A DNA stretch of 64,000 bases from positions 13,968,233-14,032,232 of the forward strand of contig NC_045140.1 of NCBI RefSeq assembly GCF_008831285.2. The letters run 5' to 3'. This DNA comes from Nymphaea colorata (Eukaryota > Streptophyta > Magnoliopsida > Nymphaeales > Nymphaeaceae). A program made the position numbers and the translations under genes. The stretch's first letter is position 1. Each line of letters opens with the position of its first letter. Shown piece by piece: positions 1-64,000 of the stretch. The notes beneath the pieces are model-generated. The model was not told where the DNA came from, ran no database searches, and saw nothing but the letters and a program-made list of their open reading frames with translations.

Positions 1-276
1 TCTTGTTTGAAAAAGACTAAAATCACCATCTAAAGGAGTTTTTTTGGTCAAAAGGAGGGGCAAATCGGTCTTGTTTAAAAAAAGACTAAAATCACCATCT
101 AAAAGAGGTTTTTTGGTCAAAAGGAGGGGCAAATCGTTCTTGTTTAAAAAAAGACTAAAATCACCCTCTAAAAGGAGGTTTTTTGGTCAAAAGGAGGGAC
201 AAATCGGTCTTGTTTAAAAAAGACTAAAATCACCCTCTAAAAGAAGGTTTTTTGGTCAAAAGGAGGGGCAAATCGG
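1..276. repeat. 69-bp tandem repeat array, about 4 units, open at the left edge
   Basis: Four consecutive units of 68, 69, 70 and 69 bp start at 1, 69, 138 and 208. Each begins TCTTGTTTRAAAAA and ends GGGGCAAATCGG or a close variant. The first unit starts at the window edge, so the array probably continues to the left. It lies just upstream of the copia RT region. It may be internal to that element or separate from it, and the window does not decide. Confidence 0.9.
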
Positions 277-283
277 TCTTAAA

Positions 284-400
284 TGATTGATTTGGATCTG
301 AACTTGGGTTTTGGATCTAAAAGTAGTATTTTGGATTTAATTTGGATCTGAGAGTTCTATTTTGGATTTAATTTGGATCTGAGAGTAGTATTTTGGAAAT
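284..400. repeat. Short tandem repeat built on TTTGGATCTGAGAGT
   Basis: Imperfect repeats of roughly 35 bp carry the words ATTTGGATCTGA and GTATTTTGGATTTA three times in a row. They sit between the 69-bp array and the copia coding region. No coding potential is seen. Confidence 0.6.
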
Positions 401-474
401 CTTGTGCCTAAATTTGAATTTCGCATTTGGATAAAACATCATAGTCCTTTAGAAAAATTTGGGGTGATTACAAT

Positions 475-2684
475 GTGCTAGATGATGTGCATAAAGACGA
501 ATGGATTAAAGCTATGAAGGATGAGATGAATTCTTTATACAAGAATCACACTTTTGATTTGGTAGAGTTACCAAAAGGTAAGAAAGTGTTGCAGAACAAG
601 TGGGTGTACAAGCTTAAAAATGAAGGTCAAGGCAAGTTGAGATACAAAGCTCGGTTAGTGGTGAAAGGTTTCAAGCAGGAAAGAGGTATTGATTTTGATG
701 AAATTTTTTCTCATGTTGTTAAAATGTCATCTATCAGGGTAATACTTGGTTTGGTGGCTTGTCTAGACTTGAAGTTGGAGCAGTTAGATGTAAAAACTGC
801 TTTTCTTCATGGAGATCTAGAGGAAGAAATCTACATGACACAACCAAAAGGTTTTGTGGTTGCTAGGAAGAAACACATGGTTTGTAAGTTGAAGAAGAGC
901 TTGTATGGACTTAAACAAGCACCTAGACAGTGGTACAAGAAATTTGATTCATTTATGATAAATCAAAAGTATCGCAGGTTAGCCATAGATCATTGTGTCT
1001 ACATCAGAGAGTTCTCGTCAGGTAGCTTCATTATCTTGTTATATGTAGATGACATGCTTATTGTTGGACAGCATTGTCAATTGATTAGCCAATTGAAGAT
1101 CGATATGGGCAAGTTCTTTGATATGAAAGACTTGGGGCAAGCACAACAATTGTTAGGCATGAGGATTGCTCGTGATAGGAAGGCCAAGAAGTTGTGGTTA
1201 TCACAAGAGAAATACATTGAGAAGGTGCTTAGCAAGTTCAACATGAAAGATGCCAAAACTATAAGTACACCTTTAGCAGCACATTTTAAATTGGGAAATG
1301 AGCAATGTCCTTCTTCAGTAGATGAGAAAGAAAGAATGGAGAATGTTCCATATGCCTCCGCAGTAGGGAGTCTCATGTATGCTATGGTTTGCACACGCCC
1401 AGACTTGGCTTATGCAGTTGGTGTAGTTAGCAGGTTCTTGTCAAATCCAGGCAAGGAGCATTGGGCAGCAGTGAAGTGGATCCTAAGGTATCTGAAAAGT
1501 ACTTGTACTTACTGTTTATGTTTTGGTGAATCTAATCCAGAGATACAAGGATTTGTTGATGCAGACATGGCAGGTGACTTGAACTCTAGGAAGTCTCTTT
1601 CTGGTTATGTTTTTACTTTTGCAGGGGGAGCTGTATCATGGCAGTCCAGATTGCAAAAGTGTGTTGCTCTTTCCACTACAAAAGCAGAATATATTGCAGC
1701 AACTGAAGCTTGTAAAGAGTTGTTGTGGATGAAGAGTTTTCTTCATGATATAGGTCTTAGTCAGAAGACCTATGTGTTGCATTGTGATAGCCAAAGCGCT
1801 ATACACTTGGCGAAGAATTCAGCGTTCCACTCAAGGACCAAGCACATTGATATCAGATATCATTGGATCCGTGATGTGCTTGAGCAGAAATTGATTCAGT
1901 TAGAGAAGATACAAACAGAGAAGAATCCTGCAGATATGATGACGAAGTCTCTACCTAGAGAGAAGCATGACATGTGTAGAGACTTAGTTGGGATGACTGC
2001 CTTTAAGGCAGTGTATTAATTTTGTTCATTTTGCAGGTATGATCCCTCTCTTGAGGCTGGAGGGGGAGTTTGTTGGGTCGGGTCCAGTCTCAAGACCCGA
2101 CCCGACCCATCACTTAAGTGACGGGCGGGAGAAAGGAAGGGCACCCGATGGTGCCCCTCCTCTTTTACGTCTCTCTCTCGTTTCCTCTTGTGTGACTCTC
2201 TTTTGGGGAAAAAGAGAAGAGGAAGGTTCTTGTGGCTGCTCATAGTGGAGAAGGAGAGGAGAAAGGCAAGGAGGAGAAGAACGAGAAATCGCAGCAAGGC
2301 GCGTGGGTCGATTGGCACGCCAAGAAGAAAGAGGAAAGACAAAGAAGAAAGAGAAAATAAAGGGAGTCTTCATTGGGTGATTTCTTTCTTGAATCTTTGG
2401 GGCTCTTTCTTTCATTCGCATAAGAGATTGTTATTGTTCTCTTGAGTTCACTGTTTTTCTTAAAACAGTAGGGATATTGTTGCTCGTGTATTTGGCTCCC
2501 TTTCTTGATATATAGAAAGTCTCTCTTGCCCGTGGTTTTTTACCTCATTATTGGGGGTTTTTCCACGTAAATTGGTGTCTCTTTTTTTCTGCATCTCTAG
2601 CATATATTTTGATATATATTGCTGCAACATTGGTGTTGGAATCTTGATCTTATGCACGCTGCCCTGTAATTCCGTTTTTCAACA
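475..2684 (+). mobile_element. Ty1/copia (Tnt1/Tork-type) fossil, 3' part only: RT, RNase H, PPT and 3' LTR
   Basis: The coding part (about 475-2019) shows the copia reverse transcriptase, with KNKWVYKLK-like start, LDVKTAFLHGDLEEEIYM, SLYGLKQAPRQWY and the YVDDM catalytic motif. RNase H follows, with FVDADMAGD, STTKAEY and HCDSQSAIHLAKN. A purine-rich tract (GGCTGGAGGGGGAG, about 2056-2069) precedes a TGTTGGG LTR start at 2071. No gag or integrase is seen to the left, where tandem repeats lie instead. The visible RT-RNase H part looks whole, but the element as seen is only a partial fossil. The 5' LTR is outside the window, so the age cannot be estimated. Confidence 0.9.
2071..2629 (+). repeat. 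3' LTR of the left copia fossil (right end uncertain)
   Basis: It starts TGTTGGGTCGGGTCC directly after the polypurine tract. Possible CAACA-type ends lie at about 2629 and 2684. The partner LTR is not in the window, so the exact right end cannot be fixed. The CT-rich and GA-rich content explains several spurious open frames on both strands. Confidence 0.55.
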
Positions 2685-4520
2685 GTTTTGTGGTGGTTTG
2701 CCCTATTTTATTGTTGTTGAAGCATTCTTATTGGGGGACACGACTATAACAGCATCAGGTTAGGGGTCCCAAGTTGTTACATTTTTTGCAGTTGTATGAA
2801 GACCAAGATGAGGATGGTTTCACGATGTTGATAATGTCCAAGCATGAATTTGGAAGGGATTAAGAAGTCTCTATGTGCACTCCTTTTAGGAGTCCCTCAT
2901 GAAGATTGAAAATGGCTCGTATGACTGCACGGATGACTGCACGGACCAGACGCTGCATTGCGTACATGGTTATGTATAACCAAGTTAATTGCAATTAACT
3001 GCTGAGTTAATGTCCACGAGTTTAAGTTCTTCGTCCGTTTTTTATTGGTCTAGCAGGAATAAGAGACAGAATTTGAGATAAATAAATTCAGTTCGAATGA
3101 AATTCTGTTGAGAAAAAGGAACGTTTTAAGGTGTTAACAATGAGTTTCGAAATGAAAGAGCTCTGATGGTGAAGTTTAGTTAGATTCTCCAGGGTTGTTT
3201 CAATTGTTTAAATTGCGGAGAACCTGTATCTTTCTTCCCGTCTCTTTCACAATCTTGGGCGCGTTTTCATTTTATTAATGCTGTTTTGTGGTTGGAAACA
3301 TTTGCACTAATTGCCACTACGATATATTCTAAAGCGGCATCCGTGGGACTTGAGTTACGTTTTGCAGTTCGGAGCTTCTTCTCCCCAAATTCGGGGTTTG
3401 GTTAATTGATGAACCATGAATTTTTGTCACAACAGCAAAGGTATGGCATATCAGAGCCACGTAAGATCCATGGATTTCTAATGTATAGTAATCATTAGAA
3501 AAAAAGGAAGAAACCAAATCATCGCTTCCAATATTATTTAGTTAGGGGTGCTCTTGAAGGCTACAACATTATTGCTAGTAGCCTAAGTATATGTAGGTTC
3601 GTATGGGCAATTGCCCACATAGTCCCACATAAAATTGCTCATTTATATTAATACCTCACAACTATTTACTTATCTACATATCGGTTGCCTTTTAGAAGTT
3701 ACAACTGCAAGTGTCAGTGCCCCTCAATCAGAAATTTGTCTAATGCATAAACTTAGAGGAGGGGTAGATATCTCATCTCCTAATTGACATGAATAAAACC
3801 CACAAAAGGATATGAAGGGGGGTCCAAGAGGTCATTCTTGTTTTGATTATTGTCTTCCTAAACATTATGACATCTAATCTCCAACACCAACAGGAAAAAT
3901 ACTCTTTATGACCTATGGATAGACATAGTCTGCCTTTAAAGAGACATCATGTGGATAAAGTTGGACAATGAATGGTGCAGAAAGCATGGTATGATTTTAT
4001 TGTTATGAAAAAGTCTGGCTTAATTTATGATATTTGTTGTTTAAAAAATTTCTTCTTAATTGCAAATTTGTTAAATACTTTTCCATGTTCTTAAATTTCT
4101 AATGAATCTTCCCGTCTCAATCAATGATGGATGGTTTATGAAGATCTGCGATATCATCTTTACCTTCTTTCAAGACCACCGCCTTATGCCAAGCCCCAAT
4201 AAGTCAAATCCTTGACTTTTCATCACATTAATTTTTTTCTTGAGACTTTTCTGAGTTTATCCCTGACTTGTATGAAACTGACAAGTTCCGTCCTGCTTTA
4301 AAAAAAAAAAAAAAGGCCTGATAGAATGACCTACAAGAAATGGAAATAACAAACTCATTTTCCTAAACACAAGATCATGTTAGAGGCATTTTACTAAAAA
4401 AAATATTCTGCTTTGGAAACACTTTTTCATAGGAATACATGACAAAAAGTTGTTTTTTTGGGTGAGTGGAAGGTCAAACAAGAGCTGAAGCCCTTTCCCT
4501 TCACAGGGTCAAGATCAGGG

Positions 4521-4707
4521 TGCTGTGGAGTTAAGGTAGGGCCCCATGGGCTCTAGCTTCACCTCAAAAAAAAAAAAATCACATGTAAATTTTAAAATAT
4601 TTCACTTGTTTTATATAAAAATTTTGAAAAACGATATTTTGACTCTAATCGAAATTTAAAAACTTTAATTCGGCTCGTCTCGTAAAAAATTTCTGGCTCC
4701 ACCTCTT
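4521..4707. repeat. hAT-like MITE, family 1 (GGCGGAGCCAAGG ends), copy a
   Basis: The left end TGCTGTGGAGTTAAGGTAGG and the right end CTGGCTCCACCTCTT are imperfect inverted repeats. The interior (TTTCACTTGTTTTATATAAA, then TTAAAAACTTTAATTCG) is shared with copies at 18.95 and 25.3 kb. Short length, terminal inverted repeats and no coding capacity fit a non-autonomous DNA transposon. Confidence 0.7.
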
Positions 4708-7700
4708 ATCAAAATCTATGGTGGTAACTCACCCCACCTTTTTAATACAAAAGCATAGCCCAACACACATGTGCCCTAAGCCCGTCTGTTTGAGCTAAGC
4801 CCCATACGATATCATTAAAAATTTGTTTTTGTTACAGGAAATATAATAAGATTATGACCTTCAACAATCAAATATCAGATATAATGACATCATATTTTTG
4901 AAACAAGAATATAGTGATTTTGAAACGTCTATTTTATAAATATATGCGTCCTAAGAGCATAACATTGTTCGTTTTAACAAAGTCCTCAGGTTTGAAGTAT
5001 AAATTGGCCCCTTGACCAATGAAGACAGTTTCTTATTAATGCACCTCTTATTGGGTCACGTGCGTCGTCAACTGCCGAATGACGTTGAGAGATGCCTTCT
5101 TGGAATTGTTATCGCAAATTTCGTAGGGACATCACATGGGTTTCTCGCCCTGAGTTGGGCAAAAACAGTGGAAAAAGCAAACCAACCAATGTCATCAAAG
5201 TCGGCCATAATTTGAATTGAATCAGTATTTGAGTCCGTGGCGAATGTGTCATGTTGTCAAGTGATAAATAATTTCTGAATTATTAATTATTTTTAGGCTA
5301 ATATAACTATGTTCGGCACTTTACATTATTATTATTGGTGTTGGTGTTCTGTGCAATTTATAATTTGCTAATAGTTTGAGATTTAAAAAGACTAAAACAT
5401 ACATTGGATTGGAGGTCAAGATGAAAGTAAAAATATATGTATCCAACATTCAACGCACACGATACTATACTATGCTATAGCAAGTTACAAAATTGTAGTC
5501 AATGGTGACCGTACCAGACGGGGCCGCGTCGGTGGAAGTAAATTTTTGGGCATTTCTCAGTTAGTGTCCACATTTTAGCTATAATGCCAAAAACATAATT
5601 ACACTCTCCATATTCTTGTTTGGGCCAACTTACTTTTAATTGAGGTTTGACGTAGTGCGGGAGTAGAGCTAGGAAATTTTCATCATAGTTTCAAAATTTT
5701 CTACATATATATATTTTCATCATAGTTTCAAACTTTTTTCTAATATATATAATAAAAAAAGTGTAAAATTACATATATTTTTTTTGATTTGTGATATGTA
5801 AAATTACATATAATTTAAAGTGTAAAAAAAAGTGATTCTTCCATCTCACCTAATTGGATCTCATTTTCTTTATTTAATCCGATTTATATTTCTGTTTTGA
5901 CTTTGGATTGGATTCTTTAATATGAAACTCGGGCACAACTGATTTCGATATCGAGTCTTGACAAAACATTTAAAAAGATTGGAATGTGACTCCAATAGTT
6001 CAAGGTGTCAATTTGGCGATTTCAGATGAATCCGGTCGGGGCAGAGCCAAGGCAAGGCCGGCTGGGTAGGCCCTTCTTCTCAAATTTTGAAAAAATAAAG
6101 TTTTATAGTTGTAATTTTGGAAAGCTTTAACTCAATTTTGAAAAAATGCATAGTCGGCTTCCTGCCATCCAAGAAAAAAAAACAAAAGTCTACTTTTGCC
6201 CCTACCTGAGTTGGCAAAAAAATGTCATCGAGAAAAAAATCTTGAAAAAATATTTATTCATTTAAAAAAATAAATTTTAAAAACAAAATCTTAAAAACAT
6301 TTAAAAGTAAATAAAAATAACAGCTACTTATTCAACAGCAATAGCTTGTTCGGAGATAAGGCATCCTACCTTTATAGTCCATAGTCACAAATAACATTTT
6401 AAAGTTTTAAACAGCGATTTTAAAAATTAAAAAAAACTAAAAAAAATAAAATGAATGAGAAACTAATAACACAAACATCAAAAGGTAAGTAAATTTGCAA
6501 CAAATAAAAAATAAAAAATAAAAAAAACTATTTAGTATTTAAAAATAAAAAAAGTGAAAAAAAACGTGAATTTTTTTTCAAAAAACATGTTTTTTGAAGT
6601 TTTCAATGACAATTTAATTTATCATGTTTTTTTCACGTTTTTTTTTAAAAAAAACGTATTTTATGAACCAGAAACATTTAACTATAAGATGCTTATAGAT
6701 ACACAACACCAAGTTTTGGCAGAAAACAGTAAACTTTTGCTAGTAAACCATGCCATAAAAATAAATAAGTAAATTCTTTTTAAAACAGTTACCTTTTTAT
6801 ACGTGTACTGTTGATTTCTGCGTTAGGTGGTTACATGGGAACCTCACTTTCATCTTTTCACAATGCCATTGTTTTTTGAAATTCTACTTCATGCCTTGAG
6901 AGACTTACCATCCATAGGGTTCCCTTAGTTTCTAACTTCTAACACACAGTCTCGTGTTTGAATTAGCTATTTTGTAAATCAAATAATTATTTTATAACTT
7001 TTCATTTATAAACACATAAAGGGTAATTTGGGTGTTGGCAATATTCCATTTGCAACAACGTTGTTAGGTGGTAATGATATTAACTACCAAATATTAAAAA
7101 CATCAAACATCCAAAAATTACTTTTAAATTTCTGAAAAAAAAAAGAATGTTGCAAAATTGGTTTTAGATTTCTATTTCATTGGCCTCTAAAATTTTAAAT
7201 TTATTAAATTTATAATTAGATTTATGTGGACCTAGGCTAGGGTAGCCCCACAAGACTCGGGTCGAAGTGGGTGGTGTGAGCTTCATTGTTAATTATATAT
7301 TAAAAAAAAAAAATTCGTTGCGACCGGTCCCACGGCCTTGAGGGTAGGTATGATTTGAATTTTGTAGCCTCATCATCATGATGTCAACTGACGTTTCATC
7401 GGTTTGGCTGGCTACAAAGTTGAAGATTTCGGCTAAATTTTTAAATCACTCCTCTTTAAATAAACATCTAATTAGATGATGATAATTGTCTTATCTATAT
7501 AATCAATTGCGTTTTGGTGTATCTCCATATATTTTAAGAGTCGGTTTTTTTTAACATATCATAATGCAGTCCAAATTCAGTTTAATATTCAGATCTGGAT
7601 TGAATTAAGATTGCGAGTTACCGGATATTGACTTTTATGCATTTTATTCCGATTCACATCCAATCCGTTGATATCCTTATTTTTTTGTAGCCTATAGCCC

Positions 7701-8024
7701 AAAAAATTATGATATTTGGCTACTTTGAAGTAAGGTTTTAAGCTCCCATTGAAGTGCCAAATTCTATCCAAGTCAAAATTCTATCTAAGAACAATGACCC
7801 ATCCACCACCCTAGGACTAAATGGAAAAATAAATTTAAAAACATAAAATGACATATAAAAAAGAAAAAAAAAAAGGTGCCCCCTTCGTATCGAAGTTGAT
7901 CTGAAGAATTTTATCCGCTGATGCATTATAATTGTAATTGCAAACTGATGGTAGCCACATATAAGTCATGGAGCCAAATTTTTTTTATTGAGCTAAATTA
8001 TGGTTTAAATTTTTTTAACAAGGG

Positions 8025-8026
<2 letters not shown>

Positions 8027-8097
<71 letters not shown>
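8027..8097. repeat. (TA)n microsatellite, about 70 bp
   Basis: Uninterrupted TA dinucleotides over about 70 bp. It sits in AT-rich intergenic sequence and has no coding meaning. Confidence 0.97.
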
Positions 8098-8099
<2 letters not shown>

Positions 8100-10544
8100 A
8101 ATCTTCTATATAAATTAAACTAAAATTTCCAAATTTACATATAAATTTTCAACACCCCTATTCCCAAGTCACATCAAGGGCAGAGCCACATATGGCCGAA
8201 GGAAGCAGAAATCTTCACGACTGGCTAGTAGTTAATTTAAATATACACAAAATTGTCCATTCGGTCGTCTTTCAATTAAAAAATTACATACCAATGCCCC
8301 TCCTAACTTCAGTTTGCTGTAATTGATTAGCTCACGGAGGCACGGCCCCTCCTTCACTTACTTAAAACTTTATTTATATGTATACATAAAGGTACCTCTT
8401 TTGCCCTCATCCAAATAAAAAATTTACATATAAGTGCCTCATTGAGTTAAATTTCTGCCTTCACCTATGGTGCAAACAGATGATTTACATATAAAATGGA
8501 GTATGATTAAAGAAAAAATATCGTCGCTGAGGGTTGCAAAAATGGAATTTTACCAAGTTGGCACCACACTCATTTAGTTAGGAACCAATAATAAGGTATA
8601 TGTAACATTTGTATAGTTGTAGTATGTGAAATCGATTATATATCATTTTTAGAAACCAATAAAATATATGTAGAATTTGTATAGTTTTAGGATGTAAAAT
8701 ATACTTAGGACAGGGACAAAAATCACTAACTTGAATAAAAGAGGCTTTTCATAATAATAAAAAAAAAACATTTAAACTCAAACTGGTTTTGAGTTCACAA
8801 GATATCTCCCGTCAAATCAGCACTAAAATCATATCCATATCCATAAGGTTACATAGTAAAAAAAAACACATGGATAATCTATTGTAAAAAGTTTGTTGTC
8901 GTCCTTCGTCCACGTAGCTAGAGAGACAGAGAGATAAAAACTAGGCCCATCATTTTTTTGTTAAAAAAAATATTTTAAATAAAATATAAACATTCTAATA
9001 TATTTATAAAAAGTATTTTGACACAAAACATTCTTTATTTAAGTTGGTTTTATGAAACATATGAATTTTGTACTATCAAAATGTTGATGCTATAAGAGCC
9101 ATTCATTTTTCTTGGTACAAAAACACCATTAAACTAAAAAAATGATTAGTTTTCCATCAACCTATACTTAGATCATATCAATAAGAGTAGATGGCAAGAA
9201 AAACACTTTAATCATCACATTTAAAGGATCTAGTTTTTATACCAATCTCCACACACACACACACGCATATATATAGTCATCACATTTAAAGGATCTAGTT
9301 TTTATGTACCAATCTTCACACACACACATAAATTATAAATTAATTATGCACATTGAATCAGCTTGCTTCATAGCATGACGTATAGAATTGTATTTCAAAA
9401 AAAAAAAAAAAAAAGACAATTGAAAATTTTAAAATGTGAGCATTAGAAAAAGATGTTCCCTACCTTTGGAATATTAAGAAAACCCCGATTAACACAACCA
9501 AATGAAGTGTACGCCTGTCAATGTCAATACCTCTTTCACCTCATTTCTACAGACCCAACTCTTAATGGGATGTCAAGAGTCTCCCATTCATCATAAATTG
9601 ACTCATTTTCGGATCCAAGTTTAGGTATCCGATTGACTTTTATCTGTCGACTCGACAACCCTAACTGGATCAATCTGGAGTCGAGCTTTGGTATTTCGGA
9701 CAGTGAATCAATTCTAACACGAGCCGATCCAGTCCGTACTCAGTCTATCTGCGAGCCGCAATGCATCTTCGTGGATAATGTCCTGTTTTACTTCAATATT
9801 TAATTAAATTAAAAAAATAATTTTCTTCTAAGCTCTAACTTTTAATCATAATTTCAACAACAGTTTAACATATAAGATTTTCTCTTCACACATACTACTT
9901 TTTTGTTTATCATGGAAGTGGAGTGCCATAATAATTTACTCTAATAAACACATAGTGGTATGCTAATTTAGCTTGAACTTACAAAAAAATGGTATAGTTT
10001 GCTAAAATTTGTGACTTAAAATAAAATGTACCTTTAAATATTTTATGGGCATTAATTTTTAGGAAGCCAAAGTTGGCATACTTCTTTCTTGAGGAGGTGG
10101 AGATGGACTTGCAAGGCTTTAGTGTTGTCCCGTCAGAGTTTAATATTAGTTTATTCACCTTTTTTTGTTAGCTTTTATTGAAATTTGATGTTGAAACATT
10201 GATTGAGACTTATTAATAAAAAAAAAGGTAATAATAATATCGTCACTTGACATATAACCTCTTCTAGAATTGGTACAATTGATTTTCTTGTGATGGGAGG
10301 TAATATTAATACTTAATTTAAAGCGGGCAGTTGAGAGTTAATTAAACCGAAGCATGCAGTTAAAAAGAATACATAAAACAGGTACCTGTTTCTAGAAATT
10401 ACTAAAAAATATTAGGTACAAAATAAAGAGCGGAGAAGGAATGTGCTTGAGTGGGACCCATACGAGAAAAGTGGGAAAGGAAGGACCGGCCCGGCTGGCG
10501 CGAGGCGATGTGGCGACGGCGGAGCCGCTCTCGCTCAAGATCCA

Positions 10545-10564
10545 GAGAGAGAGAGAGAGAGAGA
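10545..10564 (+). promoter_or_regulatory. (GA)n tract in the EXO70 5' leader
   Basis: Ten GA units lie about 230 bp upstream of the EXO70 start codon in a GC-rich leader. GA tracts in plant promoters and 5' leaders are known binding sites for BPC/GAGA-binding proteins. Regulation here is inferred from position only. Confidence 0.45.
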
Positions 10565-10792
10565 GGGGAAGACTTCTGCGACAAGCTGGTCAAGAGGAAG
10601 GGGAAGAAGAGGCGGACGGAGGGTAGACAGGAGGCGACTACTCTGCGACGTTTCAGCCAAGGAAGGGAGCTTGGAGAGTCCGAGAGTTGGGGTTTCTTTC
10701 TGCAGATTTCGTGGGGATAGGGTTTGGTGGGGGATACGGCTGGTCGATCCATTTCTGTGGAAGAAAGAAGGGGAAGAAGGGGAGGAGAAGCC

Positions 10793-12763
10793 ATGGCGGC
10801 CGTGGAGGGGGACGAGAGGGTGATAGCCACGGCACAGCAGATCGTGAAGAGCCTTGGGACGACGAAGAACGCGACGAAGGACATTATCATGATACTGTCT
10901 AGCTTCGACAACCGGCTGTCCACTATGACTGACCTCCTCGCCAGCAGCGGCGCCGGCGAGATGGAGGAGCGGCTGGACGCGGCCGAGGCCAAGGTCATGC
11001 AGTGGGATCTGAACTTGGAGACGGGACGTCAGTGCTTCCTCTGGGACGATTTCCCCGACGAGGCGAGGGATTTCTTAAGCGCCGTCGACGAGGTGAGTGG
11101 TTTGACGGAGAGCTTGGGGAAGCTGTCGCTTGCGAGCGAGGAGGAGCGCGACCTCCTCGACCGAGCGCAGTCCGTGCTCCAGGTGGCCATGGACAGACTC
11201 GAGGACGAGTTCCGGCACGTTTTGATCCGTAAAACTGTGCCGCTCGATGCCGATCGGCTCAGCGGAAGCACCTCCATTCGACGGGATGATGAGGGCGGGT
11301 CCGAGTACTCTGGGGGAGGCGGCGACCACGACTGCGGCGGCAGCGAGGAGATAGATGCGGCCGATCGGAGCGAGTACGCCTGTGACGAGGGGCCGCTGTC
11401 TTTAGAGTTGATCAGGCCGGAAGCAATTCCCGGTCTGAGGGATATCGCCCACCGGATGGTCAATTCAGGCTATGCCGGCGAGTGCTGCCAGGTCTACAGC
11501 AGCATCCGACGGGACGTTCTCGAGGAGTGCCTCTCTATCCTCGGCGTCGACAAGCTCAGCATCGACGACGTGCAGAAAATGGAATGGAACCCCCTTGACG
11601 GAAAAATTCGGCGGTGGATCCAGGCCATGAAAATCACTGTTGGCGACATCTTTTCCGGTGAGCACCGCCTGTGCGAGCAGATCTTTGGAGAGCTCGGCGG
11701 GGATGTTCGGGAGGTTTGCTTCGTGGAGACGGCGAAGAGCGCGGTGCTGCAGCTTCTTAACTTCGGCGAGGCTGTCGCGATTGGGCGCAGGTCGCCCGAG
11801 AAGTTATCGCGGATTCTGGACATGTATGACGCTCTCGCAGAGGCCCTTCCAGACCTACAGTTCCTATTTTCCGGCGAGGCCGGGGAAGCGTTGGTCGAAG
11901 AGGCCATGAGCTTGCTGGTGAGCCTAGGGGATGCGGCCAAAGGGACGTTTGCGGAATTCGAGAACGCGATCCGGAGGGAGGCATCGAGGACGCCTATCCA
12001 GGGAGGGGCGATACACCCGCTGGTACGGTACGTCATGAATTATCTAAAATTGCTGGTCGACTACAGCGACACTCTGAATGTGTTGATGGAGGATGACACC
12101 ATCAACGTTCCAGAGGAGGACGAGGAGATCAGGTACTTGGGGAGTAATTCACCAATGGCGAGGAGGCTGTTCTCGTTGACCTCTTTGTTGGAGGCTAACG
12201 TGGTCGAGAAATCGAAACTTTACAAGGACAAGGCGATGCAGTTTGTCTTCTTGATGAACAATCTACTGTACATTGTGCAGAGAGTGAAGGATTCGGAGCT
12301 CAGTGGGCTCCTTGGTGACCGCTGGGTGAAGAAACGCAGGGGACAGGTCCGGCAGTACGCCACTGGCTACCTCCGCGCATCGTGGAATAAGGTGTTGTTG
12401 TGTTTGAAAGATGAAGGAATCGGAAGTGGTTTAGGGGGCTCGTCTTCGGGTGGTGCTGTCTCTAAAGTTGCTCTGAAGGAGCGATTCAAGAATTTCAATT
12501 TGGGGTTTGAAGAGATTTACAGGAATCAGACAGCTTGGAATGTGCCTGATCCGCAGCTCAGCGAGGAGCTCCGGATTTCGATCTCAGAGAAGGTTATTCC
12601 AGCATACCGATCTTTTATGGGGCGGTTTAGGAGTCACTTGGAGAGCTCGAGGCACGCAGATAAATATATAAAATATACACCAGAAGATTTGGAGAACTAT
12701 CTGCTGGATTTGTTCGAAGGGGTGCCTGCAACTTTGAGCCATCCACGAAGGAAGAGTTCGTGA
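10793..12763 (+). CDS. EXO70: Exocyst subunit EXO70 family protein, probably F clade, single exon
   Basis: This encodes a 656-aa EXO70, the exocyst subunit that binds plasma-membrane phosphoinositides and helps tether secretory vesicles at the cell cortex. The N terminus (MAAVEGDERVIATAQQIVKSL) and the following SSFDNRLSTM are typical of plant EXO70s and closest, from memory, to EXO70F. The conserved Exo70 domain runs from about residue 284 (GDIFSGEHRLCEQIF) to the C terminus. It includes IHPLVRYVMNYLKLLVDYS, KERFKNFNLGFEEIYRNQ and the terminal YTPEDLENYLLDLFEG. The length matches the family (about 620-690 aa). The start at 10793 has a good context (GCCATGGCG). An in-frame upstream ATG at 10724 would add 23 Arg/Gly-rich residues unlike the family. 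The gene is intronless, as most non-A-clade plant EXO70s are. Codon use is strongly GC-rich in the first 1.2 kb and weaker later. Confidence 0.96.
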   Translation: MAAVEGDERVIATAQQIVKSLGTTKNATKDIIMILSSFDNRLSTMTDLLASSGAGEMEERLDAAEAKVMQWDLNLETGRQCFLWDDFPDEARDFLSAVDEVSGLTESLGKLSLASEEERDLLDRAQSVLQVAMDRLEDEFRHVLIRKTVPLDADRLSGSTSIRRDDEGGSEYSGGGGDHDCGGSEEIDAADRSEYACDEGPLSLELIRPEAIPGLRDIAHRMVNSGYAGECCQVYSSIRRDVLEECLSILGVDKLSIDDVQKMEWNPLDGKIRRWIQAMKITVGDIFSGEHRLCEQIFGELGGDVREVCFVETAKSAVLQLLNFGEAVAIGRRSPEKLSRILDMYDALAEALPDLQFLFSGEAGEALVEEAMSLLVSLGDAAKGTFAEFENAIRREASRTPIQGGAIHPLVRYVMNYLKLLVDYSDTLNVLMEDDTINVPEEDEEIRYLGSNSPMARRLFSLTSLLEANVVEKSKLYKDKAMQFVFLMNNLLYIVQRVKDSELSGLLGDRWVKKRRGQVRQYATGYLRASWNKVLLCLKDEGIGSGLGGSSSGGAVSKVALKERFKNFNLGFEEIYRNQTAWNVPDPQLSEELRISISEKVIPAYRSFMGRFRSHLESSRHADKYIKYTPEDLENYLLDLFEGVPATLSHPRRKSS

Positions 12764-15700
12764 TGGATAAGGAGCCAGTTGTCGTTAACTAGCAAATCTT
12801 ATCCCTTTTGAGCTTTCGCGCTCAAGATTACGAGGGGTATGCTCGTTGAATCCGCCCAAGGATCTTCGTTTTTATTATTATAGATTGCGCACCCGATGTG
12901 GTAACTCTTTTTACTGCTTGTCTTTAGGTTTGCACCGTTAATTATGACCTCATGATTTCTAGGTGCTTGTTGCTGTACGGTCTTAGGAGTGTACATATTT
13001 CACTAGTTCATTCGGCTGTATATCCTATGTCGGTCTTTTGGGTTTCAATGATCCGCGTGTTTTCACGTGGAACCTGATGTGAACTTGACAACCCATTTTT
13101 TGTGCCGCTATGTATATTTGGTTATTCAATTAAGATGCCTCAGTTCCTTCATCGTAAGGAACATGTGTCACCAATATGCTTGTTGTTTCTTTCAGGGCTG
13201 CTCGTGGGCATGTTTAATTGGTTGAGATTGATCATTTGATTAGTGTTACTGGTCCTATTCGTTTCTGCGAGGGTGCAGTTTTAGTTTTCCTTTTCTTTCT
13301 TTTATCTGTGGGAACACGAAGCTTTCAGGAAAAGAGTCTTGTATACGACTTGTTCAGTCCATCGTTCTGCTGGGTAACTGATCCAGGGTTAGAAGGTTGC
13401 TTCAAGAGTTCATTGTTCAAGGATAAATTTGAACCCAGTTGATTGTGCTGGTTCGATGTCCTACTTTTGCTCTTGTGTTCTTATGTTAGGTTCTAATTCC
13501 ACAATTTCCATTCTTTTCTTGGTTTCCATTTATTGTCAGTTAAATGACATTCTTTACGTAGGCGGATTAGCCTCTGTATTTGGTCTGCATAATCCAACGT
13601 AAGAATGGTTGGTAAATTGGGAGGAGTCAGTAAACATGGAGTTTGCGTGGTGTTAGTCTGAAAGGCAAATTCTACAATGTGGTTACATATATTACTAGAA
13701 ATTGAATAAGACTAAAGCTCCTCCTCATGAGACTATTGTATGTTGTGGCCTGTGGGTCTTGACCCGTAATTGAGGTGATATAGTAGTGTAAATATCTGTA
13801 ATGATGCAAACAAAGATTGTGTTCAGAGTTAAAAAATTAAAATGTTACATGATACTCCTGTTCTTGTCTGAATCGTGTGGAGTTTTTTCGTATCTAGTGT
13901 GACGTCATGTGCATAGTTTTTTTCTTCGTTCTTGATGTGGTATCATGTCTCTACCCCATTCAACATTTGCATCTTATTGAGCAACCATCTTGCACGTTAT
14001 CACACCTTGCCTATTTTCCTCAAGTCTTCAACATTATCTGTGTCTTGTCCTTTATTGTTTCTTTTTAAATGAATTGCAGATTTGTTTCAATCTTTGACCC
14101 TTTGTCCTTTATAAAATCACATTGTTTCGAATTGATCTTATAAATATGTATTGGTGAAATGGTACAAGGTCTATTTCAGTTCCATATGTTGTGTCTCTTT
14201 CACTGCTGTTAATGTCACAGTCTGTGAACAGGAAACGGAGGAAACCATGGGTAGACTTTTACCAGTTAACAAATGGTTTTTATTACCAGATGAATTTGGT
14301 GTATCCTGGTAAGCTTTAAGCATCTTGTTTCTGTCAACTGTTGCTGTCGTCCAATATCTTGTAGACCAGGAGGAGAAAAAACTTTCTAATGCATGTAAAA
14401 AAGTAGGCCACTTGCTGGAAATGTTTAAATTGTTACCCTTCTCCAAATTGAATGGACGCTAGAATAAAAAGGGGTAGAGAGAGAGAGAGAATTCGTAAAT
14501 TGCTTTATCCTAGTGGTATATTGATGAAATATCTTATGGCCTGCATGAACAGAAGATATTGTTTCACTGAAGCATCATGAACAGGAGGGGATTTGTTACT
14601 TCTTATAATGTGAGGCAATTTGGTAAACTACCATTGCGGGGCCCATATCACATGGACAGACTGATCCTTTGGGATCTGAAAGGACTTTAACAAGTTTGTC
14701 TTAAAGCAATGGTTCTTTGTATTGGCATCTGTCCAATTGTGAGAGCTTGATCTGTCGTAGGGGCAAATTTGTCTACTGCCCAGCTGACTGGGTTGAGGGT
14801 TCTGATAATACTTGGCATCTTTTGGGGCAGATTCTCCATAACTAGAGAAATTTTTTTTTTCTCTTTATTTTTTATTTGCATGTATGTCTGTGTATGCACA
14901 TGTATGGATTGGTAAATATCACAGGATATTGGTGGTTTGGTGCTCCCATCTAATTTGAAAAGCAACCATTCAATTTCCTTTTTGAATCAAGCAATGGTTA
15001 GTAGACTACCAAGCTGCTACCTGTTTCTATAATCTTATAGTAAGGAATCAGTACTGTTTTGAATATCAATTGCACGGCCATGGTTTGCAAATGTTGATGC
15101 GTCTTGTAGGAACAGATTTCTTTGGGGCTCTTCAATAATATGTTCCATTTCTTTCCTTGAATCACATATTGGCTGCAACGTGTTAATGAATAATGAATTA
15201 CGTGGGTTTATTTTCACTTACAGCTTGTCATGCATAATATTGATAATTCAGTTGACAGGTTTTTCTTGAAAATGGATGCCTTCTCTTACTCTTTCTAATA
15301 GTAGTGATTTGTTTCCTAAACTTCATGAGAAGATCCCTTATCTCACTTGGGGTGTTCTTAAATGTCATGTTAAAATATCCAGAAATTAGGTTGCATATCC
15401 TGTTGTAGATGGTTAACTAGTGATTGTACTTGAATATGCATTCTATGAGCCACTTTTGAGTAACAGCCATTTATTTTGTTCATGTGGAACATGGAACCAC
15501 CATCAGATAGAGATTGTCTATGTACAGAGAGACTCAGATCCATATAAGACTCTCAGTGCTGCCAAAAATTGGAAGAGGCTCTGGCCCTGAATCAGACTCA
15601 TCTGTACTCCTAGGAAAGTTGGATAGATTCTGCTATAGTTTTCATGGGAAGGAATTAATTAGTGAATCAATTATAGGACCTTTAGTTGATATTTCATTGC

Positions 15701-15872
15701 TAATGTCTCGTACAATCTCTTTCTTAGTACTTTCATCTCTAAATAGCTGCCTTCCAGTGTATGTCCGTGCATGTCGGAAAAAAGAAAAGGAGTTGTTTGA
15801 ATCTTGAAGGTAAGTTCGTTTCTCATATGGCTGGCAAAGTACAGAAACATTGTTGTTTCACTCCCTAACTGA
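12764..15872. other. EXO70 3' flank and gene-free stretch
   Basis: The T-rich sequence after the EXO70 stop probably includes its 3' UTR. No protein homology or convincing exon set was recognised. A (GA)n tract lies near 14.48 kb. The open frames here are short, unrelated to one another and lack recognisable motifs. Confidence 0.6.
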
Positions 15873-16866
15873 CTATGTTATCACGCCGCCCAGACGCTGC
15901 CTGGGTGACAGGCAATGCCTACCGCCTATGCGGGCCTAGGTGCCTAGGCTAGGCAAAAAATGTGACCATTTTTTTTTAAATTTTTTTAGTTGTGTTAATA
16001 TGTCAAGCTATTTTGATTAATTATTACTAATATTTGAAATGTAGAGGGTATTAAATGTAAACTAATACAAGAAAAAAAAAAACTAAATCTGATCTCTAGA
16101 AGAAGGAATGTAAATCTGCAAGAAGGCTTTAATTCATCTCTACTTTAAAAAAATGACATAATATAATAAAAAAGACTAACCGTACATAATAGTATACATA
16201 TAAGTACACAATAGTAATACGTATAAGTACATAACCATACTAACGTATACATATAACAGGTATCACGATACTACATATTATATAACAGGCTAACAATATA
16301 TACATATAATAAGTTGATGCACTATTATATAACAGGTATAACAGACTGTACATAACAGTATGTACATGTGACATCTATAACATATTACAATACATATAAA
16401 GGGAACAACAAATTGTATTACAATACAATTTAACATAATAGTATATATAAAGTTTATATCAGGTATAACAAATTAGCAATACATATAACTACATGATATA
16501 AGTACGTCACTTAGCCATACTAATATATGCATATAACATGTATGAGGTATCACAATATTATATAACAGACTAAGTGACTAACAGTATGTACATATAACAC
16601 TTAACAGTATGCATGTAACAGCATAATCAACACAAAAATACATAAAAATCCGTAATCAATACAAAATAAAGTACATAACAATATATACTAAGAAACTTTA
16701 ATGGAAAGGGAATATGACTTCACTTTTCCATGGACTGGGCGTGTTGGCGGGAGGCAAGCTTAGGTGCCAGCCTAAGCGCCAACACACATCCCGTTGCCTA
16801 AATGGTGGACTTCGATGGGTGTGGACTATGTTTAGTCCATGCCTAGGCGAGGCCTTAACAACATAG
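15873..16866. mobile_element. Non-autonomous hAT-like element with GCCTAGGC-rich ends
   Basis: The left end CTATGTTATCACGCC and the right end, read in reverse complement as CTATGTTGTTAAGGCC, are imperfect terminal inverted repeats. Both subterminal regions are rich in GCCTAGG words (near 15.93-15.95 kb and 16.84 kb). The 550-bp interior is AT-rich with cryptic ACATATAACAG repetition and no coding capacity. The flanking octamers CTAACTGA and GTAGCTGG agree at 5 of 8 positions, so the target duplication is doubtful. The layout fits a hAT-derived internal-deletion element. Confidence 0.6.
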
Positions 16867-17749
16867 GTAGCTGGGCACATAGTTCTTATGATATGCAAGC
16901 CGTTTTTGGCGTTACTTGCAACTAGTGAAAATTGCTAGCACATGGTCATGTAACTGAAGACCTTAAGTTGGTCACTTTTTAGGACTTTTCCTCTCTTGTT
17001 TTGACGTTAGCACATGGATAAACTTTTCAGTGTCCTTTGATTCTTTTGCACGATCAAAACAAATTTGAATATCAATTTTATTGGTTTCTAACTTCATAAC
17101 AGGAAAATCACCTTATCATGGAAACTCTTGGAAGCTGATTCGGTGAACTATAAATTAAGTGTTATGCAGTCGGTTTCATGGAAGCTTGATAAAAAAAATG
17201 TCGTATTCCCAAGTATCAAGTGCTTCAAACAAAAACCATCTGTCATGGCCCCTATTTTTTGTGTGGGATTGGCAATGCAATGTTAATTGTTACATCATGT
17301 CTCCCCGTTGGCCTGTATCTTGTGCCTGAAGATAGAGCTGCACATTCTATTACAAACGAAATTCAATGTGTCTGTGTAATTAGCTTTTTCTTCTCTATTT
17401 TCAGCTTGGATATAGATACCGGATATAAATTTAACAACTCTGAAGCACTTTTACATAAATTGTTATGCTAAATTTGGTGTCTATTAATATAATATAAGAT
17501 TCTATTTCTGAAATTACGAAGAATGAAGGGTTTGCAGCTCCTGAATATAATCATGCTAGTGGTTGCCACTTGCCACGGTATGCCATGTTGGAGTAAAATT
17601 TAGTAAACCAAATTGATGAACACAACATGCCAAGCATGTCTTTGTTACTTTAGGTTCCATCTGCTGGGATCAATCATGGTCACCAACCACAGTTGTACAC
17701 TTTTCATCCTTTGTTGGATGCATGTTGGATGTTGGATTATGAAACTTGA
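16867..17749. other. Gene-free spacer
   Basis: T-rich single-copy-looking sequence between the hAT-like element and the 158-bp array. No gene or RNA signature was recognised. Confidence 0.5.
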
Positions 17750-18539
17750 GTGGATGCTGTTGTATGCGCCTTAGGCTGCCCCATTCTGCCACAACCAATG
17801 GGCTCTGCCCTGTCAAGGCCGTTTCCAGAAAAGCGTTTCAAGGCAAGTACTTTTGTCGGCAACAACATCATAGTGAGCAAATGTAGGCCTAAAAAGTGGC
17901 CGCCTAAGTGGATGCTGTTGTATGCGCCTTAGGCTGCCCCATTCTGCCACAACCAATGGGCTCTGTCCTGTCAAGGCCGTTTCCAGAAAAGCGTTCCAAG
18001 GCAAGTACTTCTGTCGGCAACAACATCATAGTGAGCAAATGTAGGCCTAGAAAGTGGCCGCCTAAGTGGATGCTGTTGTATGCGCCTTAAGCTGCCCTAT
18101 TCTGCCACAACTAATGGGCTCTGCCCTGTCAAGGCCGTTTCCAGAAAAGCGTTCTAAGGCAAGTACTTCTGTCGGCAACAACATCATAGTGAGCAAATGT
18201 AGGCCTAGAAAGTGGCCGCCTAAGTGGATGCTGTTGTATGCGCCTTAGGCTGCCCCATTCTGCCACAACCAATGGGCTCTGCCCTGTCAAGGCCGTTTCC
18301 AAAAAAGCGTTCCAAGGCAAGTACTTCTGTCGGCAACAGCATCATAGTGAGCAAATGTAGGCCTAGAAAGTGGCCGCTTAAGTGGATGCTGTTGTATGCG
18401 CCTTAGGCTGCCCCATTCTGCCACAACCAATGGGCTCTGCCCTGTCAAGGCCGTTTCCAGAAAAGCGTTCCAAGGCAAGTACTTCTGTCGGCAACAGCAT
18501 CATAGTGAGCAAATGTAGGCCTAGAAAGTGGCCGCCTAA
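17750..18539. repeat. 158-bp satellite-like tandem array, 5 units
   Basis: Five near-identical units start at 17750, 17908, 18066, 18224 and 18382, exactly 158 bp apart. Units differ by only a few substitutions, for example TTTCAAGG versus TTCCAAGG. Each contains ATGCTGTTGTATGCGCCTTA and ends GTGGCCGCCTAAG. Each unit gives a 60-aa open frame on the + strand and a 63-aa one on the - strand. Because 158 is not a multiple of 3 the frame breaks at each junction, so these are side effects of the repeat and not genes. The length is close to that of typical plant satellite monomers. Confidence 0.97.
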
Positions 18540-20961
18540 GGAAGCAAAAAGAATGCACAAGTTGACTGCCAATTGGTACCCAGTGGGTGGTGAGTGATGC
18601 AAAAACTGCTTGAAGAAGGGTTGAAACCTTCCTTCTTCCCTTGCCCTAGAGTTCAGGGCTGCTTCATTTTATCTGAGAAAATTCAACATTTACAGTATAA
18701 GTGTCAATCAAAATGTCTTGCTTGCCATACTCGGCAGTTCAAGAAAAAACAAAACCTACGAGACAACGTGCTATTAATGTGCCTGCCAGCTTGACCAACC
18801 GTGTCATGCTCCTTGACCAATTGATTACAGAATAATAATACAAATACCACAAGTGGGACTAATTAGCCAATTAGCCGGGATATTAACCAGCAGAGACTAC
18901 AGTCCATTGAGATATTCCATCATGTAGAATTAAATTTGATGTTCTGCTTCATATAGAGGCGGAGCCAAGGTAGGGCCTGCATGGGCCCTGGCCTTACCTC
19001 AATTTTTTTTTAATTTACATCTAAATTTTAGAAAATTTTACTTGTTTTATATAAAATTTTTAAAAAATGGTATTTCTACCCTAATCAAAATTTAGAAGCT
19101 GTAACTTAAACTTTCATCAGTCCGACCAACTATGCTATGCTTTTCCAAGCAACACCTTGAGACTGAGATGTATTTGAATTTCTGCAATTCAACTAGTTCT
19201 TTTTCAAATTCTCCGATAATTAATAAAAGGTATGAATATGCATTCAGATTGGATTCAAATATATGAACTCGGGTTCCCTTCAATGTTTTAAGTAGCATCT
19301 ATCTAAGGTCCAGATTAAACCCAACGGATCGCAATCTCTACATGTACGACTTTATGATCTTAGCAATTTTTTGGCTAAATCTGATGATAAACTGTATATT
19401 TCAGTCTAGGAAGTAATTTCCCTCATGGAATCGAATGTTAGCGTTTCAAATTCAGAAAAATTAAGGCTGCACCGCTGGTGACGGCATCAATGCTTTTATT
19501 GTCAATCTATTTACTAAAATTTTCTTTCATGCCTCCTCATTCTTGGTAGAAGCTCTGGTCAAATCCTGACTGGATTTTGAATGCGGCTTTGGATTTAGTT
19601 TCCTAAAGACATATGTCTGAATCCAACCAGGATTCAGACCCATTTCCTTGATTCAGTTGTTTAAATGAATCTGGTTTGGATCAATCTAGTTGACCCATTG
19701 ACACTCCTAGTTAGGGTAAGTTTGAACGGAATCCCAGCCATGTTGTTTTTGGGTTGCAATAAAAGTCCTTGGACGTGCCCCTTGAATCCTACATCTATAG
19801 GATCAGCTTTGCATAATAAGAGGTTGTTTGATTGCTGTCCATTAAGACAGGACAGACATGACGTCCAATTCATTACACTACTGTTCTGTCTTCATGGATA
19901 ATGGTGTTTTTGTCCACCGTTTGATGATTTTAGGAACAAAACACTACGTTCATCTTGTCCAGTGTTTGTTTCGCATATGTCTCTGATGTCTGTTTTATGT
20001 CCTGTCTAACGTTTGTTTTAAGAGGGATTTTCTCGTGAACCTCTTTGGGTTTTAAGAGGGTTGTCAATGGTTTTGATGCAATATGACATTATATTCAAAC
20101 CTAAATTCAAGTAAACAAATTTGATAATATATATCCAACGACCAAATAATCACTATATTCACTTCAAAAATTTTATAATCATTATAAAAAACCAAATTTC
20201 GTCTATGATATGTGATTGAGACACATAGAGACAATAGTACGCAACATTACAATTTCCTTCTTTTTTTTTCTCCTTGCTCTTCTGTTCTTCAATAAAGCAC
20301 CAAAGAAAATGCTCCACCTTCATGACGACAAATGGTAAGCAACCAAGGTTGTCTGTTTCCTCTTTCGCTCTTTCTCTTGCTCTTGGGCATTGCGTATAGG
20401 CTATAGGTTACGCATTCTTCTGTAGCAGCTACAATCACAGACTCACGTAGTATTTGAAATGTAGAGATTTGTCAAACTCAGATGATCTGTGTGGCCAAGA
20501 GCTGTTGTTTATCTACCATTCAAAATTAGTAGGAACGCATGATTCCTTGACGCCAAATTCTGGGGGGAAAGGATGCCGGCGACATTCATTCAATGTTAAA
20601 ACATGAAGCTGCTAATCTCATCAAAGGCCTGACAGAGGATGCACCGATTGCACGTTTGATCACTGATCACCATAAATAAAAATTTGTAAAGCAAAAATAT
20701 ATACCTTGTGACATGTCTGATCAGTTCTAAAGAAACACAGTTCATGTGCATAGAGAAAAACTCAACCTCACATATGTGAAATTCCAGCAAAAAGGCATAT
20801 AAATTCAAAAAATTCAAGTTGGCATATGACAATTCTAGCCAAACATAGATAAACCACAAAAATGCAAGCATATACATGAAAATTAAGCAAAAAACAGGTA
20901 AATTCAAACTTACATAATGCAATTCTAGGCAAAAAAGAAACTTAAATTTACATATGGTGAC
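18540..20961. other. Gene-free stretch with MITE-like debris
   Basis: It contains family-1 MITE copy b (18.95-19.1 kb) and CTGGATT-rich repeat-like sequence near 19.56-19.70 kb. No gene was recognised. Confidence 0.5.
18955..19105. repeat. hAT-like MITE, family 1, copy b (right end decayed)
   Basis: It begins AGAGGCGGAGCCAAGGTAGG and shares the interior CTTGTTTTATATAAA and CTAATCAAAATTTAGAA with copies at 4.5 and 25.3 kb. The right terminal repeat is not recognisable. Confidence 0.65.
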
Positions 20962-21115
20962 TTGATTCTAGACCAATTAGAACAAAATCTCAAATTTATA
21001 GATCTAGAGATGGAAGTTGGGGAGTACTCACTTGTGCTAGATGCGATTAAGCCACTTGAGCCTTCAGCCATCAAGAATCTACTACCAGATGATAGGTGGT
21101 GTGCTTTAGTGTCCT
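20962..21115 (+). pseudogene. Prefoldin subunit 2 (PFD2) fragment, decayed
   Basis: Translation gives IDLEMEVGEYSLVLDAIKPL then EPS, which matches the prefoldin subunit 2 stretch ELEMEVSEHSLV..AI.PLDPSRKC, a helix-loop part of this cytosolic chaperone subunit for actin and tubulin. After that, a one-base frame change restores YYQMIGGVL (about 21077-21103), where PFD2 has CYRMIGGVL, and a stop follows at once. No upstream or downstream PFD2 exons were found nearby, so this is a relic piece of a host gene and not a functional gene. The family match is from memory of the conserved motif. Confidence 0.65.
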
Positions 21116-24100
21116 TTCACCTTCTTAAGCATGTGTTCATAATATCTAAACATCATGTTCATTATCGATTATTTAGTTCATCTCTGAGAGCATGTTATTC
21201 CATTACAATATTCAATAAGGCCTAAGAAGTACCCCTTTCCTGTCCTACAATACTAAAAAGCAATGAATTAATCAAGGAAAGTGCAGCGTTGCTGCTTGTG
21301 ACATCATCCATGCAGCTCCTTTCTATTCATTGATAACAAAAAATTCAAATTCTCTCAAGTTTTTCTGTTGCTGCGTAGACACATGAATTATCAAAAGTGT
21401 GTCTGGTAACCGCAAGCCATGTGTGAGAAGGCCGACTACATGGTGACTGGTGTCATGAAACCTTCATGACCACCATATGCTCAATGAAACATCACAATAA
21501 AAAACTTGCAATGCTAAAGATATTGCAGACATAACCAGGCAACCTACTTCATGTATCACACAATAGCTCTCAAGTGACACTAACTGATTCCATTGCTCTC
21601 CAATCATCATTTTAAGAAGAAGAGAGAAAATCACATCTCTCAGTTCATTCTTCAACTACAAAACCTCAAACACAATAGAAAGATGGCATTTTCTAATGGA
21701 AACTCTTCTCACACTAGTTCAAACAACCTCCATTAACACACATTCATCAGAAAAGCCATATTCACAGAATCACAAAGTTGTGTTTGGAAACGAATTAGAT
21801 CTGTTAATTTCCTGGAAATTGGTGTTTTAGTAGCTAACTTTGTTGTTGAAATCATCGCCTCAATTGGGTGGGTTTATTACAATGTCCTAACCAGTCCACC
21901 CGACCCAAATCTGTTATATTGAGTAAGACATCCGACTCACTGAATTCGACTTGTAAAGAGACAAGGGAACTCTTCTACATAGACCCTGGTCAGGTCTAAT
22001 ACAATGACAATACCTTATAGATATATTTTGGCACAAAACTAAAGGAGTAAAAAATAGCAACAATCAAGCATATTCGTTAGCAATTTTAGAAATATAATGA
22101 TGTTCATTGATATTGGACTATCAATATTGGCATAGATGCCCATCTGAAAAACAATAAAATTTATTGAAACAGATAGAAAATTCAATACCTTGTGCAAATG
22201 AAATTTCACTTCTTCGACAACTACAATTATGTCAGTTGCTAGCTTTGATGCCACAAACCTGCATTATTTATCAAAATTAAAGACATAAAGAGAACCATTT
22301 TAATAAAATCAGTCAATCAAGAGAAGACCATTTTTTTTGTCAATACAAAGAAACAACTTAAATTTTACAAAGAAGGTCAAATCCATATTTAAACATGAAA
22401 AGGATGCCTTGAGGTACACATCATGCACAATTTTTGAATAACCAAAAGAATGATTATTTGGATGACTACCCAGAGTATTATATGCCATGTTACAAGCAGC
22501 AATATGAAGGCACCATGATGATATCGTATATTTATTCTTGTGCTGATAACCAATTTGAGTATCATCATCTACATGCTAGGGAGATTTGGGGCCAAAGAGC
22601 AGTGAGTTTCTTATGAAATTTTTTGTTGTTTATATTTGTGTGGATTGAGTTGTGTATGTACATTAACTTGCTATGCTTTTTAAGTTCCTCATTCTCATAC
22701 CTTTTGTTCATTGTTTTGACACGCATTGTCTTTCTCTTTAGATGTTACTATTGTTTTCTGCAACTATCCATCTTATTGCAGAATAGTCATCAAGTTCTCT
22801 ATAGTGGTTCATAATTCAAAACACTAACTCCACAAAATTAAAATCTCTAGTTACCTAGTGACCCATGAACTAAAAACACTGTGGTGTGCTGGAAATTAAA
22901 TTTTAAGTGGTAGATCAGGTGAGCTTTGATCCATGTACAATGTGTGCTTATATCATGATTATATATACACATCCATGTCACAATGATATGTTAACTCACT
23001 GACGTGGCTTTGGCTTGTCAACTACAGCGTGTTTCAGAAAGCAGGGTAAAACATTTTCCCTTATTTTTGAACCAATAAAATGTTGAAAAAATGAAATTAA
23101 TGGAAATGTCATAAAAATGTATTAGAAGTTACGAAAAGCATGAAAACATGAGCTGTATGTGATTGAATCTGAATCCACCTCCGTGCATGTCATTGTGGAT
23201 GTGGTTGGGTTCTGTCATGATGCCAATTTTCTCTCTTGCTTGGTCTTGCACCGTGATGGGAATAGACATTTCACTGTGCACACTGTGCTTATCATGATAC
23301 AAGATGTCGGTCAGGTTTTTCCACAAACATTTTGGGAGCATCTTCCATTCGGTAGTAAAAAGTCTAAATCCAGTAACCGTTGCCATTTGCAACAAATGCA
23401 AAAAGGGGCTTTAGCAATAAAATCGAACAATAGAGAAAGGAAAGAGAGAGAGATGGGAATAGACCCGTACCTGGAATGCAATGGTCACCCTGCCTTGCTG
23501 AACGACGCTGCGTAGGAGCCGCTGGAAGACGGCCTGTGCTCGAGGACGCCCGATGGGAAGCTGCAAACCATGTTGTGGCGGGCTAGGGCAGCTCGGGGGC
23601 GGAGGCAAGGGCGGAGATGGAGGAGAAAGGCAGCTAAGGGCAGAGGCGAGGAGAAAGGCTGCAGAGATGGAGGAGAAGGAGATGGCGTCGAGTGTTCTGA
23701 CTTGTCTATTAGCTCGGGACGGAATGAGTTGTTCATCGTGTCCAACCTCGAGCGTTTGATCAAAAATTTGATTAGACAAGACACACGCTAAGTGACACCT
23801 ATGATGCTTTTGATCTTTTTGAAATTATTTTATATGTGTCTTAAACCACATAGAACTTATCGTTGAGAAGGTTGGTGCAACAAAGAAGACGGGGCTGGTA
23901 GTTGACTAGATTTCATTTTAAATTTCCAAAGTATCAACCTCCTATATTGCAAAAATGAGGGAATTGTAACCTCCTATATTGTAAGAATGAGGGAATTGTT
24001 ATGCAAGTTAAAGTATAGTATAGTAGGGCCACCATCTTGAAAGTGCATGATGACAAGGAAATAGAGAGAATGGTAGGAGTTTTGGCATGTTTATGATGAA

Positions 24101-25304
24101 ATAATCATCATCCTGCTCACCCAACAAATACATCCAAAGAGAATTCACATGCCTAAGGACTACTTCTTTACCCCTCAAAAAAATATAATTCTGGTGTTCC
24201 TCAGTGTCATATAAAAAGTGTTTGACAATAACATATTGTTCTTCAAACATATGTTCATGAACACACACATTTCAAAAACAGTGTTCTTGAAGCAGAGAAC
24301 ATATTTTAGTTATGTCTGGCATTTGATTGCTAAGTGTAGGAATGGGATTAATGATGACATTGTATCATAAAGCAAAAGCATGGTGTTCTTAAAGCCTGAG
24401 CAGATGATGTTCTATAAGCACATATTCTTCTTATCAAACGCCTAACATGAAGTGCATGAGACAGAAAAACATGTTCTGCTTCACTGAGGCCCTCACTGGC
24501 TCCACCAGCCACCATGCCCTAAACAAAGGCCTTTGTATTTTGCCATTCATCACGTGAGGAGAAGAGGGGCACAAAAGTGGAACACAACAAGGGGGCCCAA
24601 GCCACCTTCATAAAGTAAGCTTTACTTTTAACTTGGACAAAAGGGAATAATAAGACCAAAGACAAAGTTTTCAGAAGATATTACTGTCAACAAATCCAGG
24701 GGTGCCAACAGGCTGTGGGCCTAGCTACCGGATCTCTGTGGCTCCAGATCCATATCTGAGTCTAGGCTGCTAGTATCGGGTCCAAAACATGGGTCTACTC
24801 AACGCTAACATGTTAAAAGTTCAATAGCAGCAGGGACCAAATTTGGTTGCATTTAACTGGACCTAGTCTCTATGCTCAGTACAACGATAATGTTTTGGTG
24901 TTTCTTTTTTTTTTCTTTTTTTTTTTTGCATTTGAAAGTTTGGGATTCTAATATGGATCAGGGCAGATCCGAATCTGAAAGGAAAATAAGCTGTAATCGT
25001 CTTCATATGTTGAATCTCTGACCTGGAAAATCGAAATCACCCTTTTTAGTTAGATGGTTCTTCTTTTTAAATTTTTAATTTTGTGTCGTTAAAATCCATT
25101 GCAAAAAAAAAAAGCATTCCATCATTAAAAATTAAAAATTATGACCAAGTAATTAACCGCTGCTGCCAATGCACCTAAATTAGGAATGAGACGTAAGCGC
25201 TCCATGAACCCATCTCAAAATTGAGGTTAAGTTGTGCAACATTCAGCAAGTGTCACCTCATAGAACATTTACATGATGTTCTTAATACCAAACAACCCCT
25301 TAGT
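21116..25304. other. Gene-free stretch with one orphan GC-rich island
   Basis: Mostly AT-rich sequence with no recognised protein. The exception is a GC-rich block at about 23.46-23.76 kb that is open in several frames on both strands. On the minus strand it resembles a first exon ending CATTCCAG before GTACGG. None of its frames resembles a protein I know, so no gene is called. Confidence 0.5.
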
Positions 25305-25494
25305 CAGGGGCGAAGCCAAGGTAGTCCGCATGGGCCTTGGCCCTACCTCAATTAAAAAAAAAAAAATACATGTAAATTTTAAAAAATTTCACTTGTTTTA
25401 TATAAAAATTTTGAAAAAAAATATTTTGGTCCTAGTCAAAATTTAAAAACTTTAATTCGATCACTCTCATGAAAAATTTTTGGCTTCACCTCTG
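25305..25494. repeat. hAT-like MITE, family 1, copy c (most complete)
   Basis: The ends CAGGGGCGAAGCCAAG and, in reverse complement, CAGAGGTGAAGCCAA form terminal inverted repeats. The flanking octamers CCCTTAGT and CCTTTAAT agree at 6 of 8 positions, consistent with an aged 8-bp hAT target duplication. The element is 190 bp with no coding capacity. Confidence 0.75.
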
Positions 25495-25622
25495 CCTTTA
25501 ATGGCAAGGGTTTTAACAACGCAAAATAAAAGGAATAACCATGCTGCATGAGTAGCCTGTTGTTAATATGACTTTTAATTAAATATGTTGTTAATGCGTG
25601 TCCCGTCGAGTTCGCCAACTCC

Positions 25623-25703
<81 letters not shown>
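25623..25703. repeat. (ATT)n microsatellite, about 80 bp
   Basis: About 27 uninterrupted ATT units. They create a meaningless poly-isoleucine open frame. Confidence 0.97.
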
Positions 25704-25709
25704 CTGGCT

Positions 25710-27877
25710 GATAACTATAAAATCGGCGACAATCGTCTTTAGCTTGCCGATTCAAATCAAACACCGATTTGATGCACCAGCTAAGCTAATGGTGTTGTTT
25801 GTGTTGTTGTTTTTTTGGCAAAAATATAACATTAAGTTTTTCACACACCCAAAAGCAACCAGTTATGACTTTAATTTCATTAATGAGCCGATCCACTCGA
25901 TCGTTTTGGTATCCGGTTCGATTCGTAAGCTGATTTTGATAGCATCGGTTGTGGTAAGGGAAGGCAATAACTTAAACTGGGCTTCCCGCTGATTTGTCAA
26001 TTTCTAGACTGGGACGACACGGTACAGAGCCGATACAGGTTCACAAATATTTGCCTGTTTTAGGTTTTTCTTCCAAATTTTGGCCATGCAATTTGCGATG
26101 GGCTGGGTCCAGCCATCCCTATGCCTATGGCCTGTGAAATAAGGGCTATGGCCAGGCTCCACTCAGCAACATATACATACTGCAATTAATTATATTTAAT
26201 ATATTTTTCTCCATTTTGTCAGTGTAAATATCATATTTAAATATGATTAATATATATATATATATATATATATATTTTAAAGTAAAATCGGGTCATGCTG
26301 GGCCTATGCCTTGATGGTCGGGCCCATCAGGTTTGAGAAGGAGTTTTAATATCCACACAATCTCGGCCTTCTGGCGTGTGATAAATAAGTGATTTATGGA
26401 TTGCCCTTTAGCGGAGTATCAATAAGATAACTTTTATGGGCATCAATTTCTTGTTGAAGCATGAGCTTTTATGGTTGACTAAACTATCATTTTGTTTAAT
26501 CCTCAAGAGCCACTGCTAAGCTCCCTCTCTCTCTCTTTCTTGTTTCTTTTTAGCACACAATATAGCTCGAATGTGTTTATGGGTGAGCAGGGTTTTCAAC
26601 CGCCCGCTCAAAAGAAAGTCGAAGTCTCTATCCAATCAGAAGAGGAGCCATTTTTTTTTTATGGAACACTAAATATATAGTTAACAAATTCTCAATTGCC
26701 GTTGAGGTAATGACCTAGATTTCATGGGGTTGTCTTATATAACTAGACTCAAGCCCAACATATAAATTCAAAGTTTTAGATTGAACTCCATGGGGCATGC
26801 CCCATAGAGCCCCCCATCTATCTCCACCTTTGAACCCAACCTCTTATCTCTCTAGGGTACAGAACCTGCTTTTGGTGCATCAGGTGCTACCATCGTCATA
26901 CTTCATCTTGCACGTCAGTGGCTCCCCCTCCCCTTTTTGTAGCACAGAGTTGGTGTCAGATGAGTTCGAAATGAAAACTAACCGCCTATTTTTACCTGAA
27001 CCATTGCACCAACATCCTTAAAAATAGACAGGTGAAAGGTGTTCAACTAAGAAGATTACATGTAGATGATGCCCGCTCCTTGTTAAACTCTTGATTTCGG
27101 TGCATGTCTACAAAAGAAAAAATATGTCACGTCAGATACAAATGTTTAAATCTTTTTGATGATTTCAAATTCTCAGGATCCGTATATGATATGAAAAAAG
27201 ATCCACAGTAAAATACATAGTTCACACCTCAAATTAGTCTACCTTCTTGCATTGAAAAAAAGGATCCGAACTTAAATTTATAAATCTCAAATCTTGAAGT
27301 TTTAAAACCATGGACAATCAAACGACTCCTATGGTTATCCTTGATAGTCATGGATATGAGATCTGAGGCTGCCAGGAGATTTTAAACTGTAGATAACTGG
27401 TGCAACTCTCCCCTCTGTGAGTGGCGGAGCTACACGTAGGCTGCCGCTTAAAAATTTCTTTGTTTACATTAGCAAAAATTTGTTTTTTATACATATATAT
27501 GAGTTCCCTTCCAGATATGAGAATTTCTACATGAGTGCTTTTCTGTTTCCGCCACCGCACCTCTTTTTCTTGAAAAAGTAAAACAAGCAAAATAAAGCGA
27601 TTATTCCTTAATTTAATCATGCATGGTTTTTTTTACCATGGAACATCTCCATTGACCTTGGTTCCAAATTACAACGAGGGAAGAGCAAATAGAGGAGCAC
27701 CCTATGCAGACAATAATGATGGGAAGATTAAGCAGGATTTTCTTTTCCCCTTTTATTTCCAAATAGATCGATAAACAATTAGCAAAATAACAAGTGAGAT
27801 ATATATTTTCCACTTTTGGATTTTCAGAAAGCCTGATCGAATATGAGAAGTAGGAACGTAAACAATTTGGATTCAAG

Positions 27878-27931
<54 letters not shown>

Positions 27932-29050
27932 GTATATAATTCAATTAATCAACGTGGTTTTAAAACTGTATCATTTATATGTAATTGTGTCATGTCCTTA
28001 TTGGATCATAGTTGGATAATAGACTCGAGTTCGCATTTGGTTATGAAATCAATTAGCAATCCCATCTAAATTTCTTAAGCAAATTCGGTCAGACGGACTC
28101 AAAATCATGTATGTAATCTGACATATCCGGCCCATTCACATTCCTAATTAGAGGGGGAGAGGTTCTCTCTTACGTCTATGGGTTTCAAATGTGAGGTAAT
28201 CAAAGAAACCACCTCAGCCCATAATAAATAAATATTTTCAAAATCTGTTTAGTTAATTCGTTGAGTTTGTTCACCAGCCCTAATCTCATCTCAATATGAG
28301 ATGATCGATGCAATGGCAGCTGGAAGCATCTATTTCTTTATGTGTGGTACCTCTTTTAAAATAATCCTTCCGGGTATATATATGTGATTATGTTGCTTGA
28401 TTCATATGCATCACCAATATATCCCATAACCTTGTTGGCGTATTTTATTTAATTTTTATTGTTTTAATGTCCTAGCTAGTTATACTGTTCTTCAGATTCT
28501 CCATCTGTAATTCAGGACCTTCATTCGAGCCCTAGGATCTGATGTTCTGTCAAATCATTATTTTATGTTCTGCATTTGATTTTTTCTACTAGGATTCAGT
28601 TGATTTCCAAAAAATTGTGGTTTGTTTAGTTCTGATCTAGTTCTCCTTCAACTTGAAACAGGATTCAATCTTGTTAATGTGTGCTTTGTGGTTGTCGATT
28701 TCTCAACGTTGCTGTATATTATTATAGAGGAGATCAATGTATTCAAGATTTGACAATGCTGCATAGTACCAACGTTCCAAATTTTTTTCCTTGATGCAGA
28801 CAAACACTGTATGGAAATCCAGTGTATTATAAACCACGTCCTACAAACACGCCTGAATTGGGATGCAAATCCCCATTCGACTGATTCCAGGATTGAGAGT
28901 CTGGAATCATCATCCTAGGATCTCAATCCTGATGCTGCCAAACACTACCTAACAGTTGTCTTGCTTTTTAGCATTCATTGCCTTCCCATTGAAATCTTGC
29001 ACATATGATGTCATCAATGCACTGGGCAAATTCATGGACATTCCCCAATA
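25710..29050. other. Gene-free stretch
   Basis: It contains (TA)n tracts near 26.25 and 27.88 kb with a (TATG)n extension near 27.92 kb, and GGGCC-rich repeat-like sequence near 26.1-26.3 kb. No gene was recognised on either strand. Confidence 0.5.
27879..27935. repeat. (TA)n/(TATG)n compound microsatellite
   Basis: TA dinucleotides followed by several TATG units. Confidence 0.95.
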
Positions 29051-29057
29051 CCAAGGT

Positions 29058-29600
29058 TCACGAGCCAAGCTTTAATGAGTCAAGCTCGAGTAGCTCGACT
29101 CGTTGTTCACTCCTAACCACCAGACACAACCGACCTCCATAGGGGAGAGAAGCTTTCCTTTCCAGTTGGCCAGTTTTTTTTTTTTTTTTATCGATCTTCC
29201 TTGTCAAAGAAATACGCTGGGCTTCTATAAGTTTACTAACAACCATCCTTGTGCATGCCTCAAACCACTTGATGCATTCCTTTAATGCCATAAGACTTTT
29301 CTTATTGGCTTGCACAAAGAGAAGCAACCAAATGAGCCTTACTCTTGCTTCTCACCACCATAGGACTCTTGATCGCACTTTCATAAATGTTTTCCTACAA
29401 TAAACAGGTCAAAATTTCCATTACAATGACAAATAAGTATGGTAAGAGAGAGGGATGGAGAAAAGCACCTTCCCGAGCAAGGCCGAATTGCCATTATCCT
29501 TCGAATCCAGGTCTCTCCAAACTCTAAAAATCGAAGGGAATTTTCTAAGCTAACACGACCATAGACCTTGCTGAAGTCCAATTTTGATATTGATGCCTAT
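29058..29600 (-). mobile_element. LINE (L1-type) reverse transcriptase fragment
   Basis: On the minus strand, 29600-29440 reads KLDFSKVYGRVSLENSLRFL then EFGETWIRRIM. This corresponds to the LINE RT block K.DFSKA.DRV..........GFG..W...I. Downstream on the same strand, 29327-29060 reads LLFVQANKKSLMALKECIKW then FEACTRMVVSK, matching the stretch that follows the YADD box of plant LINEs (DDLLLF..A....ALK..L..F....GL.VN..KS). The two blocks are in different frames, and the segment between them, which should carry the YADD box, is decayed and shortened. No endonuclease, RNase H or poly-A tail was found. Confidence 0.7.
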
Positions 29601-29711
29601 AACTCAAAGTATGCATCGTCTCCTGCCCAAATAATCATACTTTAGCAATGATTTATGAGATTTTTAATCTTTAGTCATCCGGCAACCACACAAATCGACA
29701 TAAAATTCTCT

Positions 29712-29751
<40 letters not shown>

Positions 29752-30420
29752 TATGTATACATATAATTAGTAAATACCTAACCTTTTATGTAAGAGATAA
29801 CAACCAGACTTCATAAATTTTAATTTAACAATATTTAAAACAAAATGTGAATAGCTTAATGGGTTCATAAATACCAATTTAATGCAAATCGTGCTTTAAT
29901 TATAGTTAATTTGTTTTTATAAAAGATATGTTTTTTTACTATAAAAAAATTGTTGTTTATATTTTGGATTATTACAAAAATGTTATCAAAGTAAAAAGAT
30001 TACTAATTTAATATATGTTTCTCATCAAATCATACTTAAGATTGCATCTACAAAGTCAGTTTGCAATAAAAAAAACTTTAATATTTAATTTTGACGGGTA
30101 TGGCTTCTGTCCCCTACCTAAGTGGTCTTCTCAGGTATATATATATAGGCACTAAATCATGATTTCTATTAATTTGATCAAGTTTGATATGTAACCGGTC
30201 GAGAAACGTGGTGGGGTTCGTGACAATCGAATTTGCTAGTTCAAAACATATAAAAGTAAACATTTTAAAAATGAGGTTGGCTTCAAGGAAAACTAAATTG
30301 AAGCTTCCATAGCTGTCGAGTTCGTGGGTTTCGTTTACCAGATTTAAATTATTTGGAATATGAAAATACGACTCCCGCTTATGTATTATATTTTAGTTTA
30401 GCACGATAGTCGCTTGGTGG
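29600..30420. other. AT-rich spacer upstream of the ELMO gene
   Basis: It holds a (CT)n(CA)n microsatellite at about 29712-29750 and AT-rich sequence. No gene was recognised. The last part is probably distal promoter of the ELMO gene. Confidence 0.5.
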
Positions 30421-30479
30421 TCAGTCAGAGACGCGAGGAAAGGGAAACACATTCCCTACAATTCTTTTTTTAATATCAT

Positions 30480-30663
30480 TTTCTCTCTCCCAACCTTTTT
30501 TAAATAACCTTTTAAAACGCGGGAAACTCTCCCTCTCTGTTTCTCTCTCCCATTCTCTGTGATGGGGTCCTCCTCCTCCCCTCCCCCCTCTCTCCATTAA
30601 CGACCTTCTCGTCCCTCCCTCTCCCGTATCTCTACAAACAACCTCTTCACGTTCTCTCCTGAG
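30480..30663 (+). promoter_or_regulatory. Pyrimidine-rich promoter/5' leader of the ELMO gene
   Basis: A dense CT-rich tract (CTCTCCC and CCTCC words) fills the 180 bp before the start codon. Such Y-patch sequence is common in plant core promoters and 5' UTRs. No clear TATA box was seen. Confidence 0.4.
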
Positions 30664-33600
30664 ATGAACATTGATCGCGGGTACGGCGTCGACGTACGGT
30701 CGCTCTCGAGCTCTTCGATCGCGCGCTTTGCTTACGGCTTCACCTCCTCTTCGTCCGGTAATTAAGTTGTCTTCGTGATCAGTTAGTTTCTTCCATCGTT
30801 TTTTGGCTGTCGGATGACTCCTGCTTCTCTGTTCTCTTTTCACTATTTGTCTTCTCTTTTTTTTTTTGTTGATTTTGTCTCTGGACTTCTAGGTTGGGTT
30901 TGGTTCTTGTGTTTTTGATAGATTTTTGGTTGATAGGGTCCTGGTTTTAGGACATTTCCTTTTGAAGTGGTCGTTAAATAAGTTTTTGGAGTTGTTCGAT
31001 CTTGTGTGAGGTTCATTCACTGTAGCAACGGGCACGGTTGTGAATTTATGTAGTTTTTGCGGTCGCTTTTGGTGCCTTTGTAGCTTGGATCTTTTGGTGC
31101 TCTGATTCTTGTTTCTTTGTGTTTGATATTGACTCGTGGGCACTGGAAAATTTGGCGCTACGGTTTTCTTTTTTCAATTGATATGATTCATTTTGGGGAG
31201 TAAGATATTGGATTATTCGTCTTTAAGCTGACGTTCTCTGTGTCAAGTGTCCACTGCGTGAATATTTTCCAATTTCCAGTTCATTTTCGTTCTCTATTGT
31301 TGTTTACCATTTGATATTGAGTCTTAAGGATCTTGGTTGGTGTTTAGAATAAAGGAGAAAGTAGGGTAGATATCTGATCGGCCATTTGTAGATAGTTACC
31401 TTCTAATTCTGCCTTTTGCTTTCTTCTCTGGCAACCTCTGGTTGACTTGGAAAGGTTGTGGCAGCACTGTAGCTAGGTTGTTTTGGTTATGCATGTGAGT
31501 TCCCTCCCGGACTACATGTCTGTGATTAAGGGGCTAGGACAATGTAATTGAATTTCACAACCTGTAGATAAATTCGGTTACGTTTCTGGTTTGTTATTGT
31601 GGAGAACACATTCTAGTTGGTTGTATTATGTCATCAGTATGACCAAACGTGCTTAGATTTATCTTCAGAAAATTCTTAATTCTCATCTTCTAATGAAACC
31701 AAGTTTCGTTGCCAAATCTAAGTTATTTGTTTTCAAAAATTCTATTCATAAACTGTTTGAGGAATGATTTGTCGTTTCTTATTCAGTTTTCATCATCGGT
31801 GGGCTTGGTTTTATTTGTATTGTGGAATCTGTTCTTGACCCTGATCTTCTGCTGCTGATCCAGGTGAAATGGGGAAACTTGATTTATCTTTAGCCGTTCC
31901 TTTTATTACATGTAAATGCATTTTGACATTTGTGAGGCAGGTGATTCACCCTTAGCCTTATATGGACTTAGAAGGGGGAACAACGATACAGAATTTGTAC
32001 GAGAAGGAAGCTAAGTATAATAAGGCCGGTATCTATTGGTTGTCATAGTCCTTTCATGTCTACAATAGCATTTGATATACCTTTTAAAGGGTGCCTTTTC
32101 ACAGCTTCTTCTCATTTGAGACACAGTTGGGAGTTCGTCCATGGGCCTCTATCAGGAGTTTGTTAGAGCCTCTCAGACTCAAACTATGAAATACTAGGTG
32201 CGGCCATAGGCAGGCTTGCACCACAGTGGATCTCTATAAATGAAATGCACCAAAGTGACAGATTATTGGGATTTGATACCAAAATTAAGAGCATCAATGT
32301 TTGAAATGGCTGTACTCATGTATAGTTGGTCAACCGGAACTGTCTTGGCACATTATTTAGTTGGATCAGATTCTATGTTTTCAATAAAATTTGTAATAGA
32401 AGAATTATCAACTTGGTGCCATATATTTGTAATGAATTTTGTGTTTAAGGAGCTAGATATCACCAAGATATTTCCAGTAAGTTTGGCCAAGAAAACTTGG
32501 TTACCACACATTGTTGTTGCTTTGTGTTAGTTGACATGCTTGTGATTGCTGTCCTAGGATGCCTTGATATACTATTACTCAGGTGGGACATGTCGTCCCA
32601 GCAGTCTGCATGCACCCTTCATGTTCTTCAGATATCTTCTGTTAGCTGGTCTTGGTTAAAATGGAAAGCTGTCCAAAAAGTATGTGAGAAGTCCTCATGT
32701 AGAGATGTTCTTCTGCTATAAGAGGCCTGTGAGTTGGATACGATTCATCAGGTAAGCTGATTGTTGTTGCATTTAATCCTGATGAAGGCCATTTTGCTGG
32801 CATTTACACATCATTGCTTGCATAAAGAATTTTTATTATAACCCAACACCAGCCTATTTTGTATTTTGCGAAATGTATTGAGATTCTAATTTGGTCAGTA
32901 TCATTTTCATCCATACCTTTGCCAAATATTACTGCATTGTTTTGTTCTCATCAGTAATGGTAGATATCTTAGATGTGGATACGGTTGCTTCTTTTTCAGC
33001 TAGGTGTTTTCCAAAGTATTCCTTTCCGGCTTTCCCAGATTAGCATGTATTACAAAAATAGCATTGTAATCACGTGTCTTTGATAAGTTCAACTACGTGG
33101 TATTTTTCATGTTTAGTTAGAGTATTGGGTTCTTTTTTAGCCTATTTAGCACCAGGTTGTAGGTAACTGAAATTTGTTTCTTAGGTGTTACTTGATATCG
33201 TCCTTTTGATATATCTGGCACTGGGTCAAATTTCTTGGTTGGTATCAAATATGATATGATTGTAGTTAAATATTCTTCTGATTTGTTCAAAATGTTCTCA
33301 GCTGATGCAACAAATGGCACATTGGCTTCGCGTGCTAAAGGTGTTCGGTGTGTCTGTATCCAACGAAAAGGGACTTATGAACGTATATCCATTAATTTAA
33401 CTGCGCTGCAGGTGAGTTGATGGGTATTGCTATGAACGGATACATAAAACAGCTGGTGCTTATGCTCCATTATGTTAGAAGTTTAGGTTCTCCACATCTT
33501 TTTAATAAGTTTCATGCTGTCTGTTGAACTCTTGCAGGAAGAGCGGTTAAGACGTCTGAAGCATCGGATTAAAGCATGCTTTGATTCCTCACGCCCCGAT

Positions 33601-36600
33601 CATCAGGTGCAGTTTTCACTGTTTTTTTCCATCAGGGTATTCATCCATAGCTTGACATATAATTGATAGATCCAAAACTGGTTTGAGTTGCCTTAATTAG
33701 TAAAAGTTCCATGCTCTTTGTGGTTGGTTGACGAAAGGAAAGGAAGTTTGACCAATAATTAATGTAGTGGACTTGAGGAACTATAGGAAGTTGACTTTCA
33801 TTTGATTGTCACTGGAAACATGTACTTTTTTCATTTTATAATTTCTGATTAAATTGAAGTGGTTGACATGCAAGAAAACATTTTCCTTCTCCCAGCTAAT
33901 GCTTCTCAGTATGCAATTTCTTTCTTGTTTACTGGTTTTTGAGGCATAGCAAGAAATTATGTGCATATAGCTGCTAACAAATAGAGCCACTTTGTCAGTA
34001 GCTTACACATACAGACGTACTGCAGCAATTGAGCATTTTAAGATTCTGAAGTGTTGAGAGACATTTATATTCTTTGAGAAACGAAAAGAAGGAAAAAAGG
34101 ATTGCTCCATCTCACTCGAGGATATGGTACTAAGTTGGCTACAGTACAAACTCAAGTGATTTTCTGTTGGTCATTATTCACGCTACCAAAGCTTGGACTA
34201 CATAATGCTTCTTTTATCATGCTGACAGGAGCTCTTTGTGCCATCTGTTCAACTACAATAACTCAGCACCTTCAGGTCATGTCAGTGCATGTTTAGCAGT
34301 GTTATCAACCAATAAAGTGCTGTTACAGGCTTTCTTTTTTTCCCCTAAATCTATAGTATAATCGACTAATGTGAAAGGATCACTTTTAGATTTGGAACCT
34401 GTTTGCTCTTCCATAGCTGCTTATGCATTTAAAATTGTATTCTTGCAGGAGGCTCTCAAAGCCCTTTGGTCAGCTGCATACCCTGGGGAGGAGCTCCATG
34501 GTTTAATATCAGAACAATGGAAAGAAATGGGATGGCAGGGAAGAGACCCATCAACCGATTTCAGGTTATACTTTTGCACTTGGTTATTTATAATCTTTGG
34601 GCAACCACTAACTGAAGAAAGGAAATGTACTTTTACAGGGGTGCTGGTTTCATTGCTTTGGAGAACCTGCTCTTCTTTGCAAAAACATTTTCTGTAAGGA
34701 CTTTCTCTGCAACAAGTGGTTGAAGTTCTTGTCATTTAATTTCTCTGCTGCAGTTGGCTTTGAGCCTGTCACTCATGGACTGAAAGAAGATATTGGGCAA
34801 GCATCAAGACATGTTATTGTTATATGTTTGGAAACTTGGATGACAGTCTCATTTTTGATACTTGTGAAATTAGTTATTTGAATCATGTGAAAAAAAAAAT
34901 TGTATATGCATGTATTTGGTAAAGACACTTCTACAGATGAAAAGTGTTGAAAACATAGTGTGTTATGGTGGGTCTGGTATCCTATTTAGTTAATTTCTGG
35001 TCAGAATGAACAGTTGGTTGCTTATACATGTACTCAGACATACTGTCTTGCAAGACATACTAAGTACTCATTGCCATGTGTGTCCGACTCTAATTGGTAG
35101 GCGTGTCTTTAGATTTTCGAGAAGAAAAATCTGTTGTATTAGTTGTTGATAACTGTTTTGGTGCTTCAGATCATGCTGATTGGCTGAAGCGTACTTCAGA
35201 TTCCTATTTGTTGTGGAAGACTGAAGGGAAAACTAAGCGTTGGAAATAGAACTGGACGTTTCTGAAGGATGCTGGGTAAAGCTGAGTGCACATAGGAGTC
35301 ATTCTCAAATTAAGTTGGAAGAGCACTAAAATGGGCCCATGATTGAATTTTCTTATCATTATGTGTCAATCTCTATCATGGAATGACAAATTAAATCCTC
35401 TCAGCTCAATAAGTTGCTGTTTTCTGAAACTTTTACATTCTTGATCAGTTTGCCTCCAAATTGTAACATTGTCTACCATGCATCTTGCTTACTGTTGTCC
35501 TCTGCTCAATTAAAGTTGCTCTTTACATTCTTAATGCACGCTTTTAGAGTCTTGACAACAGAATCTTTTGTATGCTAATTATTCAAAGATAAGATTTAGT
35601 GATGTAACTTCCACCTGCTGACTTTATGCTCATTTAGCTTTTGACACCCAAATGTTTGTTTTGATGCAGGCATCTTTCCAATATGTATTAAACAAACAGG
35701 GAGGAAAACGTGCCACTTGGGAGTATCCATTTGCTGTTGCTGGAGTGAACATTACGTTTATGATCATTCAAATGCTTGACCTGCACTCCTGTAAGAACAG
35801 TCATATTCACTGCTTTGATTTGTCCTTGATGTTCTACCTTAAGAGAGCACATTTATTCCAGTAAGAGAGAGAGAGAGAATTGTGCCTACTCAAAGTATGC
35901 TACTGTGCCTCCTTTTATTCAACGAGGCGTAGGTGGTTGATTCCATAGACGGTTCAAAAGGGAGTAGGCCTCTCTCTCTTCCTCTCTCTTTCTCTCCCTC
36001 CCTATATATATATATACACACACAAACAAGTCGGATCCTGATTCCTGACTTGTTACTGACAACTCGTTTTCTCCTCATTCCATGCTAAACGGTGAGTTTG
36101 ATTTTGGAGGGACTTTTCTGACTCGTCTAGGCTATGTATACATATATATGTATCATGTATGTATGTTTGTTTGTACGTATGCATGTACCTATGTATGTAT
36201 AGTTAGTTAGATCTCAAAAGTTACTATCCGAGAGCTCAAATAACTCTTATATATGTTGGTGCGTATTTGTCCTTCTTGTTCAATCTGCCTAATAGAATTT
36301 TGAATTGCTGACGAGATCGTATGTGTTTGCAGCAAAACCAAGGACGTTGATTGGTGCAGTGTTCATGCAAATGCTTGCAGGTTGCTCCAACCTCATTTTA
36401 GTATTGTTTTCTGTTTTCTCCAAGGACACCTTATGTTGCTTGCTGAGAAATTGGAACCGGGAAGTATCTTGCTAACTTGGACATATTGTTTGCTGTATGT
36501 GTGGCAGAGGACGAATGGGCATTCGACCTGCTTTATTGCATTGCTTTTGTGGTTATGGATGCACAGTGGCTGGCAAAGAATGCATCTTACATGGATTTCA

Positions 36601-36787
36601 ATGTAATCTACAGAGAGAGAGAGAGAGAGATGGGGGAATAGCTTGATATTTGATACTGAGTTTATTTTGATGTCGAATGCAGGATGTTTTGAAGTCAACT
36701 CGAGCTCAGTTAGAGAAAGAATTTTTGTTGGAAGATGTATATCGGATTGAAGACATGCCATCATATAACCTGCTCTCTCAGTACTAG
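30664..36787 (+). CDS. ELMO: ELMO/CED-12 domain-containing protein, nine exons, 270 aa
   Basis: Exons read from splice sites and frame: 30664-30757, 33302-33411, 33538-33606, 34449-34564, 34639-34693, 35670-35790, 36333-36380, 36508-36602, 36683-36787. All introns are GT-AG and phases agree, giving 813 nt. The ELMO domain spans about residues 90-255: HQEALKALWSAAYPGEELHG, LISEQWKEMGWQ, DPSTDFRGAGFIALENLLFF, WEYPFAVAGVNITFMIIQML and EDEWAFDLLYCIAF. The protein ends IEDMPSYNLLSQY. W...GWQ...P.TDFRG matches the GAP signature of ELMOD proteins, with the catalytic-type Arg at about residue 130, formed across the exon 4/5 junction. In animals ELMODs are GAPs for Arf-family GTPases. In Arabidopsis, members such as MACARON act in pollen aperture patterning. 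The role here is inferred. The overall match is to the plant At2g44770-like type. Intron 1 is about 2.5 kb. This is the only intact copy of a triplicated unit. Confidence 0.93.
36605..36632. repeat. (GA)n tract in ELMO intron 8
   Basis: About eleven GA units a few bases downstream of the exon 8 donor. A related GA tract sits at the same place in the second copy (about 39766). Confidence 0.85.
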
Positions 36788-37808
36788 CAGCTCTACGTTT
36801 TCCCTGTTGGTGCTATTGCTGATGCAGATCATGCTTCCACTGTAACATAAACTAACAGCGACGATTTTATAGAACTGACCTGTTTCTTTCCCTCCTCTAT
36901 TCTTCCAAGTAGCGTTCTTCATATAATTGAAGAGCCTTATCATGTCATCTTTGTATCTGTATACTACTATTTGGCCTCTCAAAGGGTGGAAATTTGCTCA
37001 TTCCCCTGTGGAATTCTTTTCATGTCCCTCTTATTTAAATGATTTTGTTATTACTTTATTTCATTTTACTTTATTTTATTTGCCCCTCTTATGTTGAATT
37101 GGATGATAAATTCAATAATTGAGTAGTGCAACTTGGGAAGAAGTTTTTTCTTTTGCATATTGAACTTCCGAAACAATCATTTTTAACGCTCGACCACAGT
37201 CCGTTTGAATTTCTCATTTTCCACCCCTAATTGCAAATGGCTTGTATATGGCTTTAGGCCTTTCTCTTTTCTTGTGTTGAATCAGATTACTTATGTAAGT
37301 ATTCAACTGATCTGAATCTGATCCATTCACATTGCCAGATGAACCTTCCACATTGAGTGTCAATTGTCTGAACCATTGTTATGAAAATAAAAAACTGAAA
37401 CCGGTCGATGTTTCAGCGAGTGATTCAGATGAATAAGAAATGGATCGACAAAAGTACTATTGGACACACTTTTGAAAAATTAAAGGAGAATGAAAATATC
37501 AAAACTAATGGACTAGGTTCCGCTTTCAGATTCAAATCCAAAATTCACATTGCACCACATCCAAATATGAATGGATCGCTGAGTATTTATATATTGGAAT
37601 ATTGTTGATTGGATCTTATGAGCTAATGTATGATAAGTGGGACCTAATCTGGACTCAACTGGGCTAGATATAATACCTAATGAGTTGGATCTATTGCATT
37701 CCTAGATCATCGGGTCGAGCGAGTCTGAACGTGGTCCCTGTAATTGGAGTTCATTTCTCACCCGTTCGAATTCCAGTAAATATTAAGCTTGGATGGCCAA
37801 GAACTTTA
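36788..37808. other. ELMO 3' flank/U1 upstream spacer (duplicated sequence)
   Basis: Contains the ELMO 3' UTR and intergenic DNA. Parts recur in the other two units. For example, GATTGGATCTTATGAGCTAA near 37.61 kb matches sequence near 42.01 and 53.29 kb. No gene was recognised apart from the downstream U1. Confidence 0.6.
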
Positions 37809-37861
37809 GTCCTGTATCGTAAAGCTCATGGGGAAGGGAGCCTGGAGAACAGCCATAAAAG
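37809..37861 (+). promoter_or_regulatory. U1 snRNA promoter: USE-like element and TATA-like box
   Basis: GTCCTGTATCG (37809-37819) matches 8 of 11 positions of the plant snRNA upstream sequence element RTCCCACATCG. A TATA-like CATAAAAG lies at 37854-37861, about 31 bp before the RNA start at 37886. The 35-nt gap between the two elements is the spacing known for Pol II-transcribed plant snRNA genes (Pol III genes use about 10 nt less). This is as expected for U1. Confidence 0.7.
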
Positions 37862-37885
37862 GAGATGGCATGTGACAGGTAGATC

Positions 37886-38042
37886 ATGCTTACCTGGACG
37901 GGGTCGATCGGTGATCAGTGAGGCCGATGGCCTAGAGCAACTGCATCCATTGCACTTTGGAGGAGAGTTATTCTCCCCAAGTGGGAGAGTGGGCGTCATT
38001 ATTTGTGGTAGCGGGGGAACGCGTTCGCACGGCCCCCACCAA
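37886..38042 (+). ncRNA. U1: U1 spliceosomal snRNA, copy 1 (5'-end variant)
   Basis: The 157-bp sequence carries the U1 hallmarks in order. The 5' end is ATGCTTACCTGGACGGGG (canonical ATACTTACCTG, which pairs with the 5' splice site). A stem-loop I region follows with GATCAGTGAGG (U1-70K site area), then the U1A loop CCATTGCACTTTGG at 37947-37960. The Sm-site region is ATTTGTGG at 38001-38008. The 3' hairpin is built on GCGGGGG, GCGTTCGC and GGCCCCCACC. The length agrees with plant U1 (about 160 nt). Two oddities are G instead of A at RNA position 3 and T in place of A just before ATTTGTGG. The promoter is in place upstream. It is probably a transcribed variant, though a young pseudogene cannot be excluded. 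It sits about 1.1 kb after the ELMO stop codon. Confidence 0.9.
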
Positions 38043-38114
38043 TACTTTCAAATAAAAGCTTTTGTGTATTATTATATTGGGCCAGGGTCGCCAGTAACCT
38101 CACACTCATGGGTG

Positions 38115-39925
38115 ATTTAGACAAGGTTATTGAATTCGGTTGCTTTTCTGGTTGTTATTAGGGAGAACACATTCAAGTTGGTTGTATTATGTCATCAGTA
38201 TGGCTAAACTTACAGACCTTCTGACGATTCTTATTGCTCCCCTTCTAATGAAATCGAGTTCAATTGCCAAATCTATGTTATTTATTGTGGATAATTGATA
38301 TCATAAACTGCTTTAGGAAGAACTTATCCTTTCATATTCAATGATTACCAGTGTGGGTGGGGCTCAGTTTTATTGGTGCTATGGGATTTGTGCATCACCC
38401 GGTGATCTTGTGCTGCTAAGTTCCAGGAGAAATGGGGGAATCTTGGTTTATCTTTAGCCGCAAGTTGTATTACAGGTAAATGCATTTTTGGCATTTATTT
38501 ATGTGGCAGGTGGTTCACGTTTATCCTCAACTGGAACTAGAATCGGAGACAACAGTACAGATTTTTGTATGAACGGTAAGCTGAGTAGACAAGGCTGCTA
38601 TCTGTTGCTTGTCTTAGTCCTTCTGTATCCACAACAGCATTTGATGTACCTCTTTAAGGGTTTCTGTTCACTGCTCATTCTCATTTGAGACAAAAAGTGG
38701 GATTCCCTTCATGGGTTCTCTCAGCACTTTGTGAAGAGCCTTGTAGACTGTGAAACATTAGGTGCAACCATAGGAAGTTTTGCACCACGTTACTCCTCTT
38801 TAAGTGAAATGCAGTAGCTATTTTTTGCTTCCATGGTTCGAGGTCCATTTTGTATTTTGGTATCCGTATTCAGATTGTGATTTTGATCAGTATCACTTCG
38901 TCCATATTTTGTCTACTGAACTCTTCTATTCACATCCTCTAGATACTTCCCTTCTTAAGAGTATTCCTTACCAGCTTAGTGCATGCTGGAAGATTAGCAC
39001 TGTAATCAGAAGTGTCTAATGATTCATCTACATTTTACTTCTTTTACTTGTAGAATTGGATGCCCTTCTGGCCGTTGATTTTGTCATTTCGATATCTTAA
39101 GTTTCTAAAGTGTTTTGAGGCAGTTACATTTTTTGAACTGATATGAAAAGATGGCAACATAAAGGATTGCTCCATCTGGCTCACCTGCAACGTGCGGAGT
39201 TGGTTCAAGTGAGTTTCTGTTGGTCTTTGTTACCTGAGTTACTAACCTTTTTGTTGTTAATCTTTTGAGTCTACACTAACTGAAGAAAGTAATTGTAACT
39301 TTACAAGGGTGCTGGTTTCATTGCTTTGGAGAACTTGCTTTTCTTTGCAAAAACTTTTTCTGTAAGGACTTTTCTCTCTGAGAAGTGATTAAAATTCTTG
39401 CTGTCATTTAATTTCTCTGCCACTTTTGTATTTGAGGACTGTAACTCAACTGGAATAGGATATTGGGCAAGATCATAACAATGCTATTGATATATGTCAG
39501 TCAAGATCTTATGCGTTAGCAACAAAACCAAGGACATTGATTGGTGCAGTGCTCATGCAAATGCTTGCAGGTTGCTTTAAGATCAATTTATTTAGTATTG
39601 ATTTAAGTTTTCTCCAACAGCACCTTCTGTTGCTTGCTGAGAAATTGGAACCATGAAAAAGAATCGACTGGAAATATACCTCCTGCATATGTTGCAGATC
39701 TAGTGGCTGGCAAAGAAAGAATGCATCATACATCTATGTACTTATATGTATATATATATAAGAAATAGAGAGAGAGAGAGGGAACTTGATCGTTGATACA
39801 GAGTTGATCGTAGTGTGGAATGCCGGAAATTTTGAAGTCAAATCGAGCTCAGTTGGAGAACGAGTTTCTGTTGGAAGATGTATATTGGATTGAAGACATG
39901 CCATGCATCACGTAACCTACTCTGT
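38115..39925 (+). pseudogene. Second ELMO copy (unit B), decayed: exons 5, 7 and 9 remain
   Basis: Sequence from about 38120 follows ELMO intron 1 of the intact gene from about 31560 on, for example TTGTATTATGTCATCAGTAT in both. Exon 1 is absent. Exons 2 and 3, exon 4 and exon 6 fall in deleted segments. Exon 5 remains at 39307-39361, exon 7 at about 39524-39570, a scrap of exon 8 (GTGGCTGGCAAAGAA) near 39702, and exon 9 at about 39825-39917. The exon 5 and exon 9 acceptors have changed (ACAAG; CCG for CAG), and the end of exon 9 is altered. It cannot encode an ELMO domain. Confidence 0.88.
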
Positions 39926-39946
39926 CATCAACTCATCTCTAGCAGC

Positions 39947-40121
39947 CACTGGCAGAGTCAGAAATTTTGGCTGGAGATGGCTGGAAGGGCACTAATTCAA
40001 AATTTCGTCTTTAGAAACAGCTATATATATAAACAAGCAAACGTTTTCAAGCCAGTAATCTGAATAAACATATTTCGTGGGGCTGGTGTGGGCAACTAGC
40101 ATTCATGTGACTTCGCCACTA
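39947..40121. mobile_element. hAT MITE, family 2, with exact 8-bp target duplication
   Basis: The element (175 bp) starts CACTGGCAGAGTCAG and ends GACTTCGCCACTA, so its terminal repeats are CACTGGCAGAGTCA and TAGTGGCGAAGTCA. It is flanked on both sides by CTAGCAGC (39939-39946 and 40122-40129). The intact ELMO unit has a single CTAGCAGC at 36784-36791, overlapping its stop codon, which is the empty site. The 8-bp duplication places it in the hAT superfamily. Confidence 0.9.
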
Positions 40122-40129
40122 CTAGCAGC

Positions 40130-42545
40130 TACACGATTTCCTATTGGTGCTAGTTGCTGCTACAGATCACACTTCCGATGGATCATAAACTAACAGCAAC
40201 AGCTTTGCAGAATCAACCCGTTTCTTCCTCCGTATATTCTTTAACAAGCATTTTTCATATGATTGACGGACCTTATCATGTCATCTTGGTATCTCATATC
40301 CTACTGTTTGTCCTGTCAAGGGGAGGGAACTACACATGTCCAAGTGGAATTCTTGTCATTTCCCATCTTATTTAAATGATCTTGATATTATTTTTACTTT
40401 ATAATGAAGGCTGGATGGTCATTAGATTTACAAGTGTTGGTAATTGGATGCACGTATGCAAGTCGTGCTAACTTGTATATCCAGGGATGTGCGGCTGTCA
40501 ATGTTGGATATCGGCTGGTTATCTTAAATATTTTGATCAGGACAGACCTTAGTTGTCAGTTGGTTAAAATCATTTCCACAAATATTATTACGAGTTTTAA
40601 ACGGTGAAAATTTTCTCTGGTATTACATAATATGGCAAAAGTTAAAAAATGTAGAAAAATCTCAGCAAGTTTCTAGAAAATGCCAAAAAAATGAAAACAT
40701 GCATTTTTTTCACGTTTGTGGCATATTTTTTCCTTTTGGCATCTTTTTAAAAAAACATGGGGTTTTTTTTTTTTCGGCTGACTTATTTTTGACATACAAG
40801 ACGAGACTTTTTCGAAAAAACGGGAATTCTGTGACAATAAAATAAGACTGACTCGAGTTTTCATTCCTATTTATCATATGGGCAATTGTTTTCACGTTGA
40901 TCACAAGTAAAAAGCTGTTGAATTAGAATGAACAACAGAGTAGCAATAAATGTGGTTGTATTACTTTCATGATTTCATAATTGAGAAGAAATTTGAATTT
41001 AGACTCATGGGGATGATAAAAGATCTTTCTCTATAATTTTCAAAGTTGAACGGGATCGAATAAAAGAGATCCTGACGACACTGAGTTGGATTATAAGTTC
41101 ACAGATTGAATAGTACAACGTAGAGACTTTTGTTATTCATATTGAATTAAAAAAAAAAAAAACTCATTTCTACCTCTCACCCATGAATCCGCTTGAATAT
41201 ATAAAATTTTTCTTCGCTTTTGATTCAACTAAGAGTTCTTACTGGTCCAGAATTATCTATGGAAAATTATCCTCTTTGTAACATGAAATAAGTAAGTATA
41301 ATATGCATGAGTTTAATTTGGGACAATTGTGGAAATGCCTTCAGGTCTCTTTGTCCAACAATTGGGTTGTTAGCCTCCTGCTTTTGCCATTAAATCAAAG
41401 CTGTGGGATTTGAGTATATGGCATGGCGTTTGGCCGCAAATGGGTCAGCCCTGGATCCTCATGTGGCTTAGATCTTATAAGAGGATCATAGATATTGATG
41501 AATGGAGGTGCCAAAATTGCTGGCGCCATTCTTCTTGAAGGCGGGGGTTCCTGATTCTATCACACACCTGAGTGCTAAACGAACCTGTCATCAATTGTTT
41601 GATCCGTTGTAATTAAAATGCAAAATTGAATCAAATCAGAGCCAGGTCGCGTTTCAGTGGATCCATGAATTCAGTGATGGAGAAGATTCGAATTGATCAA
41701 AGCAGATGTCATTGGACTGGTGGATCAAATAAATATGCCAATTGATTCAATTGTTGTCATTGGATTCAGGCTGGTTTCAACAACGTTCGTTTGAATGTTG
41801 GGTTTAGATAGCATACAGTTTTGAACCCAAATGCCATGTCAGTACTTGTTTTCGACGTACCTTTGGATATTTGATAGTCCTGAATCTGTCCGATTGCAAG
41901 AAAACTAGACTAGATTTTGGTTTTAGATTCAAATCCAAATTAAACACCACATCCAAATATGAAAGCATCGCTTGATTATGCATTTATTGAAACGTAAACA
42001 TTGCTGATTGGATCTATTGAGCTAGTATATGCTAAGTGGGACCTAGTCTGGATCAACTGGTCCAGATATAGTAGAGTCTGATTTATTTGATCGCAGGTTC
42101 AATTTCAATGTACTGGACAGTGAGTTGAGGTATGAACATCTGAAATGCAAATAGTAGATCTCAGATATCAAAGTGGATATGAAACTCGAAGTACGCTTCT
42201 TGGTGCGTCAAATTTGAAACGGATCTGGTGGATTTGGATCCAGATCCATATTTAAGACACTGTATGGTGCACCGTACTGGACCTGGCCAAGGCTGTGCCA
42301 TAGCTGGGCGCGTTCACTGATCTTCCTTCCTCTATTGATATGTGAAAAGACTCGCCGCCCTACACGATTGACTCGCCAAACCTAGCTTATTGGGTCCACG
42401 TCGAGTGGATCCGAACCTGGTTCCAGTAATGGAATTCGTTTCTTACCCGTTCGAATTTCAATCGACACCAAGCCGTGCAATTTTCAAATCCCGCCGAACT
42501 AATTTAGCAAGAGGTCGGTTAAAGCAACAGATGACGAGACTTTTA
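40130..42545. other. Unit B 3' flank (duplicated spacer with insertions)
   Basis: It partly follows the ELMO 3' flank (TTATCATGTCATCTTGGTAT near 40.27 kb corresponds to 36.94 kb) and the U1 upstream spacer (from about 41.87 kb). Between them lie A/T-rich hairpin-like sequence (40.62-40.86 kb) and unmatched sequence (41.0-41.8 kb). No gene was recognised. Confidence 0.55.
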
Positions 42546-42582
42546 GTCCTGTATGTATCGAAGAGCTGAGGACGTGTAAAAG
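42546..42582 (+). promoter_or_regulatory. Promoter remnant of U1 copy 2, USE and TATA too close
   Basis: The USE-like GTCCTGTATGTATCG (42546-42560) and the TATA-like GTAAAAG (42576-42582) are both kept. The TATA is still about 31 bp from the RNA start, but the gap between the elements is about 15 nt instead of 35 in copy 1. Confidence 0.6.
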
Positions 42583-42606
42583 GAGATGGTATGCAACTGG
42601 TCGACC

Positions 42607-42742
42607 ATACTTACCTGGACGGGTTCGATCGGTGATCAACAAGGTCGATCGGGCAACTGCCTCCTCCATTGCACTTGGGACGAGGGAGAGTGGACGTCAT
42701 AATTTGTGGTAGCGGGGGAACGCGTTTGCGCGGCCCCCACCA
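42607..42742 (+). ncRNA. U1: U1 snRNA, copy 2 (shortened, probably a pseudogene)
   Basis: It begins with the canonical ATACTTACCTGGACGGG. It keeps GATCAACAAGG, the U1A-loop core CCATTGCACTTGGG (42667-42680), a full Sm site AATTTGTGG (42702-42710) and the 3' hairpin GCGGGGG, GCGTTTGC and GGCCCCCACC. It is only about 136 nt long. About 20 nt are missing from the stem-loop II/III region relative to copy 1, and the promoter spacing is disturbed. The best guess is a decayed duplicate of the U1 gene at 37886. Confidence 0.8.
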
Positions 42743-42977
42743 ATACTCTCTTAAATAAAAGTTTTCAACTTCCGTTTCTGTTTTCTTCGGCTATGATTAG
42801 GATACAATGATTTATCGTTAGTTGTGGCTTTCTTGATGTCTTCTTTCGGATTTATTTTAGTATATGAGAGTTTTGTGTTCTTGATGAATGAATAAAGGTC
42901 CGGGCTTTCTAGTCTATAAATTCTAAAACTCAAAGAAATCGAGTCGATGCCGTAAATCAAAGTTTGGAGTGGCTGCC

Positions 42978-43332
42978 TGTTGGGTCAAGTGTAGTTGCAG
43001 CGGAGGATGCACGTAGTCGCCTGCACAGTAACTTCTTTAACCAGCTGTGATGGTCCCCTGTAAAGCCAAACAGATCAAGTGCGAGGGAGGAGAAAATGAG
43101 CTGATGTTAGATTTTTGGGGTTTTCTTCCAAAGGGCTGCTCACGGCTCATTCAATGTTCAAAAGAGCTTGCTAGGAATGTAAAGCCCAGCCCTTTAGGTT
43201 TTCCCAAACCCTAGCTGCAGTTACGTGAAAGATTTCTTAGGAGATATTTTAGGAGCACTTTTAGATTAAAATCTAGTAACTGCTTTGCAGTTACTAGATA
43301 TTCGGATAGGGCTCAATGGCCACTATCCAACA
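42978..43332 (-). repeat. 3' LTR of the copia element
   Basis: 355 bp, beginning TGTTGGGTCAAG and ending CTATCCAACA on the + strand. It pairs with the LTR at 49531-49886 at about 96% identity and is preceded by the target duplication CTGCC. Confidence 0.95.
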
Positions 43333-43497
43333 TCTCCCACTTGGCCATGAGACCGCTAGTTTTCTTCCACTATATGTGGGTTTTCTTTATTCAATTTGTT
43401 ACGTGGTTTTCCTTAATTGGCTTATCCAACGTAACCTAAACTTTTTTCAAGGTTTACAGCGAGGTTTTCCATTCAATGGTTTTTCCTTCGCAACCTT

Positions 43498-46400
43498 TCA
43501 AATATATCTCAGCCTCATATGAGTTACATGTTTTGAAAACAAGTCTTCAGATATTCCATTGGTTAAGGGATCAGCCACCATATCATTTGTAGGCAAATAT
43601 TCAACTGAGATTTCATTTTTCTCGATCATTTCATGAACATAATAGTATTTCACCATTATATGTTTACTCTTTGAACTAACAGCTCCATTTTTCATAAGAG
43701 ATATTGCTGCCTGATTATCACAGTACAGTTGGACCGGTTCATGAGCAAGATCTGATTTCAAGTCTTTCAAGAACCGATTTATCCAGACAGCAAAAATAGT
43801 TGCTACATTGCATGCTACATACTCTGCTTCCTGTGTCTACTGAGCAACACATCCCTGTTTCTTACAGGACCAGGCTATCGCCCCACCTCCATAGAGAAAA
43901 ACATACCTTGAAGTGGATTTACTATCATCTTTGCATCCTGCAAAATCTGCATCGGAATAGCCAACTAAAGTTAGCTCATCTGCTTGATAAGACAATTTCA
44001 GTCCTTTTGTTCCTTTAATACACTGAAAAATTCTTTTGACTGCTTGCCAATGAGGCCATCCATGATTACTTTGATAACGACTTACCAGACGGATAGGAAA
44101 ACTTATGTCTGGTCTGGTACAAAGCATTAAATACATCAGACTACCAACCGCTTGTGCATATGGAACATTTAATTTTTGTTGTCCTTCACTGGGACAATCA
44201 CTCCTACTTAAATTTGCTCCTTTAGCTATAGGAGTCCTAATTGGTTTGCAGTCAAACATACGAAATTTCTTCAAGATATAATCAATATACCGTTCCTGGC
44301 TTAAACTCAGGATTCTTGAGTTTCCATCTCGAGTGATTTTTATTCCTAATATATAGGATGCTTCACCCAAGTCCTTCATTTCGAAATTTTTGTTTAGCCA
44401 AGTCTTCGTTTTGTATATCATGTCGTTATCATTTCCTGTTAGTAATATGTCATCAACATATAATGATAGAATACAGAAAAGACTCCTACTTTTCCAAACG
44501 TATATACAGTGGTGTAGTTGGTTTGCTACAAACCCAAGTTTTGTAATTGCTTTGTGAAAAGCAAAATACCACTGTCTCGGAGACGGTTTCAGTTCATACA
44601 ACGATTTATTCAGCTTGTACACTTTGTCTTCTTTTTCCTTGATGACATATCCCTGCGGTTGAGACATATATATAGTTTCTTTCAACTCACCATTCAGAAA
44701 AGCAGTCTTCACATCCATATGACAAATATCCAAGTCATAGAATGCCGCTATAGCCAAAATTATTCTGATTGATGCGAACTTTGCAACCGACGAATAGGTC
44801 TCTGAGTAATCAATTCCTTCCTTTTGAAAAAAACCTTTCGCCACTAGTCTGGCTTTGAATTTTTCAACTGATCCATCAGCTTTATACTTCTTCCTTAGCA
44901 CCCATTTACATCCAATGGGTTTTCTGTCATTAGGAAGATCTACTAATTCCCAGACTTTATTCTTTTCTATGGATTCAATTTCTTCATCCATAGCATTCAC
45001 CCAATCCGACGATTCATGCGAGCTTACTGCTTCATCATATGTCAGATTGTTAGACATTTCGTCAATATCTACTAAATAGCATAGCTCCTCTGCCAAATAT
45101 ACATAATAATCATTTAAATATGAACGATGAACTCTAGGTCTTTTATGACCTGATAACGTCTGAGATGACGAGGTATTCATATCAGTTGGTTCATTGCCTA
45201 ACTGATCTTCAGTCGGTTCATTTCCTAACTGTTACTCAGACGATTCTTGCTCAATTGGTTCATTGCCAAACTGAACTCCAGTCGGTTCATTTTCAAACTG
45301 ACCTCCAGTCGGTTCATTACCAGACTGTTCATCTGAATAAATCAGATCATCAAGTGTATCATTTCGATATTCCACTGGATCATAATCTTTATTATTGAGT
45401 TCTTCTATGAACTCTACATCTCTGCTTTCTATAAGTCCCATAGATGAATGATATAATCTGTAGCCCTTGGATCCTTTTGGGTATCCAATAAATATACATC
45501 TCACTGATCTATTATCTAGTTTATCCAGTTTCGGATCTAGAATTTTCACGTGTGCTACAGATTCCCATCTCCTAAAATATCTCAGATCTGGTTTTATACC
45601 AGTCCATCTTTCATAAGGAGTGGTTGGGACTGCTTTGCAGGGCACTCGGTTTATTGTATACATAGCTGTCAACACAGCTTCTCCCCAAAAAACTTTTGGT
45701 AATTGTGTTCTTGCCAACATGGATCTCACCATGTTCAAGAGGGTTCTGTTACACATCTCAGCCACACCATTTTGTTGTGGTGTCCTAGGCATTGTCTTTT
45801 GCCTATTAATTCCAAGGTCTTTGCAGTATTCGAGGAATTCACTAGAAGTGTATTCTCCTCCTCGATCAGACCTTATGATTTTGATATTCCTTCCAAGTTG
45901 TCTCTCGACTTCATATTTGTATTCCTTGAATTTCTCAAGTGCTTCAGATTTATATCTGATTAAGTATATGTAACCAAATCTTGAGAAGTCGTCAATAAAA
46001 GTTATGAAATATAACTTGCCACTATGAGTTTGGATCCTGAAAGGTCCACAGATATCAGTATGAATTATCTTTAATAATTCAGTGGCTCGAATTACTTCAG
46101 ACGGAAATGGTTTCCTTGTCATTTTTCCGTATACACATGACTCACATTTCGCAAAATCATTTATATTTATGTCAGGTATTAAACATTGTTGTGTTAGAGT
46201 CTGTATCTTTTTTATGCTTATATGACTTAATCTTTCATGCCATAAGTTTACATTCACACTCATTGCACAATCGAAATAAGCAGAACTTGAAGCTTCATTC
46301 ATGTCATTCAGTTTGAACATACCATGTTCTTTTACAAATTTTCCACCAAACATGAACCTTCCATGTTTTCCCACTGTTACTTTCCCTGGAATAAAACGTA

Positions 46401-47610
46401 CTTCAAAACCTTTCCCAATTAGTGCAGGAACAAACACTAGATTCCTCCTTATGGAGGGGACATACAAAACTTCGTTAAGTACAACACTTGTACCCCCAAC
46501 ATTTAGACGATATACCCCAATTCCCATGACATCACAATAAGAGTTGTTTCCCATATACACTTTGTGGGTTTCCGGACTCAGATTTTCCATGTGGATCACT
46601 CATTCTTTTGTCTTTGCAATGTGACGAGTTGCTCCTGAATCGACCCACCATCCAGTTAGATCTCCATCTGCAAACAAACATTCTGACACGACACAGATGA
46701 CTTCTCTGTCAAAGTCTCCTTGAGGCTTCCTTCTGTTGTAGTTGCCCCGACCAATGTTGTCTTTCTTACTCGAAAATTTTGTCCTGCAATTCTTCTTTAT
46801 ATGTCCAGGCTTCCCGCATCTGTAGCATTTCACTACAGTTCTTTGAGATTTCTTAGTACCTGCATAATTGCCCTTGAACTTGCCATCATTTCGATTTTTA
46901 AATTGTTTTGGTTTTATATGTACATGACTACTAGCAGGTTTTTCCTGGACTGTCATCAACTCTGCTCTATTTCTCTTGGTCAGACGTTGTTGCGGTAGAG
47001 CTAACTGTATAGGAAACTTTTCTAAAGTAAGAGTATCAAATTGAACACTCAAAGCAATAACTGCCATATCCCAAGAAGGAGGTAGGCTGTTCAGGATTGT
47101 GCTGATCTGCATATTGTCAGATATGACATTCCCTACCACGGCTAAATCTTTAGCCATGACCAACATCTTATTAACATGGTCCATTACATTATCTGACTCT
47201 TTCATCCTATAGAAATTGTATTGTTCTTGCAGTAACTGTATGTGCATCGCAGTCATGGTATTGTATTTAGAAGCGATAGTATCAAACATATCCTTGGCAG
47301 TTGGACAATCCTCAAAAACACTGATTTGATCATCTTCCATGAAGGCTAACATAATAGTTTTAGCCATTAGATCATCAGAAGAAAATGACTCATATGTCTT
47401 TTTCTCTTCATTTGTGTGTTTGTCTCCTAAAATTGGAAAAGGCTCGTTGATCACATAAACGAGTCTTTCTAAGGTCAAGACCAACATTATTCTACGCTTC
47501 CATGCATGAAAATTTGTCCCATTGAGTTTTTCAGTCTTAGCTAATTCAGAAGCTCCCACTCTTGATGTCATTTCTAAATTAATTTTCGATGGCAAGTAAA
47601 GAACAATCAT
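43498..47610 (-). pseudogene. gag-pol coding region of the copia element (fossil)
   Basis: Approximate parts on the minus strand: gag with zinc knuckle about 46.7-47.6 kb; protease and integrase (HHCC-type HERLSHISIKKI and CESCVYGK, then the core FIDDFSRFGYIYLI) about 45.2-46.7 kb; reverse transcriptase and RNase H (LYCDNQAAISLMKN) about 43.5-45.2 kb. The reading is interrupted about three times, so no single polyprotein is encoded. Confidence 0.92.
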
Positions 47611-49517
47611 AACAAAAGAAAGAAGTTTACAATATTACATCAAGAGGCCTTAAAGAAAGAGTTCTAGAGCATATACATGAATCTCAAACAACATTCTAAA
47701 ATAATATTTAGAATAACAAGACATTAGATTAAATATGAAACATACATAATCTCTTTTCAGAGTTATTATCAGGGCCCTTCTTTTATAATTGTCTAACAAG
47801 CTTATGGGTGTCTCTATGTAATTCACTTAAAATCGTGGTTTCCTACTGAAATTGCAAAATAATTTTCTATAACCCTCTTTTAGTAATTTCTAATAATTTG
47901 AGGGTACCAAAAAGCAATTTCTTACAAAGTTCCAGGTTTTTGATGAAAATGACTTTCGCGAGCCTCTTTTGGAAGAGTTTTTCCGCAAAAAAGTTGCGGC
48001 ATGAAATTCTGGAATTTATAACAGCCTTTTTGAGAATTTAGCTAACATGGTGGACTATTTTTGTAATTTTTAACTTTAACTATAAAAGCCTCTCTTCGCC
48101 CGTTTTTCCTCATTTTCACTTTCATTCTCTCTTTCCTCTCGAGAGTTCTGCCCTCTCACGAAACCCTAGCAGAGGGTTTCACCTCCCACGCCACCATCGC
48201 TGCCTCTTCCCATCTTCCACCACCGTGACTGAGAGAAGGTGTCCTCCTCTATTCTACCACACGAAGGGTTGCAGGAGCAGAGTTTACCAGCAGAGAACAT
48301 ATGAGGCCCCTGCTCGAGCTGACTTGATTCTATTTCTACCGCACGGCTATTTGGGCCGCGGCCTCCTCTGTGCTTGCTTTGTCTTTGTTGTGAGGAAGAC
48401 AACCTTCCCCAAAACCAGAAGCAGATAAACGACAGGATGGGCCGGCATTTTCATATGGATGTCAAATGCCGTCTTCCTCCTTCACCCAAGTCGCCTCCCA
48501 TTGTTTTCAGCAAGAGAAGATCTCTGCTCCTCGCACTTGGAAGACGACTGGTTTTCAGTCGATTGGACGTCTGCTTCTGCTCAACGGTAGAGATGGACGG
48601 GTCGAGTTAAAAAATTAGGCCCAACGAAAAAAAATTTCCTTCATCGTTGGGTAAGATTCACAAACTGTGTAGAGAGAGCAGAGGTTGTATATTTCCTTCC
48701 CTCCTTCCTGTTCTTTTTTTTTTTTGGTCTATGTATGTCGAGCAGAGCAGGCTCTGCCTCCTGTTCTACCGTTTGCCAGAGACGTAGAAAAAAAATTACT
48801 CCAGTAGTGGAATTCTTTGGAGACAGATCCTCTACGAGGGTCCTGATCTAAAAGTTTTTACAGAGCCATAGGGCTCTGTCCTGGTCTCCGTCTCTCGCAG
48901 ACACAGAGAACAAAAAGCGACCTAATGCTATCATGCTTTATGCTGTGATCTATTTACTGTAAATAAAGCATAGGCGAACCTTTGGCTTTCCCTTCTATTA
49001 CCGACGATAGGCAGAGAGAAAAGAAAAAAATAACGAAGTTACAGAAACGAAGCAGGTTTACATTTGATTATGGGTTCATCGAGAAAGAAGCTTCGGTGAA
49101 CTTCCAGCTGCGACAGAGGGTTCGTCTCAAGGGAGTTCTGGTCAAGGTATAAGTTATTTCCTTATTTTCTAGTAAGGCTTTCTATTCTGTGAGGCCGACA
49201 ACGCTGGCTGTCATCAGCAGCGTTGTCTGTGTCCAGACCGGGAAACTCTCTATCCTCTGGAAAAACACAGGCGCAAACAATATATGCTAAAAAAAATTTG
49301 GCAAAGTATATTAAATCGCCTTAGTCTTCTGGATTTACATGCACAGATATTATATCTAGCAAACTGCAAATGACATGCTTCATTCAGATTAACTTTTGAT
49401 TTAGGCATCGTTCCTTGCTTACGGCTAACATGCTTCATACATTCAAGCTAGTTTCTATCTGTGCATTGATTTCGTCTGAAGTTACTTACCTGTTTCAGAT
49501 GATAATTTCCCAACGAA
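47611..49517 (-). other. Long untranslated leader of the copia element
   Basis: About 1.9 kb lie between the primer site and gag, long for a copia leader. On the + strand it includes a promoter-like stretch, TATAAAAG at 48081 followed by a CT-rich leader-like tract and AAACCCTAG near 48.16 kb. This could be captured or nested sequence. No conserved protein was recognised there. Confidence 0.5.
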
Positions 49518-49530
49518 GCTCTGATACCAC

Positions 49531-49886
49531 CATTGGGTCAAGTGCAGTTGCAGCGGAGGATGCACGTAGTCGCCTGCACAGTAACTTCTTTAACCAGCTG
49601 TGATGGTCCCCTGTAAAGCCAAACAGATCAAGTGCGAGGGAGGAGAAAAGAAGCAAATGTTAGATTTTTGGGGTTTCCTTCCAAAGGGCTGCTCACGGCT
49701 CATTCAATGTTCAAGAGAGCTTGCTAGGAATTTAAAGCCCAGCCCTTTAGGTTTTCCCCAAACCCTAGCTGCGGTTACGTGGGAGATTTCTTAGGAGATA
49801 TTTTAGGAGCACTTTTAGATTAAAATCTAGTAACTGCTTTGCAGTTACTAGATATTCGGATAGGGCTCAATGGCCACTATCCAACA
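49531..49886 (-). repeat. 5' LTR of the copia element
   Basis: 356 bp and colinear with 42978-43332, with about 13 substitutions and one single-base length difference. The outer end is followed by the target duplication CTGCC at 49887-49891. Confidence 0.95.
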
Positions 49887-52570
49887 CTGCCATCATGTAT
49901 GGTTGGTCAACCCGGACTGTCCTGCTTTAGGTGGATCAGATTCTATTTCTCCATATAATTTGTAATAGAAGAATAATCAATTTGGGAGCTAAACATTGCC
50001 AAGATACTTCCAGTAGTAAGTTTTGACTAAGAGAACTTGGGCCATGCGTATTATCTCTTGCATAAGACATACGCATGTTGTTTTCTGCTGGTTAGTATGC
50101 TTGTGATTGCTCTCTCAGATGCATTTGGCCTACTATATAACTCATCTAGGGAATGTTGTCCCAGCAGACTGCTTGAACTGTTCATGTTTTTCTGGGATCT
50201 GCCTTAGATGGTTTTGGTTGAAAGTAAGAGCTCTCTAACATGTGTGAACGGTCCTTCTGTTGCTTCTGCTGCATGATGCATTTAATCTTGATGGAGGCCA
50301 TGCATGTTGTTGGCATTTACACATGATCACTCGAGTCAAGAATTTTTATCACGTCCCAAAGCCACCCTACCCTAATTTGCATCCATTGTGATTGTGCTCA
50401 GTATCACTTTTCATCCATATCTTTGTCAAACATTACTAAACTGCTTTGTTCTCATCAATTTCAGTATATATCTTAGAGCTGGATAGCATTTCCAGGTTCT
50501 TGTTCACCTCTGAGTAATTTTCCATTCTTAAGAGTATTCTTTTCCCACATTTGTATATGTTAGGAAATCAGCATTCTAATCACAAATGTCTTTAGTGAAT
50601 TCATCTATATGGTATTTTTTTTTATGCTTATTTAGAACTGGGTGTTTTTCGTTGGGGCCTATTTCGAACATTTCCTAGTTCTTAGATCACTGAAATTTGT
50701 TTCTTATGTGTTATTTGGTATCATCCTTTTCATATCTGTCAGTGGGTGAAATTTTCTCAAGTATACTTGAGAGTTTCATTGTAACTAAATTTTTTTGTAA
50801 TTATTAGAAGATGTTCTTCTCAGCTGATGCAACAAGTGGGACATTGGCTTGGCGTGCTAAAGGTGTTCGGTATGCCTGTATACTATGAAAAGGTACTTTA
50901 CTTAAGAACGTATATGCATTAACTGCGCTGGAGGTGCGTTGATAGATACCAAGTATGAACAGATACATACAACAGAAGGTGCTTATGCTCCATGGTATTT
51001 GTATTTTAGATTCTCCAAATCTTTTTAATAAGTTTGATGCTCTTTGTTTAGCTATTGCAGGAAGAACAATTAAGACATTTGAAGCATCAAATTATGGCAA
51101 GCTTCAATTGCTCACGCCCTCATCATCAGGTGCAGTTTCACTGCTTTTGTCTATCAGGGTTTTCATCCATAGCTTGATATAAAATTGATAGATCCACAAC
51201 TGGTTTGAGTTGCATTCACCGTTTCCATCCCATGCTCTTTGTGGTTGGCTGACAAAAGGAATGGAAGTTTGATATTTGACTGGTGACTTAACACTGCTCG
51301 AGGAACTATAGGAGTCCAACTTTCAATTGATTGCCATTGGAAATGTGTACTTTTTTACTTAGTCTCTGAATGGATTGAAGTGGTTAACATGCAAGAATTT
51401 TTTTTTTCATTCTGGAGCCAATGTTTTTTGGTGCATAAGTTCTTGCTTGTTCACTGGTTTTGGTGCATGGCAAGAGATTACTGTGCATATAGCTGTAGAC
51501 AAATAGAGTCACTTTGTGAGTAGCTTACACACATTGACATAATGCAGCAACTGAGCATCTTAAGTTAAATCTAAAGCATTGAGAGGCAGTTATGTTCTTT
51601 GAAAGTGGAAAAGAAGGAACAAAGGGACTGCTCCATCTGGTTCATGTACAACGTGCTAAGTAAGTTGACTAGACTACAAGTTCAAGTGAATATTTGGTCT
51701 TTATTCACATTAACAAAGCTCGAACTACATAATGCTTCTTCTATTTTCTTGACAGGAATTATTTGTGTCATCTATTCAATTGTAATAATTTAGCATCTGC
51801 TCGTTGTATCATCACATGTTTAATAGTGTCATCAACTAATAAAATGCTGTCACATGCCTTCTTTTTTTTTTTGTCATTTGACAAGTATTATCAACTAATA
51901 TGAAAGGATCACATTGTCATTTGGAACTGGTTTGCACTCCCGTAGCTGCTTACCTGTTCAAAATTGTAAATTTGCATGAGGCTCTCAAGGCCCTGGAGAG
52001 GAGATCAAAGATTTAACATCAGAACGATGGAAACAAATGGAAAGTATGATCATGCACTCGAGTTATTATCCTTTTTGGAGGTCGACTTTTGGTCATTTAC
52101 TAACTGGAAAGAAAATGTACTTTTATAGGGGTGCTGGGTTTATTGCTTTGGAGAACCAGCTTTCTTTGCAAAAACATTTTCTGTAAGGACTTTCCCTGCA
52201 ACAAGTTAACAAAATTCTTCTTGTTATTTAATCTCTCTGCAATGGTTGAATTTGAGCCGCTACTGGGCAAGGAACTTGCTACTGGTTGGCGGTCATATTT
52301 TTGATAATTTTGAAATTAATTATTTTAATTGTGTGTGAAGATAATGTATATACTGGCATCTGGCAGATACAGTTTTACAGATGAAAACGTTTAAACATCA
52401 TGTTGTTAGTGTGTCAATATCCTTTTTGGTTTAGTTTTCTGCTCAGATTGAAACCAATTGGTTAGACTTTACTTCAGTTTCCTGTTTGTTCTGGAAGACC
52501 GAACGCAAAGCAACATGTTCAAAATTGTTCAATTTGGTGTAAAATATGGTAGCGGAAAGCTGAATTCTGC
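49887..52570 (+). pseudogene. Third ELMO copy (unit C), decayed: exons 2-5 recognisable
   Basis: From the copia edge, sequence follows ELMO intron 1 of the intact gene from about 32308 (CATGTATGGTTGGTCAACC against CATGTATAGTTGGTCAACC). Exon 2 lies at 50824-50933 and has an in-frame TGA at 50886. Exon 3 lies at 51061-51129 and is still open. Exon 4 lies at about 51977-52050; it has lost its acceptor AG and is shortened. Exon 5 lies at 52129-52183. Homology continues into intron 5 to about 52.5 kb. Exons 6-9 are absent, so it is not functional. Confidence 0.88.
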
Positions 52571-53430
52571 ATGCGACTGATATTTTGTACAATTTTAGAC
52601 TTCCTAGATCATCAACACCGAACAGATCTGGTTTGAATAAGGTTTCAGGGCTTTTCCCTTTTAATTTGTTGTATAGAATCAAAACTTCTTATGTATTTAG
52701 CTTGATGTGGAACAGGTGGGCATTTTGCAGTGAATCCATCAATTCAGTAATTCAGGTGCATAAAATATTATGAATTGATAAAAGTATGTATTTTTTGTAC
52801 ACATTTTTGGGTAAGAAAAGAGGAAAAAAATATAAAAGTGATAAAAAAGAAAATCTTCAAAACATGAAAAAAAAAACTACAATTGAAGTGTGGTTAGATA
52901 TCTGACAATAATGTGTCTACTTGAACCTCTCATAAACAATTCAAATACCTTGGCAATTGTTTTTGGAATCTGTTAGATACTTGACGGTTCTGAAACTGTC
53001 CGATTGTCAAAATCTGGACCAAGTTTGGGTTTCAGATTCAAATCCAACATTCAACTTGAGGCAGGGCTAGAAATTTTCAGCCAAGGAGCATTCATTCAAA
53101 AGAAACATAGGTACAAAGAATGTATAAGGGGCATGAGGCAAATAATTAAGGGGCACACAGTATATTAATAAACCAATTGTTGGAAACGACCAGTCTGAAA
53201 ATAAATAAAATTTGTGGAGCTGTGTGGGCAACTGCCCCACACATACCCGCAGGTGGCTCACGTTTATATGGTACGCTAAACTGTTGATTGGATCTAATGA
53301 GCTAGTATAATGCTAAGTGGGACCTAATGTGGATGAGCTGGTCCAGATATAGTACCTACGAGTCCGATTTATTTGATCAAAGGTTCAATTGCAATGTACT
53401 GGACAGTGAACATCTGAAATCTAAACGCAC
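52571..53430. other. Unit C 3' flank (duplicated spacer)
   Basis: It follows the spacer between ELMO and U1 of the other units. For example, CTGTCCGATTGTCAAAATCT near 53.0 kb corresponds to 41.89 kb, and GGATCTAATGAGCTAGTATA near 53.29 kb to 42.01 kb. A family-2 MITE lies at 53059-53243. No third U1 gene is seen before the match ends at about 53.43 kb. Confidence 0.65.
53059..53243. repeat. hAT MITE, family 2, copy
   Basis: Starts GAGGCAGGGCTAGAAATTTT, has GGGGCA and CAGTCTGAAAATAAATAAA inside, and ends near GGGCAACTGCCCCAC. It is related to elements at 39.95, 55.33 and 56.50 kb. Confidence 0.65.
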
Positions 53431-55331
53431 ACCAAAAGAAGGGATGGATTTCGGTTTTAGAGTCATTTACAAGTATTTGAAATCATCTAGATCTAATTAC
53501 AAAAATAAAAATCTGGCATCCTAATCTGAAGCTTTAAAATTAATTGAAATTTTTATTAAGAAAAAAAAACAAAACCCGCGTCGGGCTCTGTATCTGATAC
53601 GTTTCGCCAGTACGATCTTTACGACCGTCCCATCGGTTCTTAATGTAAGCGCCCGTTTTCCATTTATATGCACAGCGTGCGTGTTGTCTAAACCGAAAAA
53701 GCCTGAGTATTTGGCAGCATCAGGCCAATAAATACTTATTTATTTTTTGTACGTTTAAATATCAGTTATTATTTTTTTAATTTAAAAATTAGAGCGATGC
53801 GGCCCATTGGCACGAACGGTTGGCTTTTGAGATTGGAATTTGTGTGACTTTTTCTTCGTTTTAGGTGACCCCATTGGAGATTACTTTTTTTAAAAAAAAA
53901 AAATTTTTTTGGACAAGTGATGTAATAAAATGCTTATGGCTGTGCAACCTTATAACTTCATGTGAGTAGGACTATAACATCAAGTGAGTAGGAAAAAAAT
54001 GTCAAAAAAATCGTTATGGTTTGTCAACGTATATTTTCGGGTTTCAGGTGACTATTTCATCTTGTCACTCAACTAAAAAGCCGAAGTTCTCATCGTTTCC
54101 TCCCATCCACTTAGGGTATTAGTTTTATAGGGTATTAGTTTTATATCTGAGATGATGTCTTCATTATGTTTTAACTTGCATGTTGATGTCCGCCTTTTTA
54201 TAATACATTCAGCTAATGCCACAAGTTGAAATGAAAACAACCCCATTTTGTCTATTATATTCTTCAAAATGAGATGGCAATACAATTCAACAAAAATGGA
54301 GGCGCAGGCTAAGACAGTGAGCCTGCTTCTCTCACCTTTTCTCACTTTGTAGCGTGTTGACCCAATGAACCAAATAGCCATTGGTGCTTATATTGCCCTT
54401 ACACTCTTGGAATCTCTATCTCTCTCTTTGATCAAATTTAGCTTTGCCTTTGCAACTGCTTTATTTTGCAAAGAAAAGCTAAAAATTCACTTGAGCACAT
54501 GGCTATGCACTTTGATTTGCTACACTTCCCCTTCTATATCCTCAAGGGCTTCACACTTTTGAGCTGGCCTGTATACGTTTTCCCATGTTAACTGATATCC
54601 GGATACTGCAATTCAGTTCTCAACCATATATTATGACCCAAATAAAAAGACAGCTCCACTCCAGTGACAAAAATAGCAGAAGCATAATTAATGCATACGC
54701 ATTACTCAACCATTTTACACTTCCAAAACTACAAAGTTCAACTTTGTAATAGAAACATATAAATAAAGCTAAGAAGAAAAAAGTAAATATTCGTAACTTA
54801 TTTTCTCATGCAATAATAAGGAAGCAAATAAAATTGCGGCATGCAGAAAATAACACTATACTTTCTGTTGTTTAAGGCAGCATTTCTGTCAAGATACCTC
54901 TAATGTTTTACTGTGCAAAAATTTTTTGTCGCAGAGGTCAAATTATAGTTTCAAAATTTTAACAAGAGTCGAAATAGAAATTTTCATATAAATTTTTAAA
55001 GTTATTAAAATCTAAAGGGTGTAGGGCATACACACATAAATGTGCACGCTTACAAGCACAAAAACCAACAGAGGTCATGGTGAAAGAAAATGGATTATTA
55101 TTATTATTATTACCATCACTGTCATTATAAACTATTATTCTTTTACTATTGTTATTTCTAAGGGTCAGGAGTTACCATTATTATTATTATTATTATTATT
55201 ATCACCATCACTGTCATTATAAACTATTCTTCTTTTATTATTGTTATTGTTAATACAGAAATATAATTTCAAGTTGGGCACAGCAGTTATTTGAAAGAAA
55301 AGCTAATCCCAACTGTGTGTGTTCATTGTTT

Positions 55332-55500
55332 CGCAGTTCCCAGTGGCAAGACAAAAAAGGGAGGCACAAATTCAAAAAATTTTAACCATAAAATGATTGA
55401 GGGACACTAAGCAAACAATTGAGGGACACCGATATATGAATATGCACATTATCGGATACCACCAATATGAAAATAACTAAAAATGCATGCGACTGTATAG
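55332..55500. repeat. hAT MITE, family 2, copy
   Basis: Shares AAATTCAAAAAATTTTAACC, ATAAAATGATTGAGGG and CACCAATATGAAAATAA with the element at 56.50 kb. The ends are decayed. Confidence 0.6.
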
Positions 55501-55844
55501 TTTCTTGATTTCCACAAGTTGGTATCACGCACAAACACGAGATTGAGTTGCATGCACACTCCTGTGCACGCATAAATATATACTAAAGGAAAAAGAAAAA
55601 GGGGTTGGGGGCATTTTCAATTTTTTTTATAAAGAAATGTCTACTTTGGATTTTTTAACTTTTTTCATAACCTATTTTTGTCCTCTTAAAAAATTTATTT
55701 ATTTACTTAAACTAGGGTATTTTAATTATGACACATCTCTGTCCACAAACATAACCAGTTTGAAGCAAACATCCATACTTGATAGGAATCAATGGATGCA
55801 TTTGCACAAAATCTAGCACATTATTGGGATGATACCAGTTGGGC

Positions 55845-56400
55845 TGGGCATTGGCCGACCCAGCCTGGCTAGATAAAGAGTCAGGCATGGGCTGAGCCAC
55901 AGTCCATGACTATAGCCAGGACCCGATTCAACTATTCGAAACCCAAGCCCAGCCTGCTCCGCCTAGGCCTGGCCCAGCCTGCTCCACCTAGGCCTGGCCC
56001 AGCCCGATTCGGGCCAATCTGGCCCGGCCTGGCTAGGGATGTACAACGAGCAAGCTGAGCTCGATGCCGGCCAGCTCTAATTCTACTCAAATACAGCTCG
56101 ACTCGAGCTTTATGAGGTGAGTTCGAGCTCGACTCGTTTAAGCTCGTATTCCTTAATATATATTTTATGCTTAATTTTTTACTTTTTTATTTAAGCCATT
56201 TTAAGTCTTTGAAATTACAAAAATAGGTATTGTTGTTAAACAAGCCTAATTGAGTCGAGTTCATCCAACTCGAACTCGATTACAAACTCGAGTTGTCAGT
56301 TAAGCTCAAATTCAACTCGTTTAACTTACGGTCAAGTCAAGCATAACCGAGTGAGTTCGAGTCGAACCCAACTTCTTGGCTCGACTTATTCAACATTTCT
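55845..56400. repeat. Dispersed repeat with GGCCCAGCC-rich and GAGCTCGA-rich halves
   Basis: About 55845-56040 is built from repeated GGCCTGGCCCAGCC words. About 56050-56390 is rich in AGCTCGACTCG and CGAGTTCGAGTCG words on both strands, a pattern common in degenerate plant DNA-transposon repeats. Similar pieces occur near 29.06, 56.81 and 56.97 kb. No coding sequence. Confidence 0.5.
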
Positions 56401-56502
56401 AGGCCCAACAACTTGTGGGGCCAGTCCAGCACCCAATTAGGCCGATATCCATTCAATACTTCGGTCGATAGCAATATGTATTAGTTGTTTTCCAGTTTCC
56501 AA

Positions 56503-56653
56503 TAGCGAAGCCAGACATTTTTATTAAGGGGCACCAATTCAAACAATCTTAGCCATAAAATGACTGAGGGGTGGTAGGCAAACAATGATACATGAATATG
56601 TAAATTATTTGACATCACCAATATGAAAATAAGTAAAGTTTGTGGCCACGCCC
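56503..56653. repeat. hAT MITE, family 2, copy
   Basis: Starts AGCGAAGCCAGACATTTTTA, has AAGGGGCACCAATTCAAACA and ACATCACCAATATGAAAATA inside, and ends near TTTGTGGCCACGCCC. It is colinear with the copy at 55.33 kb. Confidence 0.65.
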
Positions 56654-57062
56654 TTGCTAGTTTCAAGTTGATATCACATATAGCCTCCAAAAATCTGTAT
56701 GCAATGCAAACCTGCACAGCACACTAAGACACAAACAGCTGTACTTCTCATGAATTCATGCACACATCTGTTCCTGTTCCTGTCATGCATTTGCAGTACT
56801 GCGGCCTAGGGCTGGGCATCAGCCCAGCCCGTCTGGCTTGGGCTAAGCTGCAGCCTGGCCCCAGCACAACTATAATAAAATATACATATACTATGTAAAA
56901 ATTTAAAATAACATTATAAATATAATTAATTATAATTTTTAAATAAAATAATATTTTAAATAAATTATTACGAGTCAAGCACCCGGTGAGCTCGGCTCGT
57001 TTATAAATGAGTACTCGATTAAATAAACGAGTCGACGACTAGTTTAAACTCGGCTAACACAA

Positions 57063-57307
57063 GACCCTCCCCATCAAAGTCTCCCAGAGACATACCCGTC
57101 CAATAACAGTTACAATAACAAAGTTAATATATTTTAAAGTTTCTGTTTCAAAACTTTTGATACAGGACTAAACTTTTGAAGTTTCTGTTTCTGAAAACTT
57201 TTTAGTCTTGTATCAAAAGTTTGAAACGTAAACTTCAAAATATATTAACTTTGTCATTGTAGTTGCTCCACAGGTGGGAGTTTGGGAGACCTCGGCGGTG
57301 GAGGGTC
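57063..57307. mobile_element. Fold-back MITE (near-palindrome, 245 bp)
   Basis: The left arm begins GACCCTCC and the right arm ends GGAGGGTC. The arms pair almost throughout, e.g. AACAAAGTTAATATATTTTA against TATATTAACTTTGTCATTG, and ACTTTTGATACAGGACTAA against TTAGTCTTGTATCAAAAGT, meeting near 57.18 kb. There is no coding capacity. Transcription would give a long hairpin RNA. Confidence 0.85.
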
Positions 57308-58021
57308 TCGTAAATCTGCATTTGTTAAATCAACTTAAATTGGCCCCTTGTTAATCGGATCCAACCCCGGATCAGTAATTTCCTTCTGTTCCATCAAAAG
57401 TTTGGGTTAGGTTTATGGAATACACTAAAAAAACCTTTTATGAATCAACTATAAAACGTGAAGCAGATTCGTCTGTTTCATTTACCAAACAGCCCCTTTG
57501 TGATAGGGAAGAGGGAAAATTCACTTGTTGTTGGCATCATGCCATGGGCATACTGTATTTCACCTTAATAAGAACAGCAAATGACATTTTTTTAGTGGAA
57601 TAATATGACCGAAAAATAGCAAATATGATTTGCAACATATGTATGAGCTAAATACAATCACTGTTCAATCTCGTGCCAATAAATTTGAATTCAGAGGACG
57701 CAGAAGCGAAGATTTAAGAGAAAAGGTTGAGTAGCAATCATATGCTTGAGCACAAAGGAAGCTTCACATCTGGGTTTTAATGGCACCCACCACCTCCCAC
57801 TTTTCTGCCTTGCTACTCAAGCAAGTTCGTTTGTATTGATAAAGCTTCTGCCTTTTTCTTTGCAGCTCCTGAGCAAATCTCACTCTTTTTATTATCGTTC
57901 ATGATCCATGCAGAGTGTTCATTTTTAATGCTCTTCTGAACCTGAAGCTGAGAAGCCACCTTCTTCTCGCAGAAATCCTTGCAAATAATAGACGTTGTTG
58001 TGGATCCACTTTGCAGAGAAA

Positions 58022-61000
58022 ATGGGGAATTCAACCATGATTGAGTCCTCCTGTGGGTACCTGCTGCAAGAATTGAAGGTTCGTCACGTAGCTCATTGGT
58101 GTCTGTATGAATCATGAGTTGGATGATTCCTTAATCACTTTCTGAATTTTGGAGCTCTCAACTGTTTTGGTTCTAATATTTGTCATCATTTCACGAGACA
58201 GTTGGTATGGGATGAAGTTGGCCAGGACCAGATAGAAAGAGAAAAGGTTCTGCTTGAGTTACAGCAAGAATGCCTAGAAATTTACAGAAAGAAGGTAGAG
58301 AATGCAAACATTTCTCGAGCTCGCTTGCTTCAGCAGTTGGCTGACTATGAAGCAGAATACGCGAACCTTCTTGTGGTCTTGGGAGAAGAAACATTGGCTA
58401 CTGGAGTAAGATCTTTTCTCCCTTATTTGGCACTTGTGTTCTGTTAGAACTTAGCAGTTTCTCTCTTCGATAGCTCTCATAATCTAGACAAAATAAAGCT
58501 TTATTACTAAGCGCTTTTTGTGATTTATTGTTTCGTTTTCATTGGGAAGCCTGAGAAATTGGTAGGAACTGTCAAACAACAGCTCGATTCGATCAAGCCT
58601 GCCCTGCGTGACATGCAGAAGAGAAGGGATGACAGACGCAGGCAATTTCTAGATGTTCAAAGCCAAATCCAGATGATCTCTGCAGAAATACAGGGAAATA
58701 CAGCAACAAGCACTCTACAGGAATCCGTGGACATAAGTCAAAATGATCTCTCATTGAAGAAGCTTCAAGAGTACACAGCTGAACTCGAACAGCTCCAGAA
58801 GGAAAAGGTAATCGTCGTCTGCAGCCACTGTTCTGTTTTCGCAGCAACTTGGATTCTGATACGTTCACCGGAACTGGTACTCTGATATGAAAATGTGATT
58901 CTTCTTCTTGCTAGAATGAGAGACTTAAGAGAGTTGAAGATTACTTAAAGACTGTAAATAGCCTTTGTGCTGCTTTGGGGATGGATTCTTCCAAGATCAT
59001 TGAAGATGTTGACCCAAGCTTCAATTGTTCTTCTGAATCACGATCCAAGAGCATGACTGATGATGCTTTGCACAAGTTGAACAACACAGTGGAGTCACTA
59101 AAAGAAGAGAAACAAAAGAGACTTGAGAAGGTAACCTCGTTTTCATATAACAAACTGTTTAGGAATTCCACAGGTTCATGGTTTATAAGATGTCCATGTC
59201 AATATTTTCATGTATGGATCGTATTAGACCAGTAAACTGCATATCAAAAACAGATCAACAGCAGCCAAAGGGAAAATCCATATCCAAAACATAAGCATTT
59301 TTGCATGGCATAGATCTTTTCTCTCAGATTTTCTTTCCAACCAAGAGGTCTGTCCAGAAGCAAAACTTGTATGCTGGCTGCAAATTCTAGATAGCTTTAC
59401 CTCTCTCTCTTTCTCTCTCCAGCATCCCACTAAATTCAGTTTCCATGTAGCTAGCTTATACAAATCCAACCATATTCATTCCCTCCTGCTTGTTTACTTT
59501 CTGCAGCTTCAAAATCTAGGGAAAACATTAAGGAGCATGTGGGATCTCATGGACACTTCATCTGAAGAGCAGCAGTTATTTGCTAATGTGACTGAAACCC
59601 TGGTGCTTTCTCCACCTGACACATCAAATCCAGGAAGCCTTACCCTTGAAGAAATTGACAAGGTCCAAGAACATGCTTTCTGTCAATTGCTTATGTATCT
59701 ATTCTTCAATGGCAAATTATTTGGATGTGCTACAAATTAACTTATTTGGATGTGCTATAAATTGACTTTCTTTCATTTCTTACTAGGCCGAGGCTGAGGT
59801 GCAGAGACTCAACCAACTAAAATTCATCAAGATGAAAGATTTATTCCAAGGTAAACGTATGGAGCTTGAGGAGATATGCAAGAAAAGCCACATGGATCTT
59901 ACCTTCTTATCAGAAACAGATTATCTGGTCGATCTTATAAGCACAGGTATGTTGCATATATAAATCATTATGCTTCACATAAGTTTAAGAAATAATTCCG
60001 GTGCATAGGAAGATACCATATAGAATATTAAGCACATAGATTTGGCAATGCTTCAGGTGAAATAAAATTTAACAAATGGTAAACACCTGCAAATGCAAAA
60101 TAAAATAAGAGTGTGACTATATTACTTCTTAAACCAAACACATCCCCCCGTTTTGGCTAGTCATGGTAACAGTTTAAACACTGTCAGTCTCGAAGCTTTT
60201 TCAGGCATGGATTCAGGTCATCTGCAGCACATGGCTCCAACCAAGCTCATCCTCATCAAGGTTATTTCTGAATATTTTGCCAAAAATTGCCAGACTGCTT
60301 AACATTCTGTGCAAGGGACAAAGAAAAATCCATGAAAATACCAAATTCCATTGTTTGTTCATCCAATATTTTCAAAAAATGCTTGTTCTGCAGGGCTTTG
60401 TGCTTTCCTGATAGAAAAATCCATGAAAATACCAAATTTCATTGTTTGTTCATCCAATCTTTTCAGAAAATGCTTGTTCTGCAGGGCTTTAGGATCAACG
60501 AAATTATTCTTTCCACGAGATGCGAAGTCAAATTTGATGCATGACATCATAATGCATGTTAAAGTGACATGAATCTGTGTATTCATATACGCAATGGGCA
60601 GTATGATGACATGGGAGAACAGGAAAAGATGTGCAAAACAGTGTAATGCTTGTTTTTTCTGAACATATCATGTCAACATAAAATACTTCATAGTTCATGC
60701 ATCACTTCATCTATAATTATGATGGCCTCTGAGTGGTAAAATCAGTTATTTTAGATGCATCATTAATACAGATTGCTGAATGTGACATCAAAGAAAGGAA
60801 CATAAAGACTACCACAGCCATGCTAGAACACATAGTTGTAATGTCAGATGACTTTTAAACCATTTATCATGGTCAAATGAATAGAAGTTGCAGAGTCATG
60901 TCTGTTTCAGATGCAGGTTGGGATGGCCTTACTTCGGAAAAGTCCATGAGGAAAATTTTCATGGGAAGGCAGAAGGTACTCAGGAAAAGCTTGGGGCCAA

Positions 61001-62512
61001 CCTTTGGTAAACAGTTGTCCATGGGACCTATTTATTTTTTTGTTCAGGACCTGCCAGCTTTCCCATGAAACAAACAAGGATAGATGGGGTGAAATGCACA
61101 TAATCAGATTTAAAACATGTTTGAAAGCACATAATCAGGTTTAAAAAATGTACTGACGTCATAATATGTTAAAGGGGACATCGACCATGTGCATGTTCTC
61201 TCAAGCATGGAAGGGCAGATCACGAAAGCAAGAGAAGAGGCTTATAGTAGAAAGGTCATATTGGACAAGGTTGAGAGATGGACAGCTGCCTGTGAAGAAG
61301 AAAGATGGTTGGAAGAATATAACAAGGTAAACATCTTTACTATTTCCGATGTTGTGAATGCCATTCTCTCTGCTTGCAACAATTTAGTCTTATAAAATTT
61401 TATTGACTTAAGCAGGATGAGAACAGGTACAGTGCGAGTAGAGGAGCACATAAGAACTTGCAACGAGCTCTGCGTGCCAGGAATGTAGTTCACAAAATCC
61501 CAGGTAGTCAACAGCTAAAAAGTATCTAACTATGAATGGTAAAATACAAAATGTCAGATCATATTTGGTATTTTCCTGCAGCATTGGTGCAGCAGTTGAT
61601 TACCAAGACCAAAAAGTGGGAAAATGAAAGGAACAAGATCTTCTTCTATGAAGATGTGAGCATTCTAAAAGCTGCATTCTTTACTTCAAGCCATTCGATA
61701 CACAGTCTTGCCTTTGAAAGTACCTATTTTTTTATCTCCAGTTGCCAGATTCATTAAAACTAGATCAAACTAGTTTAGATCAGTTCATGCAACTGATTAC
61801 TAGTATGCAGTTACAGCCATGACAACTTGAACTGGACGAGAACAAAATACATGTTTATGTGCCCATGACCATCCACCTGACATGTCACTTCTGTTTCATC
61901 TGCTCCACATAGTAAGAAGGTCTCCTACTATTTCTGCAGGTACCACTATTGGCACTGTTGGATGAATACAACACACTGAGACAGGAAAAAGCAGGAGAAC
62001 AACATAGGCAAAAGGCAAGTAAAATTTCTATTTCAAAGATAATTCTAGGACACCTTTCGAGGATCTACCCACCGAAGATCTCCACCCTCTATGAGAGAAG
62101 TGGACAATGGGGACTGTATTAATGGGACTTATTTGTGCTTTGTTTCCCCCACATCCATGAACTGAATGGATGGAGCTGGAATGTTAAAAAAGGGTTCTTC
62201 TTTGGTTGCCTACAGGAGAGAAAAAACGTCCAGAATCATGTATTTGCCAATCAGGAGAACCTATCGATATTGCATCCAAGCACAAGCAGCGGACAGGTCT
62301 CCACAAGATATTACAGTACAAGTTTTGGTAGTACAATGCCTGTACACAGATACCATGGAAAGAACTCAGCAGCCCAAGACTTGTTTTTTATCAAAGAAGG
62401 CAGTAAGCTGCAAGGACAAAAGATTCAGATGCAAAGAAGCTATATTTCTCAGCTTGGAGATGATTCTTCATCCCAAATTTCTGCAACTTTTTCAGGCCCA
62501 ACTTGTTCTTAA
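58022..62512 (+). CDS. MAP65: MAP65/PRC1/Ase1-family microtubule-associated protein, 11 exons, 578 aa
   Basis: Exons from frame and splice sites: 58022-58078, 58202-58405, 58550-58807, 58915-59130, 59507-59662, 59787-59946, 61175-61326, 61416-61503, 61582-61655, 61940-62014, 62216-62512. Phases agree, giving 1737 nt. MAP65 proteins are dimeric coiled-coil factors that cross-link antiparallel microtubules in spindle, phragmoplast and cortical arrays. Matching blocks are VWDEVGQDQIEREKVLLELQ, QECLEIYRKKVENA, PALRDMQKRRDDRRRQF, WDLMDTSSEEQQLF, KRMELEEICKKSH and, in the conserved microtubule-binding part, VERWTAACEEERWLEEYNK, NRYSASRGAHKNLQRA and LLALLDEYNTLRQEK. The last 99 residues, one exon, are Ser/Gln-rich and match nothing I know. 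The intron between exons 10 and 11 uses a GC donor. The exon 7 acceptor (GTTAAAG) has a poor pyrimidine tract. The subfamily is uncertain, perhaps nearer MAP65-8/9. MET58022 was chosen as the first in-frame ATG; MET58037 is the alternative. Confidence 0.93.
60323..60490. repeat. 91-bp tandem duplication in MAP65 intron 6
   Basis: Two copies start GAAAAATCCATGAAAATACC at 60323 and 60414, with only a few differences. Each carries TTGTTCTGCAGGGCTTT, an acceptor-like sequence. It lies inside the 1.2-kb intron between exons 6 and 7. Confidence 0.9.
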
Positions 62513-62882
62513 AATGTGTAAAATCAAATATTTGCTTATAAAATTTTGAGATACCAAAAATACATTCTTGCATGAAACCAAGAGTTGAAAAGGAATACGA
62601 GAGTGATAATCTAAGACATTTGTTTCCCATTAATATGTAATATCTATCCGCCAATAAATAACATCTCAGCAGGTTGTGCATATTATACACGGTTATGGCG
62701 ATGAAATGAAATATTACCATATCAAACTCTTTACCTTTTAACTCCATAAAATCATAGAGAAATTATTGAATTTGCAGCTTGCAGGTAACTAAGAAACGTC
62801 CGCACCTTATCAACCAAATTTGAGAAATGTTCAAGCGCTAGACCTTAATTCTTACATGATTTGAAAACAAGCGCTGTTGACG
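62513..62882. other. MAP65 3' flank
   Basis: AT-rich sequence after the stop codon, probably the 3' UTR and a short spacer up to the LTR at 62883. No gene was recognised. Confidence 0.6.
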
Positions 62883-63104
62883 TGTTAACTGTTATGTATG
62901 ACTGGGTCCGAGTCTAAATCCGATCCGACCCATTCTAAAGGGGCAGTGGGTTTTATTTATTGTAAGTTAATGAGAATGAAAAGAAATAGTGACGGACAGC
63001 TGGTGAGCGCAGGAATCACATCATAATATCATGGTTTTTTTCCTCGTGTCGAGAGTTTTTGAGGTTACATTTTTTTGTGCTCTCGGTGCTTTTTCTGTTC
63101 AACA
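62883..63104 (+). repeat. Probable 5' LTR at the right edge
   Basis: Bounded by TG and CA and directly upstream of the primer-site-like sequence. An alternative left end is TGTTGACG at 62875. The partner LTR is outside the window. Confidence 0.5.
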
Positions 63105-64000
63105 TAATATCAGAGCTGGCTTCCGAGTTCTGAGTTCGTTTTCCCGACAAGAATCCCGTCGTCACCGGCGTTGTACATTGACGTCAACAACAGGGCTTCA
63201 TTCACGTTTCTTTCCCTGCCGTCGCTTTCCTCTGCCATTGCCGGCGTTGTACCTTGGCGTTGCCGCCGCCATGCCGTCGCCACCTTCCTCCCGACATCAT
63301 CGGCCTCGCTGTCGTCACCTTCCCTGCCGTCGCCGTCTGCCGCTGCCTTCCGTGGGGCCGCCGCCTTCCTCTTGAGTGCATCGCCTTCCCTGCCGTTGCC
63401 GGCGTTTCACTTATTCCTGGCACCCACCCCTTCTGCTGTCGCTATTCCAGTTCGGCGTGCCTCTTCTGCTGCTGCTATTCCAGTTCTGCTGTCGCCTCCC
63501 TTGATATTGCATCGTCCGCCTCTGCCGCCGCAGTCCTTGAAGTTGCGTCGCCCTCCTCTGTCATTGCTGCCCTCTCCTTTGCCGTCGTCCAAATCCTTCC
63601 GCTATTCCAGTTCGGAGCCATCCTCCCATTTGCCGCCCTTGCCATGGAGCTCGGGCAGATCTCTCTGCCGTAGAGCTCAGGCAGATTTCTCTTCCTGTTC
63701 CACCGTCGCCCTCTGCCACTACCGCTAGCGTCCACCGTCTAAGCTACTGTTCGTGGGCTGCATCGGCTGCACATCTCTCCTGTCTTATTTCGAGTTTTTT
63801 TGTAGCAGGTCTGATGTTCTTCCTTACCTGCACCAACCATCTTACCTGCATCAACCATCATTGAAACATTTACTCTTGGTTGATTTAAGGAAAACCCCTG
63901 ATTATCAGTTAGATGTCAAGAACCCTAAATCTGATAACTTGGTCTATAGGAATTGCTGGTTGGGAGGGAATTACTTATGTCAATGGGAAGAAGACTGAAC
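62883..64000 (+). mobile_element. 5' end of an LTR retroelement (probably copia), cut by the window edge
   Basis: A probable 5' LTR of about 222 bp starts TGTTAACTG (62883) and ends TTCTGTTCAACA (63104), with TGTT/AACA inverted ends. It is followed at once by TAATATCAGAGC (63105-63116), close to the copia initiator-Met primer site TGGTATCAGAGC. A leader of about 600 bp, rich in GCCGTCGCC and CTTCC words, follows and gives overlapping chance frames on both strands. Coding parts are not clearly identified in the window, so intactness and age cannot be judged. Confidence 0.55.

Follow-up and report, generated by a model that had tools for sequence, protein, structure and literature searches.

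In the 64,000-nucleotide stretch of Nymphaea colorata DNA analysed here, referred to as the window, a segment that starts in intron 1 of an ELMO-domain gene and ends shortly after a U1 snRNA-like gene downstream of it occurs as a tandem triplication (units A, B, and C). The best explanation, to which we assign a probability of roughly 0.85, would be an ordinary segmental tandem duplication of this stretch, with U1 carried along as a passenger, followed by decay. The coordinates of the features are collected in the table.

Table. Features of the ELMO/U1 array and of the copia element, in window coordinates
Feature	Position	Strand	Evidence
ELMO-domain gene of unit A, intact as modelled, 9 exons, 270 aa	30664..36787	+	GT-AG introns, open frame, Pfam
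Part of unit A repeated in B; starts in ELMO intron 1, ends shortly after U1	31571..38062	+	blastn A vs B
USE-like GTCCTGTATCG at 37809-37819 (3/11 mismatches) and TATA-like ATAAAA at 37855-37860, U1 A	37809..37860	+	
154-nt U1 snRNA-like gene in unit A, with AUGCUUACCUG at the 5' end and an altered loop I	37886..38039	+	Rfam U1, 101.5 bits
Decayed unit B, in which traces of ELMO exons 5, 7, and 9 and of part of exon 8 remain	38133..42765	+	
134-nt U1-like gene in unit B, lacking stem-loop III	42607..42740	+	Rfam U1, 89.4 bits
Unit C, probable left piece; aligns with A from ~32228; last 5 bases are the target-site duplication CTGCC	42903..42977	+	
copia LTR retrotransposon; LTRs 42978-43332 and ~49531-49886; CTGCC on both sides	42978..49886	-	
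Unit C, right piece; what is left of ELMO exons 2-5, plus fragments of the spacer 3' of ELMO	49887..53409	+	

The initial annotation had predicted three colinear head-to-tail blocks, with B following directly after the U1 gene of A. Comparison of the window with itself using blastn returned both the A/B and the A/C diagonals as predicted. The A/B alignment opens with 31571–32249 against 38133–38813 (74%, E = 9.9e-115) and closes with 37856–38062 against 42577–42765, with further blocks in between. Units A and C are colinear over 32316–35019 and 49893–52463 (70%, E = 0). A looser blastn search gave the A/C blocks 32316–32684 against 49893–50246, 32765–34766 against 50274–52258, and 35179–35247 against 52457–52525. 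It also gave a tail block, 37603–37695 against 53282–53373, and B/C matches that stop at 53409. Overall, 31571–38062 of A is matched to 38133–42765 of B, and 32316–35247 to 49893–52525 of C, whose tail extends to 53409. The homology of unit B begins about 70 bp past 38062, the last A/B-homologous base beyond U1 A, which agrees with the predicted placement and fits a head-to-tail duplication. Searches for a further unit on the + strand gave no match at E ≤ 0.1, either for 53400–58500 against A and B or for 26000–30700 against B.

The ELMO gene of unit A was modelled with exons at 30664–30757, 33302–33411, 33538–33606, 34449–34564, 34639–34693, 35670–35790, 36333–36380, 36508–36602, and 36683–36787, stop codon included. 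All introns are of the GT–AG type, the frame is open, and an in-frame stop lies upstream at 30598. Residues 74–239 of the protein match Pfam ELMO_CED12 (PF04727) with E = 9.6e-53. If the arginine of FRGAG is taken as Arg127, counting from it gives Asp121 and Ala129 in MCR numbering. In an excerpt of PMC8483735, ELMOD proteins with Ala129 fall nearly all into the C clade, with five exceptions. Counted off the FRGAG arginine in this way, the residues would place the predicted unit A protein among the angiosperm ELMODs of the C clade. Two further protein-coding features were seen in the window: an Exo70 gene at 10724–12763, which is a single 679-aa ORF and apparently intronless, and an exon-like ORF at 58520–58885 with a match to MAP65/ASE1 (E = 8e-07). 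Taken with the copia RVT_2 elements and the many introns of ELMO, these features mark the window as presumably nuclear DNA of an angiosperm.

As modelled, the ELMO gene of unit A is the only intact one among the three units. This is in line with the earlier description of A as intact, B as decayed, and C as truncated: the open nine-exon model is confined to A, and the ELMO copies of B and C are broken. Neither of them retains the open frame with splice sites required of a working ELMO gene. Exons 5, 7, and 9 and part of exon 8 are recognisable in unit B; exons 2–4 and 6 are gone. In place of AG, the acceptor site reads AA at exon 5, AA at exon 7, and CG at exon 9, which also terminates early. 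Unit C keeps exons 2–5, with an in-frame stop in exon 2, a truncated exon 4, and one base missing from exon 5; its exon 3 retains an open frame together with AG and GT. Exons 6–9 were not found in the right piece of C, and exon 1 gave no blastn match at E ≤ 0.01 in B or in the right piece of C. A left breakpoint in intron 1 would give such remnants lacking exon 1. A short insert absent from A lies at 39943–40116 in B and at 53055–53260 in C; the two are alike by eye, with a CAGAAATTTT-like start and a GGGCAACT-like end. The B insert lies immediately after the end of ELMO and is flanked by two TAGCAGC motifs; in blastn at E ≤ 0.01 it matched only itself, which does not bear out the likeness. 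The insert of C is weakly matched by 55392–55482 and 56603–56645.

The element that borders the right piece of unit C is a copia LTR retrotransposon, with two LTRs, a target-site duplication, and gag, integrase, and reverse transcriptase domains (Retrotran_gag_2, rve, and RVT_2) lying in three separate ORFs. Its LTRs differ at 13 of 355 sites (K2P = 0.038). Since the CTGCC duplication flanks the element, the two flanks adjoined each other before the insertion. Taken by itself and with its anchor at the junction, the left flank can be aligned with A as far back as 42903 (32228 in A), and its score was reached by 0, 0, and 1 of 200 dinucleotide shuffles for three anchor choices. An earlier control that included the right piece (0/200) was not independent, because it was partly driven by right-piece bases that match anyway. 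As the left flank aligns with A, copia was most likely inserted inside unit C and is no marker of its border. A truncated unit C is present as annotated, but the copia flank is most likely not its edge, since C probably extends left to about 42903. When the left end of C was aligned without the right piece, the score was reached by 7 (versus A), 2 (versus B), and 162 (versus the A/B spacer) of 200 shuffles. Weak matches of this end to A 31532–31724 and B 38113–38279, the same part of the unit start, are at odds with the anchored placement. Unit C may thus begin like B and carry an internal deletion, or it may be that only the placement to the right of 42903 holds. A second copia-type reverse transcriptase ORF (514 aa, 475–2019) lies where the window begins, close to an array of 69-bp tandem repeats at 1–280. 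Other repeats in the window are five tandem copies of a 158-bp unit at 17749–18540 (97% matches) and a dispersed repeat at 4533–4706 and 25318–25493 (82% alike).

Outside the exons, the K2P distance is 0.274 over 1740 sites for A/B and 0.304 over 2298 sites for A/C. For the segments common to all three units, picked by the analyst from the blastn blocks, the values are 0.296 (AB), 0.295 (AC), and 0.305 (BC). Sites shared by one pair are divided 43:50:41 (AB:AC:BC) among 434 columns. Shared sites and distances revealed no order of the two duplications; the star-like pattern indicates that they were close in time or that their order has been erased. One short tail, 42002–42123 versus 53282–53409, speaks against a pure star, with B and C closest (87.5%). 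A three-way count over the whole alignment (AB 267, AC 173, and BC 87 of 1268 columns) was dropped, because it included badly aligned columns. The non-exon divergence between the units exceeds that of the copia LTRs by a factor of seven to eight.

U1 genes had been assigned to the first two units, and the Rfam search concurred. U1 A and U1 B both exceed the Rfam U1 gathering threshold of 69.5 bits and are the sole Rfam matches in the window at gathering threshold. A permissive search of 37000–54000 at E ≤ 1 also gave A and B only, with no U1 remnant in unit C. U1 A starts about 1.1 kb past the ELMO stop codon, on the same strand as ELMO. At its 5' end, AUACUUACCUG is replaced by the sequence listed in the table, a change of position 3 from A to G (A3G). 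Its loop I, GAUCAGUGAG, does not match the Rfam consensus GAUCAaGAAG. Loop I of U1 is the site of U1-70K binding. Loop II of U1 A matches CAUUGCACU, and CAUUGCACUU in loop II is kept in both copies. The Sm-site region of U1 A, AUUAUUUGUGG, is one base off AUAAUUUgUGg. U1 B has the consensus at its 5' end and in the Sm-site region (AUAAUUUGUGG), and its loop I is changed less than that of A. Stem-loop III is missing from U1 B, where 27 model positions are replaced by 1, leaving it short of the four stem-loops.

The USE-like and TATA-like elements of U1 A start at −77 and −31, with 35 bp between them, about where plant snRNA genes carry such elements. The USE-like element of U1 B is interrupted by 4 extra bases and lies 15 bp from a TATA-like GTAAAA. 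The USE was scored against an 11-letter form; that printed in an excerpt of PMC545797 is RTCCACATCG. On the + strand of the whole window, 71 of about 64,000 11-mers have three or fewer mismatches to the USE. Such matches are so rare that the placement at U1 A is unlikely to be due to chance, which suggests that U1 A may descend from a promoter-bearing gene. The plant 3' box, CA(N)3-10AGTNNAA in an excerpt of PMC5079582, is absent from U1 A and from U1 B. The monocot promoter element RGCCCR was uninformative: within 400 bp 5' of U1 A it occurs once, at −226 on the minus strand, and U1 B has none. Scans of a viral and a genomic contig collection for canonical U1 5' ends, meant to supply sequences for comparison, found nothing. 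An origin of U1 as a processed (retro)pseudogene was considered less likely, given the USE-like and TATA-like elements upstream of A and the absence of a poly(A) run directly 3'.

With these results in hand, the array can be accounted for as follows. The stretch from ELMOD intron 1 to just past the downstream U1 would have been tandemly duplicated twice, most simply via unequal or illegitimate recombination; unequal crossing-over, as first proposed, would be a fair mechanism. Because the left breakpoint falls in intron 1, the extra ELMO copies would have arrived without promoter and first exon and then decayed, and we infer that exon 1 was never part of B or C. U1 would have travelled as a passenger, degenerated since then in A and B, and been lost from C along with the 3' end of that unit. 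Judged by their sequences, the copies are most likely no longer standard U1 genes, and presumably not working ones. The copia insertion would be much later. Since the left breakpoint lies within the ELMO gene, the duplicated unit is a stretch of DNA and not a gene pair. The repeat unit had initially been delimited in much the same way, with ELMO intron 1 and U1 as its ends, and this stands. The accompanying view that the joint duplication of ELMO and U1 is remarkable is not supported, as the breakpoint cuts ELMO, B and C hold no intact ELMO copy, U1 was not found in C, and U1 A and U1 B both deviate from the consensus in conserved parts; the snRNA genes of Arabidopsis likewise occur in duplicated clusters.

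An original unit that held the whole ELMO gene, exon 1 included, is a less probable starting point. Unit B would then have worked for a while, and exon 1 would have been deleted later, between the U1 of A and intron 1 of B. The retained B exons differ from those of A at 21 of 219 sites, which is below the 0.228 found for non-exon DNA, and the three differences in exon 5 are all synonymous. However, B shows a single amino-acid change in exon 7 and five in exon 9 ahead of the point where its reading breaks, exon 1 is unmatched in B, and the homology of B sets in right behind the U1-side homology of A. The excess similarity is also not clearly beyond the effect of constraint on A alone, for which P is 0.23, 0.04, and 0.015 at expected ratios of 0.5, 0.6, and 0.65, respectively. 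Constraint on A alone explains the similarity well only if it was strong, so B may possibly have held a working ELMO copy at one time. As to how the units were placed, their divergence makes an assembly artefact unlikely. Three separate insertions or an assembly error in place of tandem duplication can be given hardly any weight, as the units are contiguous, in the same order and on the same strand, with blocks 70–82% identical, and nothing was found in favour of such an origin.

The passenger role of U1 has to be weighed against the idea that U1 A, and perhaps U1 B, are working sequence-variant U1 genes kept after the duplication, A with an altered end for pairing with the 5' splice site (A3G). 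We regard this as improbable. The two copies differ at 22 of 134 aligned sites (versus 0.228 for non-exon DNA, P = 0.045). The difference falls to 8/85 in the 5' end and Sm/stem-loop IV blocks (P = 0.001), which were chosen after seeing the alignment. This lower divergence means that the U1 copies may have been constrained for some time after the duplication. Retained function would also agree with the USE-like and TATA-like elements of A and with stem-loop I of A, in which all 11 pairs are standard when set against the Rfam structure. By contrast, 13 of the 21 pairs in stem-loops II and III of A combined are standard and 7 involve a gap; for stem-loop IV the count is 7 of 10. Whole-molecule folds are no better than those of shuffles (z = −0.56 and −0.59). 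When seven pieces were folded separately, two stood out in favour of function: stem-loop III of A, equalled by 4 of 200 shuffles, and stem-loop IV of B, equalled by 2 of 200; for the other five, 14 to 88 of 200 were as good. Against function, loop I is altered in both copies, stem-loop III is missing in B, the USE-like element is imperfect in A and split in B, and the 3' box is absent. In a narrower form, U1 A would be an expressed divergent U1 beside ELMOD, with A3G and a changed loop I, that favours 5' splice sites having C at +6, the base with which an A3G end would pair. This is very unlikely. In favour of working variants, the active U1 genes of Arabidopsis average only 87% identity in an excerpt of PMC545797.

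With segmental duplication and a passenger U1 as the preferred reading, the ELMO/U1 array calls for no new mechanism. It illustrates how a breakpoint inside a gene could yield promoterless copies with an snRNA gene carried along. The U1 copies allow snRNA decay to be read against neutral DNA of equal age. A literature search, narrow in its wording, found no paper on an ELMO domain together with U1 snRNA. In the excerpt of PMC545797, Arabidopsis has more than 10 copies of each of the five major snRNAs. Its 14 U1 copies include 10 that are likely active and some others that are more likely pseudogenes, and the U1–U4 clusters multiplied by duplication in the view of the authors. This picture would accommodate a U1 gene that was duplicated and damaged next to one coding for a protein. 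The present array resembles those clusters, as far as the excerpt describes them, in its multiplication by duplication of DNA segments and in copies that are likelier pseudogenes. Unlike there, where U1 is paired with U4, U1 here adjoins a protein gene that the duplication has cut through. The ELMO domain of unit A also invites comparison with the Arabidopsis ELMOD C clade, in which a duplicate, ELMOD_D, has decayed and is likely a pseudogene of ELMOD_C (excerpt of PMC8483735). In contrast to ELMOD_C and ELMOD_D, there are two partial tandem copies here, the first of them with a U1 gene.
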